Shown piece by piece: positions 1-45,581 of a stretch of 45,581 bases of DNA. The DNA is taken from positions 1 through 45,581 of the forward strand of contig JAGOLX010000050.1 of the NCBI GenBank assembly GCA_017993835.1. The letters run 5' to 3'. The position numbers were made by a program, and so were the translations under genes. Below the pieces are notes generated by a model. That model made no database searches. It saw only the letters and a list, made by a program, of their open reading frames with translations, and was not told where the DNA came from. The stretch comes from Phycisphaerae bacterium (GTDB lineage: Bacteria; Planctomycetota; Phycisphaerae; Sedimentisphaerales; Anaerobacaceae). How positions within the stretch are numbered: the first letter of the stretch is position 1; each line of letters opens with the position of its first letter.

Positions 1-540
1 GTCATTCTGATCGGCCATTCCATGGGCGGCTCGGTGATTGTCGAGGCCGCGAGACTCATGCCGGACCGTGTGATCGGCCTGGTCCCTGTGGACACGCTGG
101 AGAACGTCGAGTACCCGATGACCCGGGAAGAGGCCGCCAAGATGATCGCTCCGCTGGAGAAGGACTTCCGAGCCGGGGCCCGGCAATTCGTCGAGCAGAT
201 GATCTCGCCCATCACGGAGCCCGAGCTTCGCGATTGGATCCTCGCGGATATGTCCGCTGCGCCGCCGGCGGTTGCGTTGAGCGCGATGAACGAGTTGATG
301 TCGCAGTACGTCACAGGCGAGGCGGCCAAGATCTTCGAGCAGGTCCGGCTTCCCGTCTTCGCCGTCAACGCGGATATGTGGCCGATCGACTACGAGGCCA
401 ACCGACGGCACATGCTCTCGTTCGACGCCATCGTTCTCAAGGGCACCGACCATTTCCTGATGATGGATCGCCCGGAGGAATTCAACCTCGCCCTGGAGAA
501 GGCGATTCAGGCGCTGGCGGTCAAGCCGGCCAAGAACTGA
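1..540 (+). CDS. alpha/beta hydrolase, 5' end outside window
   Basis: C-terminal 179 codons of an alpha/beta-hydrolase-fold enzyme; the frame is already open at base 1. The nucleophile elbow GHSMGG (bases 16-33) supplies the catalytic serine. The expected acid is probably the Asp in NADMWPID, and the catalytic His is in GTDHFLMMDRPEEF near the C-terminus, where such enzymes keep it. The cap region between them is rich in Met and Glu. Substrate cannot be deduced: the fold covers esterases, lipases, haloperoxidase-like and C-C hydrolases. No signal peptide can be assessed because the N-terminus is missing. The gene ends 17 bases before the next start codon on the same strand, so the two are probably co-transcribed. 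The family call is secure; the exact function is unknown. Confidence 0.88.
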   Translation, partial: VILIGHSMGGSVIVEAARLMPDRVIGLVPVDTLENVEYPMTREEAAKMIAPLEKDFRAGARQFVEQMISPITEPELRDWILADMSAAPPAVALSAMNELMSQYVTGEAAKIFEQVRLPVFAVNADMWPIDYEANRRHMLSFDAIVLKGTDHFLMMDRPEEFNLALEKAIQALAVKPAKN

Positions 541-557
541 GAATCGGGACCCATGTC

Positions 558-1640
558 ATGCGTCTGGTAACGATAGCAAAACGAGCTGCTGCGGCTGTGA
601 CGCTGATGGTCCTTCTCCTGGCGATCCTCGTGTGGTTCACGACGTTTCATCCGCGTGACGGACAATCTGAGACCATCTTCTGTGACGCTAATACTCCCAC
701 GTTGAAGTCGGGACAGACCGTCAAGGTCCTGTCGTACAACGTTCAGTTCATGGCCGGCAAGGGGTATCTCTTCTTCTTCGAGTTGCCAAACGATGCCGGT
801 CCGGACGAGCGTCCTCTGCCTGTGGATGTTGCACGCACCACGAACGAAGTGGCCAGGATCATCAGGGAGGAAGACCCGGACATCGTTCTTCTCCAGGAGG
901 TCGATGACGGCGCCAAACGAACGGAGTACATGGATCAGTTGCACGCGCTGCTGTCCAAGCTTCCCGCCGCGTACTCCTGCCATACTTCGACATTCTATTG
1001 GAAGGCGAGATTCGTGCCTCACCGACGCATCAGGGGATCCGTGGGCATGAAGCTGAGCACGATCTCCAAGTACCGGATTACCGTCTCCACTCGTCATACG
1101 TTGGCCCCTGTGCCACGCAATGCACTGGTTCGGCAGTTCCATCCCAAGCGGGCCCTCCTCGAAACAAGACTGCCGGTTGAAGGGGGCGAAGACCTCGCGG
1201 TCCTCAATCTTCACCTGGAGGCATTTCCAGGAGGCAGCGATGTGATGCGCAGGCAGGTCCAGCAGTTGGATGGCGTGCTGACACGTCTGTGCAAGGAGAA
1301 CTGCCCGTTCGTGGGCGGAGGAGACTTCAACCTGTTGCCCCCCGGTCAACGCAGCCGCCTGTCGCCTGCGCAGGCCAGCGCGTACCGCGAGGACACGGAA
1401 ATGGCCCTGTTGTATACGAAGTACCAGGTGATCCCGAGTCTGGCAGACGTGGAGGGTCCTATGCGTGCCAACTGGTTCACGCATTTTCCGAACGGGGCTG
1501 GCGTCGCGGGACCGGACCGGACGATAGACTACTTCGTGCTCTCTTCACAATCACAAGTGCTGGACGCCCATGTCAGACAGGGCGACACGCTGGAGATTTC
1601 GGATCATCTGCCGCTCATTGTTGTGTTGCGGCTGGACTGA
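558..1640 (+). CDS. endonuclease/exonuclease/phosphatase family protein, membrane-anchored or exported
   Basis: A 360-residue protein of the EEP (exonuclease III / sphingomyelinase / inositol phosphatase) fold. The N-terminus MRLVTIAKRAAAAVTLM plus the following hydrophobic stretch forms a signal peptide or anchor, so catalysis is extracytoplasmic. Signature blocks appear in order: VLSYNVQF (metal-binding Asn), DIVLLQEVDD (metal-binding Glu), LNLHLEAF, GGDFNLLP (catalytic Asp/Asn), DRTIDYFVL and the terminal ISDHLPLIV (catalytic Asp-His). All catalytic residues are present, so the enzyme should be active as a Mg2+-dependent phosphodiesterase, on nucleic acid or phospholipid. The start at 558 is chosen because it opens directly into the signal peptide; upstream in-frame sequence overlaps the hydrolase gene in another frame. 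It follows the hydrolase by 17 bases. Confidence 0.87.
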   Translation: MRLVTIAKRAAAAVTLMVLLLAILVWFTTFHPRDGQSETIFCDANTPTLKSGQTVKVLSYNVQFMAGKGYLFFFELPNDAGPDERPLPVDVARTTNEVARIIREEDPDIVLLQEVDDGAKRTEYMDQLHALLSKLPAAYSCHTSTFYWKARFVPHRRIRGSVGMKLSTISKYRITVSTRHTLAPVPRNALVRQFHPKRALLETRLPVEGGEDLAVLNLHLEAFPGGSDVMRRQVQQLDGVLTRLCKENCPFVGGGDFNLLPPGQRSRLSPAQASAYREDTEMALLYTKYQVIPSLADVEGPMRANWFTHFPNGAGVAGPDRTIDYFVLSSQSQVLDAHVRQGDTLEISDHLPLIVVLRLD

Positions 1641-2152
1641 TCACGATCCATGAGACCGGGTGTGTCGGCAGCGGCACGTGACAGGAAAACGGTATGCACA
1701 ACGCACCCTGCACTGCAATGGCGCAATATCTTGTTTTCTTAGCAAGCATTTTGGCCTGATCCGGTCCTCGCCTCGTCGCCTGCCTGGTGTCGGGACCGCA
1801 CCGTAAGACCGGGGGCGCTGCCCCCGGCCCGCCGGCATTTTTCGCTTTCCGCCAGCAGCATGATGGGCAGGCGTGTCGAGGGGCAAGTCCGCCGCTGTGA
1901 TTTCCCATGCTATTGGCCCAAGGCGTCAAATGCCGGGGGTATGGGGGCGGCGCCCCCAAGAGACACGAACGGACCCAAGACCCGATGAACCTACGCTTCG
2001 GTTGCGGCCGAAGGCCGCGCCAAGTCTGCTGTTCTTTCCGCTTGGATCTCAACAGTCCATGCACCCACTTGCCATAGCCCGAAGACGGCCGTCCCAGATG
2101 CCGCCCGTCTGAGACTTGAGTCATTCGTGCTTGGTTTGAATATGACGGCAGA
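1641..2152. other. intergenic region with inverted repeat pair
   Basis: About 510 bases without a convincing gene. The reading frames crossing it have unlikely composition (runs of Pro, Arg and Cys) and no recognisable domain. It holds the inverted pair described at 1811-1959. At 2120-2132 there is a copy of TCATTCGTGCTTG that recurs at 3326-3338 on the other side of the membrane-protein gene. The two flanking genes converge here, so transcription termination probably happens within the repeat hairpins. Confidence 0.6.
1811..1959. repeat. inverted pair of repeat family A
   Basis: Left arm 1811-1870 reads GGGGGCGCTGCCCCCGG, then GGCATTTTTCGCTTT, then GCCAGCAGCATG. The right arm 1906-1959 is the same element inverted, but with the ending GCCAATAGCATG and a diverged centre (GGCATTTGACGCCTT). 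Each arm starts with its own GC-rich hairpin. The same two arm types, in opposite order, occur at 42796-42848 and 43091-43143. This indicates a dispersed repeat whose unit is the two-armed pair. Confidence 0.75.
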
Positions 2153-3193
2153 TCACAGGACTCGGTCCACGAGATACCTTGCGCCGAGGAAGATGTCCAC
2201 TCCCAGCGCGGTGCAGAGGATCGCCCAGCGGAGCCAGTGGACGCGGAGTTTCATGTGGGTCAGGAGGAAGATGATGCCGGTCGCGAGGGCGCCGAGCAGG
2301 TAGATCATCGCGGCTTGGACGAACAGGCGCGCGTAGCCGTCGCCGAGGCCCAGGAGGACCTGGAAACACTGGATCGCCAGCAGCAGAGCGACGATCGCCA
2401 GCACGCCAAGCGTGATGACGGCAGCGAGGATCCACTTGCGGTCGGCGAAGCCCGCTTCGATCAGGCCGTGAAGGCCGATCCCGCTCAGGACCGCGCACCA
2501 GAGCATCGGAATGCTCACCCACAGGATGGGACTGACCCCCAGCCTGGCGATCTGGGTCGCGTTGAGAAACCCGTGGGAGAACGTCATCACAAAGCCCGCC
2601 AGCAGGACGACGAAGATGCTGTATCGGCGGGCCTTCCACATCATCACTACGCCCAGGACCAGCGCCGCCATGGGGACGTGGTAGAGTCCCAGCAATGCGG
2701 TGCTCCGCCCGAGCATGGCCAACGGCGCGACGAAGCCGACGAGATCCGCGAGGCGAACCACCGCGTGGAGCGGGGCCGCAAACAACCGCTGGCCGGCGGA
2801 CAGGTGCGAGAACAGGACGATCGCGACGAAGGGCGCCAGCAGCAGGGGAAGGCCCAGCGCCTTGCCGAACCTCCGTCCCAGGATCGTCGCGGGGACGAAC
2901 AGCCAGGGGACGCCTCCGGCCAGCAGACCCGCGCTGGGATGCACCCGCGTCAGGCCCAGGAAGAAGGGTCCGAAGCCATAGACCAATCCCGCCAGTACCG
3001 CGCCGGTGAATCCGCCCACCCAGCGGCGGCTCAACGCGTAGACGCCCAGGGCGCCGACGCAGGAGTTCACCGGGATGAGCCATTGCCAATCTGTGAACGT
3101 TGCGAATCGCGGCTGGTACAGGTATACCGCGAAGGCGACGTACAGAGCTGTCGCGACGAGGTGCCGGACTATGGTGCGCGGGTCTGGGTTCAT
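2153..3193 (-). CDS. polytopic inner-membrane protein of unknown function
   Basis: A 346-residue protein with roughly nine or ten hydrophobic helices, beginning at IVRHLVATALYVAFAVY and running nearly to the C-terminus. Short charged loops separate the helices. I do not recognise a family: there is no transporter signature, no catalytic motif and no glycosyltransferase-type DxD. The general layout, with aromatic-rich first loop YQPRFATFTDWQW and a Gly/Pro-rich FGPFFLGLTRVHPSAG segment, is reminiscent of membrane-embedded glycosyltransferase-like or O-antigen-related proteins, but this is weak. The start at 3193 (MNPDPRT) is preferred over an in-frame start 36 bases upstream. The gene is flanked by copies of TCATTCGTGCTTG (2120 and 3326) and follows purM by about 190 bases on the same strand. 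Confidence 0.75.
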   Translation of the reverse strand: MNPDPRTIVRHLVATALYVAFAVYLYQPRFATFTDWQWLIPVNSCVGALGVYALSRRWVGGFTGAVLAGLVYGFGPFFLGLTRVHPSAGLLAGGVPWLFVPATILGRRFGKALGLPLLLAPFVAIVLFSHLSAGQRLFAAPLHAVVRLADLVGFVAPLAMLGRSTALLGLYHVPMAALVLGVVMMWKARRYSIFVVLLAGFVMTFSHGFLNATQIARLGVSPILWVSIPMLWCAVLSGIGLHGLIEAGFADRKWILAAVITLGVLAIVALLLAIQCFQVLLGLGDGYARLFVQAAMIYLLGALATGIIFLLTHMKLRVHWLRWAILCTALGVDIFLGARYLVDRVL

Positions 3194-3230
3194 TCCTGGG
3201 AGCAGCTCCAACTGCGAGTGGGAAAGCACG

Positions 3231-3337
3231 AAGCACGAATATCGAAATCTGAGACAAATTCAAAGCACCGAAATCCCAATGACCGAAACGCTGTCGCTCT
3301 TCGGATGACCCGTTTGGGATTTCGGTCATTCGTGCTT
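3231..3337. repeat. long inverted repeat between purM and the membrane-protein gene
   Basis: Nested inverted repeat: outer arms AAGCACGAAT (3231-3240) and ATTCGTGCTT (3328-3337); inner arms CCGAAATCCCAA (3268-3279) and TTGGGATTTCGG (3314-3325). More AT-rich than the flanks. It lies downstream of purM and could end the pur transcript as a hairpin, but there is no clear uridine tract. Confidence 0.7.
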
Positions 3338-3384
3338 GTTTCGTGTTTCGGAATTCGGGTTTCGGATTTCCCGCGGCGGTGCAC

Positions 3385-4455
3385 TCAGCCTTTCAGGACC
3401 ACTTGTCCAGTCCCGCGGGTGATGTGGCCGATGTTGTAGACCTTCTCGCCTGCGTTGATGAGCAGTCGGGCGGCGGCGTCCGCGAAGTCCTCCGCGACGA
3501 TCACGACGTAGCCGATGCCCATATTGAACACGTCGAACATCTCTTTCTCCTCGACGGGCCCGGTCTTCTGGAGGAAGTCGATGATCTTCGGTCGCGGCCA
3601 GCTCGACTTCTTGATCACCGCGTTGCAGTCCGTCGGCAGGATGCGAGGGATGTTGCCGGGCAGTCCCGCGCCGGTGATGTGCGCCATCGCATGGACGACC
3701 CGCTTGACCTTGTACTTGTTCAGCAGCTTGAGGATCGGGCGGACGTAGATCCTGGTCGGCGCCAGCAAGGCCTCGCCCAGCGTGAGTCCACTGAGCTCAT
3801 CGATGGTGTCCGTCACTTTGAGCTTGGCCCGTTTGAAGCAGATATTCCGGGCGAGAGCATACCCGTTGCTGTGCAGGCCGGAAGAGCCCAGACCCAGGAC
3901 GATGTCGCCCGGTCGGACGTGCTTGCCTGTGATGATCTTGTTCTTCTCGACGACGCCGACCGCGAAGCCCGCCATGTCGAAGTCCCCCTTGCGGTAGGTG
4001 TCGGGCATTTCCGCGGTCTCGCCGCCCAGCAGGGCGCAATCAGCCTGGCGGCATCCGGCGGCGACGCCTTTGACCATCTGGGCCACCAGAGCGGATTCCA
4101 ACTTGTGCAGCGCCACGTAGTCGAGAAAGAACAGCGGCTCGGCGCCCATGACGAGCATGTCGTTGACGCTCATGGCGACCAGGTCGATGCCGACGGTGTC
4201 GAACTTCCTGGCCTTGGCGGCCACCTGGACCTTGCTGCCGACGCCATCGGTGCAGGCGACGAGGATGGGATTGCGGTAGTTCTTCTTGAAGAGCTTCTCG
4301 TCATAGTCCAGGCGGAACAGACCTGCGAAGCCCCAGGGGACGTTGATGACCCGCGGCCCGTACGTGCTGGCCAGGTGCGACTGGATGCTGTCGACCATCA
4401 CGTCGTTGGCGTCGATGTCGACGCCGGACTGTGCGTAACTGACGTATTTACTCAT
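3385..4455 (-). CDS. purM: phosphoribosylformylglycinamidine cyclo-ligase (AIR synthase)
   Basis: PurM closes formylglycinamidine ribonucleotide to aminoimidazole ribonucleotide with ATP, step five of purine synthesis, in the cytoplasm. The 356-residue protein has the family's normal length. It shows the N-terminal MSKYVSYAQSGVDIDAND (the canonical YxxAGVDI block), the glycine-rich ACTDGVGSKV substrate loop, GIDLVAMSVNDMLVMGAEP (very strongly conserved), GGETAEMPD, GLGSSGLHSNGYAL, and ITGAGLPGNIPRILP. It overlaps the end of purF by 8 bases, so translation is coupled. Both belong to one operon read from the promoter at 6001-6029. No defects are seen. Identification is firm. Confidence 0.98.
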   Translation of the reverse strand: MSKYVSYAQSGVDIDANDVMVDSIQSHLASTYGPRVINVPWGFAGLFRLDYDEKLFKKNYRNPILVACTDGVGSKVQVAAKARKFDTVGIDLVAMSVNDMLVMGAEPLFFLDYVALHKLESALVAQMVKGVAAGCRQADCALLGGETAEMPDTYRKGDFDMAGFAVGVVEKNKIITGKHVRPGDIVLGLGSSGLHSNGYALARNICFKRAKLKVTDTIDELSGLTLGEALLAPTRIYVRPILKLLNKYKVKRVVHAMAHITGAGLPGNIPRILPTDCNAVIKKSSWPRPKIIDFLQKTGPVEEKEMFDVFNMGIGYVVIVAEDFADAAARLLINAGEKVYNIGHITRGTGQVVLKG

Positions 4456-5932
4456 TGGCCCTCGGCGGTTCCTCGAACATGTGGAGTTGGTATCGTTCCA
4501 TGGAGAACTTGTTCATCTTGACATCGACCGGAATCGGGTACTTGCCGCTCCAACAGGCGGTGCAGTAGTGATTTGCGGGCAACGCCGCACAGGAGAGCAT
4601 GCCTTCGAGAGACAGATAGCCCACGCTGTCCACCTCGAGGAAGTCCCTGATGTCTTCGAGAGTTCGCCCGTTGGCGAGCAGTTCCTCCTTCGTCGGAAAG
4701 TCCACGCCGTAGTAGCAGGGATAGCGGATGGGCGGGCAACTGGCCATCATGTGGATCTCTTGGGCGCCCGCGTCGCGAAGGGCGCGGATCTTGCCGCGAG
4801 TGGTTGTGCCGCGGACGATGGAGTCGTCCACGACGACGATTCGCTTCTCTCGGACCACGTCGGGAATGATGGCCAGCTTCAGGCGGACCTCCAGTTCGCG
4901 GAGTTTCTGGTTGGGCGAGATGAACGTCCGTCCTACATAGTGGCTTCGGACCATGCCCATGTCGAAGGGGATGCCGCTCTGCTCGGCGTATCCGATCGCG
5001 GCGGAGACGCCGCTGTCCGGGACAGGGATGACCACGTCGGCTGCGACCGGATGCTCTCTGGCCAACTGGCGGCCGAGCTTCTTCCGCAGTCCGTGGACGC
5101 TCTCACCGAAGATGTGTGAATTCTGCTTGGAGAAGTAGACGTGCTCGAAGATGCAGTGGGCAGGTGCGATGTCGCCGCGCTTGACGAAGAACCGGCTGTG
5201 CAGCCCGTTCTTGTCGAGACGAACGATCTCGCCCGGCTCGACCTCGCGGATGAACTTGGCGCCGATGACGTCGATGGCGCAGCTCTCGCTGGCGACGATG
5301 TAGGCTCCGGCGTCGGTCCGGCCGATGCACAAGGGCCGGATTCCGAACGGGTCCCGTGCGGCTTCGATGTGGTCGGAGAACAGGAAGATCAGCGAGTACG
5401 AGCCCTGCAGGTGGTTCAGAACGTGGCCCAGCGGGTCGGGCTTGTTCTGATGCGTGGGCTTGGCCATGAGGTGGACGATGATCTCTGTGTCGCTGGTGGA
5501 CTTAAAGATGCTGCCGTAGGCTTCGTACTCGTCGCGGAGCAGTCCGGCGTTGATCAGGTTGCCGTTGTGGGCCAGCGCGACCTGCCCCCGCGAATACTCG
5601 GCCAGCAACGGCTGGCTGTTCTCCGCGCAGGACGATCCGCTCGTGGAATATCGGACGTGCCCGATGGCGATGGGGTTTCTCAGGGTCTCCAGGGTGTCCG
5701 ACCCGCTGCGGAAGACCCGCATGACGGTCCCCATGCCCTTGTAGCATTGGATGTAGTCCCCGTTGCTGGAGGCGATCCCTGCAGATTCCTGCCCCCGATG
5801 CTGCAGCGCGTGCAGACCGAAGTAGGTCTTCTGCACGGCATCCGGATCCCCGAAGATGCCGAACAACCCGCATTCTTCTTTCTTTTCTGCAAAGACCTCG
5901 TACCCGTCACACTCCGAAACTGGCTCAGGCAT
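4448..5932 (-). CDS. purF: amidophosphoribosyltransferase
   Basis: First committed enzyme of purine synthesis: glutamine plus PRPP to phosphoribosylamine. About 494 residues. The N-terminal Ntn-hydrolase domain is preceded by a short propeptide; cleavage before the Cys of CGLFGIFGD exposes the nucleophile. It also shows LQHRGQESAGI and the phosphoribosyltransferase loop IVVVDDSIVRGTT. The four cysteines expected for the [4Fe-4S] type enzyme are visible: AHCIFEHVYF, YPCYYG and the pair in YCTACWSGKYP. The enzyme is therefore probably oxygen-sensitive and self-processing, as in Bacillus. The start is either ATG at 5932 or GTG at 5941; neither has a strong ribosome binding site. It is the first gene of the operon, overlapping purM by 8 bases. 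Confidence 0.97.
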   Translation of the reverse strand: MPEPVSECDGYEVFAEKKEECGLFGIFGDPDAVQKTYFGLHALQHRGQESAGIASSNGDYIQCYKGMGTVMRVFRSGSDTLETLRNPIAIGHVRYSTSGSSCAENSQPLLAEYSRGQVALAHNGNLINAGLLRDEYEAYGSIFKSTSDTEIIVHLMAKPTHQNKPDPLGHVLNHLQGSYSLIFLFSDHIEAARDPFGIRPLCIGRTDAGAYIVASESCAIDVIGAKFIREVEPGEIVRLDKNGLHSRFFVKRGDIAPAHCIFEHVYFSKQNSHIFGESVHGLRKKLGRQLAREHPVAADVVIPVPDSGVSAAIGYAEQSGIPFDMGMVRSHYVGRTFISPNQKLRELEVRLKLAIIPDVVREKRIVVVDDSIVRGTTTRGKIRALRDAGAQEIHMMASCPPIRYPCYYGVDFPTKEELLANGRTLEDIRDFLEVDSVGYLSLEGMLSCAALPANHYCTACWSGKYPIPVDVKMNKFSMERYQLHMFEEPPRANE

Positions 5933-6000
5933 GGTTCTCACACTGACCGCTAACCAAGAGTAACCTTTACGAATCGCCCAACCCCCCTCGTCGAACCGAC

Positions 6001-6029
6001 AGTGTACCGACCGGGCGATCGCAAGTCAA
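6001..6029 (-). promoter_or_regulatory. sigma70-type promoter of purF-purM
   Basis: On the minus strand: TTGACT (6029-6024), a spacer of exactly 17 bases, then TACACT (6006-6001). Both boxes match the consensus in five of six or four of six positions. Transcription would start near 5994, giving a leader of roughly 60 bases. Confidence 0.65.
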
Positions 6030-6071
6030 CTGCCGACCGTGCGATCCCATCCGATGGGGGATCATTTTCCG

Positions 6072-6100
6072 TTGCAGGACACCTCCCAATGTGATATCCT
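6072..6100 (+). promoter_or_regulatory. candidate promoter of first LamG gene
   Basis: TTGCAG, 17 bases, TATCCT. A similar arrangement (TTGCGG, 17 bases, TACCTT) precedes the third LamG gene at 10380-10408, and the -10 regions resemble each other (TGATATCCT and TGATACCTT). It would give a leader of about 170 bases. Confidence 0.4.
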
Positions 6101-6158
6101 ACAGGATCATCGAGGTTTGCGTTCTGTTCCAGGTGAGTTGGAGGAAGGATGTGCGGAG

Positions 6159-6277
6159 GAACGGGCGACATGTCGGATTCGAACCTCCTCCGATCCGGGT
6201 CGGGTGGTTTCCCCTGTGTGTGTCGACACAGGAAGCGTTTCGGAACGGTCACGATCTTTTTGGGAAGGAGGCATCTC
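6159..6277 (+). promoter_or_regulatory. conserved structured leader of LamG gene 1
   Basis: This 119-base leader aligns almost end to end with 10548-10662 before LamG gene 3. Both contain the hairpin CCTGTGT/ACACAGG (6213-6232 here) with different loops (GTGTCG here, GCCTCG there), then TCGGAAC, GTCACGATCT and the ribosome binding site GGGAAGGAGG. The stem is kept while the loop varies. It may be a regulatory RNA element or simply the footprint of gene duplication. Confidence 0.5.
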
Positions 6278-8056
6278 ATGCGCAGGACAGGAGTCTGTTT
6301 GGCAGGTCTATTCCTGGTTCTGGCGTCGGCAGGTGACGTCTCGGCGGGGCTCGTTGCACACTGGAAACTGGACGAGACGACCGGGACGGTGGTTTCCGAC
6401 TCCAGCGGCAACGGCTATGACGGCACGCTGGTGGGCGGCGTCACGTGGGTTGCCGGCATGATCAACGGCGCCCTGGAGTTGGACGGGACCGGGTACGCCG
6501 ATTTTGGGAACCCTGCGGGTTGGCCTTCCGGCAAGGCGGCGAGGACCTTATGCGGCTGGGGCAAGACCAACAGTGTCGACGCGGTCTGGAAATGGATTGC
6601 CGCCTATGGCTCTGCGGGCACCGACCTGGCGATGTTCATCGGCCTCAATGGCACCGCCCTCTACGGCGGGGGCTACGGCGACGACGTGTACGTTTCGAAC
6701 TTCTGGGAAGTCGGCGTCTGGCATCATATCTGCCTGACCTACGACGGCACGACGGCTCGTCTGTACGCCGACGCGGTCGAGGTGACCTCCGCCAAGAAGA
6801 ACTGGAACCTGGTCCTGAGCCGGGCCCACATCGGCCAGCAGGTCAACGATCTTTCGGAGTTCTGGGACGGCATGATCGACGATGTTCGCCTCTACAACCG
6901 GCGTCTGACGGACGACCATGTCGCCGTCGTCTGTGCGGGCGGCACGCCCGATTTCACCAAGGCCGAAAGTCCCAATCCCGTCAACGGCGCGATCGGCGTC
7001 TCGACGGCCTTGCTCCAGTGGACGAAAGGCGAGGGCGCGGCGAAGCACAACGTCTATCTGGGCACGAGCCGGGATCTGACCGAGGACAATCGCGTGGCGT
7101 CCAAAATCGGTAACGTCTTCTACTTCCATGCGGGGGGGCTGGTTGGTGGCACAACCTACTACTGGCGTGTCGACGAGATCGAGACGGACGGCGTTACGAT
7201 TCATACGGGCGATGTCTGGAGCTTCGTCGCCCAGGCGGACGTCGCCTACTATCCCATCCCGAAAGACGGCGAGAACAACGTCCAGCCCGACGCGATGCTG
7301 ACCTGGGCGCCGGGCAAAAGCGCCCTGGGACACCACCTGTACTTCGGCGGCGACCTCGATGCGGTCACCCAGGGGACGTCCGAAGCGGACCAGGGCACGC
7401 TGGATGCGGCCACGACCAGCTTCAGTACGGGGACTCTGGATCCCCTGACAAGTTACTACTGGCGGGTGGACGAGAGTAAGACGGGCAACGTCGTCCTGGC
7501 CGGACCAGTCTGGACCTTCACTACCGTCCTGCCCATCGACGACTTCGAGAGCTACAACGACGACGACAACCGGATCTTCGACTCCTGGGTCGACGGATAC
7601 GTCAATGGCACCGGCGCGACCGTCGGGAACTGGGAATCGCCCTTCGCGGAGCTGACCATCGTCCACGACGCGAATCAGGCGATGCCGCTCGACTACAACA
7701 ACGTGGATTCGCCGTACTACAGCGAGGCTGAGTATGAGTTCGGCTCCGCCCAGGATTGGACCGTGGACGATGTCAACACGCTGATCCTCTACGTCCGGGG
7801 CAAGATGGGCAATGCCCAAGTCCCGCTGTACGTCCGGATCATCGATTCCTCGAACAAAACCGCGTTGGTGGTACATCCCGACGCAGCCATCGCGACGAGT
7901 ACGAAGTGGGTCGAGTGGCAGATCCCGCTGGCGGACTTCACGAACGTCAGTCTGTCTCGCGTCAAGAAGCTGTACATCGGCCTGGGCGACAGCATGAATC
8001 CGACCGCAGGCGGCACTGGACGGATGTATGTCGATAGCATCGGCCTGGCAAAATAG
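6278..8056 (+). CDS. secreted LamG-domain protein 1
   Basis: A 592-residue exported protein. Residues 1-23 are a signal peptide with a likely cut after DVSA. A LamG/concanavalin-like domain follows (about 24-215: LVAHWKLDETTG, SGNGYDGTL, WHHICLTYDGTTARLY, IDDVRLYNR). Two FN3-like modules (about 222-415) share the endings YYWRVDEIETDGV and YYWRVDESK. The C-terminal module (about 418-592) starts DDFESYNDDDNRIFDSW and contains AMPLDYNNVDSPYYSEA and TKWVEWQIPLADF. No catalytic residues are seen, so it is probably a carbohydrate-binding or adhesive surface protein. A perfect ribosome binding site (AAGGAGG, 6264-6270) selects the start at 6278. It heads a tandem trio. Its lectin domain is closest to gene 3, its C-terminus to gene 2. 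Confidence 0.9.
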   Translation: MRRTGVCLAGLFLVLASAGDVSAGLVAHWKLDETTGTVVSDSSGNGYDGTLVGGVTWVAGMINGALELDGTGYADFGNPAGWPSGKAARTLCGWGKTNSVDAVWKWIAAYGSAGTDLAMFIGLNGTALYGGGYGDDVYVSNFWEVGVWHHICLTYDGTTARLYADAVEVTSAKKNWNLVLSRAHIGQQVNDLSEFWDGMIDDVRLYNRRLTDDHVAVVCAGGTPDFTKAESPNPVNGAIGVSTALLQWTKGEGAAKHNVYLGTSRDLTEDNRVASKIGNVFYFHAGGLVGGTTYYWRVDEIETDGVTIHTGDVWSFVAQADVAYYPIPKDGENNVQPDAMLTWAPGKSALGHHLYFGGDLDAVTQGTSEADQGTLDAATTSFSTGTLDPLTSYYWRVDESKTGNVVLAGPVWTFTTVLPIDDFESYNDDDNRIFDSWVDGYVNGTGATVGNWESPFAELTIVHDANQAMPLDYNNVDSPYYSEAEYEFGSAQDWTVDDVNTLILYVRGKMGNAQVPLYVRIIDSSNKTALVVHPDAAIATSTKWVEWQIPLADFTNVSLSRVKKLYIGLGDSMNPTAGGTGRMYVDSIGLAK

Positions 8057-8100
8057 AGATCGTACACCGTCCAAGACGGCGATCCACCAAGCGAACCACA

Positions 8101-8132
8101 GGGGGGCCCGGCGCGAGATTCCGGGGCCCCCC
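8101..8132 (+). terminator. GC-rich hairpin after LamG gene 1
   Basis: GGGGGGCCCGG pairs with CCGGGGCCCCCC through a single bulge; no uridine tract follows, so it may act as a weak terminator or mRNA 3'-end stabiliser 45 bases after the stop codon. Confidence 0.5.
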
Positions 8133-8276
8133 ATTCGCTCCAGGGGTGGCTCTAAGACCGGTGAAAGCAGGGTAGACAGAAAGGAGGGTTGCCACTATCC
8201 AGATGAGTCAAGGTACGAAACGACTGAAGTTCAGAGTTTGTTCTTGTGGAATGTCTATCCTTGGAGAGGTGGAGCA

Positions 8277-10061
8277 ATGCGCACGAAAACCGTATTGGCG
8301 TGTATCTGTATGATGTCATGTGTCCCGACGGGGATCGCAAGGGCCCAGGCTCTCGTCGGCTACTGGAACTTCGACGGGAACATGAATGACTCAACCGGCA
8401 AGAACAACGGCGTCTTCACCGGCGGCGAGCCCACCTATGTCGCAGGCAACGTGGGTCAGGCCATTTCTTTCGATGGCGTCGACGATTACTTGAGGATTTC
8501 CTCGACGGCAAATCCCTCAGCCTACTCGATTGCGGTGTGGGTGAGACCCTCTTTGACGGATGCGGCCGGCATCGTGACGCGGACGGACGCGGCGGGGCCG
8601 ACTACCGACTGGTCCCACCAATTGCGAATCCAGAACGGCGTATTCCACCATTACCTGTGGGTCGGCTCCGAGCGGAATGTGCCGGGCACGACTGTCGTGT
8701 CGCCGGACAAATGGTATCACGTCGTCATCGTGGCTATGAACAACGGACCGATGCAGCTCTATGTCAATGGGGAGGAAGACGCCGAATCGATCAGCACGGC
8801 CGGCACCCTGTGGGCCGGTGGCGACCGGATTCACGTCGGCTCCAATTCCGGGCATGGCATGGGCTGGTTCAAAGGGCTGGTGGACGACCTGTACATCTAC
8901 AACCGGGAGTTGACCGCCGTCCAGGTCAGCGATCTGTTCAACGGAACGACCCCCACCTTCGCGAAGGCCGAGAACCCGAATCCCGCCGGCGGAGCGATCG
9001 GTGTGACGACGGGCCTTCTGCAGTGGACCAAGGGCGAAGGAGCCGCGAAACATGACGTCTATCTTGGGATCAGCCCCGATCTGACCGAGGCCGATCGTGT
9101 GGTGTCCGGCACCAAGAACGTCTTCTACTATCATGTCGCCGGGCTGGTCGCCGGCGCGACGTATTACTGGCGTGTGGACGAGATCGAGATGGACGGCGTG
9201 ACGATCCATACAGGTGATGTCTGGAGCTTCGTCGCTCAGGCGGAGGCTGCGTACTATCCGACGCCCGCGGACGGGGCCAACAACGCCCAGCTCACCTCGT
9301 CGCTCACCTGGTATGCGGGCAAGGGAGCCCTCAAGCACCATGTGTACTTCGGCGGCGACGCCGACGCGGTGGCCGCAGGGACCGCGGATGTGGACCAGGG
9401 CCCATTCGATGCGGCGGCGACCACCTTCGACCCGGGGACCCTCGACGCCCTGACGACCTACTACTGGCGGGTGGACGAGAACAAGGCGGGGAATGCTGTC
9501 CTGGCGGGACCGGTCTGGAGCTTTTCTACTGTCCTGCCCATCGACGACTTCGAGAGCTACAACGACGACGACAACCGGATCTTCGACTCCTGGGTCGACG
9601 GATACGCCAATGGCACCGGTGCGACCGTCGGGAACTGGGAGTCGCCTTTCGCGGAGTTGACCATCGTCCACGACGTCAATCAGGCGATGCCGCTCGACTA
9701 CAACAACGTGGATTCGCCGTATTACAGCGAGGCCGAGTTCAAGTTCGACACGGCTCAGGACTGGACCGCGGACGGCGCCGGCACGCTGATCCTCTACGTC
9801 CGAGGCAAGATGGGCAACGCGGCGGTCCCGCTGTACGTCGGGATCACGGATTCCTCGAACAAGACCGCGTTGGTGGCGCATCCCGACGGAGCGATTGCGA
9901 CGAGGACGAAGTGGGTCGAGTGGCAGATCCCGCTGGCGGACTTCGCGAACGTGAGCAAGACTCGCGTGAAGAAGCTGTTCATCGGTCTGGGGGACAGCGA
10001 GAATCCGAGTGTGGGCGGCAAGGGCCGGATGTACATCGACACGATCTGTCTGGCGAAATAG
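8277..10061 (+). CDS. secreted LamG-domain protein 2
   Basis: A 594-residue exported protein built like its neighbours. The signal peptide (MRTKTVLACICMMSCVP...ARAQA) is about 24 residues. The LamG domain (LVGYWNFDGNMND, VAGNVGQAISFDGVDDYL, KWYHVVIVAMNNGPMQLY, VDDLYIYNRELT) is clearly different from that of gene 1. The two FN3-like modules and the C-terminal DDFESYNDDDNRIF module are nearly the same as in gene 1; 76 bases are identical (7526-7601 and 9531-9606). The variable-front, constant-back pattern suggests that the lectin domain sets the ligand while the rest presents or anchors it; that role is inferred. The start at 8277 has GAGAGGTGGAG just upstream. It ends about 90 bases before a strong terminator. 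Confidence 0.9.
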   Translation: MRTKTVLACICMMSCVPTGIARAQALVGYWNFDGNMNDSTGKNNGVFTGGEPTYVAGNVGQAISFDGVDDYLRISSTANPSAYSIAVWVRPSLTDAAGIVTRTDAAGPTTDWSHQLRIQNGVFHHYLWVGSERNVPGTTVVSPDKWYHVVIVAMNNGPMQLYVNGEEDAESISTAGTLWAGGDRIHVGSNSGHGMGWFKGLVDDLYIYNRELTAVQVSDLFNGTTPTFAKAENPNPAGGAIGVTTGLLQWTKGEGAAKHDVYLGISPDLTEADRVVSGTKNVFYYHVAGLVAGATYYWRVDEIEMDGVTIHTGDVWSFVAQAEAAYYPTPADGANNAQLTSSLTWYAGKGALKHHVYFGGDADAVAAGTADVDQGPFDAAATTFDPGTLDALTTYYWRVDENKAGNAVLAGPVWSFSTVLPIDDFESYNDDDNRIFDSWVDGYANGTGATVGNWESPFAELTIVHDVNQAMPLDYNNVDSPYYSEAEFKFDTAQDWTADGAGTLILYVRGKMGNAAVPLYVGITDSSNKTALVAHPDGAIATRTKWVEWQIPLADFANVSKTRVKKLFIGLGDSENPSVGGKGRMYIDTICLAK

Positions 10062-10147
10062 AGGTCGCACGCCGTCCATGACGGCTCGCACCAGGACGCA
10101 AGACCAGGTCCCATGGGCGAGCGTCCGGAAATCAAGACCTCCACAGT

Positions 10148-10190
10148 AGAGGACAGAGCGACCGAGGGTGGCTCTGTCCTCTTCTCTTGA
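10148..10190 (+). terminator. intrinsic terminator after LamG gene 2
   Basis: Perfect 12-base-pair stem AGAGGACAGAGC (10148-10159) with GCTCTGTCCTCT (10171-10182), 11-base loop, followed by the T-rich TCTCTTG. Confidence 0.75.
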
Positions 10191-10379
10191 ACTGCACAGG
10201 CGGTTCACCTTCGTTTGTGCGGGTGTGCTCGGGTCCTCCGGCGTTCATGGCGGGATTGTCTTACGGAACGGACAGGGCGTATCGCAATTCACGAATCTCC
10301 GATATGAACCTCGCTTTTCGCCTGGAATCAAAGGTCAGAACAGCCGAAATACCAGTTGTGACACGGGTCTCGTTTTCTG

Positions 10380-10408
10380 TTGCGGAACGGTCTGGGATAT
10401 GATACCTT
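10380..10408 (+). promoter_or_regulatory. candidate promoter of LamG gene 3
   Basis: TTGCGG, 17-base spacer, TACCTT. Resembles the candidate at 6072-6100 and would give a leader of roughly 250 bases. Confidence 0.4.
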
Positions 10409-10547
10409 GGCGCCATGGACGTTCTTGGCTCGCTTGCAGGGAGAGGCGGGTTCTCTTTGGCCGCCGCAACGCAGGTGAATCTGACGCAGCACGAGGTGCT
10501 CAGCGGGCCTCGCGAAAAGTGAACAGGTGGAAAGACGTTCGGCAGAA

Positions 10548-10662
10548 GGGCGACATTTCTCGTTCGAGGTTCCTGAAATCCGGGTGGAGCGGCTTGCCTG
10601 TGTGCCTCGACACAGGATGTGTGTCGGAACAGTCACGATCTGTTTTGGGAAGGAGGTATGTC
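10548..10662 (+). promoter_or_regulatory. conserved structured leader of LamG gene 3
   Basis: Counterpart of 6159-6277: CCGGGT block, hairpin CCTGTGT/ACACAGG at 10597-10616 with loop GCCTCG, GTCGGAACAGTCACGATCTG, and ribosome binding site GGGAAGGAGG ending five bases before the ATG at 10663. Confidence 0.5.
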
Positions 10663-13600
10663 ATGCGGAATCGAGTGATCCTTTTGGCGGGCCTACTGGT
10701 CATCTTGGGGATGGCCGGGACTGTTTCGGCGTCCCTGGTCGCGCACTGGAAACTGGATGAGACGACGGGTTCGACTGCCTCGGACTCCAGCGGCAACGGC
10801 TACGACGGCACGTTGCTCGGCGGCGCCACCTGGGTCGCCGGTATGATCGACGGCGGTCTGGATCTGAACGGCAGCACCGGGTACGTGGACTTCGGGACTC
10901 CCTCCGGCTGGCCGTCCGGCACGGCGCCGAGGACCCTGTGCGGCTGGGCCAAGACCGACATGGTCTCATCAGGCTACCGGTGGATCGCGGCCTATGGCAG
11001 CGAGGGCACCGGCACGGCGATGTTCATCGGCGCCTACGGCAGCGCCCTGTACGGCGGCGGCTATGGCGACGATGTCTCCATCAACAGCTTCTGGCAAGTT
11101 GGCGTCTGGCACCATATCTGCCTGACCTACGATGGATTGACCGCCCGGCTGTATGCCGACGGCGCACAGGTCACCTTCTCTCCGAAGACGTGGAACCTTA
11201 CTCCGAACCGTGCCCACATCGGCCAGCAGGTCAATGATTATGCCGAGTTCTGGAACGGTGCGGTCGATGACGTGCGGCTCTACGACACCGCCCTGACCGC
11301 CGCGGAGGTCAAGGCCCTGATCCCGGTCAAGCTCAAGGCGTATAACCCCGACCCGGCCGACGGCGCCACCGGAGTCAACTCGCAACTGCTCAGGTGGAAG
11401 GCCGGCGACACCGCCAAGTGGCACGATGTCTACCTGGGCACCAGCCCGGACCTGACGGCGGCCGACCGCAAGGCGTCTCACCTGGCCAAGGCCACTGCAA
11501 TGTACTACCATATGGCCGGTTTCGAGTCCGGCGTCACCTACTACTGGCGAGTCGATGAAATCGAGAGCGACGACGCCACCATCCACACGGGCGATGTCTG
11601 GAGCTTCACGACGGTCCCGGTCAAGGCGTTCAATCCGGTTCCCGCCGACGGCGCGAGATTCCAGGATGTGGGCGTGACCCTGGCCTGGACGGGCGGCAAG
11701 GGGGGTCTGCGTCACGATGTGTACTTCGGCACCGACGAAGCGGCGGTAGCCGCCGGGGCCCCCGAGACCTTCCAGATCAACCAGGTGGCTATCACGTACC
11801 AGCCTGCGATTCTGACTCCCGGCACGCTCTACTTCTGGCGCGTCGACGAGGTCAAGGCCGGCGACGTAAAGGTGCAGGGCGACGTCTGGAGTTTCCGTAC
11901 GCTGCCCGACATCGCCATCTCGAACCCCGACCTGGTCGGCTGGTGGACGTTCGACGAACAGGAGGGGACGCGGGCGATCGACTGGTCCGGCCACGGCGTT
12001 CACGGCACCTTCCAGCAGGACACCGCATGGGTCGAAGGGCAGGTCGGCGGCGCTGTACACTTCGACGGGGACGGCGACTTCGTCAACCTGACGGCCCCCG
12101 CAGAGTGGCCCGACGGCGCCGAGCCGCGAAGCATGTGCGGCTGGGCCAGAACCGACGACGTCGGCGCCATGTGGCGGTGGATCGCAGCCTATGGCTCCGC
12201 GGGGACCGGTCAGGCGATGTTCATCGGGCTCAACGGCACGACCCTCTACGGCGGAGGCTACGCCGACGACGTTTATGTAACCGGGTTCTGGGAAGCCGGC
12301 GTCTGGCACCACATCGCCTTGACCTACGATGGTTCGATGGCTCGCCTCTATGCCGACGGCGTCGAACTGACCTCGGGCGCCAAGTCCTGGAACCTCGTTC
12401 ACAGCATGGCTCGCATCGGCCAGCAGGTCAATGCCGCGTCCGAATACTGGTATGGGGCGGTCGACGACGTCCGCGTGTACAAGGTCGCCTTGACGCCCGA
12501 ACAGATCGTCGAGGCCATGCGGGGCGATCCCACCCTGGCCTGGAACCCGCTGCCCGCGGCGGGCGCCAACGTGAACATCAGCGACGCCGAGGAACTGACC
12601 TGGTCGGCGGGCGACACCGCGGCGGAACACGACGTCTACTTCGGCACGGACAAAGAGGCCGTCAAAGCGGCCGACACCGCCTCGCCCTTGTACCAGGGCC
12701 GTCAGGCCGGCACGACCTTCTCCGCGGAAGGCATGGTCGAGTTCGGCGGCGGCTCCTACTTCTGGCGAATCGACGAGGTCGAAGCCGACGGCGTCACCGT
12801 CCACAAGGGCGCCGTCTGGACGTTCACCGTCCCGGACTACCTGCTCGTCGACGAGTTCGAGACTTATACCGACCTGGCCGGCAATACGATCTACGAATCG
12901 TGGCTCGACGACTTCGGCGCGGGGGCCAGCGCCGGTTCCACGGTCGGCCACCTCGAACCGCCCTTCGCCGAGCAGACCATCGTTCACGGCGGCAAGCAGT
13001 CCATGCCGTTGGCCTACAACAACACTGCGTCGCCCTACTACAGCGAGGCCCAGTACGAGTTCGACTCCGCCCAGGACTGGACCGATTACGACGTCGACAC
13101 GCTGAGCCTGTGGTTCCGCGGCAATCCGGTGGCCTACGTGGAGACTGGTGCCAACGCCTTCAGGATCAGTGCCGCAGGGACCGACATCGGCGGCACCGCG
13201 GACCAGTGTCGCTTCGCCTACAAAACGCTCAGCGGCAACGGCTCCATCACCGCCAAGGTCGAGAGCCTCGCGATGACGAACGGCGCCGCCAAGGCGGGCG
13301 TCATGATCCGCCAGGCGCTCGACGCCGACTCGAAGAACGCGTCGGCGACGGTCACGCCGAGCAGCGGCATCGTGTTCTCATACCGAGTGTACGCAGGCGA
13401 TGTCACCACCCAGGCCAGTGCGAGCCGCCTGAAGGCGCCGTACTGGGTCCGCCTGACCCGCACGGGCGACCTGTTCAAGGCGGAGATCTCGCCCAACGGG
13501 ACCACCTGGACTGTTCTGGGCGCCGAGCAGAGTGTCTCGATGATGACCACAGTCAGTGTCGGCCTGTGCGTGACGAGCCACAACGCCACGACGCCGACCG

Positions 13601-13932
13601 TCGCGGAGTTCTCGAACGTGACGACCACCGGGACGGTCACCGGCTCCTGGCAGGTGGCGGAGATCGGCGCCGATCACCCGGGCAACGACGCGGACGACCT
13701 GTACGTCGCCATCGAGGACAGCACCGGCAAGAAGGCCATCGTGGTCCACGAGGACCCCGAGGCCGTGCTCACGACACAGTGGACGCAGTGGTCCATCCCG
13801 CTGAGCCGATTCACCGGCGTGAGCCTGTCGAAGGTCAAGAAGATGTACCTCGGCGTCGGCGACTCGAAGAACCCGGCGCAGGACGGCGCCGGCCTGATCT
13901 ACATCGACGACATCCAGGTCACGAGACCCTGA
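10663..13932 (+). CDS. large secreted multi-LamG protein 3 with nested domain insertion
   Basis: A 1089-residue exported protein. Signal peptide 1-23 (cut after TVSA); LamG 1 (24-220, LVAHWKLDETTG); two FN3-like modules (to about 420); a second LamG (about 424-620, DLVGWWTFDEQEGTRA); a third FN3-like module (625-720); then the family's C-terminal module beginning YLLVDEFETYTD (725). That last module is interrupted at about 823-993 by a separate beta-rich domain (NAFRISAAGTDIGG, DQCRFAYKTLSGNGSITA, AGVMIRQALDADSKNAS, YWVRLTRTGDLFKAEIS), which resembles the DUF1349/glycosidase-associated lectin fold. The module then resumes (DDLYVAIEDSTGKKAI, VKKMYLGVGDSKNP). It is an adhesion or glycan-binding protein by inference. 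The start at 10663 is fixed by the AAGGAGG ribosome binding site and signal peptide. Confidence 0.9.
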   Translation: MRNRVILLAGLLVILGMAGTVSASLVAHWKLDETTGSTASDSSGNGYDGTLLGGATWVAGMIDGGLDLNGSTGYVDFGTPSGWPSGTAPRTLCGWAKTDMVSSGYRWIAAYGSEGTGTAMFIGAYGSALYGGGYGDDVSINSFWQVGVWHHICLTYDGLTARLYADGAQVTFSPKTWNLTPNRAHIGQQVNDYAEFWNGAVDDVRLYDTALTAAEVKALIPVKLKAYNPDPADGATGVNSQLLRWKAGDTAKWHDVYLGTSPDLTAADRKASHLAKATAMYYHMAGFESGVTYYWRVDEIESDDATIHTGDVWSFTTVPVKAFNPVPADGARFQDVGVTLAWTGGKGGLRHDVYFGTDEAAVAAGAPETFQINQVAITYQPAILTPGTLYFWRVDEVKAGDVKVQGDVWSFRTLPDIAISNPDLVGWWTFDEQEGTRAIDWSGHGVHGTFQQDTAWVEGQVGGAVHFDGDGDFVNLTAPAEWPDGAEPRSMCGWARTDDVGAMWRWIAAYGSAGTGQAMFIGLNGTTLYGGGYADDVYVTGFWEAGVWHHIALTYDGSMARLYADGVELTSGAKSWNLVHSMARIGQQVNAASEYWYGAVDDVRVYKVALTPEQIVEAMRGDPTLAWNPLPAAGANVNISDAEELTWSAGDTAAEHDVYFGTDKEAVKAADTASPLYQGRQAGTTFSAEGMVEFGGGSYFWRIDEVEADGVTVHKGAVWTFTVPDYLLVDEFETYTDLAGNTIYESWLDDFGAGASAGSTVGHLEPPFAEQTIVHGGKQSMPLAYNNTASPYYSEAQYEFDSAQDWTDYDVDTLSLWFRGNPVAYVETGANAFRISAAGTDIGGTADQCRFAYKTLSGNGSITAKVESLAMTNGAAKAGVMIRQALDADSKNASATVTPSSGIVFSYRVYAGDVTTQASASRLKAPYWVRLTRTGDLFKAEISPNGTTWTVLGAEQSVSMMTTVSVGLCVTSHNATTPTVAEFSNVTTTGTVTGSWQVAEIGADHPGNDADDLYVAIEDSTGKKAIVVHEDPEAVLTTQWTQWSIPLSRFTGVSLSKVKKMYLGVGDSKNPAQDGAGLIYIDDIQVTRP

Positions 13933-13936
13933 CGAG

Positions 13937-13967
13937 GATTTGGGATTTGTGATTTGTGATTTGCGAT
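13937..13967 (+). repeat. repeat family F (ATTTGNGATTT run)
   Basis: Short tandem of GGATTTGTGATTTGTGATTT type just after the LamG gene. Related sequence occurs at 16668-16745, 21341-21372 and, inside mnmE, at 21596-21632 (opposite orientation). Confidence 0.6.
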
Positions 13968-14035
13968 TGGGCTGACGCCTTGCCCATCGCAATCCGCCCA
14001 ACCGGCGGTTCGAAGCCGGACTGTTGCATGAATCC

Positions 14036-14075
14036 GAGGCCCGCGTTGTGGGGACGCGGGTCTCGGTGTTTTCTT
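14036..14075 (+). terminator. intrinsic terminator after LamG gene 3
   Basis: Stem GAGGCCCGCGT (14036-14046) with ACGCGGGTCTC (14054-14064), one G-T pair, loop TGTGGGG, followed by GGTGTTTTCTTCTT. It serves the plus-strand gene; rsmB converges from the other side. Confidence 0.75.
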
Positions 14076-14127
14076 CTTGCCGGGAACCGCGCGGTATGGA
14101 CTCACAGACGATTCGCGTGCTGCGTTT

Positions 14128-14157
14128 GTTATCCTGAGCGATAGCGAAGGACCTGGC
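14128..14157 (+). repeat. TTATCCTGAGCGATAGCGAAGG repeat-like sequence
   Basis: The segment GTTATCCTGAGCGATAGCG followed by AAGGACC resembles a dispersed repeat seen in many bacterial genomes (established knowledge, from memory). There is only one copy in this window, so its status here is tentative. Confidence 0.4.
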
Positions 14158-14189
14158 CCAGGACCGCATGCGACCTTCCGTCCGGCGAC

Positions 14190-15629
14190 CTATCTGCGCG
14201 CCAAGAGAGCGACGTAGCCGCCGTCATGGTCGAAGGGCCCGGTCGTCGGCAGCAGGAGCGATTCGCCCGCCAGGTTGAACTCGCCATGACCGGCCAGGAA
14301 CGCGCGGATCATGTCCTGGTTCTCCCGGCGCTCGATGCTGCACGTGCTGTAGCAGATCCGCCCGGAAGGCTTGATGAGAGTCGCCGCCCGTTCGAGCAGA
14401 CCCTGCTGGATCATCGCGATCTCCCGCACGGCCTCGGCCGTGACGCGAAATCGAGCTTCGACCCGACGGGCCAGCACGCCCGTGTTCGAGCAGGGGACAT
14501 CGAGCAGGATCGCATCGAAGGGCCCTGTCGCCCGTTGTTCCAGTTGCGCATGCGGGACGATCGTTACGCTCCTAAGGCCAACCCGGGCGAGATTCTCGCG
14601 CACCCGCTCCAGCCGTTCGGGGTCGATGTCCGTGGCGGTGACGCTCGCGGCGTCCCGGGACATCTCCGCGATCTGCACTGTCTTGGCGCCCGGCGCAGCG
14701 CAGAGGTCCAGAATCGACCAGCCAGGCTGCGGGCCCAGGATTCGCACCGCCTGCGAGGCGGAGAGGTCCTGGACGGTGAACAGGCCCTCGGCAAAACCGG
14801 GAAGCTGCGTCACGGCGTGAGGCCCGGTGATTCGGATCATGCCCGATCCCAGGATGGCGTCCTCTCGTTCGCAGTGACGCCGTGAGGCGTTATCAGGATA
14901 TGCCCTTACGGGCACACTACGAACGGGTTCGGCCTGCACGCCGGCGGCCTGGAATCTCGACAGGAGGTCATCGCCCGTCGTTCGCAGGGGATTGACGCGG
15001 AGGTACAGGCCGGGCCTGCGATTGCACGCCAGGCAGATGTCACGGGTTCGCTCGGGTCCGAACTCGTGGAGCCACTCGTCCACGAGCCACGCGGGCAGCG
15101 AGAAGCACAGGCTCAGCCAGGCGGCCGTCGAAGTCGTTGGATCGGGCAGGAAGTCCGTGTCGAACTCGCAGCCCGACTGAGGGGTTTGGGGGAGCGTCCG
15201 TCTGGCGTGGGCTCCCGCGAGGTCGACCTGGCGGTTGGCGATGTGCCGCACGATCTGGCGGAGGACCGCGTTGACGAATCCGCTCTGCTTTCTGCCGCCG
15301 GACGTGCCGACGCTGTTCACCGCTTCATCGACGATGGAATAGACGGGCGTCGCGGGATTGCAGACCAGCTCATAGGTTGCGATTCGCAGGATGCCCAGCA
15401 ACCCGGCGTCGATGCGGACGACCGGCCGGCCCGAAAACGTGGCGATCACCGCGTCGAGGGCGTTGCGGTTGCGGATCACGCCGTAAACAAGGTCGGTTGC
15501 CCGCTGTTTCTGGTCGGTCTGGTCGAGCAGGGGATCGAGCAATCGTCCGGCATAATCGCGTGTCGGGTCGAACCGGTGCAGGACCTGGGCTGCGATCACG
15601 CGCGCCGATTTGAGACTACCCGCGGTCAT
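14190..15629 (-). CDS. rsmB: 16S rRNA (cytosine-C5)-methyltransferase, RsmB type, with repeat-derived insertion
   Basis: A 479-residue enzyme that methylates 16S rRNA C967 with SAM. The N-terminal NusB-like RNA-binding domain (1-150: SARVIAAQVLHRF, QRATDLVYGVIRNRNALD) is followed by the Fmu/NOL1 catalytic domain: LPGFAEGLFTVQDLSAS, LDLCAAPGAKTVQIAE (SAM loop), VTATDIDPERLERV, LLDVPCSNTGVLAR and GRICYSTCSIERRENQ, the last two holding both catalytic cysteines. Between the two domains at about residues 236-254 is an extra stretch, RSVPVRAYPDNASRRHCERE, encoded by a dispersed repeat (14874-14924) found again at 44125-44194. The frame is intact and every catalytic motif follows, so the enzyme is probably functional. 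It is the last gene of lptB-def-fmt-rsmB, 40 bases after fmt. Confidence 0.95.
   Translation of the reverse strand: MTAGSLKSARVIAAQVLHRFDPTRDYAGRLLDPLLDQTDQKQRATDLVYGVIRNRNALDAVIATFSGRPVVRIDAGLLGILRIATYELVCNPATPVYSIVDEAVNSVGTSGGRKQSGFVNAVLRQIVRHIANRQVDLAGAHARRTLPQTPQSGCEFDTDFLPDPTTSTAAWLSLCFSLPAWLVDEWLHEFGPERTRDICLACNRRPGLYLRVNPLRTTGDDLLSRFQAAGVQAEPVRSVPVRAYPDNASRRHCEREDAILGSGMIRITGPHAVTQLPGFAEGLFTVQDLSASQAVRILGPQPGWSILDLCAAPGAKTVQIAEMSRDAASVTATDIDPERLERVRENLARVGLRSVTIVPHAQLEQRATGPFDAILLDVPCSNTGVLARRVEARFRVTAEAVREIAMIQQGLLERAATLIKPSGRICYSTCSIERRENQDMIRAFLAGHGEFNLAGESLLLPTTGPFDHDGGYVALLARR
14874..14924 (-). repeat. repeat family C inside rsmB
   Basis: Two small hairpins in tandem: GACGCC/GGCGTT and TGCCC/GGGCA, ending CACTACGAAC. 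The copy at 44125-44194 has the same two hairpins with a longer spacer between them. Half of the element is also found in mnmE at 22350-22375. Translated here in frame as part of rsmB. Confidence 0.85.
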
Positions 15630-15669
15630 GCGTTGTTCCCTTCAAGACGACGCAGACGGATATGGCCCC

Positions 15670-16662
15670 TCACCGGCATTCGCAGCCGCCTTCGTCCGTG
15701 CCTTTGGCGGGCACCTCGATCTTCGTCAGACGGTCGCCGGGCCGGACATGCCAGCCATTGTGGAAGGCACGGAAATCCATCAGGCCGGAGCCGGCGGGCT
15801 TGATCTTGCGGATCGACAGTTTGCCCTCGCCGCACACGACGTTGAGATCCTCGTCGAATGTCCCTGGGGAATCGCCCGCCGGGTCGTTGTCCCACATCAC
15901 CTCCGCCAGCGCCAGGGCCACTCGCACGGTCTTGTGCGTTTCCGTGGAGACGAAGTTCGCACACGCTCCCGGCCAGGGCCACAGCCCGCGGATCTTGGCG
16001 GCCAGGAGGTACGCAGGCTCATGGAAGTCCAGGCAGCCGTCGGACTTCTTGAGCTTCGGCGCCCGTGACGCCTCGAACTCATTCTGAGGGGTGTAGGTCA
16101 CGGTATCCGCTTCGATCTGGTCGACGGTCTCCAGCAGCACCGGCGCGGCCAGTTGCGCCAGTCGGTCGTGCAGCTCGCCCGCGGTTTCGAAGACCCCGAT
16201 CTGGGTCCGCGACTGCGCCAGGATGTCGCCGGCGTCCATGCGGTCCGCCAGGGTGATGATGCTGACGCCTGTCTCGCTCTCGCCGCGAAGGATCGCCCAG
16301 TTGATCGGGGCCGCGCCGCGGAACTTGGGCAGCAGGGAGGAGTGGACGTTGATTGCCAGCTTCGTCGGCATCTGGACCAGCTCGCGTCCGACCTTTTGGC
16401 CGCACGCGATGACGACGATCACGTCGGGCTCGCATTCAGCGATCCGTCGGATCATCTCAGGGGAGTTGATGTTGTCGCTCTCGATGGAAGGCACCGCCTG
16501 CCTCTGGGCCCAGTCGGCCACCGGGGTGGGACAGAGCTTGCGTCCGCGACCGGCGGGACACGCTGGCTGCGTCACCACGAGCGCCAGGCTGTGCCGCGAC
16601 GCCTTGAGGACGTCCAGGCAAGGCAACCCGAACTCACCACTGCCGAGATAGACGATGTTCAT
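15670..16662 (-). CDS. fmt: methionyl-tRNA formyltransferase
   Basis: Formylates initiator Met-tRNA using 10-formyl-THF in the cytoplasm. The 330-residue length is normal. Visible motifs: N-terminal MNIVYLGSGEFGLPCLDVL, TQPACPAGRGRKLCPTPV, the catalytic block INVHSSLLPKFRGAAPI (Asn and His) with the SLLP/RG signature, GVSIITLADRMDAGDIL (catalytic Asp), and a C-terminal domain with AAKIRGLWPWPGA and the late VRPGDRL. The start at 16662 matches the family N-terminus exactly. An in-frame extension of 23 residues upstream is read from repeat-F sequence and is rejected. Peptide deformylase, which removes the formyl group again, is directly upstream in the same operon, as in many bacteria. Confidence 0.97.
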   Translation of the reverse strand: MNIVYLGSGEFGLPCLDVLKASRHSLALVVTQPACPAGRGRKLCPTPVADWAQRQAVPSIESDNINSPEMIRRIAECEPDVIVVIACGQKVGRELVQMPTKLAINVHSSLLPKFRGAAPINWAILRGESETGVSIITLADRMDAGDILAQSRTQIGVFETAGELHDRLAQLAAPVLLETVDQIEADTVTYTPQNEFEASRAPKLKKSDGCLDFHEPAYLLAAKIRGLWPWPGACANFVSTETHKTVRVALALAEVMWDNDPAGDSPGTFDEDLNVVCGEGKLSIRKIKPAGSGLMDFRAFHNGWHVRPGDRLTKIEVPAKGTDEGGCECR

Positions 16663-16667
16663 AGGAT

Positions 16668-16745
16668 TCTTGATTTCGGATTTCTGATTGTTGATTGAAA
16701 AGCCCAGGGCCGTCCGACAATCAACAATCAAACATCAACAATCAC
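16668..16745. repeat. repeat family F inverted pair between def and fmt
   Basis: Left part TTGATTTCGGATTTCTGATT then GTTGATTG; right part CAATCAACAATCAAACATC. The two parts are partly complementary, so the 79-base def-fmt spacer can fold as a hairpin. AT-rich compared with the flanking genes. Confidence 0.6.
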
Positions 16746-17257
16746 ACTTCCTGCTCTTCCGCGAGCTTCTTGAGCTGCCGGCGGTTGGCGATCCGGGCGG
16801 TTTGGCTCATCCGATTGACGATGACGGTGCCCTCGATATGGTCGTATTCGTGCTGGAGGCAGCGGGCGTAGAGGTCCTGTGCCTCCTCGGTGAACGGATT
16901 GCCGTCCAGGTCGGTTGCAGTGACGGTGGCCTGCTTGTACCGACGGATTTTCGCCCAGATCCCCGGCACCGACAGGCAGCCTTCCTCTTTGGCTTCCATC
17001 TCGCCGTGCGGGGTCACCGTCGGGTTGACGTAGGCGCGAACGCCCTCGCGGGTGCCCGTCAGGGTGATGATGAACAGTCTCAACGACACCCCCGCCTGTG
17101 GGGCGGCCAGGCCCATCCCCTTGTTCTCGAACATGATGTCGGTCATCTTCTCGACGAGCCGCCGGATGTTGTCATCGATCTTCTCCACCGGCGCAGCCTT
17201 GGCCCGCAGCACCGGAGCCGGGTAATGCGTGATCCTGCATTTCTCGACGTCAACCAT
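16742..17257 (-). CDS. def: peptide deformylase
   Basis: A 171-residue Fe2+/Zn2+ hydrolase that removes the formyl group from new proteins. All three metal and catalytic motifs are present: GMGLAAPQAG (motif 1), EEGCLSVPG (motif 2, metal-binding Cys) and QHEYDHIEG (motif 3, HExxH with two metal-binding His and the catalytic Glu; the usual L of HExDHL is replaced by I). The C-terminal tail TARIANRRQLKKLAEEQEV is a long basic helix. The ATG at 17257 has AGGA nine bases upstream. It lies between lptB (39 bases) and fmt (79 bases) and shares their promoter. Confidence 0.97.
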   Translation of the reverse strand: MVDVEKCRITHYPAPVLRAKAAPVEKIDDNIRRLVEKMTDIMFENKGMGLAAPQAGVSLRLFIITLTGTREGVRAYVNPTVTPHGEMEAKEEGCLSVPGIWAKIRRYKQATVTATDLDGNPFTEEAQDLYARCLQHEYDHIEGTVIVNRMSQTARIANRRQLKKLAEEQEV

Positions 17258-17296
17258 GTCGCATGTCCTGTCTCTGTGTTCCGTACTGCGTTGTTC

Positions 17297-18091
17297 TCAT
17301 CGCTTATCGGGCTCCTGGACGCGGCTTGTCGCATCCGAGGTCTCGGGCTCGTCGAACTCGTGTCCGGCGAAGGTGTTTCCGAGGTAGCTCTTTCGGACCA
17401 GCTCGTTGCGGATGATCTCGGCTGGCGGGCCCGCGGCGATGACCTTGCCGTGGTCGATGATATAGGCCTTGTCCGCGACCTCGAGGGTCCGTTCGACGTT
17501 GTGATCGGTGATCAGGATGCTCACGCCGGAGGCGACGAGCCGTCGGATCTCCTGCTGAAGGTCCTCGACCGCGATCGGGTCCACCCCGCTGAACGGCTCA
17601 TCGAGCAGGATCAGCGACGGGTCGGTCACCATCGCGCGGGCGATTTCGAGCTTGCGGCGCTCGCCGCCGGAGAGGAACCGACCGTGGCTCTTGGCCACCT
17701 CGGTCAGGCCGAACCGCTCGATCAGCGCATCGGCCTTGGCCCGGCGTTCCTTTCGCGTCAGCGACATGGTCTCCAGGATGGCCAGGAGGTTGTCGCGGAC
17801 GCTCATCCGCTGGAAGATGCTCGGCTCCTGCGAGAGGTAGCCGATGCCCAGGCGGGCCCGCTTGAACATGGGCAGCCTGGTGATGTCGCGGTCCTCGAAG
17901 ACGACCTTGCCCTTGTCGGGGCGGATCATGCCCATAATCATGCGGAAGGTGGTGGTCTTGCCGGCCCCGTTGCGACCGAGCAGGCCGACGATGCTGCGCT
18001 GATCGATCTGGACGGAGACCTCGTTAACGACGGCCCGCCCGGAATATCGCTTGACCAAGTCCTGTGTTTCGAGAAGGGTAATGCCTGCCAA
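17297..18091 (-). CDS. lptB: LPS export ABC transporter ATP-binding protein
   Basis: A 264-residue ATPase of the LptB type, which powers lipopolysaccharide extraction from the inner membrane together with LptF/LptG. Walker A GRNGAGKTTTFRM, Q-loop YLSQEPSIFQRMSV (the SQEPSIF segment is typical of LptB), signature LSGGERRKLEIARAM, Walker B LILLDEPFSGVDP, and H-loop ITDHNVERTL are all intact. An acidic tail of about 20 residues (DEPETSDATSRVQEPDKR) follows the normal end. The start codon is TTG, with GAGGTG upstream. It is the first gene of a four-gene operon with a strong promoter at 18131-18159. Its presence, with kdsB elsewhere in the window, implies a Gram-negative outer membrane. Confidence 0.95.
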   Translation of the reverse strand: MAGITLLETQDLVKRYSGRAVVNEVSVQIDQRSIVGLLGRNGAGKTTTFRMIMGMIRPDKGKVVFEDRDITRLPMFKRARLGIGYLSQEPSIFQRMSVRDNLLAILETMSLTRKERRAKADALIERFGLTEVAKSHGRFLSGGERRKLEIARAMVTDPSLILLDEPFSGVDPIAVEDLQQEIRRLVASGVSILITDHNVERTLEVADKAYIIDHGKVIAAGPPAEIIRNELVRKSYLGNTFAGHEFDEPETSDATSRVQEPDKR

Positions 18092-18130
18092 GACACACCT
18101 CGTACGTACCGTAAGTTATGGCAAAGCCGT

Positions 18131-18159
18131 ATTATAGGGAACGGGCTGGCCTTGGGCAA
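18131..18159 (-). promoter_or_regulatory. sigma70-type promoter of lptB-def-fmt-rsmB
   Basis: TTGCCC (18159-18154), 17-base spacer, perfect TATAAT (18136-18131). Transcription would start near 18124, about 33 bases before the lptB TTG. Confidence 0.75.
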
Positions 18160-18243
18160 CCGGCATTTGTGCCGGGGCAAACAGGCGGGTGCATGACCGC
18201 AGTTGCGACCTCCCGCAGAGCGACGAGGCATTGCCACGACTCC

Positions 18244-18326
18244 GTCATTCCTGCGTCAAGCAGGAATCCAGGAACCGTGGGACCGGGCGCGACCCAGGAA
18301 GTGGATTCCCGCTCCGCGGGAATGAC
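18244..18326. repeat. repeat family H (GTCATTCC ... GGAATGAC)
   Basis: Inverted ends GTCATTCCTGCG and CGCGGGAATGAC, each arm with its own internal hairpin (CCTGCG-CAGG and CCCGC-GCGGG). This type of sequence is widespread in many bacterial phyla (established knowledge). One copy here. Confidence 0.65.
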
Positions 18327-18491
18327 AATCCAGGGGCTCCGTGAACCCCTACTGTGCCCGCGCAGATACGGACATACACCCCCCGTTCGGGCGTCCTGTG
18401 CAAATTGCTCTGGCAATCGGGACGGTTTTGTGTTATGAACTGTTGTTTCGCCGCGTTGGAGAACCTGTTACTGTTTGGCGTCCAAGGGTTT

Positions 18492-19268
18492 ATGTTTGCG
18501 ATTCTGAGCGATATACACTCGAACATTGAGGCCCTGAGCACGGTCCTGGCGGACATTGAGCAGCGGGGGATCAAGACGATCTACTGCCTGGGCGATGTGG
18601 TCGGGTACGGCCCGAATCCCGTCGAATGCCTCGATCTGATGATCGAGAAGACCGAATGGTGCGTGCTGGGCAACCACGACTACGCGGTGTTTTACGAGCC
18701 GACCAACTTCAACTACGGCGCCGAACAGGCGAGCTTCTGGACCCGCGAGGTGCTCGAGATGCAGGAGCCCGGGCCCAAGAGCGACCGTCGCTGGCGGTTC
18801 CTGGGCGAGTTGCCCATGCGGCACCTGGTCAAGACCCAGTTGGGACCGACGAACACGACGATGGAGTTCGTCCACGCGTCGCCGCGTCGGCCGATCAACG
18901 AGTACATTTTCCCGGACGACGTTTACACGAACCCCGCGAAGGTCCGCACGCTGTTCGAGCGGATCGAGCACGTGTGCTTCATCGGGCACACGCACATGCC
19001 GGGGGTGTTCCTCGACGAGCCGGACTTCTATCTGCCCGACGAGCTGGGCGGCGTCTATCCCCTCATCGAGGACGAGAAGGCCATCATCAACATTGGTTCG
19101 GTCGGCCAGCCGCGGGACAAGGACAACCGCGCCAGTTACGTCTATGTCGAGGAGAACAAGGTGCATTTCGTCCGCCTGGAGTACGACTACGAGACGACCA
19201 TGAAGAAGATCCTCGCGATCGACCGCCTGGACAATTTCCACGCCGAGAGGCTCAAGGACGGGCGATAA
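18492..19268 (+). CDS. metallophosphoesterase (calcineurin-like)
   Basis: A 258-residue cytoplasmic phosphoesterase. The five metal-binding blocks are in order: MFAILSDIHSN (D-x-H), LGDVVGYGPNP (GD), LGNHDYAVF (GNHD), a mid-chain FVHASP (H) and FIGHTHMPGVF (GHTH). Length and GYGPNP motif match the YfcE/ PrpE-like group of bacterial phosphodiesterases; the substrate is unknown. The start at 18492 places SDIH at the very N-terminus as is usual; an alternative start at 18435 would add 19 residues. It is directly followed (38 bases) by yidC, taking the place where rnpA is often found. Confidence 0.9.
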   Translation: MFAILSDIHSNIEALSTVLADIEQRGIKTIYCLGDVVGYGPNPVECLDLMIEKTEWCVLGNHDYAVFYEPTNFNYGAEQASFWTREVLEMQEPGPKSDRRWRFLGELPMRHLVKTQLGPTNTTMEFVHASPRRPINEYIFPDDVYTNPAKVRTLFERIEHVCFIGHTHMPGVFLDEPDFYLPDELGGVYPLIEDEKAIINIGSVGQPRDKDNRASYVYVEENKVHFVRLEYDYETTMKKILAIDRLDNFHAERLKDGR

Positions 19269-19306
19269 CGCCGGGGGAATCGGGATTTTGGAGTTTGACT
19301 TGCGAG

Positions 19307-21334
19307 ATGAAGCGACACATGAGCGTTAAGAATATCATCATCGTGATTCTGGCCGGCTATCTCCTACTGTGCGGCGGGCTGATCGTGGAATCGGGCTTCC
19401 TCCGCACGCTGTCCAACGGCTGCATCCTGCTGCAGCAGACGGCCGAGGTTCAGGCTCCGTCGGCCGATGCAAACGCCTCCGATGCCAATGCGCTTGCCGT
19501 GGCGCCCGGGCCGGCGCAACCGCCATCGCAGCCGCAGCTTCAGGCAGCCGCCGGCGAGGTTTACGGCGCCCTCGGAGGGGAGGATGTGGATGTCGCCCTT
19601 GGCTCGGCCGACAAAGCCAGTCCGTTCAAATTCCAGCTTGTGCTCGACTCCCGCGGCGCCGCGATTCGGACCGCGACGTTCAGCGAGTTCGACGACCGCG
19701 ACCCGAAGGAGCCGAAGCCTTTGACCTTCTTGTCGCCTATTGTTCTGGATGACGGCGAGGCGCTCTCCCTGGCCAGCCGGGAACTGGTGCTCGTCGACGA
19801 GGGTCTCAAGCTCCATCTCGACCGCCTGGCCTGGAAGTCGCTGGGCGAGCAGAGACTGGACGATGGGGGCGCTGCGGCGGCCTTCGAAGCGACGATCATC
19901 GATGGGAACGATCGTCCGGTTCTGAAGCTGACCAAGACCTATCGCATCCATCCGGACGACTACATGCTCGACAGCTCCATCGGGGTCGAGAACCTCAGCG
20001 ACAAGGCTCAGAGGCTCTACTACTCGCTGAACGGCCCGGTCGGTCTGGCGCCCGACGGCGGCTATCGCATGGACATGCGGCGGGTCGTCGCCGCCTTCAA
20101 GACGGCCAAGGGCGAGATCCGCAGCGTCGCGAAGGACATGAAGGCCCTGTCCAAGGCCGGTACCGCGAAGGAGCGGGAACTGGCGGAGGGTTCGCCGTTC
20201 CTGTGGGCCGCGGCGGTGAGCAAGTACTTCGCGGCCATCCTGGTCCCAACGACCGCGGAGGGCAAGCCCGGCGCCAACTGGGTCGGCGGCAAGTGGGGCG
20301 TCTACTACAACCCCGACGAGGATCCCAAGCACAACACCGGCGACGAATCGCTCGGATTCATGATCTCCAGCGTCCCGGTTACGTTGAGCCCGGCCGGCCA
20401 GGCGGACAGCGTGCAGACGCACCAGTTCCGGTTCTATATAGGCCCGAAGGATAAGAGCCGCTTCGACAAGGTGGCGCTCTATCGCGAGCTGGGATTCGTC
20501 CAGACGATCGATTTCATGAACTGCTGCTGTCCGGCGGCCCTCATCAATCCGCTGGCGTTCGGCATCCTGGCGATCATGAAGTGGATGTACGGATTCATCG
20601 GCAACTACGGCATCGTCATCATCATCCTCGTCTTCATCATGCGTCTGGTCCTGCACCCGATCACCAAGAAGAGCCAGATCTCGATGAGCAAGATGACCAA
20701 GCTGGCGCCGAAGGCCGAGGAGATCAAGAAGAAGTACGGCAACAACAAGGCCGAGATGAACAAGGCGCTGATGGAACTCTACCGCCAGCAGGGGGCCTCG
20801 CCCATCATGGGATTCCTGCCCATGTTCGTGCAGATGCCCATCTGGATCGCGCTGTGGAGCGCCATCTACACGAGCATCGACCTTCGCGGGGCGCCCTTCC
20901 TGCCCTTCTGGATCACCGATCTGTCAGTCCCGGACCGGCTGTTGACGTGGCCGCCGTTCACGATCCCGCTGCTCGGCTGGCAGGTGGGGTCGCTGAATCT
21001 GCTGCCGATCCTGATGGGCGTCGCGTTCTACCTGCAACAGAAACTGACGCCGACGCAGCAGGCCTCCGCGGCGACCAATCCGCAGCTTGCCCAGCAGCAG
21101 AAGATGATGAACATCATGATGCCCTTGATGTTCCCGCTGATGCTGTACACTGCTCCGTCCGGCGTGAACCTGTACATCATGTCCAGCACCTTCGCGGGCG
21201 TGATCGAGCAGTACGTCATCAAGAAGCACATCCAGGAGCAGGAAGAGCAGGGGCCCGACGGATTCGTCTCGGTGACGAGCAAGACCGGCGGCAAGGTCAA
21301 GAAGAAGAAGCCCAAGCCATTCTACCGATTCTAA
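19307..21334 (+). CDS. yidC: membrane protein insertase YidC
   Basis: A 675-residue Oxa1-family insertase of the Gram-negative type. The first helix (NIIIVILAGYLLLCGGLI) anchors the protein. A linker rich in Ala, Pro and Gln (residues 45-85) leads to the large periplasmic beta-domain (to about 390). The conserved core then follows: GNYGIVIIILVFIMRLVLH (with the conserved Arg), PKAEEIKKKYGNNKAEMN, ASPIMGFLPMFVQMPIWIA, and LMLYTAPSGVNLYIMSST. The C-terminus is strongly basic (KVKKKKPKPFYRF), as expected for ribosome contact. Start ATG at 19307; an ATG 12 bases on is possible. Followed by mnmE, the classical yidC-mnmE order near many replication origins, though rnpA and jag are missing here. Confidence 0.96.
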   Translation: MKRHMSVKNIIIVILAGYLLLCGGLIVESGFLRTLSNGCILLQQTAEVQAPSADANASDANALAVAPGPAQPPSQPQLQAAAGEVYGALGGEDVDVALGSADKASPFKFQLVLDSRGAAIRTATFSEFDDRDPKEPKPLTFLSPIVLDDGEALSLASRELVLVDEGLKLHLDRLAWKSLGEQRLDDGGAAAAFEATIIDGNDRPVLKLTKTYRIHPDDYMLDSSIGVENLSDKAQRLYYSLNGPVGLAPDGGYRMDMRRVVAAFKTAKGEIRSVAKDMKALSKAGTAKERELAEGSPFLWAAAVSKYFAAILVPTTAEGKPGANWVGGKWGVYYNPDEDPKHNTGDESLGFMISSVPVTLSPAGQADSVQTHQFRFYIGPKDKSRFDKVALYRELGFVQTIDFMNCCCPAALINPLAFGILAIMKWMYGFIGNYGIVIIILVFIMRLVLHPITKKSQISMSKMTKLAPKAEEIKKKYGNNKAEMNKALMELYRQQGASPIMGFLPMFVQMPIWIALWSAIYTSIDLRGAPFLPFWITDLSVPDRLLTWPPFTIPLLGWQVGSLNLLPILMGVAFYLQQKLTPTQQASAATNPQLAQQQKMMNIMMPLMFPLMLYTAPSGVNLYIMSSTFAGVIEQYVIKKHIQEQEEQGPDGFVSVTSKTGGKVKKKKPKPFYRF

Positions 21335-21340
21335 CGAGAT

Positions 21341-21372
21341 GTGTGATTTCTGATTGTTGATTTCGGATTTCA
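21341..21372 (+). repeat. repeat family F copy
   Basis: TGATTTCTGATTGTTGATTT then CGGATTTC, directly after yidC; closely matches 16668-16690 between def and fmt. Confidence 0.6.
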
Positions 21373-21374
21373 GA

Positions 21375-21417
21375 CAAGGGCGCGACGCTCGGATTTGCTT
21401 TGAGCGTGGCGCCCTTG
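21375..21417 (+). terminator. strong hairpin after yidC
   Basis: Arms CAAGGGCGCGACGCTC (21375-21390) and GAGCGTGGCGCCCTTG (21402-21417) pair at 15 of 16 positions with an 11-base loop. No uridine tract follows, so it could be a processing or 3'-end stabilising site instead of a full terminator. Confidence 0.6.
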
Positions 21418-21422
21418 CGTCA

Positions 21423-21450
21423 TGTAGGGTGGGCTCTCAGCCCACGCGTT
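21423..21450 (+). repeat. repeat family G (TAGGGTGGGC/GCCCACGCG)
   Basis: Hairpin GTGGGC-TCTCA-GCCCAC. The copy at 40238-40268 reads GTGGGT-TCTCA-ACCCAC: both sides of one base pair changed together. It ends 17 bases before the mnmE start. Confidence 0.75.
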
Positions 21451-21466
21451 GCTTCGATTGTCGATC

Positions 21467-22978
21467 ATGTACGATCTCCGCGACACCATCGTGGCCGTCA
21501 GCTCCGCCGCCGGGGGCGTGCGGTCCATCGTTCGCATCACCGGGCCGCAGGTGCTGTCGGTCTGCGAGCGGATCTTCGAGCCGAGTTCGGGTCCCCAAAT
21601 CGTAAATCGCAAATCGCAAATCGAGAATCGCAGAGTCCTGCCCGGGACGGTCCGCATCGCGGATGACCTGAGCGCGGACGCCTCGCTCTACCTGTTCTTC
21701 TCGCCGCACTCGTATACCGGCGAGGACCTGGCCGAGATCCACGTCCACGTCGCCCCCTGTCTCGTCGAGACGCTGATGTCGTCGCTGCTGGCGCACGGTT
21801 GCCGGGCTGCGGGACCGGGCGAGTTCACCGCCCGCGCCTACCTCCATGGCAAGCTCGACCTTGCCCAGGCGGAGGCAGTCAACGAGGTCATCGCCAGCTC
21901 GAACCGTCTCCAACTGGAGGCGGCCGAGCGGCTCCTGGGCGGTCGATTGACCCAGGCGACCGAGGGAATCCGCACGGCCCTGCTGGACACGCTGAGCCTG
22001 ATCGAGGCGGGACTCGACTTCAGCAGCGAGGACATCGAGTTCATCGGCCGAGAACAGGCGGCGGCGCGACTGTCGGACATCCAGGCGAGCCTGGAGCGTC
22101 TGCTGGCCGGAAGCATCCGATGCGAGGAATTGCTCGATCTGCCCGCGGTCGGGATCGCCGGGGCGCCGAACGCGGGCAAGAGCAACCTGCTCAACGCTCT
22201 GCTCGGCTGGGAGCGGAGCATCGTCTCACCGCAGCCCGGGACGACGAGGGATGTCCTGACCGGCGTGCTGACGACTGTTCGTGGGGCATCCCGCAGCATG
22301 GGCATCTTGCCCGTGATTCGGAATCATGGGCGGGACGCTCATGCTACTGAAACGCCTCACGGCGTCACTACGAACGGCCTCTCCGGCGTGCCGTTCCAAT
22401 GCGTCCTCTTCGACTGTGCCGGCCTGATCCCGTCACCGGACAACGTGCTGGACGAGTTGGCCCAGCGAGCGGCCGTCGAGGCCCTCAATCGCTGCGCCGC
22501 GGTTGTGTTCTGCGTTGATTCCGCGAAGGGCCACTGGGCCGAGGACCTCGCGATTCGTGGGCTCATCCAGCCGAAGCATGCGATCCACGTGGCGACAAAA
22601 TCGGATCTGATCGTCGAAGCCCAACGGCCTCGCAGGTTGAACGAGCTTGCTGGCGCGTTTGGCGTCGAGTTCCTCCCCGTGTCCGCGAGTGCGGGGGCCG
22701 GTCTGGCGGATCTTCTGCTTGCCATCGAGGCAGGCGTGCACAGCACCCCCTGCGCGGCCGATGCGAACGCCGTGGCGCTGACCGCGCGTCACGGACAGGT
22801 TGTGACAGAGGCCCTCGACAACGTCCGCCAAGCTGTCGCAGAAGTGGAGTCGGGCCATGATGAGGTGGCTGCCATGATGATCCGGGCCGCCTGCCAGACG
22901 ATCTCCGGCATCGAGCAGGTGCATCTCGACGAGCAGGTGCTCGACCGGATCTTCTCACGATTCTGCGTCGGGAAATGA
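21467..22978 (+). CDS. mnmE: tRNA modification GTPase MnmE with repeat-derived insertions
   Basis: MnmE with MnmG modifies U34 of several tRNAs. The 503-residue protein is about 45-50 longer than usual. N-terminal folate-binding domain: MYDLRDTIVAVSSAAG, RSIVRITG, GPGEFTARAYLHGKLDLAQA. GTPase domain: G1 GAPNAGKSNLLNALL (about residue 232), G2 PGTTRDVL, G3 DCAGL (normally DTAGL), G4 TKSD (normally NKxD). The C-terminal FCVGK carries the essential Cys. Two foreign stretches are read in frame: QIVNRKSQIENRR at about residues 43-56 (repeat F) and, between G2 and G3 at residues 278-304, SMGILPVIRNHGRDAHAT plus ETPHGVTTNG (repeats D and C). All functional motifs flank the insertions intact. Start ATG at 21467. 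Directly downstream of yidC. Confidence 0.94.
   Translation: MYDLRDTIVAVSSAAGGVRSIVRITGPQVLSVCERIFEPSSGPQIVNRKSQIENRRVLPGTVRIADDLSADASLYLFFSPHSYTGEDLAEIHVHVAPCLVETLMSSLLAHGCRAAGPGEFTARAYLHGKLDLAQAEAVNEVIASSNRLQLEAAERLLGGRLTQATEGIRTALLDTLSLIEAGLDFSSEDIEFIGREQAAARLSDIQASLERLLAGSIRCEELLDLPAVGIAGAPNAGKSNLLNALLGWERSIVSPQPGTTRDVLTGVLTTVRGASRSMGILPVIRNHGRDAHATETPHGVTTNGLSGVPFQCVLFDCAGLIPSPDNVLDELAQRAAVEALNRCAAVVFCVDSAKGHWAEDLAIRGLIQPKHAIHVATKSDLIVEAQRPRRLNELAGAFGVEFLPVSASAGAGLADLLLAIEAGVHSTPCAADANAVALTARHGQVVTEALDNVRQAVAEVESGHDEVAAMMIRAACQTISGIEQVHLDEQVLDRIFSRFCVGK
21596..21632 (+). repeat. repeat family F inside mnmE
   Basis: AAATCGTAAATCGCAAATCG then CAAATCGAGAATCGC, read in frame as QIVNRKSQIENR. 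Homologous AAATC-type repeats lie between genes at 13937, 16668 and 21341 in this window. Confidence 0.8.
22296..22375 (+). repeat. repeat families D and C, adjacent, inside mnmE
   Basis: Family D (22296-22348): hairpin GGGCA-TCT-TGCCC then ATGGGC/GCTCAT. Its relative at 39235-39292 (opposite strand) shares about 30 of 33 bases across GGGCATCTTGCCCGTGAT and the following GAATC. Family C half (22350-22375): AACGCCTCACGGCGTC then ACTACGAAC, as in rsmB and at 44125-44194. Confidence 0.85.
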
Positions 22979-23004
22979 CAGACACGGATTCGCACGGATT
23001 GATT

Positions 23005-23029
23005 GTGTAGGGTGTGCTGTGCACACCGC
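23005..23029 (+). repeat. repeat G-like hairpin before the heparinase-like gene
   Basis: TGTAGGGTGTGCTGTGCACA then CCGC: perfect hairpin GGTGTGC-TGT-GCACACC with the same TAGGG lead as family G. It lies just ahead of the start codon at 23038, where it could affect translation. Confidence 0.6.
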
Positions 23030-23037
23030 TCATTGCC

Positions 23038-25362
23038 ATGAGGCCATTCATGCATCTGACGTCCACAATACTGTCGGCGTTGCTCATCGTGGGCAACGTC
23101 CCGGCGCAATCCGAGGGGCCCGACGGGTCGGGGACTCAGCTCAAACCAGTGCCGATCAACATCGCGGAGGCGATCATCGAACCGTTCTGGACGCCGGAGT
23201 TGAGCGGCCTGGCCAAGTGGCGAATCGAGTCCGGAGCGGGACATGGGCTTCGCATCCGACAAAACTGGAGCGCGGTCGATTTCGAGTGGGCGTCGAAACC
23301 GCAGGCGGGACCGGCCCTGCGCATGACGAGGGACTTCTGCGTCGATTGCTCCGCCTACGACCATCTGCTCGTGCGATTGTCACTGCCGAAGGACTGCGTG
23401 CTCCGTGTGATTGCGCAGACCGACAAGGGCGAGCGAGCATTCGTCTCCGAGCCCGCGGTCGAGAAGCGGGCGGAGTACGCCATCGATCTTCGCGGAGCGA
23501 CGCGGATCGACTCGCTGACGCTGGAGATTGAAGCGGGCGCCGAAGGCAGCGCCGCAGGCTGGCTGCGATGGATCGGCCTGCAGAACACGATGCTGCTGCC
23601 ACGGTACTTCGCCCAGTGGGACTATTCGGGAATGCGATGGGACGCCTACATCCGCGACGACGGATTCTCGCCGAGCTTCGCGCCCCGCTATGGCATCTTC
23701 CTGACGGCCGAGGAACTGGAGAAGCTCCGATCGGAACACCGTGAGGCCGTCGAAAAGGAGGGCCGATCCCGCTACACGGACCTCGCTGCGGCGGCCCGCG
23801 AGTGCCGGCCGGAGCAGGGGATACACGAGTTCGTCAAGAGTGGCGGCAGCACCTCTGCCCACACGCGTGTCCGTGACGAGAGCCAGGCGAAGTTGCCCGG
23901 CAGTACCCAGTGGGCGGTCGCCGCCTTGGTGCTTCGTGACGCCGAGCTGCTGCGGATGGCGGCGCGATACGCACTGTGCCTGGCGCTGAGCGAGCACTGG
24001 GAGACCGGGTTCATGTCGGTCTTCCCCGGCGGACCGTGGGAGGACCGGGCGTTTCGCCGTTCGTACACCGCGGAGGACGTCGCGACGATCCTGGACCTGG
24101 CGGGCGAGGTCTTCACCGACGCCGGACGGAACTACCTGATGCGCCGCCTCGCGGAAGAGGGCGTCGGCCCGATCAACTACGTCACGTGGCGCCACGAGTA
24201 CATCTTCCACTGCAACCAGCTTGCGTACTTCAATACGGGCCGGATGTCCGCCTACCTGGTTCTCGAACGCGAGTGGCCGCGAGTGAAACCCTACGCCGAT
24301 TTGGCGTATCGTGATGCGATCGACAATCTCGAAACGGTGATCGAGCCGGACGGCGGCACGCTCGAAGGTCCGAGCTACTTCAGTCCGATTGCCCGGGAGA
24401 ACTACACGGTCTTGAAGCTCTACGCGAGGGCCAGGGGCAGGGACGTGTCCGAGTTGGTCCCCGACGTCCTGAAGCGGACCTCGGATTACGCTGCGGTCGT
24501 CGCCTCGACCACGACTGACGACGTGATCGCGATCTGCGACTCGGGTGCGAGCTTTCGCGAGGACAGCCTGAGCATCCTGGCGGAGTTGATGCCGCAGAGC
24601 TGCTGGGCGACCATGTTGAACAAGCAGCTTGTCCGCGAGGGCAGACCGGCGTTGGAGCCGCCGGGACCGCCGCTGCCCGCCTATGTCGAGCTGCCGAACA
24701 CCGGGTACATCGCTTCGACCCGTTGGCTGGGGGACGATCTGGTCAAGATCCTCGTCCTGGGCAACAAGGCCGGCGCGGGCCACGCGCACGAGGACAAGGG
24801 CAGCTTCGTGCTCGAATACGCGGGCGAGACGTTCGCGACGGACCTGGGGATCTGCGACTACGAGGACCCTATCCACGCGATCTACAAGCACTGTCAGCGT
24901 CACAACATGCTCGTTCCGGTCGGGACCTCCGAGCGGGCCTGTCCGCAGAACCCGCTACCTTTCGACGTGAAACCCGCCGGGCAGGGCGACGAGCAGGCGT
25001 TCCACGCGACCCTCGACGCGACAGCGGGCTGGGGAGGTTGCTACAGGAAGTGGGTGCGCCGATGGGATTCGCCCTCGCCGGAGGTGCTCACGATCCGCGA
25101 CGAGTACGAGCTGGGCAAAGGGACCGGAGTCGAGTCCTACTGGCAGACGAAGCTGCCGGTCGAGCGGCAGGGTAGTACGGTTACGATTCGCGGCGCTCGC
25201 GGCGTCGCGACTCTGACCGTGCCGGACGACTGCACGATTTGCATCGAGGAACTCCCCCTCGCCGAGGGCGACAAGCACAGTCGCATCGCGATCCGCAAAG
25301 AAGCCACACAGGGCACGCTCGAAGTCGTGGCGAGATTCAGCCCGAAAGACAAGGCACATTGA
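23038..25362 (+). CDS. heparinase II/III-like secreted polysaccharide lyase
   Basis: A 774-residue exported protein. Signal peptide: MRPFMHLTSTILSALLIVG, cut near VPAQS. An N-terminal beta-rich domain (to about 190) is followed by an alpha-toroid (AALVLRDAELLRMAARYAL, FMSVFPGGPWEDRAF, GPINYVTWRHEYIFHCNQ, GGTLEGPSYFSPIARENY) and the C-terminal Heparinase II/III beta-sheet domain (NTGYIASTRW, AGAGHAHEDKGSFVLEYAG, IYKHCQRHNMLVP). The GHAHEDKGS motif is the family hallmark; candidate catalytic residues are the Tyr and His of YVTWRHEY and GPSYFSP. Probable substrate is a uronic-acid polysaccharide, not identified. Start codons at 23038 or 23050 are possible; a GTG at 23014 lies inside a repeat. 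It follows mnmE by 59 bases and precedes rdgB by 22. Confidence 0.85.
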   Translation: MRPFMHLTSTILSALLIVGNVPAQSEGPDGSGTQLKPVPINIAEAIIEPFWTPELSGLAKWRIESGAGHGLRIRQNWSAVDFEWASKPQAGPALRMTRDFCVDCSAYDHLLVRLSLPKDCVLRVIAQTDKGERAFVSEPAVEKRAEYAIDLRGATRIDSLTLEIEAGAEGSAAGWLRWIGLQNTMLLPRYFAQWDYSGMRWDAYIRDDGFSPSFAPRYGIFLTAEELEKLRSEHREAVEKEGRSRYTDLAAAARECRPEQGIHEFVKSGGSTSAHTRVRDESQAKLPGSTQWAVAALVLRDAELLRMAARYALCLALSEHWETGFMSVFPGGPWEDRAFRRSYTAEDVATILDLAGEVFTDAGRNYLMRRLAEEGVGPINYVTWRHEYIFHCNQLAYFNTGRMSAYLVLEREWPRVKPYADLAYRDAIDNLETVIEPDGGTLEGPSYFSPIARENYTVLKLYARARGRDVSELVPDVLKRTSDYAAVVASTTTDDVIAICDSGASFREDSLSILAELMPQSCWATMLNKQLVREGRPALEPPGPPLPAYVELPNTGYIASTRWLGDDLVKILVLGNKAGAGHAHEDKGSFVLEYAGETFATDLGICDYEDPIHAIYKHCQRHNMLVPVGTSERACPQNPLPFDVKPAGQGDEQAFHATLDATAGWGGCYRKWVRRWDSPSPEVLTIRDEYELGKGTGVESYWQTKLPVERQGSTVTIRGARGVATLTVPDDCTICIEELPLAEGDKHSRIAIRKEATQGTLEVVARFSPKDKAH

Positions 25363-25384
25363 TGAGCAGATTGGACTTCAGAGA

Positions 25385-26029
25385 ATGAGTAATCCAGATA
25401 GACAGATTCTTGTCGCGACGACGAATCCCGGCAAGGTCCGCGAGCTTCGGGCCTTGCTGGGCGACCGGATCCAGTGGAAGAGCCTCGCGGACTTCCCCGG
25501 CGTGGACGAGGTGAAGGAGGACGGCGCGACGTTTGCGGAGAACGCGCACAAGAAGGCGACCGGCTACGCTCAGGCGACCGGACTGTGGACGCTGGCTGAC
25601 GATTCGGGACTCGTCGTGGACGCCCTCGACGGTGCGCCGGGCGTGAACTCCGCTCGATTCTCCGGCGACAAGGCCAAAGGCGTGGACCGCGAGGTCGTCG
25701 ACCGACGAAACTGGGAGAAGCTGCTCTCGCTGCTGGTGGGCGTCCCGCGAGAGAAGCGGACCGCCCGATTCGTCTGCTGCCTGTGCCTGGCGAGCCCGGA
25801 CAAGATGCTCATCGAGACGACGGGCAGCGTGGAGGGGGTGATTACGACCGAGCCAGCCGGCGAGGGTGGGTTTGGCTACGATCCAGTCTTCTTCGTGCCG
25901 TCGCTCGGTCGGACCGTCGCCCAACTCGGCGATGAAGAGAAGAACACGGTTTCCCACCGTGGCAACGCCATGCGGAAGCTCGGACCTTTGCTCAGCCAGC
26001 TTCTGAAGGCCGGCCCGAAACTCAAATAG
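25385..26029 (+). CDS. rdgB: dITP/XTP pyrophosphatase (RdgB/HAM1)
   Basis: A 214-residue NTPase that hydrolyses dITP, ITP and XTP to the monophosphates, keeping deaminated purines out of DNA. Motifs: ILVATTNPGKVRELRALL (substrate-binding N-terminus), FAENAHKKATGYAQATG, DDSGLVVDALDGAPGV with NSARFSG, GEGGFGYDPVFFVPS and the terminal NTVSHRGNAMRKL. All are normal. The ATG at 25385 follows CAGAGA. It lies 22 bases downstream of the heparinase-like gene and 15 bases upstream of the MBL-fold gene, so all are probably one transcript. Confidence 0.96.
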   Translation: MSNPDRQILVATTNPGKVRELRALLGDRIQWKSLADFPGVDEVKEDGATFAENAHKKATGYAQATGLWTLADDSGLVVDALDGAPGVNSARFSGDKAKGVDREVVDRRNWEKLLSLLVGVPREKRTARFVCCLCLASPDKMLIETTGSVEGVITTEPAGEGGFGYDPVFFVPSLGRTVAQLGDEEKNTVSHRGNAMRKLGPLLSQLLKAGPKLK

Positions 26030-26044
26030 ATAGAGAGGGCGAAG

Positions 26045-27139
26045 ATGGCCTCGATGATCTACTTCGGTTTGTTGGCACAGTTGCTCGCGGCCGGTTCGCA
26101 GAGCAGGCTGGCGGATTTTGTCTGCATCGAGCGACATTCGCCTCGCGTGGTCTTCGCCTATTGGCTGGGCACCGACCGGCGGTGCAACCTCACGGCCATT
26201 CAATCCTCCAAAGGTCTGGCGATCATCGATACGGAGATGTCGCCGCGGGTCATGGCGCCCATCAAGGCCCGGATCGAGCAGGTCTTCGGTCGAAACGACT
26301 GGGTCTACGTCATCAATACGCACGCCCACGACAATCACGCCGGCGGCAACAGCCTGTTCCGCGGCGCCACGATCGTCGGGCACGAGAACCTGGCCCAGGA
26401 CATGCAGTGGCTCATCGACAAGCAGGTGCAGCCTGACTGGAAACAGCGGGACTTGGACCGGATGGCTCTGACCGTCCGCAATCTGCGGGCCTTCCTGCCG
26501 CAGGTCGCCGGCAGTCGGATGAATACGCGCCGAGTCGAGGGCGAAATCGCGTTCTGGGAACTCCACTCGCAGGACCTTCAGGAAGGCTACGAGATCGTCA
26601 AACCCACGCTCACCTTCTCCGACCGGCAGACGCTCGATCTGGGCGACCTCCAGCTCGAATTAGTCTTCTTCGGCAGGGGCCACAGCCTCTCCGACACCCT
26701 GGTCTACATTCCCCAGGAGAAGCTCCTCGTCAGCGGCGCGATCGCGTACCAGCGAGGTCAGCTCCCGGAGATTGGGGAACGGACGGAGCTTGAGGATGTG
26801 AATCGCTTCCTGACGGTTCTAGACGGTTTCCTCGCTCCCGAGGTGCAGATCAGCCGCGTGGTCCCTTCGCACAGCACGCCCCTGCTCAAGAACGACCTGC
26901 GGCCCGTGCGGGACTACTACCACAGGATGCTCGATCTCGGTCGGCAGGCCCGTCGGGAGGGGCTGACTCTCGAACAGGCCATCTCACGCCTATCTGTACG
27001 CAGCAGCTTCTCCAACTTCCGTGACCCGCCTCCCGGCCACTGGGCGCACGGCATGCAGGAGCGGAACGTCCGCAACCTGTGGCGGATCCTGGACGAGGAA
27101 CAGCGTCGGGCAGACCAGATGAAACCCGCAAAGGACTAG
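26045..27139 (+). CDS. MBL-fold metallo-hydrolase, probably exported
   Basis: A 364-residue protein of the metallo-beta-lactamase superfamily. A short hydrophobic N-terminus (MIYFGLLAQLLAAG) could be a weak signal peptide. The core motif is INTHAHDNHAGGNSLF; the superfamily pattern is HxHxDH, so here Asn stands where the second-metal Asp is expected. Later metal ligands look normal: FFGRGHSLSDTLVYIP (His) and VVPSHSTPLL (His). The C-terminal third is helical. The closest general type is the hydrolase group with the ILSD/quinoprotein relay style of layout, but the substrate is not predictable. GAGGG upstream of the ATG is a good ribosome binding site. It precedes smpB by about 120 bases. Confidence 0.85.
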   Translation: MASMIYFGLLAQLLAAGSQSRLADFVCIERHSPRVVFAYWLGTDRRCNLTAIQSSKGLAIIDTEMSPRVMAPIKARIEQVFGRNDWVYVINTHAHDNHAGGNSLFRGATIVGHENLAQDMQWLIDKQVQPDWKQRDLDRMALTVRNLRAFLPQVAGSRMNTRRVEGEIAFWELHSQDLQEGYEIVKPTLTFSDRQTLDLGDLQLELVFFGRGHSLSDTLVYIPQEKLLVSGAIAYQRGQLPEIGERTELEDVNRFLTVLDGFLAPEVQISRVVPSHSTPLLKNDLRPVRDYYHRMLDLGRQARREGLTLEQAISRLSVRSSFSNFRDPPPGHWAHGMQERNVRNLWRILDEEQRRADQMKPAKD

Positions 27140-27259
27140 CGCCAGGTGTCGCTCGTCATGACGGACTCTGGCGGCGAGGAAAGACCGCGTCTTGCGGCAC
27201 GGCCGCGAACAGGGCTCCAATGCGGGTGTTCCTTGCAAAGCCGACAGACTGCGGCTATC

Positions 27260-27754
27260 ATGACCCCCATGGTCAAGAAGGACTCTGACAACCAGAAGCA
27301 AGGCCCCGTAGCGGTCAATAAGAAGGCCTACCACGACTTCGAGTTCGTGGACAAGTACGAGGCCGGGATCGAGCTGCGGGGCAGCGAGGTCAAGTCGCTC
27401 CGGGCGGCGCCCGCCGACCTGACCGGGTCCTACGCCAAGATGCAGGACAACGAGTGCTGGCTGGTCGGCGCCAAGATCGCGCCCTATCAGCAGGCGGGCA
27501 ATATGAACCACGATCCGTCCCGCAAGCGGAAACTCCTCCTGCACAAGGCGGAGCTTCGACGGATCTGGATGAAACTGGAACAACGCGGCTGCACCCTGGT
27601 TCCGTTGCGACTATACTTCAGCCAGCGGGGCCTGGCCAAGGTGGAACTGGCGCTGGCTCAGGGCAAAAGGCAATACGACAAGCGAAAGAGCATCACCGAG
27701 CGGGCACAGAAACGCGACCTCGACCGGAACATGAAGAAATACAGAGGACGATAG
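27260..27754 (+). CDS. smpB: SsrA-binding protein
   Basis: SmpB delivers tmRNA to stalled ribosomes (trans-translation). 164 residues from ATG 27260 (161 from 27269), the normal length. Signatures: VNKKAYHDFEFVDKYEAGI, LRGSEVKSLRAAPADLTGSY, MNHDPSRKRKLLLHKAEL, LVPLRLYFSQRGLAKVELAL and the basic tail RQYDKRKSITERAQKRDLD. No tmRNA gene (ssrA) is visible in this window. A longer in-frame start upstream adds 38 residues without family similarity and is rejected. The DUF1844 gene starts 2 bases after the stop. Confidence 0.96.
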   Translation: MTPMVKKDSDNQKQGPVAVNKKAYHDFEFVDKYEAGIELRGSEVKSLRAAPADLTGSYAKMQDNECWLVGAKIAPYQQAGNMNHDPSRKRKLLLHKAELRRIWMKLEQRGCTLVPLRLYFSQRGLAKVELALAQGKRQYDKRKSITERAQKRDLDRNMKKYRGR

Positions 27755-27756
27755 AT

Positions 27757-28161
27757 ATGGCAGACCCTGAGAAGAAGCTCATCATCGACGAGGATTGGAA
27801 GCAAAAGGCCCAGCAAGAGAAGGAGGTCATGGCCGCCAAGGAGCAGGAGGAGAAGAAGAAAGAGGCGGAAGAACCGGAGGCGGGTCCCGGCGGGCCGATG
27901 CCCCAGGGGAACTTCGCGGCCTTGGTCAGCATGTTGACGACGCAGGCGCTGTTTGCGTTGGGCTTGCTCCGGATTCGAGGCGAAGAGGAGCACGGGCCGG
28001 ACCTGGAGATGGCCCGCTACAACATCGACATGCTCGAAGCCCTCGCGGCCAAGACCAAGGGGAACCTGGACCGGCAGGAAGAGAAGATGCTCAAAGATAC
28101 GCTGGGCGACCTGCGGATGGGGTTCGTCAGCGTGGCCAACCAGCTCGCGTCGCAGGCGTAA
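27757..28161 (+). CDS. DUF1844 family protein
   Basis: A 134-residue soluble protein. A highly charged N-terminal half, KQKAQQEKEVMAAKEQ and EEKKKEAEEPEAGP, is followed by the DUF1844 core: PQGNFAALVSMLTTQALFAL, GLLRIRGEE, DLEMARYNIDMLEALAAKTK, and LGDLRMGFVSVANQ. The family's function is not known. The ATG overlaps the region of the smpB stop (2-base gap) with AGAGGA as ribosome binding site, so the genes are translationally close. Widespread in Planctomycetota and Acidobacteriota as a small gene next to housekeeping genes (from memory). Confidence 0.88.
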   Translation: MADPEKKLIIDEDWKQKAQQEKEVMAAKEQEEKKKEAEEPEAGPGGPMPQGNFAALVSMLTTQALFALGLLRIRGEEEHGPDLEMARYNIDMLEALAAKTKGNLDRQEEKMLKDTLGDLRMGFVSVANQLASQA

Positions 28162-28177
28162 CCGAGGATTGAAGCTC

Positions 28178-28981
28178 TTGGCCAACGTTCTCGACCAGAT
28201 CATCGCGGATAAGCGAGAAGAGGTCCGAAGGCGGCAATCGCAGACGCCTCTGGAGACGCTTCAGGAGCGGATCGTGGGTCTGCCCCGATGCCGCAACTTC
28301 TATAAGGCGGTCACGAAGCTCAATAGCCGGGGCATCAACGTGATCGCGGAAGTCAAGAAGGCGTCGCCCTCGGCCGGCCTGATTCGGAAGGACTTCGATC
28401 CCGTGGCTGTCGCGCGGACCTACGAGGAGTGCGGGGCCGATGCCATCAGCGTCCTGACGGACGAGAAGCACTTTCAGGGCCGGCTTGAATACGTCGACCA
28501 GGTCAGGCAGGCGGTGTCGTTGCCGGTTCTTCGCAAGGACTTCATCATCGACACCTGGCAGGTGTACGAGTCCCGGGCGGCCGGGGCCGACGCGATTCTG
28601 CTGATCGCCGAGGCGCTGGAGCCGGGCAATCTGATGGATCTGATGATCGTCGCGGGCGAACTGGGCCTGACCGTCCTGCTGGAGGTCCACGACGTGGATT
28701 CCCTCCTGGCGGTCCGAAGCCTGATCGGGTTCCCGAAGAGAGGCTACAGCGTCCTCGGGATCAACAATCGCGATCTGACCACGATGCAGGTGGACCTGCG
28801 AACGACCGGCCGGCTGGCGAGTTTGCTGGACGACGGCGCCGAGCTGGTCTCCGAGAGCGGCATCAAGACGCGAGCCGACGTCGAGAAGCTCAAATCCATG
28901 GGTGTGCGGGCCGTCCTCATCGGGCAGACCCTGTGCGAGCAGCCCGACATCGCCGGGAAATTCGCCGAGTTGTTCGCCTGA
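28178..28981 (+). CDS. trpC: indole-3-glycerol-phosphate synthase
   Basis: Tryptophan synthesis, ring closure of CdRP to indoleglycerol phosphate. A (beta/alpha)8 barrel of 267 residues. Catalytic and phosphate-binding blocks: NVIAEVKKASPSAGLIRKDF (catalytic Lys), ISVLTDEKHFQG, LPVLRKDFIIDTWQVYES (catalytic Lys), LLIAEAL, LLEVHD (Glu), LGINNRDL and LVSESGIK. All are intact. The start is probably TTG at 28178 (GAGG 10 bases before); a second in-frame TTG lies at 28169. No other trp gene is near, so trpC is solitary here, at the end of the smpB run. It converges with the TauE gene, with only 12 bases between the stops. Confidence 0.95.
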   Translation: MANVLDQIIADKREEVRRRQSQTPLETLQERIVGLPRCRNFYKAVTKLNSRGINVIAEVKKASPSAGLIRKDFDPVAVARTYEECGADAISVLTDEKHFQGRLEYVDQVRQAVSLPVLRKDFIIDTWQVYESRAAGADAILLIAEALEPGNLMDLMIVAGELGLTVLLEVHDVDSLLAVRSLIGFPKRGYSVLGINNRDLTTMQVDLRTTGRLASLLDDGAELVSESGIKTRADVEKLKSMGVRAVLIGQTLCEQPDIAGKFAELFA

Positions 28982-28993
28982 CATCCGGCGTCC

Positions 28994-29815
28994 TCAGGTC
29001 CCCCGGAAAGCGACGAGCAGAATACGAACGCCGACCAGTCCGAGAGCTGCGGCCAGGCCGCGCAGGATCCAACGGCCGTGAATACGTTTGGACAATCTCG
29101 CGCCCAGTTGAGCGCCGCTGACGGCGCCGACTGCAATGGCCAGGACGCGGGGCGCCTCCGCCCATCCCAGGACTCCGTCCAGTACGTGCATCGTCGTGGC
29201 CGTCAGGGACATGACCGCCAGAATGAAATGGCTGGTGGCGGTGGCAATGTGCACCGGGAAACCCAACAGGGTTGTCATGGCGGGGACATGAATAATGCCG
29301 CCGCCGATGCCGAGGATGCTGGAGACCATGCCCACCGCGAAGCTCAAGGCCATGCCGACCGCCAGATTGTACCGGTAGGCATGATGCGTACCCTCGGCAT
29401 CGGCGAAACTCCGTTGGAACGTGCCGCCCAACAGGCCGCCGGACTCGCGTCGGGAGAGAGTGCGGAGGAAAACGAACGATCCTCCCCCGAGCAGGAACAG
29501 GCCAAACACGAGATTGAACGCCTGTCGGGGAATGAAATGAACGACGCTCGCGCCACAAATCGCACCGGGGACGCCCGGCACCAGGAACAGCCAGCCGGAC
29601 TTGAAGTCGATTCGCTTCATTCTGGCGTAGGAATAGGATCCGCTGGCGGCGTTGAAGAACACGACCGCCAGTGAGATCGCCGTCAGGGCAGCAGGATTCG
29701 TGTTCGGATAGGCCAACAGCAGAATCGGCATCAGAATGAACCCGCCGCCGGCCCCGATCAGGGTGCCGAACGCACCGACGCCAAAACCAAGCAGGATGAG
29801 CAGCAGGTAGACCAT
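28994..29815 (-). CDS. sulfite exporter TauE/SafE family permease
   Basis: A 273-residue inner-membrane protein with about eight helices in two halves. Each half begins with the typical glycine-rich signature: FGVGAFGTLIGAGGGFILMP (first) and VGMVSSILGIGGGIIHVPAM (second). These are hallmarks of the TauE/SafE (DUF81) family, which moves sulfite, sulfoacetate or related anions. The start is uncertain: ATG at 29815, with no clear ribosome binding site, or TTG at 29851. No sulfur-metabolism gene is nearby. Convergent with trpC. Confidence 0.9.
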   Translation of the reverse strand: MVYLLLILLGFGVGAFGTLIGAGGGFILMPILLLAYPNTNPAALTAISLAVVFFNAASGSYSYARMKRIDFKSGWLFLVPGVPGAICGASVVHFIPRQAFNLVFGLFLLGGGSFVFLRTLSRRESGGLLGGTFQRSFADAEGTHHAYRYNLAVGMALSFAVGMVSSILGIGGGIIHVPAMTTLLGFPVHIATATSHFILAVMSLTATTMHVLDGVLGWAEAPRVLAIAVGAVSGAQLGARLSKRIHGRWILRGLAAALGLVGVRILLVAFRGT

Positions 29816-30350
29816 GCGGGACAATCTATGGAACGATGTACCCCCTGGCAAGAGAGAACGTGGAGGGTCGATCCCATTCCCAGCGATCCATACAAGGGTG
29901 CAGATGATTGACGGCGCAACCGGTCGCGCCGTGTATGGCGTTGTATGGGCCGATTACGGCGGAACCGGCGATTTTGCTTGAATCCGCGGGTTCGTGGTGG
30001 TATAAGAGTAAAATGTAGTTGACCTGCGTCGGAGACCGGATGCCTCGTGCTGAGGGGCATGAGACGTGTGCGAGCGCATCCTGGGAGGAGAGTCTATCAT
30101 AGGCTGCGCCGGGACCCTTGAATGGGTTCTGAGGCGGTCAGGAAGGAGGCCTGTAGTCCTGCCACATTCCAGTTCCAGAAGTGCCAAATGAGATGCGTTT
30201 GCATGCCGGGTCCATCGTGGAGGCCGACTGTGTGGGTAGGCTGGGGGGAGACGATTCCGGATGAAGAAAAAGAGGATGGTGTTTGCTCTCGGCACCCGGG
30301 GCGGTCCGGCGGTCGATACCGCCTTGCGGGTTTCGAGAGGGAGGAGAACC
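29816..30350. other. 535-base divergent region with promoter and long leader
   Basis: No gene is supported. It contains the promoter at 29978-30006 and then a leader of about 340 bases before the LamG gene. The leader has several hairpins, e.g. ATGCCTC/GAGGGGCAT near 30040, and GGCGGT-CGAT-ACCGCC just upstream of the ribosome binding site. No known riboswitch class was recognised. Confidence 0.5.
29978..30006 (+). promoter_or_regulatory. sigma70-type promoter of second LamG cluster
   Basis: TTGAAT, 17-base spacer, TATAAG. Transcription would begin near 30013. Confidence 0.6.
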
Positions 30351-32147
30351 ATGGCGATTAGACGAGTTCTTCTGGTGGTTGTCGGAGCGGCGTTGAGTTT
30401 GCAGGGGAATGCGATTGCCGGCCTGATCGGACACTGGGCGCTGGACGACGGCGGCGGCTCCGTGGCCAAAGACAGTTCCGGCGGGGGCCATGACGGTCAA
30501 CTGGTCGACGGGCCCGTCTGGGCGCAGGGAATGATCGGCGGCGCCCTGGAGCTGGACGGCGTCAAGGCGCGAATCGATATCCCCTACTGGGCGGCGCTGA
30601 CCCCCACCAAGGGCGCGACGATGGCCTGCTGGGCGTTCCCCAAGGACACCGGGCGTGCGTGCCTCATCGGCCAGTTCGAGAGTTATGGCATGGCCCTCAT
30701 GACGGACCTGCAGCTCAAGTCCGTCGTCTGGGGCGGCGACTGGGTCCTCTCCGATGTGACGATCCCCCAGAACGAATGGTCGCACATCGTTATGACGTTC
30801 GACGTTGCGAACAAGCAGCGCAAGGTGTACCTGGACGGCAGGCTGGTCGGCGAACGGCCCGACTCGGTCGTTCCGAAGGTACAGAACAACCTGGGGATCG
30901 GCCTGTGGATCGGTTGGCCCGACTCCTGGGGCGACGACTCCTTCACCGGGATCATCGACGACGTGCAGTTGTACGACCTCATCCTGACCGGCGGTCAGGT
31001 GGCGGGCCTGGCGGCTGGAGAGATCCCCTCGTTTACGAAGGCCTTCGCGCCGAACCCCGCCGACGGGGCGCTCGATGTCACCTCGGCCCTGCTCCAATGG
31101 ACCAAGGGCGAGACCGCCACGTTGCATGACGTCTATCTCGGCACCGATCCGAACCTGACGGCGGCCGACCTCGTGATGTCTCGCCGCACCGCCGTCTTCT
31201 ACTATCATGTCGCGGGTCTTGTGCCTGGCACGAGGTACTACTGGCGCGTGGACGAGATTGACAAGGACGGCGTGACGGTCTACCCGGGCGACGTCTGGAC
31301 CTTCATGGCACGCGATGTCAAGGCATACTATCCCGTGCCCGCAGACGGTTCGTGCGACGTCTCGCCCGCTCCCACGCTCACGTGGATGCCGGGCATCGGC
31401 GCGACGAAACACCGTGTCTACTTCGGAGACGATCCGAATGCGGTCGCGGCGGGGGCTGCGGAGACGGACCAGGGCGAGTCCGCGCCTGCGGACATCGCCT
31501 TTGCCCCCGGCACCTTGGAAAGCCTGGCGACGTATTTCTGGCGCGTGGACGAAACCGTTCTCGGCGGGATCAAGGCCGGACCGGTCTGGTCGTTCACGAC
31601 CTGTCTGCCGATTGAAGATTTCGAGAGGTACACCGACGAGGGGGGCAGCCGCATCTATGAGACCTGGGTCGACGGCCTGACCACCAAGGAGAACGGTTCG
31701 ACCGTCGGGTACCTTGAGGCGCCGTTTGCCGAGCAGACCATCGTGTACGACGTGAACCAGTCGATGCCTCTGGACTACAACAACGTGGATTCCCCGTTCT
31801 ACAGCGAAGCGGAACGGGACTTCGAAAGCGCCCAGGACTGGACTGTCGATGGCGCCGGCGCCCTAGTCCTGCACGTGCGCGGCAGGCTGACCAACAAGCC
31901 AGAGCCGTTGTACGTCATGATCGAGGACCAGTCGCAGAACAGCGGCATCGTCTTCTACCCTGATCCGTCGGTTGTGACCGCGGCCCAATGGGTCACGTGG
32001 CAGATCCCGTTCAGCGAGTTCTCCGATGCCGGGGTGAAGATGACGCGTGTCAGGAAGCTGTTCATCGGCGTAGGCGACCGGGCCAACCCGACGGCGGGCG
32101 GCAAAGGCTTGATTTACATCGACGCCATTCGACTGGTCAAACCCTAA
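30351..32147 (+). CDS. secreted LamG-domain protein 4
   Basis: A 598-residue exported protein. Signal peptide MAIRRVLLVVVGAALSLQ (cut after NAIA, residue 23). LamG domain: LIGHWALDDGGGSVAKDSS, WSHIVMTFDVANKQRKVYL, IDDVQLYDLILTG. Two FN3-like modules end YYWRVDEIDKDGVTVYPGD and YFWRVDETVLGG. The C-terminal module begins IEDFERYTDEGGSRIYETW and contains SMPLDYNNVDSPFYSEAE. The second-cluster version of the C-terminal module has ERYTDE/ESYTDE in place of ESYNDD. The ATG at 30351 follows GGGAGGAG. It is first in the second LamG trio, 98 bases before gene 5, and is probably transcribed with it. Binding role is inferred. Confidence 0.9.
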   Translation: MAIRRVLLVVVGAALSLQGNAIAGLIGHWALDDGGGSVAKDSSGGGHDGQLVDGPVWAQGMIGGALELDGVKARIDIPYWAALTPTKGATMACWAFPKDTGRACLIGQFESYGMALMTDLQLKSVVWGGDWVLSDVTIPQNEWSHIVMTFDVANKQRKVYLDGRLVGERPDSVVPKVQNNLGIGLWIGWPDSWGDDSFTGIIDDVQLYDLILTGGQVAGLAAGEIPSFTKAFAPNPADGALDVTSALLQWTKGETATLHDVYLGTDPNLTAADLVMSRRTAVFYYHVAGLVPGTRYYWRVDEIDKDGVTVYPGDVWTFMARDVKAYYPVPADGSCDVSPAPTLTWMPGIGATKHRVYFGDDPNAVAAGAAETDQGESAPADIAFAPGTLESLATYFWRVDETVLGGIKAGPVWSFTTCLPIEDFERYTDEGGSRIYETWVDGLTTKENGSTVGYLEAPFAEQTIVYDVNQSMPLDYNNVDSPFYSEAERDFESAQDWTVDGAGALVLHVRGRLTNKPEPLYVMIEDQSQNSGIVFYPDPSVVTAAQWVTWQIPFSEFSDAGVKMTRVRKLFIGVGDRANPTAGGKGLIYIDAIRLVKP

Positions 32148-32177
32148 GAACGTGTGTGAGAAGGCAAGTTGTCATGG

Positions 32178-32196
32178 CATGGGCATGTTGCCCATG
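32178..32196 (+). repeat. short palindrome between LamG genes 4 and 5
   Basis: Perfect hairpin CATGGGCA-TGT-TGCCCATG, resembling the first hairpin of repeat family D (GGGCA-TCT-TGCCC). It lies 31 bases after the stop of gene 4. Confidence 0.5.
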
Positions 32197-32245
32197 AGTC
32201 GCAGGGCTATCCTGGCCCTGCCAGGACTGTGCAAGGAGAACGATC

Positions 32246-34078
32246 ATGGGTAGAAGATCCGTATGTCTGGTTCTGGTCGTGGGATTGTGCTGTATCGTGT
32301 CCCCAACCGGCTATGCAGCGACACTGGTTGGACACTGGGCGTTCGAAGGCAATGGTCAGGATGCGAGCGACAATCACAACAATGCGGCGGCAACCGGCGA
32401 CGTGAGCTACACGGCCGGGATGTACGACCAGGCCGCCGAGTTCGACGGCTCGGGCGACTACTTCCAGATCGTGAACAACGCGGGCATCCAATTGCTCGGC
32501 ACGAAGGAATTCTCCGTGGCTGTCTATGTGAATGCGAACGCTCTGGGCGTTCAGGGCATTCTCGTGCATGGCCTGGGGTGTTCCACGTGGGCCAGTTGGT
32601 TCCTCGGGATCCAGGGATGCGAGCCGGATGCAACCCTGTATACCGATCAGTTCGTCTTCGGGATTCGCACCGGCAGCTTCAGCGCCTACACAGCGGTGAA
32701 GGCGCAGGCCGTCGCGGGCGAGTGGGTACACATCGGCGTCACCCACGATGGCACGACGATGACGATGTACGTCAATGGAGAGTGGCAGGACAGTACGGCG
32801 GCCGCTCTTCCCTTCAACAGCCTGGAGAATCTGTACATCGGCGGCGACCCCGGCTGCAGCGGTCGGTCCTGGTATGCCGGCCTGGTGGACGAACTGTATA
32901 TCTTCAACCGTGCCATGAGCGAAAGCCAGGTGCGCGAGGTGGCCACCGGCGTGCTCCCGACATGGCTCAAAGCGAGCAAACCGAATCCGGCGGACGGCGC
33001 CGTGGGCGTGGCCACGCCACTACTCCAGTGGACCAAGGGGGATACGGCGACACGGCATGATGTCTATCTGGGCACCGACCCCAACCTGACGGAGGCCAAC
33101 CGTGTGGGGAATCGCCTGACCACCACCTTCTACTACCATGCGGCAGGGCTCACGCCCGGCGCAACGTATTACTGGCGGGTGGACGAGATCGACAAGGACG
33201 GTGTGACGATCTACCCGGGCGACGTCTGGAGCTTCGTGATGCAGGACGTGACGGCCTATTATCCCAATCCGGCCGACGGAGCGCGAGACGTCTCGCCCAC
33301 TCCCACACTCACGTGGATGACGGGCATCGGGGCCATCAAGCACCATGTCTACTTCGCAGCCGATGCGGATGCGGTCGCTGCTGGGGCTGCAGAGACGGAT
33401 CAGGGCGATTTCGAGTTGGCAGTCACGGCCTTCGCCCCCGGCACACTGGAGAGCCTGACGACGTATTTCTGGCGTGTCGATGAGACGGTTGCCGGCGGGG
33501 TCAAGGCCGGACCGGTCTGGTCGTTCACGACCTATCTGTCGATCGACGATTTCGAGAGCTACACGGACGAGGAAGGCGGCACGATCTATCAAACCTGGGT
33601 GGATGGCCTGACCAGCGGTGAGAACGGTTCGACCGTCGGGTACCTCGAGGCGCCGTTTGCCGAGCAGACCATCGTATACGATGCGAACCAGTCGATGCCC
33701 CTGGACTATAACAACGTGGATTCCCCGTTCTACAGCGAGGCCGAACGAGAGTTCGACAGCGCCCAGGACTGGACGGCCGGGGACGCCGGCGCACTCGTCC
33801 TCTACGTCCGAGGCAAGATGAAGAACGACCCCGAGCCGCTCTATGTGGTCATCGAAGACCAGTCGAAGAAGACCGGCACCGTGGTCCATCCCGATCCGAA
33901 GATCACAACGCGGATGAAATGGGTCGAATGGGCGATCCCGTTCAGCGAGTTCACGGAGGCAGGCGTGAACATGGCCCGCGTCAAGTCGTTGGTCATCGGG
34001 GTGGGCGACAAGACCGCCACGGAGCCTGGCGGCAAGGGCCTGATCTTCATCGACGGCATCGTGTTGACGAAGCCATAG
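32246..34078 (+). CDS. secreted LamG-domain protein 5
   Basis: A 610-residue exported protein. Signal peptide: MGRRSVCLVLVVGLCCIV, cut after GYA. LamG domain with a distinctive front: TLVGHWAFEGNGQDASDN, AAEFDGSGDYFQIVN, and an extra Cys-containing loop (HGLGCSTWASWFLGIQGC, PGCSGRSWYAG) not seen in the sister proteins; disulfides are possible. It continues with WVHIGVTHDGTTMTMYVN and VDELYIFNRAMSE. The FN3-like modules and C-terminal module (SIDDFESYTDEEGG, MPLDYNNVDSPFYSEAER) are very close to genes 4 and 6. AAGGAGAACG precedes the ATG. It is a member of the second trio, with constant back and variable front. Confidence 0.9.
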   Translation: MGRRSVCLVLVVGLCCIVSPTGYAATLVGHWAFEGNGQDASDNHNNAAATGDVSYTAGMYDQAAEFDGSGDYFQIVNNAGIQLLGTKEFSVAVYVNANALGVQGILVHGLGCSTWASWFLGIQGCEPDATLYTDQFVFGIRTGSFSAYTAVKAQAVAGEWVHIGVTHDGTTMTMYVNGEWQDSTAAALPFNSLENLYIGGDPGCSGRSWYAGLVDELYIFNRAMSESQVREVATGVLPTWLKASKPNPADGAVGVATPLLQWTKGDTATRHDVYLGTDPNLTEANRVGNRLTTTFYYHAAGLTPGATYYWRVDEIDKDGVTIYPGDVWSFVMQDVTAYYPNPADGARDVSPTPTLTWMTGIGAIKHHVYFAADADAVAAGAAETDQGDFELAVTAFAPGTLESLTTYFWRVDETVAGGVKAGPVWSFTTYLSIDDFESYTDEEGGTIYQTWVDGLTSGENGSTVGYLEAPFAEQTIVYDANQSMPLDYNNVDSPFYSEAEREFDSAQDWTAGDAGALVLYVRGKMKNDPEPLYVVIEDQSKKTGTVVHPDPKITTRMKWVEWAIPFSEFTEAGVNMARVKSLVIGVGDKTATEPGGKGLIFIDGIVLTKP

Positions 34079-34276
34079 AGACCGATTCCTTGCAGTTGGG
34101 GATCGGGGATTGCGACGCGGACCCACTAGGTCGAAGGGTGGATATCGCTCGATGGGCTTTCTGCCGCCGGCGTGAACCTCGCAGGAGGCGGGAAAACCTG
34201 CTCGGCGCGGGGGGACCGCAGTGGTTCGAACGCCGGCGGGAGAGGCTTGGTCTTCATCGGTGGCATTTCCGTGATC

Positions 34277-34310
34277 GAGGCATCCTCCGGAGGGTAGACC
34301 GGAGAGCCTC
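34277..34310 (+). promoter_or_regulatory. hairpin in leader of LamG gene 6
   Basis: Nested stem GAGGC/GCCTC enclosing CTCCGG-AGGGTAGA-CCGGAG, 25 bases before the ribosome binding site GGGAAGGAG (34336-34344). The 272-base gap holds no gene. Confidence 0.45.
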
Positions 34311-34350
34311 GGATCTGATGAGAAACGTGTGTGTGGGAAGGAGAAGTGCT

Positions 34351-36146
34351 ATGTCAAAGGTAGTGTTTCTTGTTGCCGCAATGGTGATTGCGGCGGGCCC
34401 GGCAGTCCTTGCACAAGCCCCGGACCCTGCTCTGATTGGATGGTGGCAGTTCGATGAAGGCAGCGGCGCCGTGGCGGTAGACTCCTCGGGCAAGGGAAAT
34501 GACGCCACCCTATACGGCGGCGTCCACTGGATTCCCGGCTACAGCGGGACAGCCCTGGACTTCGACGGTGTCGACGGGTATGTCGGCACCGGCAAGTCCC
34601 TGCTGGACAACGCGTCGCAGTTCACGATTTCCTTCTGGGTCGTGAGCTGGCAGACACAACCCAGCCGGACCGGACTGGTCGGGCAGAACGACCATCTCGA
34701 GATGGGATTCATGGGCGCCAGCATCGAGATCTGGAGCGCTGTCTCCGGAACGACCACCATCAAGTGGCCGTACAGTGACAGAGATTGGCATCACGCCGCC
34801 GTTGTCGGCGACACGTCCATGAAGATCTACGTCGACGGCAAGCTGCTGACCACCGGGGCCGGCACCACCAACTATGGGACGTCCACGTACCCCGTCAACA
34901 TCGGCGGCGGCGGTGTTTGGGACTCTTCCGGCAACTGGTTCACCGGGCGGATGGATGACGTTCGCGTCTACAATCGGGCGCTCTCGGCCGCGGAAGTGAA
35001 AGCCTTCATTCCCGTTCAGGTCAAGGCATACAATCCCAATCCGGCGGATGGTGCCCCGGACAAGGACCCGTCAGTCCCCCTGCTCCAGTGGGCTCGCGGC
35101 GAGACCGCGGTGTTCCATGACGTATACCTGGGGACCAGCCCGGACCTGACGGAAGCGGACCGCGTCAAGACTCACCAGCCGCAATCGGTGACATTCTACT
35201 ACCACGCCCGGGGTTCACCCCCGGCGCCAGGTACTACTGGCGCGTGGATGAGGTCGAGAAGGATGGTGTGACAATCCATACGGGCGATGTTTGGACCTTC
35301 CTGGTGCAGGCGCCGACGGCCTACTATCCCGTTCCGGCCGATAAGGCCAACGCCGTACGGCCCCATCCGACCCTGACCTGGCTGTCGGGCACTGGCGCCA
35401 CCGGGCACAAGGTGTACTTCGGACTCGAGGCAAACGCGGTTGCCGAGGGATCGCCCGGCACGGAGCAAGGGACATTCGCCCTTGCCGATGCGGCCTTCCA
35501 GCCGGGTGATCTGGACAGTCTGACGACCTACTTCTGGCGCGTGGACGAGACGGTGGTAGGCGGCGCCATCGAGACCGGACCGGTCTGGAGCTTCACCACG
35601 GCGCTGGTCATCGATGACTTCGAGAGCTACACGGACGAGGAAGGCGGCGAGATCTACCTGACCTGGATCGACGGTCTGACCACCGCAGACAACGGCTCTA
35701 CGGTCGGATACCTGAGCGCGCCGTATACCGAGCAGACGATCGTCCACGATGCGAACCAGTCGATGCCCTTCGACTACAACAATGTGGAGTCCCCGTTCTA
35801 CAGCGAGGCCTACCGGGATTTCGAGACTGCCCAGGACTGGACGGCCGGCGGAACCGATACGCTGGTTCTCTATGTGCAGGGCCGGTTGATCAACACGGCG
35901 GCCCCGTTGTTCGTTGCGGTGGAAGACTCCTCGAAGAAGTCGGCCTCCGTTGTCCACCCGGATCCGAAGGTCGTCATCGCGGAAAGCTGGGTCGAGTGGC
36001 GGATTCCGTTCAGCCAGTTTGTCGACCAGGGCGTGAAGATGGATCGTGTGCGGAAGATGTACATTCGTGTCGGCGACAAAGCTGCTACGGAGCATGGCGG
36101 CAAGGGCCGGATCTTCATCGACAGCATTCTGTTGACGAAGCCGTAG
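34351..36146 (+). pseudogene. secreted LamG-domain protein 6, disrupted by -1 frameshift
   Basis: Begins as a normal family member: signal peptide MSKVVFLVAAMVIAAGP (cut near LAQ), LamG domain (LIGWWQFDEGSGAVAVDSS, FTISFWVVSWQTQPS, WHHAAVVGDTSMKIYVD, MDDVRVYNRALSA), then the first FN3-like module. In that module at about 35206-35213 (CGCCCGGGGTT) one base appears lost compared with sister genes. The first frame then ends at 35271, while the correct continuation YYWRVDEVEKDGVTIHTGD runs in another frame to 36146 (ESYTDEEGGEIYLTW, SMPFDYNNVESPFYSEA). The total of 1796 bases is one short of gene 4 (1797). It may be a real pseudogene or a sequencing or assembly indel. If restored, the protein would be 598 residues. 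Confidence 0.8.
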
Positions 36147-36180
36147 GATAGGTGCTTCGCTGCCGTTGATGATCGGCGAT

Positions 36181-36238
36181 GATGCGGCAGACCCGGGGCT
36201 CGCGTCGCGAAGGCGCGGGCCCCGGCTGTTTCCGCATC
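36181..36238 (+). terminator. terminator-like hairpin after LamG gene 6
   Basis: CGGGGCTCGCG (36194-36204) pairs with CGCGGGCCCCG (36214-36224) with one G-T pair, inside an outer stem GATGCGG/CCGCATC; followed by GCTGTTTCC. The CBS gene converges from the other side. Confidence 0.6.
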
Positions 36239-36281
36239 AGCCCGCTCCCTGGGGGGGAGAGGAGCGGGGGGATCGCAAAAG

Positions 36282-37148
36282 CTATCGTTTGAACGCGCTG
36301 GCTCGGCTTCGCAGGATGTCGGAGCGACTGATGATCCCCACCAGCCTGCCTGCGTCCACGATGGGCACACGGTGGAAGTCCTTCTGGATCAGACACTCAC
36401 AGACGAGGTCCATGCTCGCCTTGCGGTCGAACGCGACGACATCGCGGGTCATGAACGCCGCAACCGTCGGGTCCGCAGGGCAGGGGCGCATACAGCAGTT
36501 CAGCACGTCCTTTTCGGTAACGATGCCGAGCAGGCGCATCATGTCGTCCACGACCGGCAGACCGGTGACGTGGCGCTGGGTGATCATCTCCATGGCGTCA
36601 TAGAGGCCCGCGTCCGGCGACAGGGTCAGCAGGCCGGCGGTCATGACGTCCTGCGCCAGCAGTCCACAGTCCTGTCCAGTGCACGAGGCGGTGCCCAGGG
36701 GCCGGAATCTGTCCTTGTAGACCCGAATGAGGTCCGCCCGGGTGATGATTCCCGCCAGGGTCTGGCGGTGCAGCAGGACCGGCACACGCCGGAATGGCTT
36801 CTCCACAAGCTGTTTGCAGATGGTCGGCAGAGCGTCATCCACGTCGAAGCTGACGACGTTCTCGGTCATATAGTCTCCGACCGACCCCGGCAGATACTCC
36901 GTCCGACAGACCAGGCGGAGCAGGTCTCTTTCCGACAACATCCCGCATAGACGACCCTGATACGTCACGGGCAGACCGCTGATGTCTTTTTCGATCAGCA
37001 GGGACACCGCTTTGTGTACAGGCTCTCTTCTGTCGATGCTCACCACGCCGTACTGCATCACATCCTTGGCCGTCAGTTGTCCCAGGGTGTGATCGTCGCA
37101 GACCGACTCGGCCCCCTGACTCGCTCTCATGCAACTCGCTCGATCCAT
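36282..37148 (-). CDS. four-CBS-domain protein
   Basis: A 288-residue soluble protein made almost wholly of four CBS domains in two tandem pairs. Their starts are visible as KDVMQYGVVSIDRREPVH, DYMTENVVSFDVDDALP, QDVMTAGLLTLSPDAGLY and AFMTRDVVAFDRKASMD, and ends as LCGMLSERDLLRLV, AGIITRADLIRVY, LLGIVTEKDVLNC and LVGIISRSDILRS. CBS pairs bind adenosyl ligands (AMP, ATP, SAM) and act as energy sensors. There is no attached enzyme domain, so it should act in trans. A linker contains two Cys (ASCTGQDCG). Start ATG 37148 has GAGG upstream; 37130 is an alternative. Transcribed away from galM with a shared 286-base gap. Confidence 0.88.
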   Translation of the reverse strand: MDRASCMRASQGAESVCDDHTLGQLTAKDVMQYGVVSIDRREPVHKAVSLLIEKDISGLPVTYQGRLCGMLSERDLLRLVCRTEYLPGSVGDYMTENVVSFDVDDALPTICKQLVEKPFRRVPVLLHRQTLAGIITRADLIRVYKDRFRPLGTASCTGQDCGLLAQDVMTAGLLTLSPDAGLYDAMEMITQRHVTGLPVVDDMMRLLGIVTEKDVLNCCMRPCPADPTVAAFMTRDVVAFDRKASMDLVCECLIQKDFHRVPIVDAGRLVGIISRSDILRSRASAFKR

Positions 37149-37296
37149 TTCTGTGCGCCCTCGACCTGCAACGGCCATCCCGATTCACTCGAACGGAATG
37201 GGCTCGCCGGGAAGACCACTCATCATCCTCATCCTTCGGCGGAGCATCTCTACGGCTTGAGCAGTTCGTGCGGGCCGAACGGTCTTCCCCGCCAAA

Positions 37297-37314
37297 ATAC
37301 GTACCAATACGTAT
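37297..37314. promoter_or_regulatory. operator-like dyad between CBS protein and galM
   Basis: Perfect inverted repeat ATACGTA-CCAA-TACGTAT in the 286-base divergent gap. Its AT-rich composition stands out. It could bind a dimeric regulator of either gene. Nothing else was recognised in the gap. Confidence 0.45.
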
Positions 37315-37434
37315 ATCCAGGAGCATGGTCCTGTAACCTCTTGATGATTTCCCATCCATGGTTTACCATCTCGGTACGGCACATGAACGGCAGGCAGTAC
37401 ATCGAGAACAACGAATCCCGAGTGGGGTGCAGGA

Positions 37435-38601
37435 ATGAACGTGAGACTTCTGGTGGGTGTCGTCGCGACGGGGGTGGCTTGCACCGTCGGGCTCGCGCAG
37501 AACAGCACGAGTTCGATGGACTCTGGGACTGGATCGATAACGAAGGAGAATAGAACGATGAATATTCACACCGAATCGTTCGGGCATACGCCCGAGGGGG
37601 AAGAGATCTCCCTGTACACGTTGACCAGCGCCAAGGGGTTGCGGGTTCGGATCATGAACTACGGGGCGATCGTGGTTTCGCTGGCGGTGCCGGACCGTCA
37701 CGGCAAGCTCGACGATGTCCTCCTGGGCCACGATAGCCTCGACAACTACCTCTCGCGAGGCGGTTGTGCGGCGGCGGTCATCGGCCGATATGCCAATCGC
37801 ATTGGCAACGCACGATTCGTCCTCGACGGCGTCGAGTACAAGCTGGCCGCCAACAACGGGCCCAACCATCTCCATGGCGGCGTGAAGGGTTTCGACAGAA
37901 TGGTGTGGAAGCAGGAGGAGGTGACCGCCTCCGAGGATCGGGCCTGGGTGAGACTGAGCTACCTGAGCAAAGACGGCGAGGAAGGCTACCCCGGCAACCT
38001 GCAGTGCAGGGTCACCTACACCCTGACGAACGACGACGAGCTGCGGATCGACTATGAAGCCGAGACGGACAAGAAAACCGTCGTCAACCTCACCAATCAC
38101 GCCTACTGGAACCTGGCCGGGCAGGGCAACGGCGACGTCCTCGGGCACGAGCTGATGATCAATGCCAACCGGTTCACTGTGGTGGACAAGGGTCTGATCC
38201 CGACCGGGATCACCGCCAGTGTGGTCGGCATGCCGCTGGATTTCCTGTCGTCCAGGAAGATCGGGTCCCGCATCCGCCAGCTCAGCAACGGCTACGACCA
38301 CAACTATATTCTCAACGGCCGCCCGGGCGAGTTGAAGCTCTGTGCCAGGGTGCACGAGCCCACGACCGGGCGGATCATGGAGGTCTGGACCACCGAGCCC
38401 GGCGTGCAACTCTACACCGCCAATCACATGAATGGCTCGCTCCTCGGCAAGGGCGACAAGGCCTACGTCAAATACGCGGCCTTCTGCCTGGAGACGCAGC
38501 ACTACCCCGATTCGCCGAATAAGCCGGCGTTTCCATCCACCATCCTCGAGCCCGGCGGGGAGTTCGTCAGCCAGACGATCCACAAGTTCTCGACGAAGTA
38601 G
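37435..38601 (+). CDS. galM: aldose 1-epimerase, exported
   Basis: Mutarotase interconverting alpha and beta aldoses, 388 residues. An N-terminal signal peptide (MNVRLLVGVVATGVACTVG, cut after LAQ) makes it periplasmic or surface-located, unlike the cytoplasmic E. coli enzyme. Motifs: RIMNYGAIVVSLAVPD, VIGRYANRIGNARFVLDG, NNGPNHLHGGVKGFDRMVW (catalytic His), VNLTNHAYWNLAGQGNGD (second His), DHNYILN and the C-terminal catalytic Glu in LEPGGEFVSQT. All are intact. ATG 37435 follows GGGGTGCAGGA. It fits a sugar-degrading lifestyle together with the heparinase-like gene. A strongly folded element follows the stop codon. Confidence 0.95.
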   Translation: MNVRLLVGVVATGVACTVGLAQNSTSSMDSGTGSITKENRTMNIHTESFGHTPEGEEISLYTLTSAKGLRVRIMNYGAIVVSLAVPDRHGKLDDVLLGHDSLDNYLSRGGCAAAVIGRYANRIGNARFVLDGVEYKLAANNGPNHLHGGVKGFDRMVWKQEEVTASEDRAWVRLSYLSKDGEEGYPGNLQCRVTYTLTNDDELRIDYEAETDKKTVVNLTNHAYWNLAGQGNGDVLGHELMINANRFTVVDKGLIPTGITASVVGMPLDFLSSRKIGSRIRQLSNGYDHNYILNGRPGELKLCARVHEPTTGRIMEVWTTEPGVQLYTANHMNGSLLGKGDKAYVKYAAFCLETQHYPDSPNKPAFPSTILEPGGEFVSQTIHKFSTK

Positions 38602-38631
38602 CGGACGGGTGACATCCCGCGGGATCGAAAA

Positions 38632-38785
38632 AAGGCAGATCGGGCCTATTTTCTTCAACGAAATCTCTTGGTTCGATTTCGTTGAAGAACGGACAGGCCG
38701 GGGCTTGCGACGAGCGACCAGAGTCTTGGGAGGGGAAAATCGAAGAGGGAGATTTTTCCCTCCCCAAGTAGGCCCGATCTGTCTT
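38632..38785. ncRNA. structured three-way-junction element after galM
   Basis: Outer stem 38632-38648 with 38769-38785 (17 pairs, AAGGCAGATCGGGCCTA with TAGGCCCGATCTGTCTT, one G-T). Inside are hairpin A, 38651-38665 with 38675-38689 (15 perfect pairs, TTCTTCAACGAAATC), and hairpin B, 38725-38741 with 38751-38768 (17 pairs, one bulge). A 35-base single-stranded linker lies between A and B. It may be a bidirectional terminator between converging genes, an untranslated RNA or a miniature mobile element. The fold is firm; the function is not. Confidence 0.6.
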
Positions 38786-38822
38786 CTTCCGGGCCTGGGT
38801 CACGAGTCACGAGCCACTTGCC

Positions 38823-39113
38823 TCACGTCCTGACCTTGCTGATCTCGTAGACGACGGTGCCGCCGTCGGTGTATTGGCAGACATCGGGGCATTGAACGTA
38901 GGCCTTGGTCTTGTCCTTCTTGCCGTCGAGGCCCCAGTCGGCGGGCTCCGAGACCCGCAGGGCGTTGTACCAGGGCATCAGGGACGCCAAGCCGTGCATG
39001 CAGACCGGGATCTCGCTGACGAGCTGGTAGCACGCCTTCAGGGCGAACGAATCGCCGACCTTGTGGACGGGACAATGACCTTTGATCTCTTTGACCGTGA
39101 CGACCAGATCCAT
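38823..39113 (-). CDS. small TIGR04076-type protein
   Basis: A 96-residue protein with the TIGR04076 pattern: VKEIKGHCPVHKVGDSF near the start, CMHGLASLMPWYNALR in the middle and KAYVQCPDVCQYTDGGTVVY near the end. Five cysteines, several in conserved positions (GHCPV, PVCMHGL, QCPDVCQ), suggest metal or flavin/Fe-S contact or redox use, but the function of the family is unknown. No signal peptide. Ribosome binding site AGGAG lies 9 bases before the ATG. Divergent from the phosphorylase gene, convergent with galM across the folded element. Confidence 0.78.
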   Translation of the reverse strand: MDLVVTVKEIKGHCPVHKVGDSFALKACYQLVSEIPVCMHGLASLMPWYNALRVSEPADWGLDGKKDKTKAYVQCPDVCQYTDGGTVVYEISKVRT

Positions 39114-39234
39114 ATGCTTGGGCTCCTGACTAGGGGTTTCGATTCTCCAGTATTATGCGGCCGGCGGGCGGTTGTTCAATGCAATTCGTGAATTCTCGAC
39201 AGTCGCGAGCGAACCCGCTATGATGGCCGGACAA

Positions 39235-39292
39235 ACTGGCATGGGTGCAAGTGCCCATGGATTCAGGATCACGGGCAAGATGCCCGTGCTAC
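39235..39292 (-). repeat. repeat family D upstream of the MTA phosphorylase
   Basis: Read on the minus strand: ACGGGCATCTTGCCCGTGAT then CCTGAATCCATGGGC; same family as 22296-22348 in mnmE. It stops one base before the GGAG ribosome binding site of the gene that follows. Confidence 0.75.
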
Positions 39293-39303
39293 GGGAGTTG
39301 AGC

Positions 39304-40179
39304 ATGGCAGATGAACTGGTCGGCATCATTGGCGGCACGGGCCTGGGCGATGCGCTCGCCGGGCAGTTGTCCGGGGTCGCGTTTCGGGAGGTCGAGACCC
39401 CGTTCGGCAGGCCCAGCGCGCCCATCCTTCTGGGCACGCTGGGCGACAGGCGGGTCGCGTTCGTCAACCGTCACGGCGAGGGACATACGCTCTCCCCGAG
39501 CGAGGTTCCGTACGCCGCCAACATTTTCGCGCTGAAGTCGCTCGGCGTCCACGCGGTCATCGCCAGCGGCGCGGTGGGCTCGCTTCAGGAGAAAATCGCG
39601 CCGGGCCATCTTGTCCTGGTCGATCAGTTCATCGACAAGACGTTCAAACGCAGGAACACGTTCTTCGACCGCTACGGGGCAGTGCACTGTGAGATGGCAC
39701 AGCCCGTTTGTGCCCGGCTCAAGGAGGCCGTGGTGCACGTGGCTCCGGCGTTGGATGTCACGACCCACCTGGACGGCACCTACGTCTGCATGGAGGGCCC
39801 GCAGTTCTCGACGCGGGCCGAGTCTCTCATGCATCGCGCCTGGGGCGGCGACCTGATCGGCATGACCGCCATGCCGGAGGCTAAGCTGGCCCGCGAGGCG
39901 CAGATGTGCTATGTCCTGATCGCGCTGGCCAGCGACTATGACTGCTGGCGTCCGCACGACAAGTCTAAAGGCAAGCAGGGGCTCCTGGAGGAGATCCTCT
40001 CGAACATGAAGACCGCGACGAACAACTGCCTGGCCCTGATCCGTGCGTTGCTGGCGAGCAGTGCGGCCCTGGTCCATGAGGATTGTCCCTGCCGCAAGAG
40101 CCTGGAACTGGCGGTCTGGACGAACCCGGGCAGCGTTGCGCCGGACGAGAGGAAACGCCTGGCGGTCCTCTTCGAATGA
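39304..40179 (+). CDS. mtnP: S-methyl-5'-thioadenosine phosphorylase family
   Basis: A 291-residue trimeric-type purine nucleoside phosphorylase of the MTAP group, which cleaves methylthioadenosine with phosphate. Motifs: VGIIGGTGLGD (phosphate loop), FVNRHGEGHTLSPSEVPYAA, IASGAVGSLQEKIAPGHLV, YVCMEGPQFSTRAES (purine and ribose contacts) and GMTAMPEAKLAREAQMCY. Asp in ASDYDCW fits the adenine-type pocket, but some family members use guanosine or inosine, so exact preference is open. Length is normal. The start at 39304 has GGAG 7 bases upstream; an in-frame upstream extension reads through repeat D and is rejected. A lipoprotein gene follows. Confidence 0.93.
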   Translation: MADELVGIIGGTGLGDALAGQLSGVAFREVETPFGRPSAPILLGTLGDRRVAFVNRHGEGHTLSPSEVPYAANIFALKSLGVHAVIASGAVGSLQEKIAPGHLVLVDQFIDKTFKRRNTFFDRYGAVHCEMAQPVCARLKEAVVHVAPALDVTTHLDGTYVCMEGPQFSTRAESLMHRAWGGDLIGMTAMPEAKLAREAQMCYVLIALASDYDCWRPHDKSKGKQGLLEEILSNMKTATNNCLALIRALLASSAALVHEDCPCRKSLELAVWTNPGSVAPDERKRLAVLFE

Positions 40180-40237
40180 GAACGCTCAACCGCAGGGGAC
40201 GCAGAGGTACGCTGAGAACGGAAGCCGGACGAAAGGC

Positions 40238-40268
40238 ATGTAGGGTGGGTTCTCAACCCACGCGTGAC
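40238..40268 (+). repeat. repeat family G copy
   Basis: GCATGTAGGGTGGGTTCTCA then ACCCACGCGTGA. Pairs with the copy at 21423-21450; the inner base pair changes from C-G to T-A, keeping the stem. Confidence 0.75.
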
Positions 40269-40295
40269 ATGCATCGATGGCAAGGAGAACCAACG

Positions 40296-40709
40296 ATGCG
40301 GGATGACAATCGAATGAGAAGCGGAGTCCTGCGTGTGATTGCGATTCTCACGCTGGCGGTCACGGCAGGGCTGCTCGCCGGCTGTCAACAGTCGCAACAG
40401 GGTACGCAGACCCCGAATGAGAAGCAGGCCAGACTGCTGGTGGTCCAGAACGCCGACTTGCAGAAGCAACTGGCTGGCTGCCGCGCTGAGATCGAATCCC
40501 TTCGCCAGAAGCACGCCCAGGACCTCCGGCAGCGGGACGAAGAATTGGCCAGGTGCAAGGCTCGCATCAAAGCTCTTCAGAAGGACATCGAGAAGGGGAT
40601 TGCCGAGCGGGTCAACGGCGTGACGACCACGCTCCTGGAAGAGAACGCCAAGCTGCGACAGGAAGTCGAGCGACTCAAGGCCGCGTCGGCGCGGGACGGC
40701 AAATCGTGA
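40296..40709 (+). CDS. small coiled-coil lipoprotein
   Basis: A 137-residue predicted lipoprotein. After a basic start (MRDDNRMRSGVLR) the hydrophobic stretch VIAILTLAVTAGLLAGC ends in a clear lipobox (LAGC), so the Cys is lipidated and the protein anchored to a membrane. The rest is a long coiled coil with heptads of Leu, Glu, Gln and Lys (ADLQKQLAGCRAEIESLR, DEELARCKARIKALQKDIE, LLEENAKLRQEVERLK). No domain is recognised. The AAGGAG ribosome binding site is at 40282-40287. It may be structural, linking envelope layers; this is inference. Confidence 0.85.
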   Translation: MRDDNRMRSGVLRVIAILTLAVTAGLLAGCQQSQQGTQTPNEKQARLLVVQNADLQKQLAGCRAEIESLRQKHAQDLRQRDEELARCKARIKALQKDIEKGIAERVNGVTTTLLEENAKLRQEVERLKAASARDGKS

Positions 40710-40808
40710 GTCCCAGTGAGTTTTGACGGACAAGTTCGGTAGCGTGTACCACCGCTTTGGCGGACTTCGTTCGCTTGGCTCGGAGTCCCTTCAGGCGACA
40801 GTACAGTA

Positions 40809-40862
40809 ATGTAGCCCAGCCGCCCCCGGCTGGGATCACCCCCGAGGGCAGGGGTGCCACAC
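40809..40862 (+). repeat. repeat family E, intergenic copy
   Basis: Two hairpins: CCCAGCCG/CGGCTGGG then CACCCCCG/(A)GGGGTG. Same family as 43514-43572 inside kdsB. The surrounding gap (40710-40924) also contains GTCC-TAAA-GGAC; no gene is seen there. Confidence 0.8.
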
Positions 40863-40924
40863 GGTTCGATTGCCGATCTTGCTCGTCAACACTCATTAGG
40901 TCCTAAAGGACGGATGAGACACTT

Positions 40925-42703
40925 CTACGCCTCCGCGGAGGCGCACACCTTCTTCACCGCTTCCACACAGTTCGGCAGGTCGCCGTCCAGGTGGTGCCTC
41001 TTCATCGCGGCGGCGACCAATCCCACAAACATCGGCTGCGGGCGCAACGGCCGCGACGTCAGGCACGGATGCGCCTGCGTTCCCATGAAGAACGGATGCT
41101 TCGGCAGCTCCAGGATCTGCATGATCGGCTGATCCGGCGCCTTGCCCGAGAAGACCATGCCGTGCTTCTCCAGGGTCTCGATGTACCGAGGATCGACCTC
41201 ATAGCGGTGCCGGAACCGCATCCGCACGGCGTCCTTGCGGCCGAAGAGGTCCCACGCAATGGTCTTGGGCTCGATCTTGATGTCCCGGCCGCCCAGTCGC
41301 ATGTTGCCGCCGAGCCCTTCGATCTTCTTCTGCTCCGGCAGGATGTCGATCACCGGCTCTGGCGCGTTCGCGTCCATCTCCGTGCTGTTGGCGTTCTTGA
41401 TCCCGCACACGTTCCGGGCGAATTCGATCACCGCCATCTGGAACCCCAGGCACAGACCCAGGTACGGCAGGTTGTTCTCCCGGGCGTACTTCACGCAGGC
41501 GATCTTGCCTTCCGACCCGCGAGCGCCGAATCCGCCCGGCACGATGATGCCGTCCACGTCGGCCAGGTGCTTGGCAACGTTGGCGTCGGTGATCGAGGTC
41601 GTCTCGATCCATTTGATCTTGACGTCGCTGCCCAACGCGACGCCAGCGTGCTCCAGGGCGTTGATGATCGAGGCGTAACTGTCGCGGACGGAGGTGTACT
41701 TGCCGGTGATGCCGATCGTCGTCTCGTATTTGGCGGTCCCGATCCGGTCGGTGAAGTCGCACCATTTGGCCCAGGCCTTCCGCTCGTGGCGGAGGTTGAT
41801 GCGGTCCTCGATCTTGAGCAGGCGGAGGACCTCGAAGTCCAGCCCATGCTCGCGGAGCATGGCGGGAATCGTGTAGATGCTCGTCGAGTCGTGCAGGCTG
41901 ATGACCCGCTCCAGCGGCACGTTGCTGTAAACGCTGATCTTCTGACGGGCCTTCTCGTTGACCGGGTTGGTCGCCCGGCAGACGATGATGTCCGGCTGGA
42001 TCCCGAGCTGCATCACCTGCTTGATGCCGAGCTGGGCGGCCTTGGACTTCTGCTCGCCCAGAGCGGGCGGATCGATGATGTAGGTCAGTGCGACGAAGCA
42101 ACTGCTGCCCGGCCCTTCCTCGTAGGCCAGCTCGCGCATCGCTTCGATAAAGTAGGCGTTTTCCAGGTCGCCGACGGTGCCGCCGATTTCGACGAAGACG
42201 ACGTCCGCCTTGGTCTCGGCGGCGAGTTGCCGCAGGCGGAGTTTCACCTCGCCTGTTACGTGTGGGATCATCTGCACGTCCCGGCCGAGGTAGTCACCGT
42301 GGCGCTCCTTGCTGAGCACCGAACTGAAGATCTGCCCGCTGGTGGCGAAGTTGGCCCGGCTCAGGTCCTGGTCGAGGATCCGCTCGTACGTCCCCAGGTC
42401 CATATCGGTTTCCATGCCGTCGTCGAGGACGAAGACCTCGCCGTGACGGAAGGGGTTGAGCGTGCCAGAGTCGATGTTCAGATAGCCTTCGAGCTTGATC
42501 GGGGCGACCTTCAATCCCTTGTCCTGCAGGAGTTTGGCAAGGCACGAGGAGAAAATCCCCTTGCCCAGCCCGCTCATGACCGTGCCCATGACGAACACGT
42601 AGCGGGTCTTGCCCTTCTTGTAGTTCATCGGCATCGGAGCGAAAAACTCGCTTTCCGTCGATGTGTCGGTGATCTTCGTCAACATCTCTTTGCTATCTGT
42701 CAT
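40925..42703 (-). CDS. pyrG: CTP synthase
   Basis: Makes CTP from UTP, ATP and glutamine. About 592 residues from ATG 42703 (601 from ATG 42730, neither with an ideal ribosome binding site). An N-terminal extension of about 30 residues precedes the synthetase domain: RYVFVMGTVMSGLGKGIFSS (P-loop; the usual form is GGVVSSLGKG), KLEGYLNIDSGTLNPF (usual KLDPYINVDPGTMSP), HGEVFVLDDGMETDMDLG and EIGGTVGDLE. The glutaminase domain has PGGFGARGSEGKI, YLGLCLGFQMAVIEFAR (Cys nucleophile), and near the end the His-x-Glu-like RHRYEVD. All catalytic features are present, but the synthetase loops deviate from the common form. It is solitary, with kdsB upstream on the same strand across a repeat-filled gap. 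Confidence 0.95.
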   Translation of the reverse strand: MTDSKEMLTKITDTSTESEFFAPMPMNYKKGKTRYVFVMGTVMSGLGKGIFSSCLAKLLQDKGLKVAPIKLEGYLNIDSGTLNPFRHGEVFVLDDGMETDMDLGTYERILDQDLSRANFATSGQIFSSVLSKERHGDYLGRDVQMIPHVTGEVKLRLRQLAAETKADVVFVEIGGTVGDLENAYFIEAMRELAYEEGPGSSCFVALTYIIDPPALGEQKSKAAQLGIKQVMQLGIQPDIIVCRATNPVNEKARQKISVYSNVPLERVISLHDSTSIYTIPAMLREHGLDFEVLRLLKIEDRINLRHERKAWAKWCDFTDRIGTAKYETTIGITGKYTSVRDSYASIINALEHAGVALGSDVKIKWIETTSITDANVAKHLADVDGIIVPGGFGARGSEGKIACVKYARENNLPYLGLCLGFQMAVIEFARNVCGIKNANSTEMDANAPEPVIDILPEQKKIEGLGGNMRLGGRDIKIEPKTIAWDLFGRKDAVRMRFRHRYEVDPRYIETLEKHGMVFSGKAPDQPIMQILELPKHPFFMGTQAHPCLTSRPLRPQPMFVGLVAAAMKRHHLDGDLPNCVEAVKKVCASAEA

Positions 42704-43198
42704 CTGAGACCCAACCTCAATCTGTACCATGCTCTACAATTCGATCCTATATCTCAGCACGTTATTGACTTCCTCCGACTTGTCAATCAATGACTCCTTG
42801 GGGCTCTGCCCCAAACCCCGGCATTTTTCGCTTTGGGCCAATAGCATGAAAGGGGTGCATGATCGCAACTGTGGCCCGTATCGCCAGAGTCCGGGCGGTC
42901 TTCCTGTTCGGAGTTCCGCGTTTACGCGGGTCAAACAGTCCGGCCGGCCTTTGCATCCTTGGGTCACTTGGAAAGGAGCGGGCTGCGCCGGAAGACTCTC
43001 GGACCCGCCTGAAGGCGGAACTCCAAACGGACCTCGCCGCGATGCTCCGGCCTAGAGGGCCGCTGTGCGTCTGGGTCTTGCTCTCATACCATGCTGCTGG
43101 CGCAAAGCGAAAAATGCCAGGGGTCCGGGGACAGCGTCCCCGGTCATGGGTTGCGGTTGTGCCCACGGAATCCACCCTTGTCTGCGCCTTCCCTGCAT
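42704..43198. other. repeat-dominated gap between kdsB and pyrG
   Basis: About 495 bases with no credible gene. It holds the composite palindrome 42796-43143 and an operator-like dyad ATTGAC/GTCAAT (42764-42787) before pyrG. No sigma70-type promoter of good quality was found for pyrG. Confidence 0.55.
42796..43143. repeat. nested composite palindrome of repeat families A and B
   Basis: Outer arms are family A: 42796-42848 (GCCAATAGCATG type) and, inverted, 43091-43143 (GCCAGCAGCATG type). Inner arms are family B: 42904-42940 and, inverted, 42994-43030, sharing GGAGTTCCGC and GCGGGTC. In family B the hairpin is CCGCG-TTTA-CGCGG on the left and CCGCC-TTCA-GGCGG on the right, a compensatory change. 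Confidence 0.75.
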
Positions 43199-44008
43199 TC
43201 AATGGCTTCTTCTCCACAGTTCCGCGAACGCGGCGTATTGCTCGGGCGTGTCGATCCCTTCGCAGGTGTGCTCGACCTTGCCGACGAGGATCGTGTATCC
43301 GTTCTCGATGGCTCGGAGCTGCTCGAGCTTTTCGAGCTTCTCCAGGGGCGTCTGCGGCAGCGAGGTAATAGTCAGCAGGAAGTCCCTGCGATAGGCATAA
43401 GCTCCGATATGCCGCAGGTAGTCGCCCACGTCGCCCACGCCTGCGCGATCCCGGTCGTAGGGAATCACCGATCGGGAGAAGTAGATGGCCCTTGCGGTTT
43501 GGTTAGTGGTGAGATGTGGCCCAGCCGCCCTCGGCTGGGTATCAGTCACCCCCGAGGGCGGGGGTGCCACATGAGTAATGACTTTCACGGCATTCGGGTC
43601 AGCTACTTGATCCGCCGACGTAAATGGAGCGGCCAGGGTCGCCATAGGACAGTCGGGGTGGTCGATCAGCAGGCGGGCGAGGTAGTCGATGTGGTCGGGG
43701 TCGATTCGCGGCTCGTCGCCCTGAACGTTGACCACAATATCTGCGTCGCTGTGGCCGACCGCCTCGGCGATTCTATCCGTCCCGCTGTTATGTTTGGGGG
43801 AGGTCAGCACGCACTCGGCTCCGAACTCCTGCGCCGCCTTGACGATCCTGTCGTCGTCGGCCGCGATCACGACCCGCTCGGGCAGCTTCGCCTTGCGGGC
43901 CTGCTCCCACGTATGCTGGATGAGGTACTTGCCGGTGTCTTTGGCGAGAACTTTCGCGGGGAAGCGGGTGGACGCATAGCGGGCCGGAATACAAACAACA
44001 ATCTTCAC
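43199..44008 (-). CDS. kdsB: 3-deoxy-manno-octulosonate cytidylyltransferase with repeat-derived insertion
   Basis: Activates KDO as CMP-KDO for lipid A core assembly. 269 residues, about 20 more than usual. Motifs: KIVVCIPARYASTRFPAKVL, VVIAADDDRI, VLTSPKHNSGTDRIAEAV, IVVNVQGDEPRIDP, MATLAAPF, FSRSVIPYDRD, HIGAYAYRRDFL and LEQLRAIENGYTI. Between DPNAVKV and AIYFSR is THVAPPPSGVTDTQPRAAG followed by PHL and TTNQTAR, absent from the family and encoded by repeat E (43514-43572). The frame remains open and all catalytic blocks are present. The start is GTG at 44008, immediately before the family N-terminus; no strong ribosome binding site. Together with lptB it implies an LPS-bearing outer membrane. 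Confidence 0.94.
   Translation of the reverse strand: MKIVVCIPARYASTRFPAKVLAKDTGKYLIQHTWEQARKAKLPERVVIAADDDRIVKAAQEFGAECVLTSPKHNSGTDRIAEAVGHSDADIVVNVQGDEPRIDPDHIDYLARLLIDHPDCPMATLAAPFTSADQVADPNAVKVITHVAPPPSGVTDTQPRAAGPHLTTNQTARAIYFSRSVIPYDRDRAGVGDVGDYLRHIGAYAYRRDFLLTITSLPQTPLEKLEKLEQLRAIENGYTILVGKVEHTCEGIDTPEQYAAFAELWRRSH
43514..43572 (-). repeat. repeat family E inside kdsB
   Basis: CCCAGCCG-CCCT-CGGCTGGG and CACCCCCG-AGGG-CGGGGGTG hairpins in tandem, flanked by ATGTGG and CCACAT. The intergenic copy lies at 40809-40862. Translated in frame at about residues 146-166 of KdsB. Confidence 0.85.
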
Positions 44009-44124
44009 GAATCTACTCGGAAAGGGTCTTCCGTTGCGGCGACATGCCCCAACTTTCAACAGCCGCTATCATACGGTTCCGCACCCCCGATGTCAACGGA
44101 CTCGCGGCCGATTCTGCGAATGTG

Positions 44125-44194
44125 TTTGTAGTGACGCCGTAAGGCGTTATCTTCCCCGCGCATGGAGATATGCCCTTACGGGCACACTACGAAC
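44125..44194 (+). repeat. repeat family C, intergenic copy
   Basis: GTAGTGACGCCGTAAGGCGT, a 16-base spacer, then GATATGCCCTTACGGGCACA and CTACGAAC. Ends 8 bases before the stop codon of the Hsp70-like gene and follows the kdsB 5' region. Same family as in rsmB and mnmE. Confidence 0.85.
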
Positions 44195-44202
44195 CCGCTG
44201 CC

Positions 44203-45581
44203 TCACAATTGCGCAACTTCCGATAGGCCCTCGACTTGCCGTTCGGTGACCTGGCGGATGCGGGATTCCAGCTCGTCCTGGAGGGCTCGCGTCTGGCTTT
44301 GCAGATTCTCCTTGAGCCGGCCCTGGAAATCCCCCCTCATCCGGGCGATTCGCGAGGGCAGCAGGACGTTCTTGACGATCCAGGCCGGGGCGTTCCAGGT
44401 ATCGGCCAGCTCCTTGGCCTTCGACATGCCATAGCGGACTGCCAGGAAGGCGACGACCGCGCCGATGATCGCGCCTGCGATCCAGCCGACGGGACCAGCC
44501 GCCACCAGGGCCATGCCACCTCCGCCGGAGATCGAGGCGCCGACCGCGGTCGCCAGTGCGATGGCGAACCAACCGACCGTGTCCATGATGCCGTTGTAAA
44601 GGTCCGGCGTGTCCGGCTCCACCAGTCCCTGGCCGATCATCCCGCGCTGGGTCTCCGCGATGGGTTTTTCCCCCACGCTCAGTCCGTACGACTCGAACCA
44701 GTCCCGCAGAAGCTCATTGAGTTCGCCAGGCAGACCCCGTTGCAGCGTCTGCATCCGTTTTTCGAGGATGGCCTGGAACCTGCCCTCGTTGGCCTTGACC
44801 TGGGCTGCGACGGACTCTCGCAGCGTCTTCACGGACCCGCCTTTCTCGCGGAACTCCTCGACGATCGGTCGGATCGTCCGGTCGAACAGCTCCGAGGTCA
44901 CATCGGAGGCCACGCCGGCGACGTAGTTGTCCGTCACCCGCTCGACCAGGGGGCGGACCCGGGTCTGGCAAAATCGCGGCAGGTCCCGTCGGAGTTTCTC
45001 TCGGGTCTGCTCGAAATTCTTCTGCAACGCAGGCAGGATGGCCAGGCCCTGCGAGATCACCGCATACGGCCGGTCGCTTCGCATCAGATGCGATCTGTCG
45101 ATCCCGAGCGTCTCGGTGACCACGTCCGGCACGAACGGCCATTGACTGCTGCCGCCCGCCAGGATCACCCGACTGATCTGGTCCGTCGCCACCGCCTTCT
45201 CCGCCAACCCGTGTGCCAGCGTCGTGCGGAACCAGTCGATCAGGTCCATCGTCTGCTGCCGTTGGAGGATCCGCTGCGCGCGGACGCCCATGCTTTCCAT
45301 CTGGAGAATGAACGTTGGGCTTGGCAGGTAGTTCTTCGCCCGTTCAAGGAATCCATCCCAATCCATGCCGCGAAGGCTGCCGTAGCGGCTCACGGACTTG
45401 TTCACCTTCTCCGAGCGGTCCCGAGCCATGGTCAGCGAGAAGAACTCCTTCACCTCCGGCACAGGTACGAGTGGACGTAGTACGTGTCGCCTGCCTTCTC
45501 CATCGTCTTCAGGGCGCCGGGGTTCTGTTCCAGGAACCATTGGAAGAACAAGTCGTCGAACAGCCGGCCGCCCAGTTCCAT
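44203..45581 (-). CDS. Hsp70-like ATPase with membrane-spanning C-terminus, 5' partial, apparent frameshift
   Basis: The reading frame enters from the window edge at MELGGRLFDDLFFQWFLEQ, which matches the GGxxFD block in the middle of an actin/Hsp70 ATPase domain, so the N-terminal part lies beyond 45581. At about 45456-45462 the sequence needs one extra base (YYVHSYLCR, then EVKEFFSLTMARDR) to continue; as written the first frame stops. The remaining 426 or so residues include VILAGGSSQWPFVPDVVTE, the adenosine-binding block of Hsp70. No normal substrate-binding domain follows. Instead there is a long helical region and then two hydrophobic, Gly-rich segments (IALATAVGASISGGGG, GWIAGAIIGAVVAFLAV) and a coiled-coil tail. 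The function is unknown; the frameshift may be an error in the sequence. Confidence 0.75.
   Translation of the reverse strand, partial: GTGRPAVRRLVLPMVPGTEPRRPEDDGEGRRHVLRPLVPVPEVKEFFSLTMARDRSEKVNKSVSRYGSLRGMDWDGFLERAKNYLPSPTFILQMESMGVRAQRILQRQQTMDLIDWFRTTLAHGLAEKAVATDQISRVILAGGSSQWPFVPDVVTETLGIDRSHLMRSDRPYAVISQGLAILPALQKNFEQTREKLRRDLPRFCQTRVRPLVERVTDNYVAGVASDVTSELFDRTIRPIVEEFREKGGSVKTLRESVAAQVKANEGRFQAILEKRMQTLQRGLPGELNELLRDWFESYGLSVGEKPIAETQRGMIGQGLVEPDTPDLYNGIMDTVGWFAIALATAVGASISGGGGMALVAAGPVGWIAGAIIGAVVAFLAVRYGMSKAKELADTWNAPAWIVKNVLLPSRIARMRGDFQGRLKENLQSQTRALQDELESRIRQVTERQVEGLSEVAQL

Follow-up and report, generated by a model that had tools for sequence, protein, structure and literature searches.

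A GTAG-tagged palindromic repeat read in frame within rsmB of a Phycisphaerae bacterium, in a loop that holds unrelated repeats in related species

The DNA analysed here (the window; 45,581 nt) is contig C42 of a 6.37-Mb draft genome of 115 contigs (G000), and its rsmB gene contains a palindromic element made of an A-type and a B-type REP arm (Table 1). As originally predicted, the repeat is read through in frame: the reading frame is uninterrupted across it, and both halves of RsmB retain Pfam matches (NusB, RsmF-B ferredoxin-like and Methyltr_RsmB-F). The ferredoxin-like match stops at residue 240, which is position 62 of the 74 in the profile, which puts the insert within the last part of this domain; in the structural alignment to E. 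coli RsmB/Fmu (1sqf), the insert loop likewise forms a gap at the end of the ferredoxin-like domain.

The element had been placed at 14874-14924, where it is indeed present, but that start is 7 nt short: its ends are GTTC at 14867 and GAAC at 14924. It had also been described as two tandem hairpins, which captures only part of its structure, since the two hairpins (5-bp stems, 4-nt loops) are enclosed by a 10-nt outer stem formed by the inverted ends. Because these ends pair, the single-stranded DNA folds as a cloverleaf, and the fold on the coding strand is more stable than that of any shuffled sequence (z = -5.7). The tag of the A arm in this copy is GCAG, one mismatch from GTAG, and that of the B arm is GTAG (consensus A arm, GTTCGTAGTGACGCCGTNAGGCGTTATCTTC; consensus B arm, GTTCGTAGTGTGCCCGTNAGGGCATATCTTC). 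An Rfam search of the window returned no family.

Table 1. Positions of the rsmB element, its host gene and related copies in the window.
Feature	Positions	Strand	Description
rsmB (host gene)	14190..15629	-	16S rRNA m5C methyltransferase, 479 aa; Pfam; structure match 1sqf
A/B REP dimer in rsmB	14867..14924	-	58 nt; read in frame as VRSVPVRAYPDNASRRHCE
A-type GTAG REP arm in rsmB	14867..14894	+	GTTCGcAGTG ACGCC GTGA GGCGT TATC
B-type GTAG REP arm in rsmB	14897..14924	-	GTTCGTAGTG TGCCC GTAA GGGCA TATC
mnmE (second host gene)	21467..22978	+	tRNA modification GTPase
Composite in mnmE	22277..22375	-	in frame, GTPase beta2-beta3 loop
Intergenic A/B dimer	44124..44194	+	71 nt, the usual genomic length

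The nearly identical intergenic element originally placed at 44125-44194 begins one nucleotide earlier, and its positions 44169-44193 match the B half of the rsmB copy at 25 of 25 nucleotides (0.00 such matches expected by chance); its spacer is longer than that of the rsmB copy (elements of 71 vs 58 nt). The composite within mnmE consists of a truncated B arm, a nested GTAGCATGGGC-type REP dimer (22293-22347) and a complete A arm (22345-22375). The claim that the half shared with rsmB is translated there in another frame is correct: the A arm reads ETPHGVTTN in mnmE, not DNASRRHCE. A second repeat-like insert in mnmE (21598-21634, near residues 45-56, translated as QIVNRKSQIENRR) is built of AAATCGN units that resemble the GATTT repeats at 16672 and 21338.

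Allowing up to two mismatches, the A arm occurs 114 times in the genome, against a single match for the reversed control pattern, and the A/B family numbers 59-159 copies per genome in eight of nine genus members, with seven in G006; the family is found mainly in this planctomycete genus. Genes were called with an iterated hexamer model, which recovered rsmB, fmt and mnmE, and the surroundings of 92 distinct A/B copies were classified: 68 fall between genes, 9 overlap the end of a gene and 15 are contained in open ORFs. The comparison with random insertion that the original prediction had proposed thus gives 15/92 in-gene copies, vs about 81% of the same loci being coding (P about 1e-40), and the outcome that would have spoken against it, most copies lying out of frame in broken genes, was not seen. 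Because the in-gene class consists of open frames by construction, broken genes were looked for separately, and none occurred among the five tightest co-directional gene pairs flanking copies, a five-case sample rather than a census, in which Pfam, with matches for nine of the ten proteins, pointed to distinct genes. About 73 of the 92 copies are dimers arranged as inverted pairs. The family therefore has the features of GTAG-tagged REPs: GTAG at the foot of the stem, 5-bp stems (within the 5-13 bp typical of such REPs) with 4-nt loops, many dispersed and mainly intergenic copies, and a predominance of inverted pairs.

In the orientation found in genes, the B arm has one open frame (VRSVPVRAY) and the A arm two (DNALRRHYE or ITPHGVTTN), and the usual 71-nt dimer runs into a stop. 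The lengths of in-gene dimers are shown to be under selection: dimers of at most 63 nt make up 5/9 of those in genes vs 0/64 outside (p = 8e-6), and lengths divisible by 3 make up 6/9 vs 11/64 (p = 0.004). Of the two frames open to the second arm, one is used by six dimers and the other by two. Most in-gene copies lie between or beside Pfam domains, in linkers, in loops, after a lipobox-like signal or at the C terminus, and the host genes encode ALGX-like, ThuA plus metallophosphatase, DUF4139, M56 peptidase, NuoCD-like, sulfatase, BatA/VWA, FG-GAP plus 3-keto-disaccharide hydrolase and melibiase proteins. In some of the 15 in-gene copies, notably four (L012, L069, L086, L092), the A arm belongs to a C-terminal tail, possibly an extension produced by gene calling. 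The four genes named are paralogues that share NAQKSTGPRT near the N terminus and have other repeats adjacent.

The A arm is antisense in all in-gene dimers but one, which lies in a C-terminal tail, and among the 92 loci it is also antisense in 33 of the 40 dimers between co-directional genes. Replication strand was considered as the cause of this bias and rejected: neighbouring copies along a contig share a strand in 21 of 42 cases and lie on opposite strands in the other 21. Orientation therefore follows local transcription.

The genome contains several Y1 genes, including RAYT-type ones, although none of the intact RAYT-type genes examined has an A/B REP next to it. The RAYT-like gene L032 has no REP at all within 1.5 kb, and L032-type genes across the genus have no A/B arm within about 1.5 kb; L034 is accompanied by one GTAGGGTGGG unit. 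Among transposase-type loci, A/B units occur only near a degenerate IS200-like gene (L033) and within two IS200-type loci (L160, L179). Most genus members have a complete or almost complete L032-type gene; G005 and G008 have fragments of it, and the REP-poor G006 has only a 16-aa relic. Homologues also occur in distant genera that lack the A/B repeat. This distribution fits a link to the A/B repeat but is no proof of one. L035 (G000:C37:113423-116611) is a Y1 transposase gene amid six copies of GTAGCCCAGCCGCCCNCGGCTGGG, one of which is read as VAQPPSAGES within the ORF. It was rejected as the cognate RAYT, these six REPs belonging to another family, and is apparently the RAYT-REP locus of that family.

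We compared RsmB across 25 orthologues of the bacterial family, counting insertions of at least 6 aa. Extra residues (8 to 69) occur at this loop in 13 of the 25, vs four such insertions anywhere else in the protein. Each loop was scored with repeat consensuses and compared with 60 shuffles. A recognisable repeat from one of five unrelated families is present in 11 of the 12 longest loops: the A/B repeat (G000, G001, G004 and, inverted with a similarly short spacer, G005), a GTAGGGTGGG-type repeat (G002), two GTAGCATGGGC-type units plus a B-arm remnant (G003), CGTC-type repeats (G017, G023, G031) and ATCGAGA-type direct repeats (G020, G021, G031). The loop of G008 was left unassigned, and the short loops gave no repeat against the consensuses and shuffles. 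The palindromic families, for which copies were counted, are multicopy in their own genomes. An insertion ancestral to all RsmB, the other outcome named beforehand as contrary, is at odds with the 12 orthologues that have no insert of this size there and with the unrelated repeats of the others. In the RsmB tree, (G005,(G000,(G004,(G006,G001)))), where bootstrap supports range from 89 to 100, the insert is ancestral to the five-species clade; the insert-free G006 is nested within this clade and so has probably lost its copy. The remnant of a B arm in G003, a member of the sister clade, may make the insertion older still.

Three further genes (mnmE, the NuoCD-like gene and batA) were chosen because they have an insert in G000; the test was whether another species has a different repeat at the same place, and with rsmB this is so in all four genes. 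The mnmE loop flanked by TTRD and DCAG varies between species: G000 has the A/B plus GTAGCATGGGC composite, G004 and G001 have dimers of GTAGGGTGGGG and GTAGGGTGGGC, respectively, G005 and G006 have other sequence, and the site is empty in G002, G003, G007 and G008. Similarly, the site in the NuoCD-like gene is occupied by A/B in G000 and by GGATTGCGGATT-type repeats in G002 and G008, and is empty in G001, G004 and G006. In BatA the occupant is A/B in G000 and, in G003, a GGGCGTCCCGCCC-type sequence. BatA of G003 and G008 (L201, L202) has a second insertion of 35-39 aa at one place near residue 621, possibly a shared loop. Certain loops of housekeeping enzymes might be long-lived docking sites for a succession of unrelated REP families, which settle there, replace one another, are inverted and disappear again with the frame kept, partly by insertion of REP into REP and with orientation set by local transcription rather than replication, a generalisation to which we give somewhat less than even odds.

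Such recurrence might also reflect seeding as well as tolerance, if REPs prefer existing REPs as targets. The GTAGCATGGGC-type dimer nested in an A/B spacer in mnmE of G000 and in several intergenic copies, and the two GTAGCATGGGC-type units beside a B-arm remnant in rsmB of G003, point this way, although the loops of G002, G017, G020, G021 and G023 each show a single identified family and no older REP, whose remnants could have decayed; we regard seeding as a tentative possibility, rather doubtful as it stands. Nested GTAGCATGGGC-type dimers occupy A/B spacers at L008, L010, L022, L025, L074 and window positions 22277-22375, so REPs appear to insert into REPs.

We favour, with a probability of about 0.86, the reading that the rsmB segment is a high-copy, non-autonomous GTAG REP dimer (REPIN-like) that is tolerated in a permissive loop, and that the DNA rather than the peptide is spreading, as the original prediction had it; spreading is judged here from copy number, no transposition having been seen. 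A Y1 (HUH) transposase of the RAYT type would probably copy the element in trans, and the copies would land widely, most insertions in genes presumably being purged by selection. The copies surviving within genes would be those open in one frame that leave the downstream frame intact, in loops, in linkers, just behind signal peptides or at termini. In rsmB, where insertion and spacer trimming took place in an order that we infer, the copy has passed down through several species, presumably as a neutral passenger, and nothing points to a function of the peptide, and the repeat is apparently translated as a harmless extra loop.

Selection for the peptide or for an mRNA hairpin, co-opted for example in translation control of rsmB or in RNA binding, is improbable. 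It could draw on the inheritance of the insert through the clade, whose insert-bearing members are 71-77% identical to the window RsmB in protein sequence, and on the insert DNA being more conserved than its flanks among G000, G001 and G004 (90-93% vs 77-81%, a comparison that rests on only 4 to 6 differences per pair), higher conservation that would also fit gene conversion or constraint on DNA. However, G006 has lost the insert, G005 has it inverted and other species have unrelated repeats in its place, and the frame of the second arm differs between genes (6 vs 2), which upholds the earlier suggestion that the peptide itself is not selected. We give next to no credence to a chance palindrome-like long loop or an assembly artefact: the window does come from a draft assembly, but the same insert occurs in the independent assemblies G001 and G004, its exact 25-nt match to the intergenic copy was expected zero times, and the loop repeat scores far above shuffles.

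A tolerated REP dimer of this sort has close precedents. GTAG-tagged REPs have a short stem, form inverted dimers and are mostly intergenic, downstream of genes (Di Nocera et al. 2013, PMC3733652); some units lie in frame inside ORFs, including in a PVC bacterium, and neutral insertion in loops or linkers was suggested for these (PMC3733652). The A/B element resembles them in tag, stem, inverted dimers, mainly intergenic location downstream of genes, some in-frame units and occurrence in PVC bacteria, but differs in that its arms are of different subtypes in a fixed A/B pair, that no transposase gene flanked by the A/B family was found, and that unrelated families recur at one loop across orthologues; the single comparable case described for them is recB of two Xanthomonas species, with different REPs at about the same site, and other genes have them at different sites (PMC3733652). 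With REPINs and RAYT it shares the inverted REP pair, presumably as a mobile non-autonomous unit, and RAYT-type genes in the genome, but the A/B arms are not identical and the RAYT is only a candidate (PMC3116915, PMC2817692); for want of a flanking transposase, we do not claim REPIN/RAYT membership. Rickettsia RPEs, the classic example of palindromic DNA found in frame in conserved protein genes and also in intergenic regions, are alike in both locations, and the RPE peptide in guanylate kinase is probably neutral or slightly harmful (PMC2229807). RPEs are 105-146 bp and unrelated in sequence to the GTAG-tagged A/B element (57-153 nt), and RPE-4 and RPE-6 are CGTC repeats (PMC3733652), so RPE membership is not claimed either. 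CGTC-tagged REPs (PMC3733652) do occupy the same RsmB loop in G017, G023 and G031, as members of another superfamily than the A/B element of the window rsmB. Because in-frame REPs are already published (PMC3733652; RPEs, PMC2229807), the A/B element is a new family of a known kind.

New here are the orientation bias and the finding that unrelated REP families turn up repeatedly in one loop; multi-family loop reuse in four genes, loss in a REP-poor species and length selection are added evidence. Earlier reports treated in-frame REPs one gene at a time; in the present case a single loop within one bacterial family shows five repeat kinds, an empty state and loss. The RsmB loop marks a spot where the protein tolerates invading DNA, and allows a natural test of tolerance alone as the reason for the persistence of selfish DNA in coding sequence; together, RsmB, MnmE, BatA and the NuoCD-like protein give a map of insertion-tolerant loops. 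A warning also follows for annotation: VRSVPVRAY, ITPHGVTTN, VIPAQAGIQ and GWAVPTT in annotated proteins are repeat-derived and no evidence of homology.

Further repeats lie elsewhere in the window. Copies of the L035-type REP are found at 40811-40834 and 43516-43539, the latter within a predicted gene (43199-44008, minus strand) and possibly an in-frame insert. Diverged paralogous genes in tandem (repeat families D1-D17) form two clusters, at 6149-13932 and 30261-36146, and a 68-nt inverted repeat pair, 85% complementary, lies near both contig ends (1795-1862 and 43090-43157).

Follow-up and report, generated by a model that had tools for sequence, protein, structure and literature searches.

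The window, that is, the whole 45,581-nt stretch of DNA from a Sedimentisphaerales planctomycete that was analysed, contains an ORF for MnmE, the GTPase of tRNA uridine-5-carboxymethylaminomethyl synthesis, which is interrupted in frame by repeat-derived sequence (Table 1). Pfam recognised TrmE_N, MnmE_helical and MMR_HSR1 domains in the ORF, the top Foldseek match of its product was 3gei (E 2e-27), and its closest PDB relatives are 3gee/3geh, MnmE of Chlorobium and Nostoc. Besides the TrmE_N, helical and G domains, the ORF has the GKS, TTRD and DxxG motifs and the C-terminal CxGK of MnmE; in alignment A3, GKS, TTRD, DxAG, K378, D380 and C500-G502-K503 are all kept. The product does not reach the NCBIfam cut-offs for MnmE, the match being broken in two at the insert, and annotation calls for caution because a real MnmE here falls short of curated thresholds. 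The G3 motif, given as DTAGL in an earlier sequence-only reading, is DCAG here, as it is, instead of the usual DTAG, in nearly all Sedimentisphaerales MnmE relatives examined. Other repeats lie close by. A GTAG REP of a further family, B (GTAGGGTGGGCTCTCAGCCCACGCG), is found just 5' of mnmE at 21424-21450, and a family-B-type REP is present both 5' of mnmE and within it in the congener G001. The N-terminal domain holds a short insert of AAATCGC-like heptamers; sequence is present at that spot in all eight congeners (G001 to G008) and in G032, a genome from a different genus of this family, mostly of a similar repeat type.

Table 1 Features of the mnmE insert and related repeats in the window
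Feature	Position	Strand	Remarks
mnmE (tRNA uridine-5-carboxymethylaminomethyl synthesis GTPase)	21467..22978	+	503 codons + stop; ATG at 21467; from Pfam, Foldseek and relatives
Short tandem-repeat insert (AAATCGC-like heptamers), N-terminal domain of mnmE	21599..21635	+	codes QIVNRKSQIENR
Whole inserted segment, VRGASR...LSGVP	22277..22393	+	from comparison with G002, G003, G007, G008 and about 85 other MnmE
Degenerate left family-C REP, C2	22274..22291	+	limits uncertain; intact form GTAGTGTGCCCGTAAGGGCATMT; order of REPs the same in L045, L048, L049
Family-D REPIN, inverted GTAG REP pair	22293..22347	.	codes SMGILPVIRNHGRDAHAT; from inverted repeat, fold, copies and covariance model
D2 REP	22293-22315	+	GTAGCACGGGCATCTTGCCCGTG; GTAG altered to GCAG in the mnmE copy
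D1 REP	22325-22347	-	GTAGCATGGGCGTCCCGCCCATG; ends CTAC
Family-C REP, C1	22351..22375	-	GTAGTGACGCCGTGAGGCGTT; codes TPHGVTTN; exact copy elsewhere
Intergenic family-D REPIN variant	39228..39292	.	
Intergenic family-C REPIN	44124..44190	.	
Family-C REPIN within rsmB	14871..14920	.	in frame; codes RSVPVRAYPDNASRRHC; rsmB ORF 14193-15641 on - strand

The inserted segment of 117 nt (39 codons) replaces 2 codons of the insert-free congeners, a net gain of 37 codons, and its translation is VRGASRSMGILPVIRNHGRDAHATETPHGVTTNGLSGVP. TTRD and DCAG, both motifs included, span 61 residues in this MnmE and 24 in the insert-free congeners. The sequence-only reading had described 27 extra residues in a stretch that normally holds about 20. 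Both figures had to be revised: the uninserted distance between TTRD and DxAG is 16 residues, and the insert is longer because VRGASR before and LSGVP after the two peptides then named are also absent from the insert-free congeners. That reading had also called the junction clean and the frame kept; the frame is indeed kept, but the left junction carries the degenerate C2 REP, which was identified by MAFFT alignment against five compound elements that are intact or nearly so. A hand alignment had suggested that C2 lost 12 nt internally; this was set aside, since plain divergence accounts equally well for the MAFFT alignment.

The D1 motif GTAGCATG(G/A)GCGTCCCGCCCATG and C1 have GTAG beside an imperfect palindrome, as GTAG-type REPs do (20-40 bp), and most genomic copies of D1 and D2 carry GTAG at the foot. 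The hairpin arms at 22295-22319 and 22321-22345 are 80% complementary, as in an inverted REP pair; the DNA fold of 22293-22347 has z = -4.1 against shuffles, and the family-D REPIN consensus forms 19 pairs. The cores of families D and C gave zero chance matches in 100 shuffles of the window. Both of the repeat families named in the sequence-only reading are thus present, but two separate insertions fit less well than one compound element, because the order C2-D2-D1-C1 recurs at other genomic places (L045, L048 and L049). Judged from its sequence, the insert is a single compound element in which a D REPIN has one REP of a C REPIN on either side. We identified no target-site duplication at the mnmE insert.

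Copies resembling the insert gave 45 BLAST matches across the genome. With both strands of the palindrome counted, the covariance model built for the D REPIN matched 84 times in this genome; six relatives gave 77-122 matches, and G001 and G006 gave one or two. When 16 D-REPIN copies were aligned, the GTAG ends were conserved, and all 16 had exactly one stop-free frame per strand, so that the same peptide (S-G-PV...HGRDAHAT) recurs. In the window, family D recurs (39235-39292) and so does family C (44124-44190), where the sequence-only reading had placed them; a third C copy, within a different gene, spans 14867-14920, and further C1 copies lie at 14867-14891 and 44124-44148. The copies are dispersed and mostly intergenic, as expected of REPINs; about 9 of about 50 sampled places lie within genes or between domains with Pfam support, in a census of 40 genome stretches plus the window that favours copies resembling the mnmE insert.

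The site was compared among 95 distinct MnmE sampled from Planctomycetota to Bacteroidota and Clostridia. The span from TTRD to DxAG is exactly 24 residues (16 between the motifs) in 89 of them and 46-63 in the other six, which come from this genome, the congeners G005, G004, G001 and G006, and G032. As the sequence-only reading had proposed, intergenic repeats are inserted in frame in this MnmE: the insert is absent at the exact point from four congeners (G002, G003, G007 and G008) and from all distant MnmE examined, while five relatives hold other inserts there. The insert sequence differs in each of the six genomes, always in frame. G001 and G004 have GTAG REPINs of two types, and the inserts of G006 and G032 finish with tandem repeats of the TTCAAACT type; further copies of the G001 REPIN and of the G006 and G032 tandem repeats are found in the respective genomes. 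The G005 insert is weakly repeated, with a few partial matches in its genome, so the inserts at this site are mostly, but not all, demonstrably repeat-derived. In a tree built without the insert columns, the five inserted congeners, including this genome, form one clade (99/96) and the four uninserted ones another (100/98); G032 pairs with the uninserted G045, apart from the inserted congeners. A single origin of the inserts including that of G032 was not rejected (AU p 0.097). MnmE of other members of the family (L019, L024, L027, L086, L023 and L036) has more repeat-like inserts, for example NHESRTTNHEPRITNHEP and RNTRYEIRDTKY, directly behind DCAGL and in the segment that links the G domain to the last helices.

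In an AlphaFold2 model of the monomer, built with 44 aligned MnmE, mean pLDDT was 84 and fell below 50 only at residues 275-306, in the insert, and at 43-48, in the heptamer insert. Since the model strands 264-270 and 310-316 flank it, the insert lengthens the turn of the beta2-beta3 hairpin, where AlphaFold puts it as a disordered loop. The sequence-only reading had considered this a sensitive part of the GTPase; the model does not support that, placing the insert at a turn between strands. The K-loop, switch regions and catalytic glutamate of MnmE act at the G-domain dimer face (PMC2749940).

Copies within other genes, for which that reading had suggested a search, were found in rsmB and in further genes of this genome. 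Pfam-supported in-frame copies occur in RsmB, AlaRS, KsgA, an FGE-sulfatase domain, DUF790, the linker of an ECF sigma factor and an RNase HI-formyltransferase junction, and a GCV_T protein probably holds another. The same C REPIN occupies the RsmB loop here, in G004 and in G001, close to where the ferredoxin-like domain match ends; G002 has VGWAVPT there, a peptide of the family-B type, G003 has family-D peptides, and some other congeners have no insert. The AlaRS turn GVI-ADGG-FVVE is plain in six relatives; G002, G003, G007 and this genome have inserts there that differ. Over four genes, the flanks share one open frame in 72 of 72 tests (some loci represent one gene twice), and the insert lengths at every locus are multiples of three without stops. 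Where REPINs are shared (KsgA in G000 and G005, RsmB in G000 and G004, G000 being this genome), four-fold sites differ at 4 of 35 positions in the REPINs and at 129 of 325 in the surrounding genes (Fisher p 0.0007, from a small sample), which suggests later overwriting, homogenisation or hairpin constraint. Long ORFs across REPINs in L047, L055 and L058 were left out, being without a coding signal on both sides and probably antisense or chance frames. At L156:2421-3722, RNase HI and a PurN-like formyltransferase lie in one open frame joined through a REPIN, suggesting a gene fusion in which the repeat took away a stop.

One of the mnmE inserts could be connected to a candidate mobilising enzyme. 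The REP GTAGGGTGGGGCTTGCCCCACC has 31 copies in G004, none for a reversed control, and 4, 6, 1 and 0 copies in four other congeners; a RAYT-like ORF (L217:1357-1932) has it on either side, and the REPIN within G004 mnmE consists of it. This sequence evidence ties the G004 insert to an enzyme that likely mobilises it. Five Y1_Tnp matches came up in this genome. Neither it nor ten relatives yielded a RAYT flanked by family D, nor did this genome yield an intact one flanked by family C; one C REPIN (L041) has only the remnant of a disrupted Y1_Tnp at a distance of about 0.5-1 kb, and in G008 (L211) a D2 REP is near a short Y1_Tnp gene, on one side only. For D and C here, we therefore infer mobility by likeness to known REPINs. 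In L043, six copies of a different GTAG palindrome, GTAGCCCAGCCGCC..CGGCTGGGG, lie around a RAYT-like Y1_Tnp gene, some of them in its frame.

Taken together, we consider it probable (about 0.85) that the segment is a non-autonomous compound GTAG-type REPIN put into mnmE, the survivors of such insertions having been filtered by selection. A RAYT (REP-associated tyrosine transposase) would move the D/C element in this genome, and insertions would be scattered over it; carriers with a broken frame or fold would be lost, and selection would keep only frame-preserving copies in exposed turns and linkers. From the frame, the protein is presumably translated through the element, and the extra 37 residues may form a floppy loop with no function of its own. 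The best explanation of the comparison among relatives is that the beta2-beta3 turn is a permissive site used repeatedly in this genus, by new insertion or by replacement, and once more in the neighbouring genus of G032.

A variant of this explanation, differing in the number of events, supposes that the ancestor of these five congeners acquired one insert, which was later replaced in place, through gene conversion or new REPINs landing in it, so that the site would be a long-lived socket and not a target struck many times in native sequence; we give it a little less than even odds. Because the five inserted congeners form one clade, ancestral insertion with replacement fits as well as separate insertions. 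G001 and G004 have common flanks (EPS[AD]RL and GTCGTAGGG) around related but differing REPINs, and the lower four-fold differences in the KsgA and RsmB REPINs are expected under overwriting or homogenisation, although hairpin constraint could also reduce them. Against a single event stand the insert at the same point in G032, of another genus and with an uninserted sister, and the AlaRS turn, which is variously occupied in congeners outside the clade (G002, G003 and G007).

The other explanations appear much less probable. Ribosomes bypass elements in T4 gene 60 and in yeast mitochondria, and the strong hairpin within a conserved gene invites the thought that here, too, it goes untranslated, skipped by the ribosome or lost from the mRNA. 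Skipping, however, has no need of the stop-free lengths in multiples of three seen in every locus of four genes, and some of the inserts at this site, in G006 and G032, are tandem repeats and no hairpins, so that we regard this as very improbable. Wrong joining of repeats into mnmE during assembly is harder still to credit. The source genome is a multi-contig assembly (115 contigs) and the genomes compared are metagenome-derived, but the insert is about 0.1 kb long with an ORF exactly continuous across it, and the assemblies of other species hold other inserts at the same place. The refuting outcome foreseen by the sequence-only reading, the same segment in distant bacteria, did not occur: the distant MnmE are without it. 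That reading had also raised altered kinetics. Co-option of the insert to change MnmE activity or partner binding could draw on the persistence of inserts at the site in several lineages, and on the fact that MnmE works by dimerising its G domains via the switch regions (PMC2749940), which are not far from the hairpin in sequence. It is nevertheless unlikely, as sister species hold unrelated peptides at the site, model confidence is low only at the inserts, and similar inserts are present in unrelated proteins; altered kinetics are not needed to account for the data.

GTAG REPs within coding genes have already been reported, most of them in Opitutus terrae, likewise a member of the PVC group (Di Nocera et al. 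2013, PMC3733652), so the mnmE insert is a further case of a known kind; different REPs at about one recB site in two Xanthomonas species were described in the same study. The elements described here resemble GTAG REPs and REPINs (BIMEs) and their RAYTs (PMC3733652; Bertels and Rainey 2011, PMC3116915) in the GTAG at the palindrome foot, the inverted pairs and the tens of dispersed, mostly intergenic copies; a RAYT flanked by the matching REP was seen in one relative, not for D or C in this genome. They are unlike known GTAG REPINs in that one REPIN family is nested between the REPs of another, that one turn of an enzyme holds differing inserts in six related genomes, and that tandem repeats other than REPs use the same site. 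Rickettsia palindromic elements, discussed in PMC3733652, are likewise small palindromes found in frame in functionally diverse genes, but in another host lineage, and we set them beside our elements by description, not by sequence. Coding palindromes of Nematomorpha mitochondria (PMC6649704) are also hairpins within translated genes; there, in contrast, both arms code conserved protein, whereas here the hairpin is extra loop sequence. A search that mostly covered literature outside subscription journals found no description of the present pattern in Planctomycetota beyond PMC3733652. What is new is that, within one genus, several repeat families reuse the same single turns of a number of translation enzymes, and the nested compound element and the turns common to non-REP tandem repeats also go beyond prior work.

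More tentatively, certain turns in this lineage could be standing sockets that the repeat family active at the time re-occupies or overwrites, over and over and in more than one translation gene simultaneously; the loops might then evolve by cassette swapping, in step with the family across the genome, rather than by ordinary point change. The inserts amount to a natural insertion-scanning of translation proteins (MnmE, AlaRS, RsmB and KsgA), which shows turns that accept 20-50 foreign residues, and they provide a clear, testable example of intergenic mobile repeats turning into protein sequence.

Follow-up and report, generated by a model that had tools for sequence, protein, structure and literature searches.

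The window, by which we mean the whole stretch of 45,581 nucleotides that was analysed, comes from an uncultured planctomycete and contains kdsB, the gene for CMP-Kdo synthetase, next to pyrG. A palindromic repeat lies in frame within kdsB, and a second copy of it lies between open reading frames. The features of this part of the window are as follows.

43199..44008, minus strand: kdsB, CMP-Kdo synthetase, stop codon included, probable GTG start (Pfam, NCBIfam, fold, dN/dS)
43514..43572, no strand assigned: REP dimer (BIME), a 59-nt inverted repeat in frame in kdsB (arms, folding, unit pairs)
43516..43539, plus strand: REP unit A, GTRG head and hairpin, GTGGCCCAGCCGCCCTCGGCTGGG
43547..43570, minus strand: REP unit B, on the strand opposite to unit A, GTGGCACCCCCGCCCTCGGGGGTG
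43490..43513, minus strand: 8-codon tail LTTNQTAR between the REP and AIYFSR (sequence)
40811..40860, no strand assigned: second copy of the kdsB REP dimer, between ORFs (repeat search)
40925..42730, minus strand: pyrG (CTP synthase), neighbour of kdsB and insert-free control (Pfam, NCBIfam)
44128..44190, no strand assigned: second REP family, one dimer (GTAGTG...CGTAAGG...) immediately upstream of kdsB (repeat search)

The longest open reading frame for kdsB spans 43199-44059 on the minus strand, and translation probably starts at the GTG at 44008. The identity of the product is clear from matches to CTP_transf_3 in Pfam (E 1.8e-49) and to TIGR00466 (kdsB) in NCBIfam, the latter above the cut-off. 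As the initial annotation had proposed, a palindromic repeat is read through in frame within KdsB. The arms of the 59-nt inverted repeat (43514-43534 and 43552-43572) are 86% complementary and 17 nt apart, and the strand folds at -24.5 kcal/mol, compared with a mean of -12.7 kcal/mol for shuffled sequences (z -5.8; 0 of 200 shuffles equal). The reading frame has no stop across the region (DPNAVKVITHVAPPPSGVTDTQPRAAGPHLTTNQTARAIYFSR), and the repeat itself reads as VAPPPSGVTDTQPRAAGPH. Compared with the uninserted sister G005, the turn is longer by 23 residues, which are made up of REP and tail. The tail, LTTNQTAR, lies outside the REP; judging by its sequence, part of it is perhaps also extra, possibly the remnant of an older insert. 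An intergenic copy of the same repeat (repeat E), previously placed at 40809-40862, was recovered at 40811-40860, flanked by the ends of a 208-aa ORF (40709) and of pyrG (40925).

A GTAG-Type REP Dimer and a REP-Associated Transposase

The repeat in kdsB has 68 BLAST matches in the genome. A whole-genome pattern search for unit B returned 82 copies (45 + 37), compared with 0 for the reversed control, and 106 copies of unit A lie within about 2 kb either side of these; together, the units form 67 clusters. Each half consists of a GTAG or GTGG head followed by a hairpin, and the halves are inverted and face each other. In 56 A-B pairs the units are no more than 20 nt apart, and in 29 of these the spacing is 7 nt, the same as in kdsB. 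The tetranucleotide ahead of the hairpin and the high copy number are those of GTAG-type REPs, and inverted pairs at short spacing are those of BIMEs and REPINs. The kdsB insert is a REP dimer (BIME/REPIN) of GTAG type, which we call REP1.

The same genome encodes, on contig C37, a Y1 transposase with repeat arrays on both sides, so that a RAYT gene is flanked by the same REPs, as in a REP-RAYT system (REPtron). The protein matches NF047646 (REP-associated tyrosine transposase) with 90.5 bits at a cut-off of 80, and TnpArep (4er8) is its best match among solved structures. It contains HVH and Y-x3-NPVRKG, which agree with the HuH motif and the tyrosine-adjoining motif NP(L/V)(R/K)xG of PMC2817692. 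The open frame (L085:2318-2974, G000:C37) has REP sequence at its start and at its end, which makes REPs part of the RAYT's own ORF. REP1 was matched in six of the eight other genomes of the genus, although a close RAYT (95%) is found in only one, G005, which makes the present mobility of the element uncertain. AT ahead of GTRG and A behind the dimer are common in the flanks of REP1, and no target-site consensus could be distinguished from the ends of the element itself.

GT(A/G)G heads, hairpins, inverted pairs and a REP-flanked transposase are likewise described for REP/BIME/REPIN systems with RAYTs in the corresponding sections of PMC2817692, PMC3116915 and PMC8266576; there, however, the elements are normally extragenic, whereas here one copy is coding. 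Closer precedents are described in the main-text parts of Di Nocera et al. (2013; PMC3733652), where GTAG REPs lie within ORFs in several species, the largest number in O. terrae (Verrucomicrobia). According to these parts, more than half of the intragenic elements are dimers or groups that encode 20-30 residues, and such elements may be neutral where they fall into flexible linkers or loops. They share with the kdsB insert the GTAG/GTGG-tagged hairpins, the mostly dimeric state and the in-frame position in unrelated proteins; PVC members are among their hosts, and most O. terrae GTAG-20 elements have GTGG. As in-frame intragenic GTAG REPs are already described there, the kind of event seen in kdsB is known. 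The host gene kdsB and REP1 are not met in the main-text parts of that paper, its supplementary gene list aside, and in the literature searched, with most subscription journals outside its scope, we found no report of KdsB with such repeats.

Rickettsia palindromic elements (RPE; Ogata, Claverie, as cited in the relevant passage of PMC3733652) also occur as palindromes in frame in housekeeping proteins, and the kdsB repeat resembles them in lying in frame inside a protein gene. The likeness is one of behaviour only, since the RPE of R. conorii has the tag CGTC according to that passage, whereas the kdsB repeat has GTRG and a RAYT; we therefore do not file it as an RPE, membership being ruled out by the tag.

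Integrity of KdsB

A protein-level search of the whole genome found no second full-length kdsB. The three further matches to KdsB cover 34-47 query residues around the insert and fall on copies of the repeat in other ORFs. The dN/dS values of the window's kdsB against four sisters are 0.15-0.20, and those of four comparisons between sisters are 0.12-0.17; kdsB is under purifying selection. The enzyme is presumably active. An AlphaFold2 model (53 sequences) has a mean pLDDT of 90.6, with a drop to means of 54 and 50 for residues 151-160 and 161-170, between the strands 143-148 and 173-179. Its top fold matches are solved KdsBs, first 1gqc (E 1.0e-27). KdsB is thus predicted to keep its fold despite the insert, with a disordered loop joining two strands. 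The initial annotation had named modelling as a check on solvent exposure; the position of the loop between strands came out of the model directly, while a place at the surface is suggested by the predicted disorder.

The KdsB Turn in Related Bacteria

Of the 89 genomes of the family, 80 had matches, and the alignment comprises 78 KdsBs from 77 of them; G017, G107 and G108, with fragments or weak matches only, were left out. Within the genus, five of eight relatives have the uninserted turn, and the other three have another insert. Across the family, the turn is extended by at least 4 residues in 25 of the 76 KdsBs that cover it (those of G087 and G021 do not). It is longer in none of 23 KdsBs from 24 genomes of other families of the order. 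Inserts of at least 4 residues also occur elsewhere in the protein, at about residues 87-89 and 115-119 (8 sequences each). Repeat-like inserts near these two places were seen in G093, G078, G110, G088, G099 and others, and G078 has inserts at all three places.

For the neighbouring PyrG, none of 72 rows from the 89 family genomes is longer than the query; these rows span the 537 residues completely or almost so, their lengths were compared by hand, and partial rows were omitted. Since PyrG is the more conserved of the two, the difference shows that the occurrence of inserts varies with the protein; it does not set KdsB apart from all other proteins.

REP1 is found at the turn only in the window's genome. 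In G007 and G061 the turn is filled by a different dimer (GTAGGGGC...), of which G001 has a single-unit remnant and G003 a more degraded one. The G007 insert has 18 matches in G007, 20 in G061, 11 in G001 and 16 in G003; the window's genome has 4 and G063 has 1. A hairpin, GATTCC-GCTTTCGC-GGAATGAC, fills the turn in G103, G104 and G035, in whose genomes it is dispersed (7, 15 and 18 matches). Judged by eye, most other inserts are arrays in which a short unit, about 7 nt long, is repeated. Within this bacterial family, the turn has therefore taken up short-repeat arrays and no fewer than three dispersed families of palindromes. Only 7 of the 25 inserts reach z <= -2.5 on folding (RNA parameters; 100 shuffles for every insert; the pattern used missed five KdsBs without insert), which means that palindromes do not account for everything that enters the turn. 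On a quick tree built without the insert columns, presence and absence of an insert change at least 20 times, gains and losses taken together; this tree comes from a quick search in which 11 of the 76 inner branches are starred and, of the three outgroup rows, one falls on the wrong side.

REP1 in Other Genes of the Genome

A crude codon model with a flank threshold of 0.05, whose training set was the open frames at these same loci, places 11 of the 67 REP1 clusters within genes. We also ran Pfam on 19 ORFs that span REP1 clusters, leaving out four further picked candidates, and this adds at least one more (C91:64608). In four cases, the cluster lies inside the matched domain stretch; in three more, the domain match is split into two stretches and the cluster lies within or next to the domain.

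C91:62236: REP1 in a beta-lactamase domain (Pfam)
C91:64608: REP1 in a PGA_cap domain, same 1674-residue ORF as the beta-lactamase (Pfam)
C91:69327: REP1 in an Exo_endo_phos domain (Pfam)
C104:179828: REP1 in a protein kinase domain (Pfam)
C39: REP1 in or beside a glutamine cyclotransferase domain, matched in two stretches
C91:149515: REP1 in or beside a penicillin amidase domain, matched in two stretches
C65: REP1 in or beside a DNA polymerase III delta' domain, matched in two stretches

The remaining clusters of the scanned ORFs lie between or outside matched domains, and two of the 19 ORFs have no Pfam match. Reading frames and directions of REP1 differ between genes, which argues against a selected peptide; we disfavour the idea that the peptide was selected for a function for this reason. 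The 1674-residue frame (L102:1967-6988, G000:C91) combines beta-lactamase, transglutaminase and PGA_cap domains with four in-frame REP1 clusters.

Origin of the KdsB Insert

Together, our data suggest, with a probability of roughly 0.88, that a non-autonomous GTAG REP dimer, spread by a RAYT, sits in frame in a tolerant turn of KdsB as a selfish insertion without a selected peptide. The dimer would most likely have spread as single-stranded DNA through a RAYT such as that on C37, and one copy would have landed in frame in the beta-hairpin turn. The host appears to tolerate it, because the turn can hold about 23 extra, presumably disordered residues with the fold undisturbed, and the insert may well be neutral; in related species, the same turn is filled by other repeats. 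What was observed in favour of this account is the identity and copy number of the repeat, its in-frame position, the empty site in sisters and the linkage to a RAYT, and further the open, constrained kdsB and the predicted disorder of the loop. The use of the turn in 25 of 76 KdsBs speaks against it, as this number fits chance landing plus tolerance only if most other sites are lethal.

One could suppose instead that the turn is a preferred target, with older short-repeat arrays or local DNA serving as a landing pad in which REP families nest. The three dispersed palindrome families and the arrays at a single turn, the short-repeat arrays beside or around the insert in G001, G015, G035 and G103, and the 20 or more changes on the tree all fit this idea. 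However, residues 87-89 and 115-119 take inserts too, as would be expected of tolerant loops, the majority of turn inserts do not reach the folding threshold, and no consensus can be separated from the ends of the element, so that we consider a preferred target unlikely. A tolerant loop that has been sampled by many selfish repeats is the simplest reading. It is correspondingly doubtful that the turn is a recurrent landing site in this planctomycete family, where the three or more unrelated palindrome families and the various short-repeat arrays, in places layered side by side, would have entered because older repeats there attract new REPs and not through tolerance of the loop alone.

It is very unlikely that the longer loop was kept for a function in contacts, regulation or stability: longer turns do recur in one family, but the inserts, from 6 to 36 residues long, have nothing in common between genomes in sequence or length, most KdsBs have none, and the loop is predicted to be disordered. 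Least probable of all is that kdsB is a pseudogene or the insert an assembly error, since, although the genome is a draft of 115 contigs and repeats can mis-assemble, the reading frame is open, dN/dS is in line with that of the sisters, kdsB adjoins pyrG as on sister contigs, and the same turn is filled by other inserts in other assemblies; the alternative that the initial annotation had raised against itself, an inactive gene and a second intact copy, was rejected, as no other full-length kdsB was found in the genome and the gene is under purifying selection.

What is unusual, then, is that different repeat families have used the same turn of KdsB again and again within a single bacterial family, for which tolerance is the simplest explanation. 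In the main-text parts of PMC3733652, different REPs are reported at about the same recB site in two Xanthomonas species; compared with that case, several families at one turn across a bacterial family are a larger recurrence at the same site. Selfish palindromes thus reshape a Kdo-pathway enzyme in a lineage where such repeats abound. The turn offers a natural one-site series, from empty through short-repeat array and single REP to REP dimer, with which to study how mobile DNA is accommodated by proteins and whether REPs favour particular targets. In annotation, segments like THVAPPPSGV should not be taken for conserved motifs.

Other Palindromes in the Window

The insert in kdsB had initially been counted as the third of its kind in a housekeeping gene within 45 kb. 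This count is well supported for kdsB and rsmB and plausible for mnmE as the third gene, with the qualification that, of these genes, only kdsB carries repeat E.

14190-15629, minus strand: rsmB, host of an in-frame palindrome
14871-14920: dimer of the second GTAG REP family, in frame in rsmB, GTAGTGTGCCCGTAAGGGCA

The second GTAG REP family has 95 matches in the genome, compared with 1 for the control. Its dimer in rsmB translates as PVRAYPDNASRRHCE and lies between the ferredoxin-like (179-240) and methyltransferase (297-454) domains, at a position where E. coli RsmB (1sqf) is shorter. The ORF at 21449-22978 (plus strand), which we take to be MnmE from its sequence alone, reads another palindromic repeat, at about 22298-22371, as SMGILPVIRNHGRDAHATETPHGVTT, so that mnmE probably carries an in-frame palindrome as well. 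Near the start of the same ORF, IVNRKSQIENRR looks like a short-repeat insert. Finally, a 32-nt repeat (CCGGCATTTTTCGCTTT...) is present near both ends of the window, at 1832-1863 and 42818-42849, the two copies being 88% identical.
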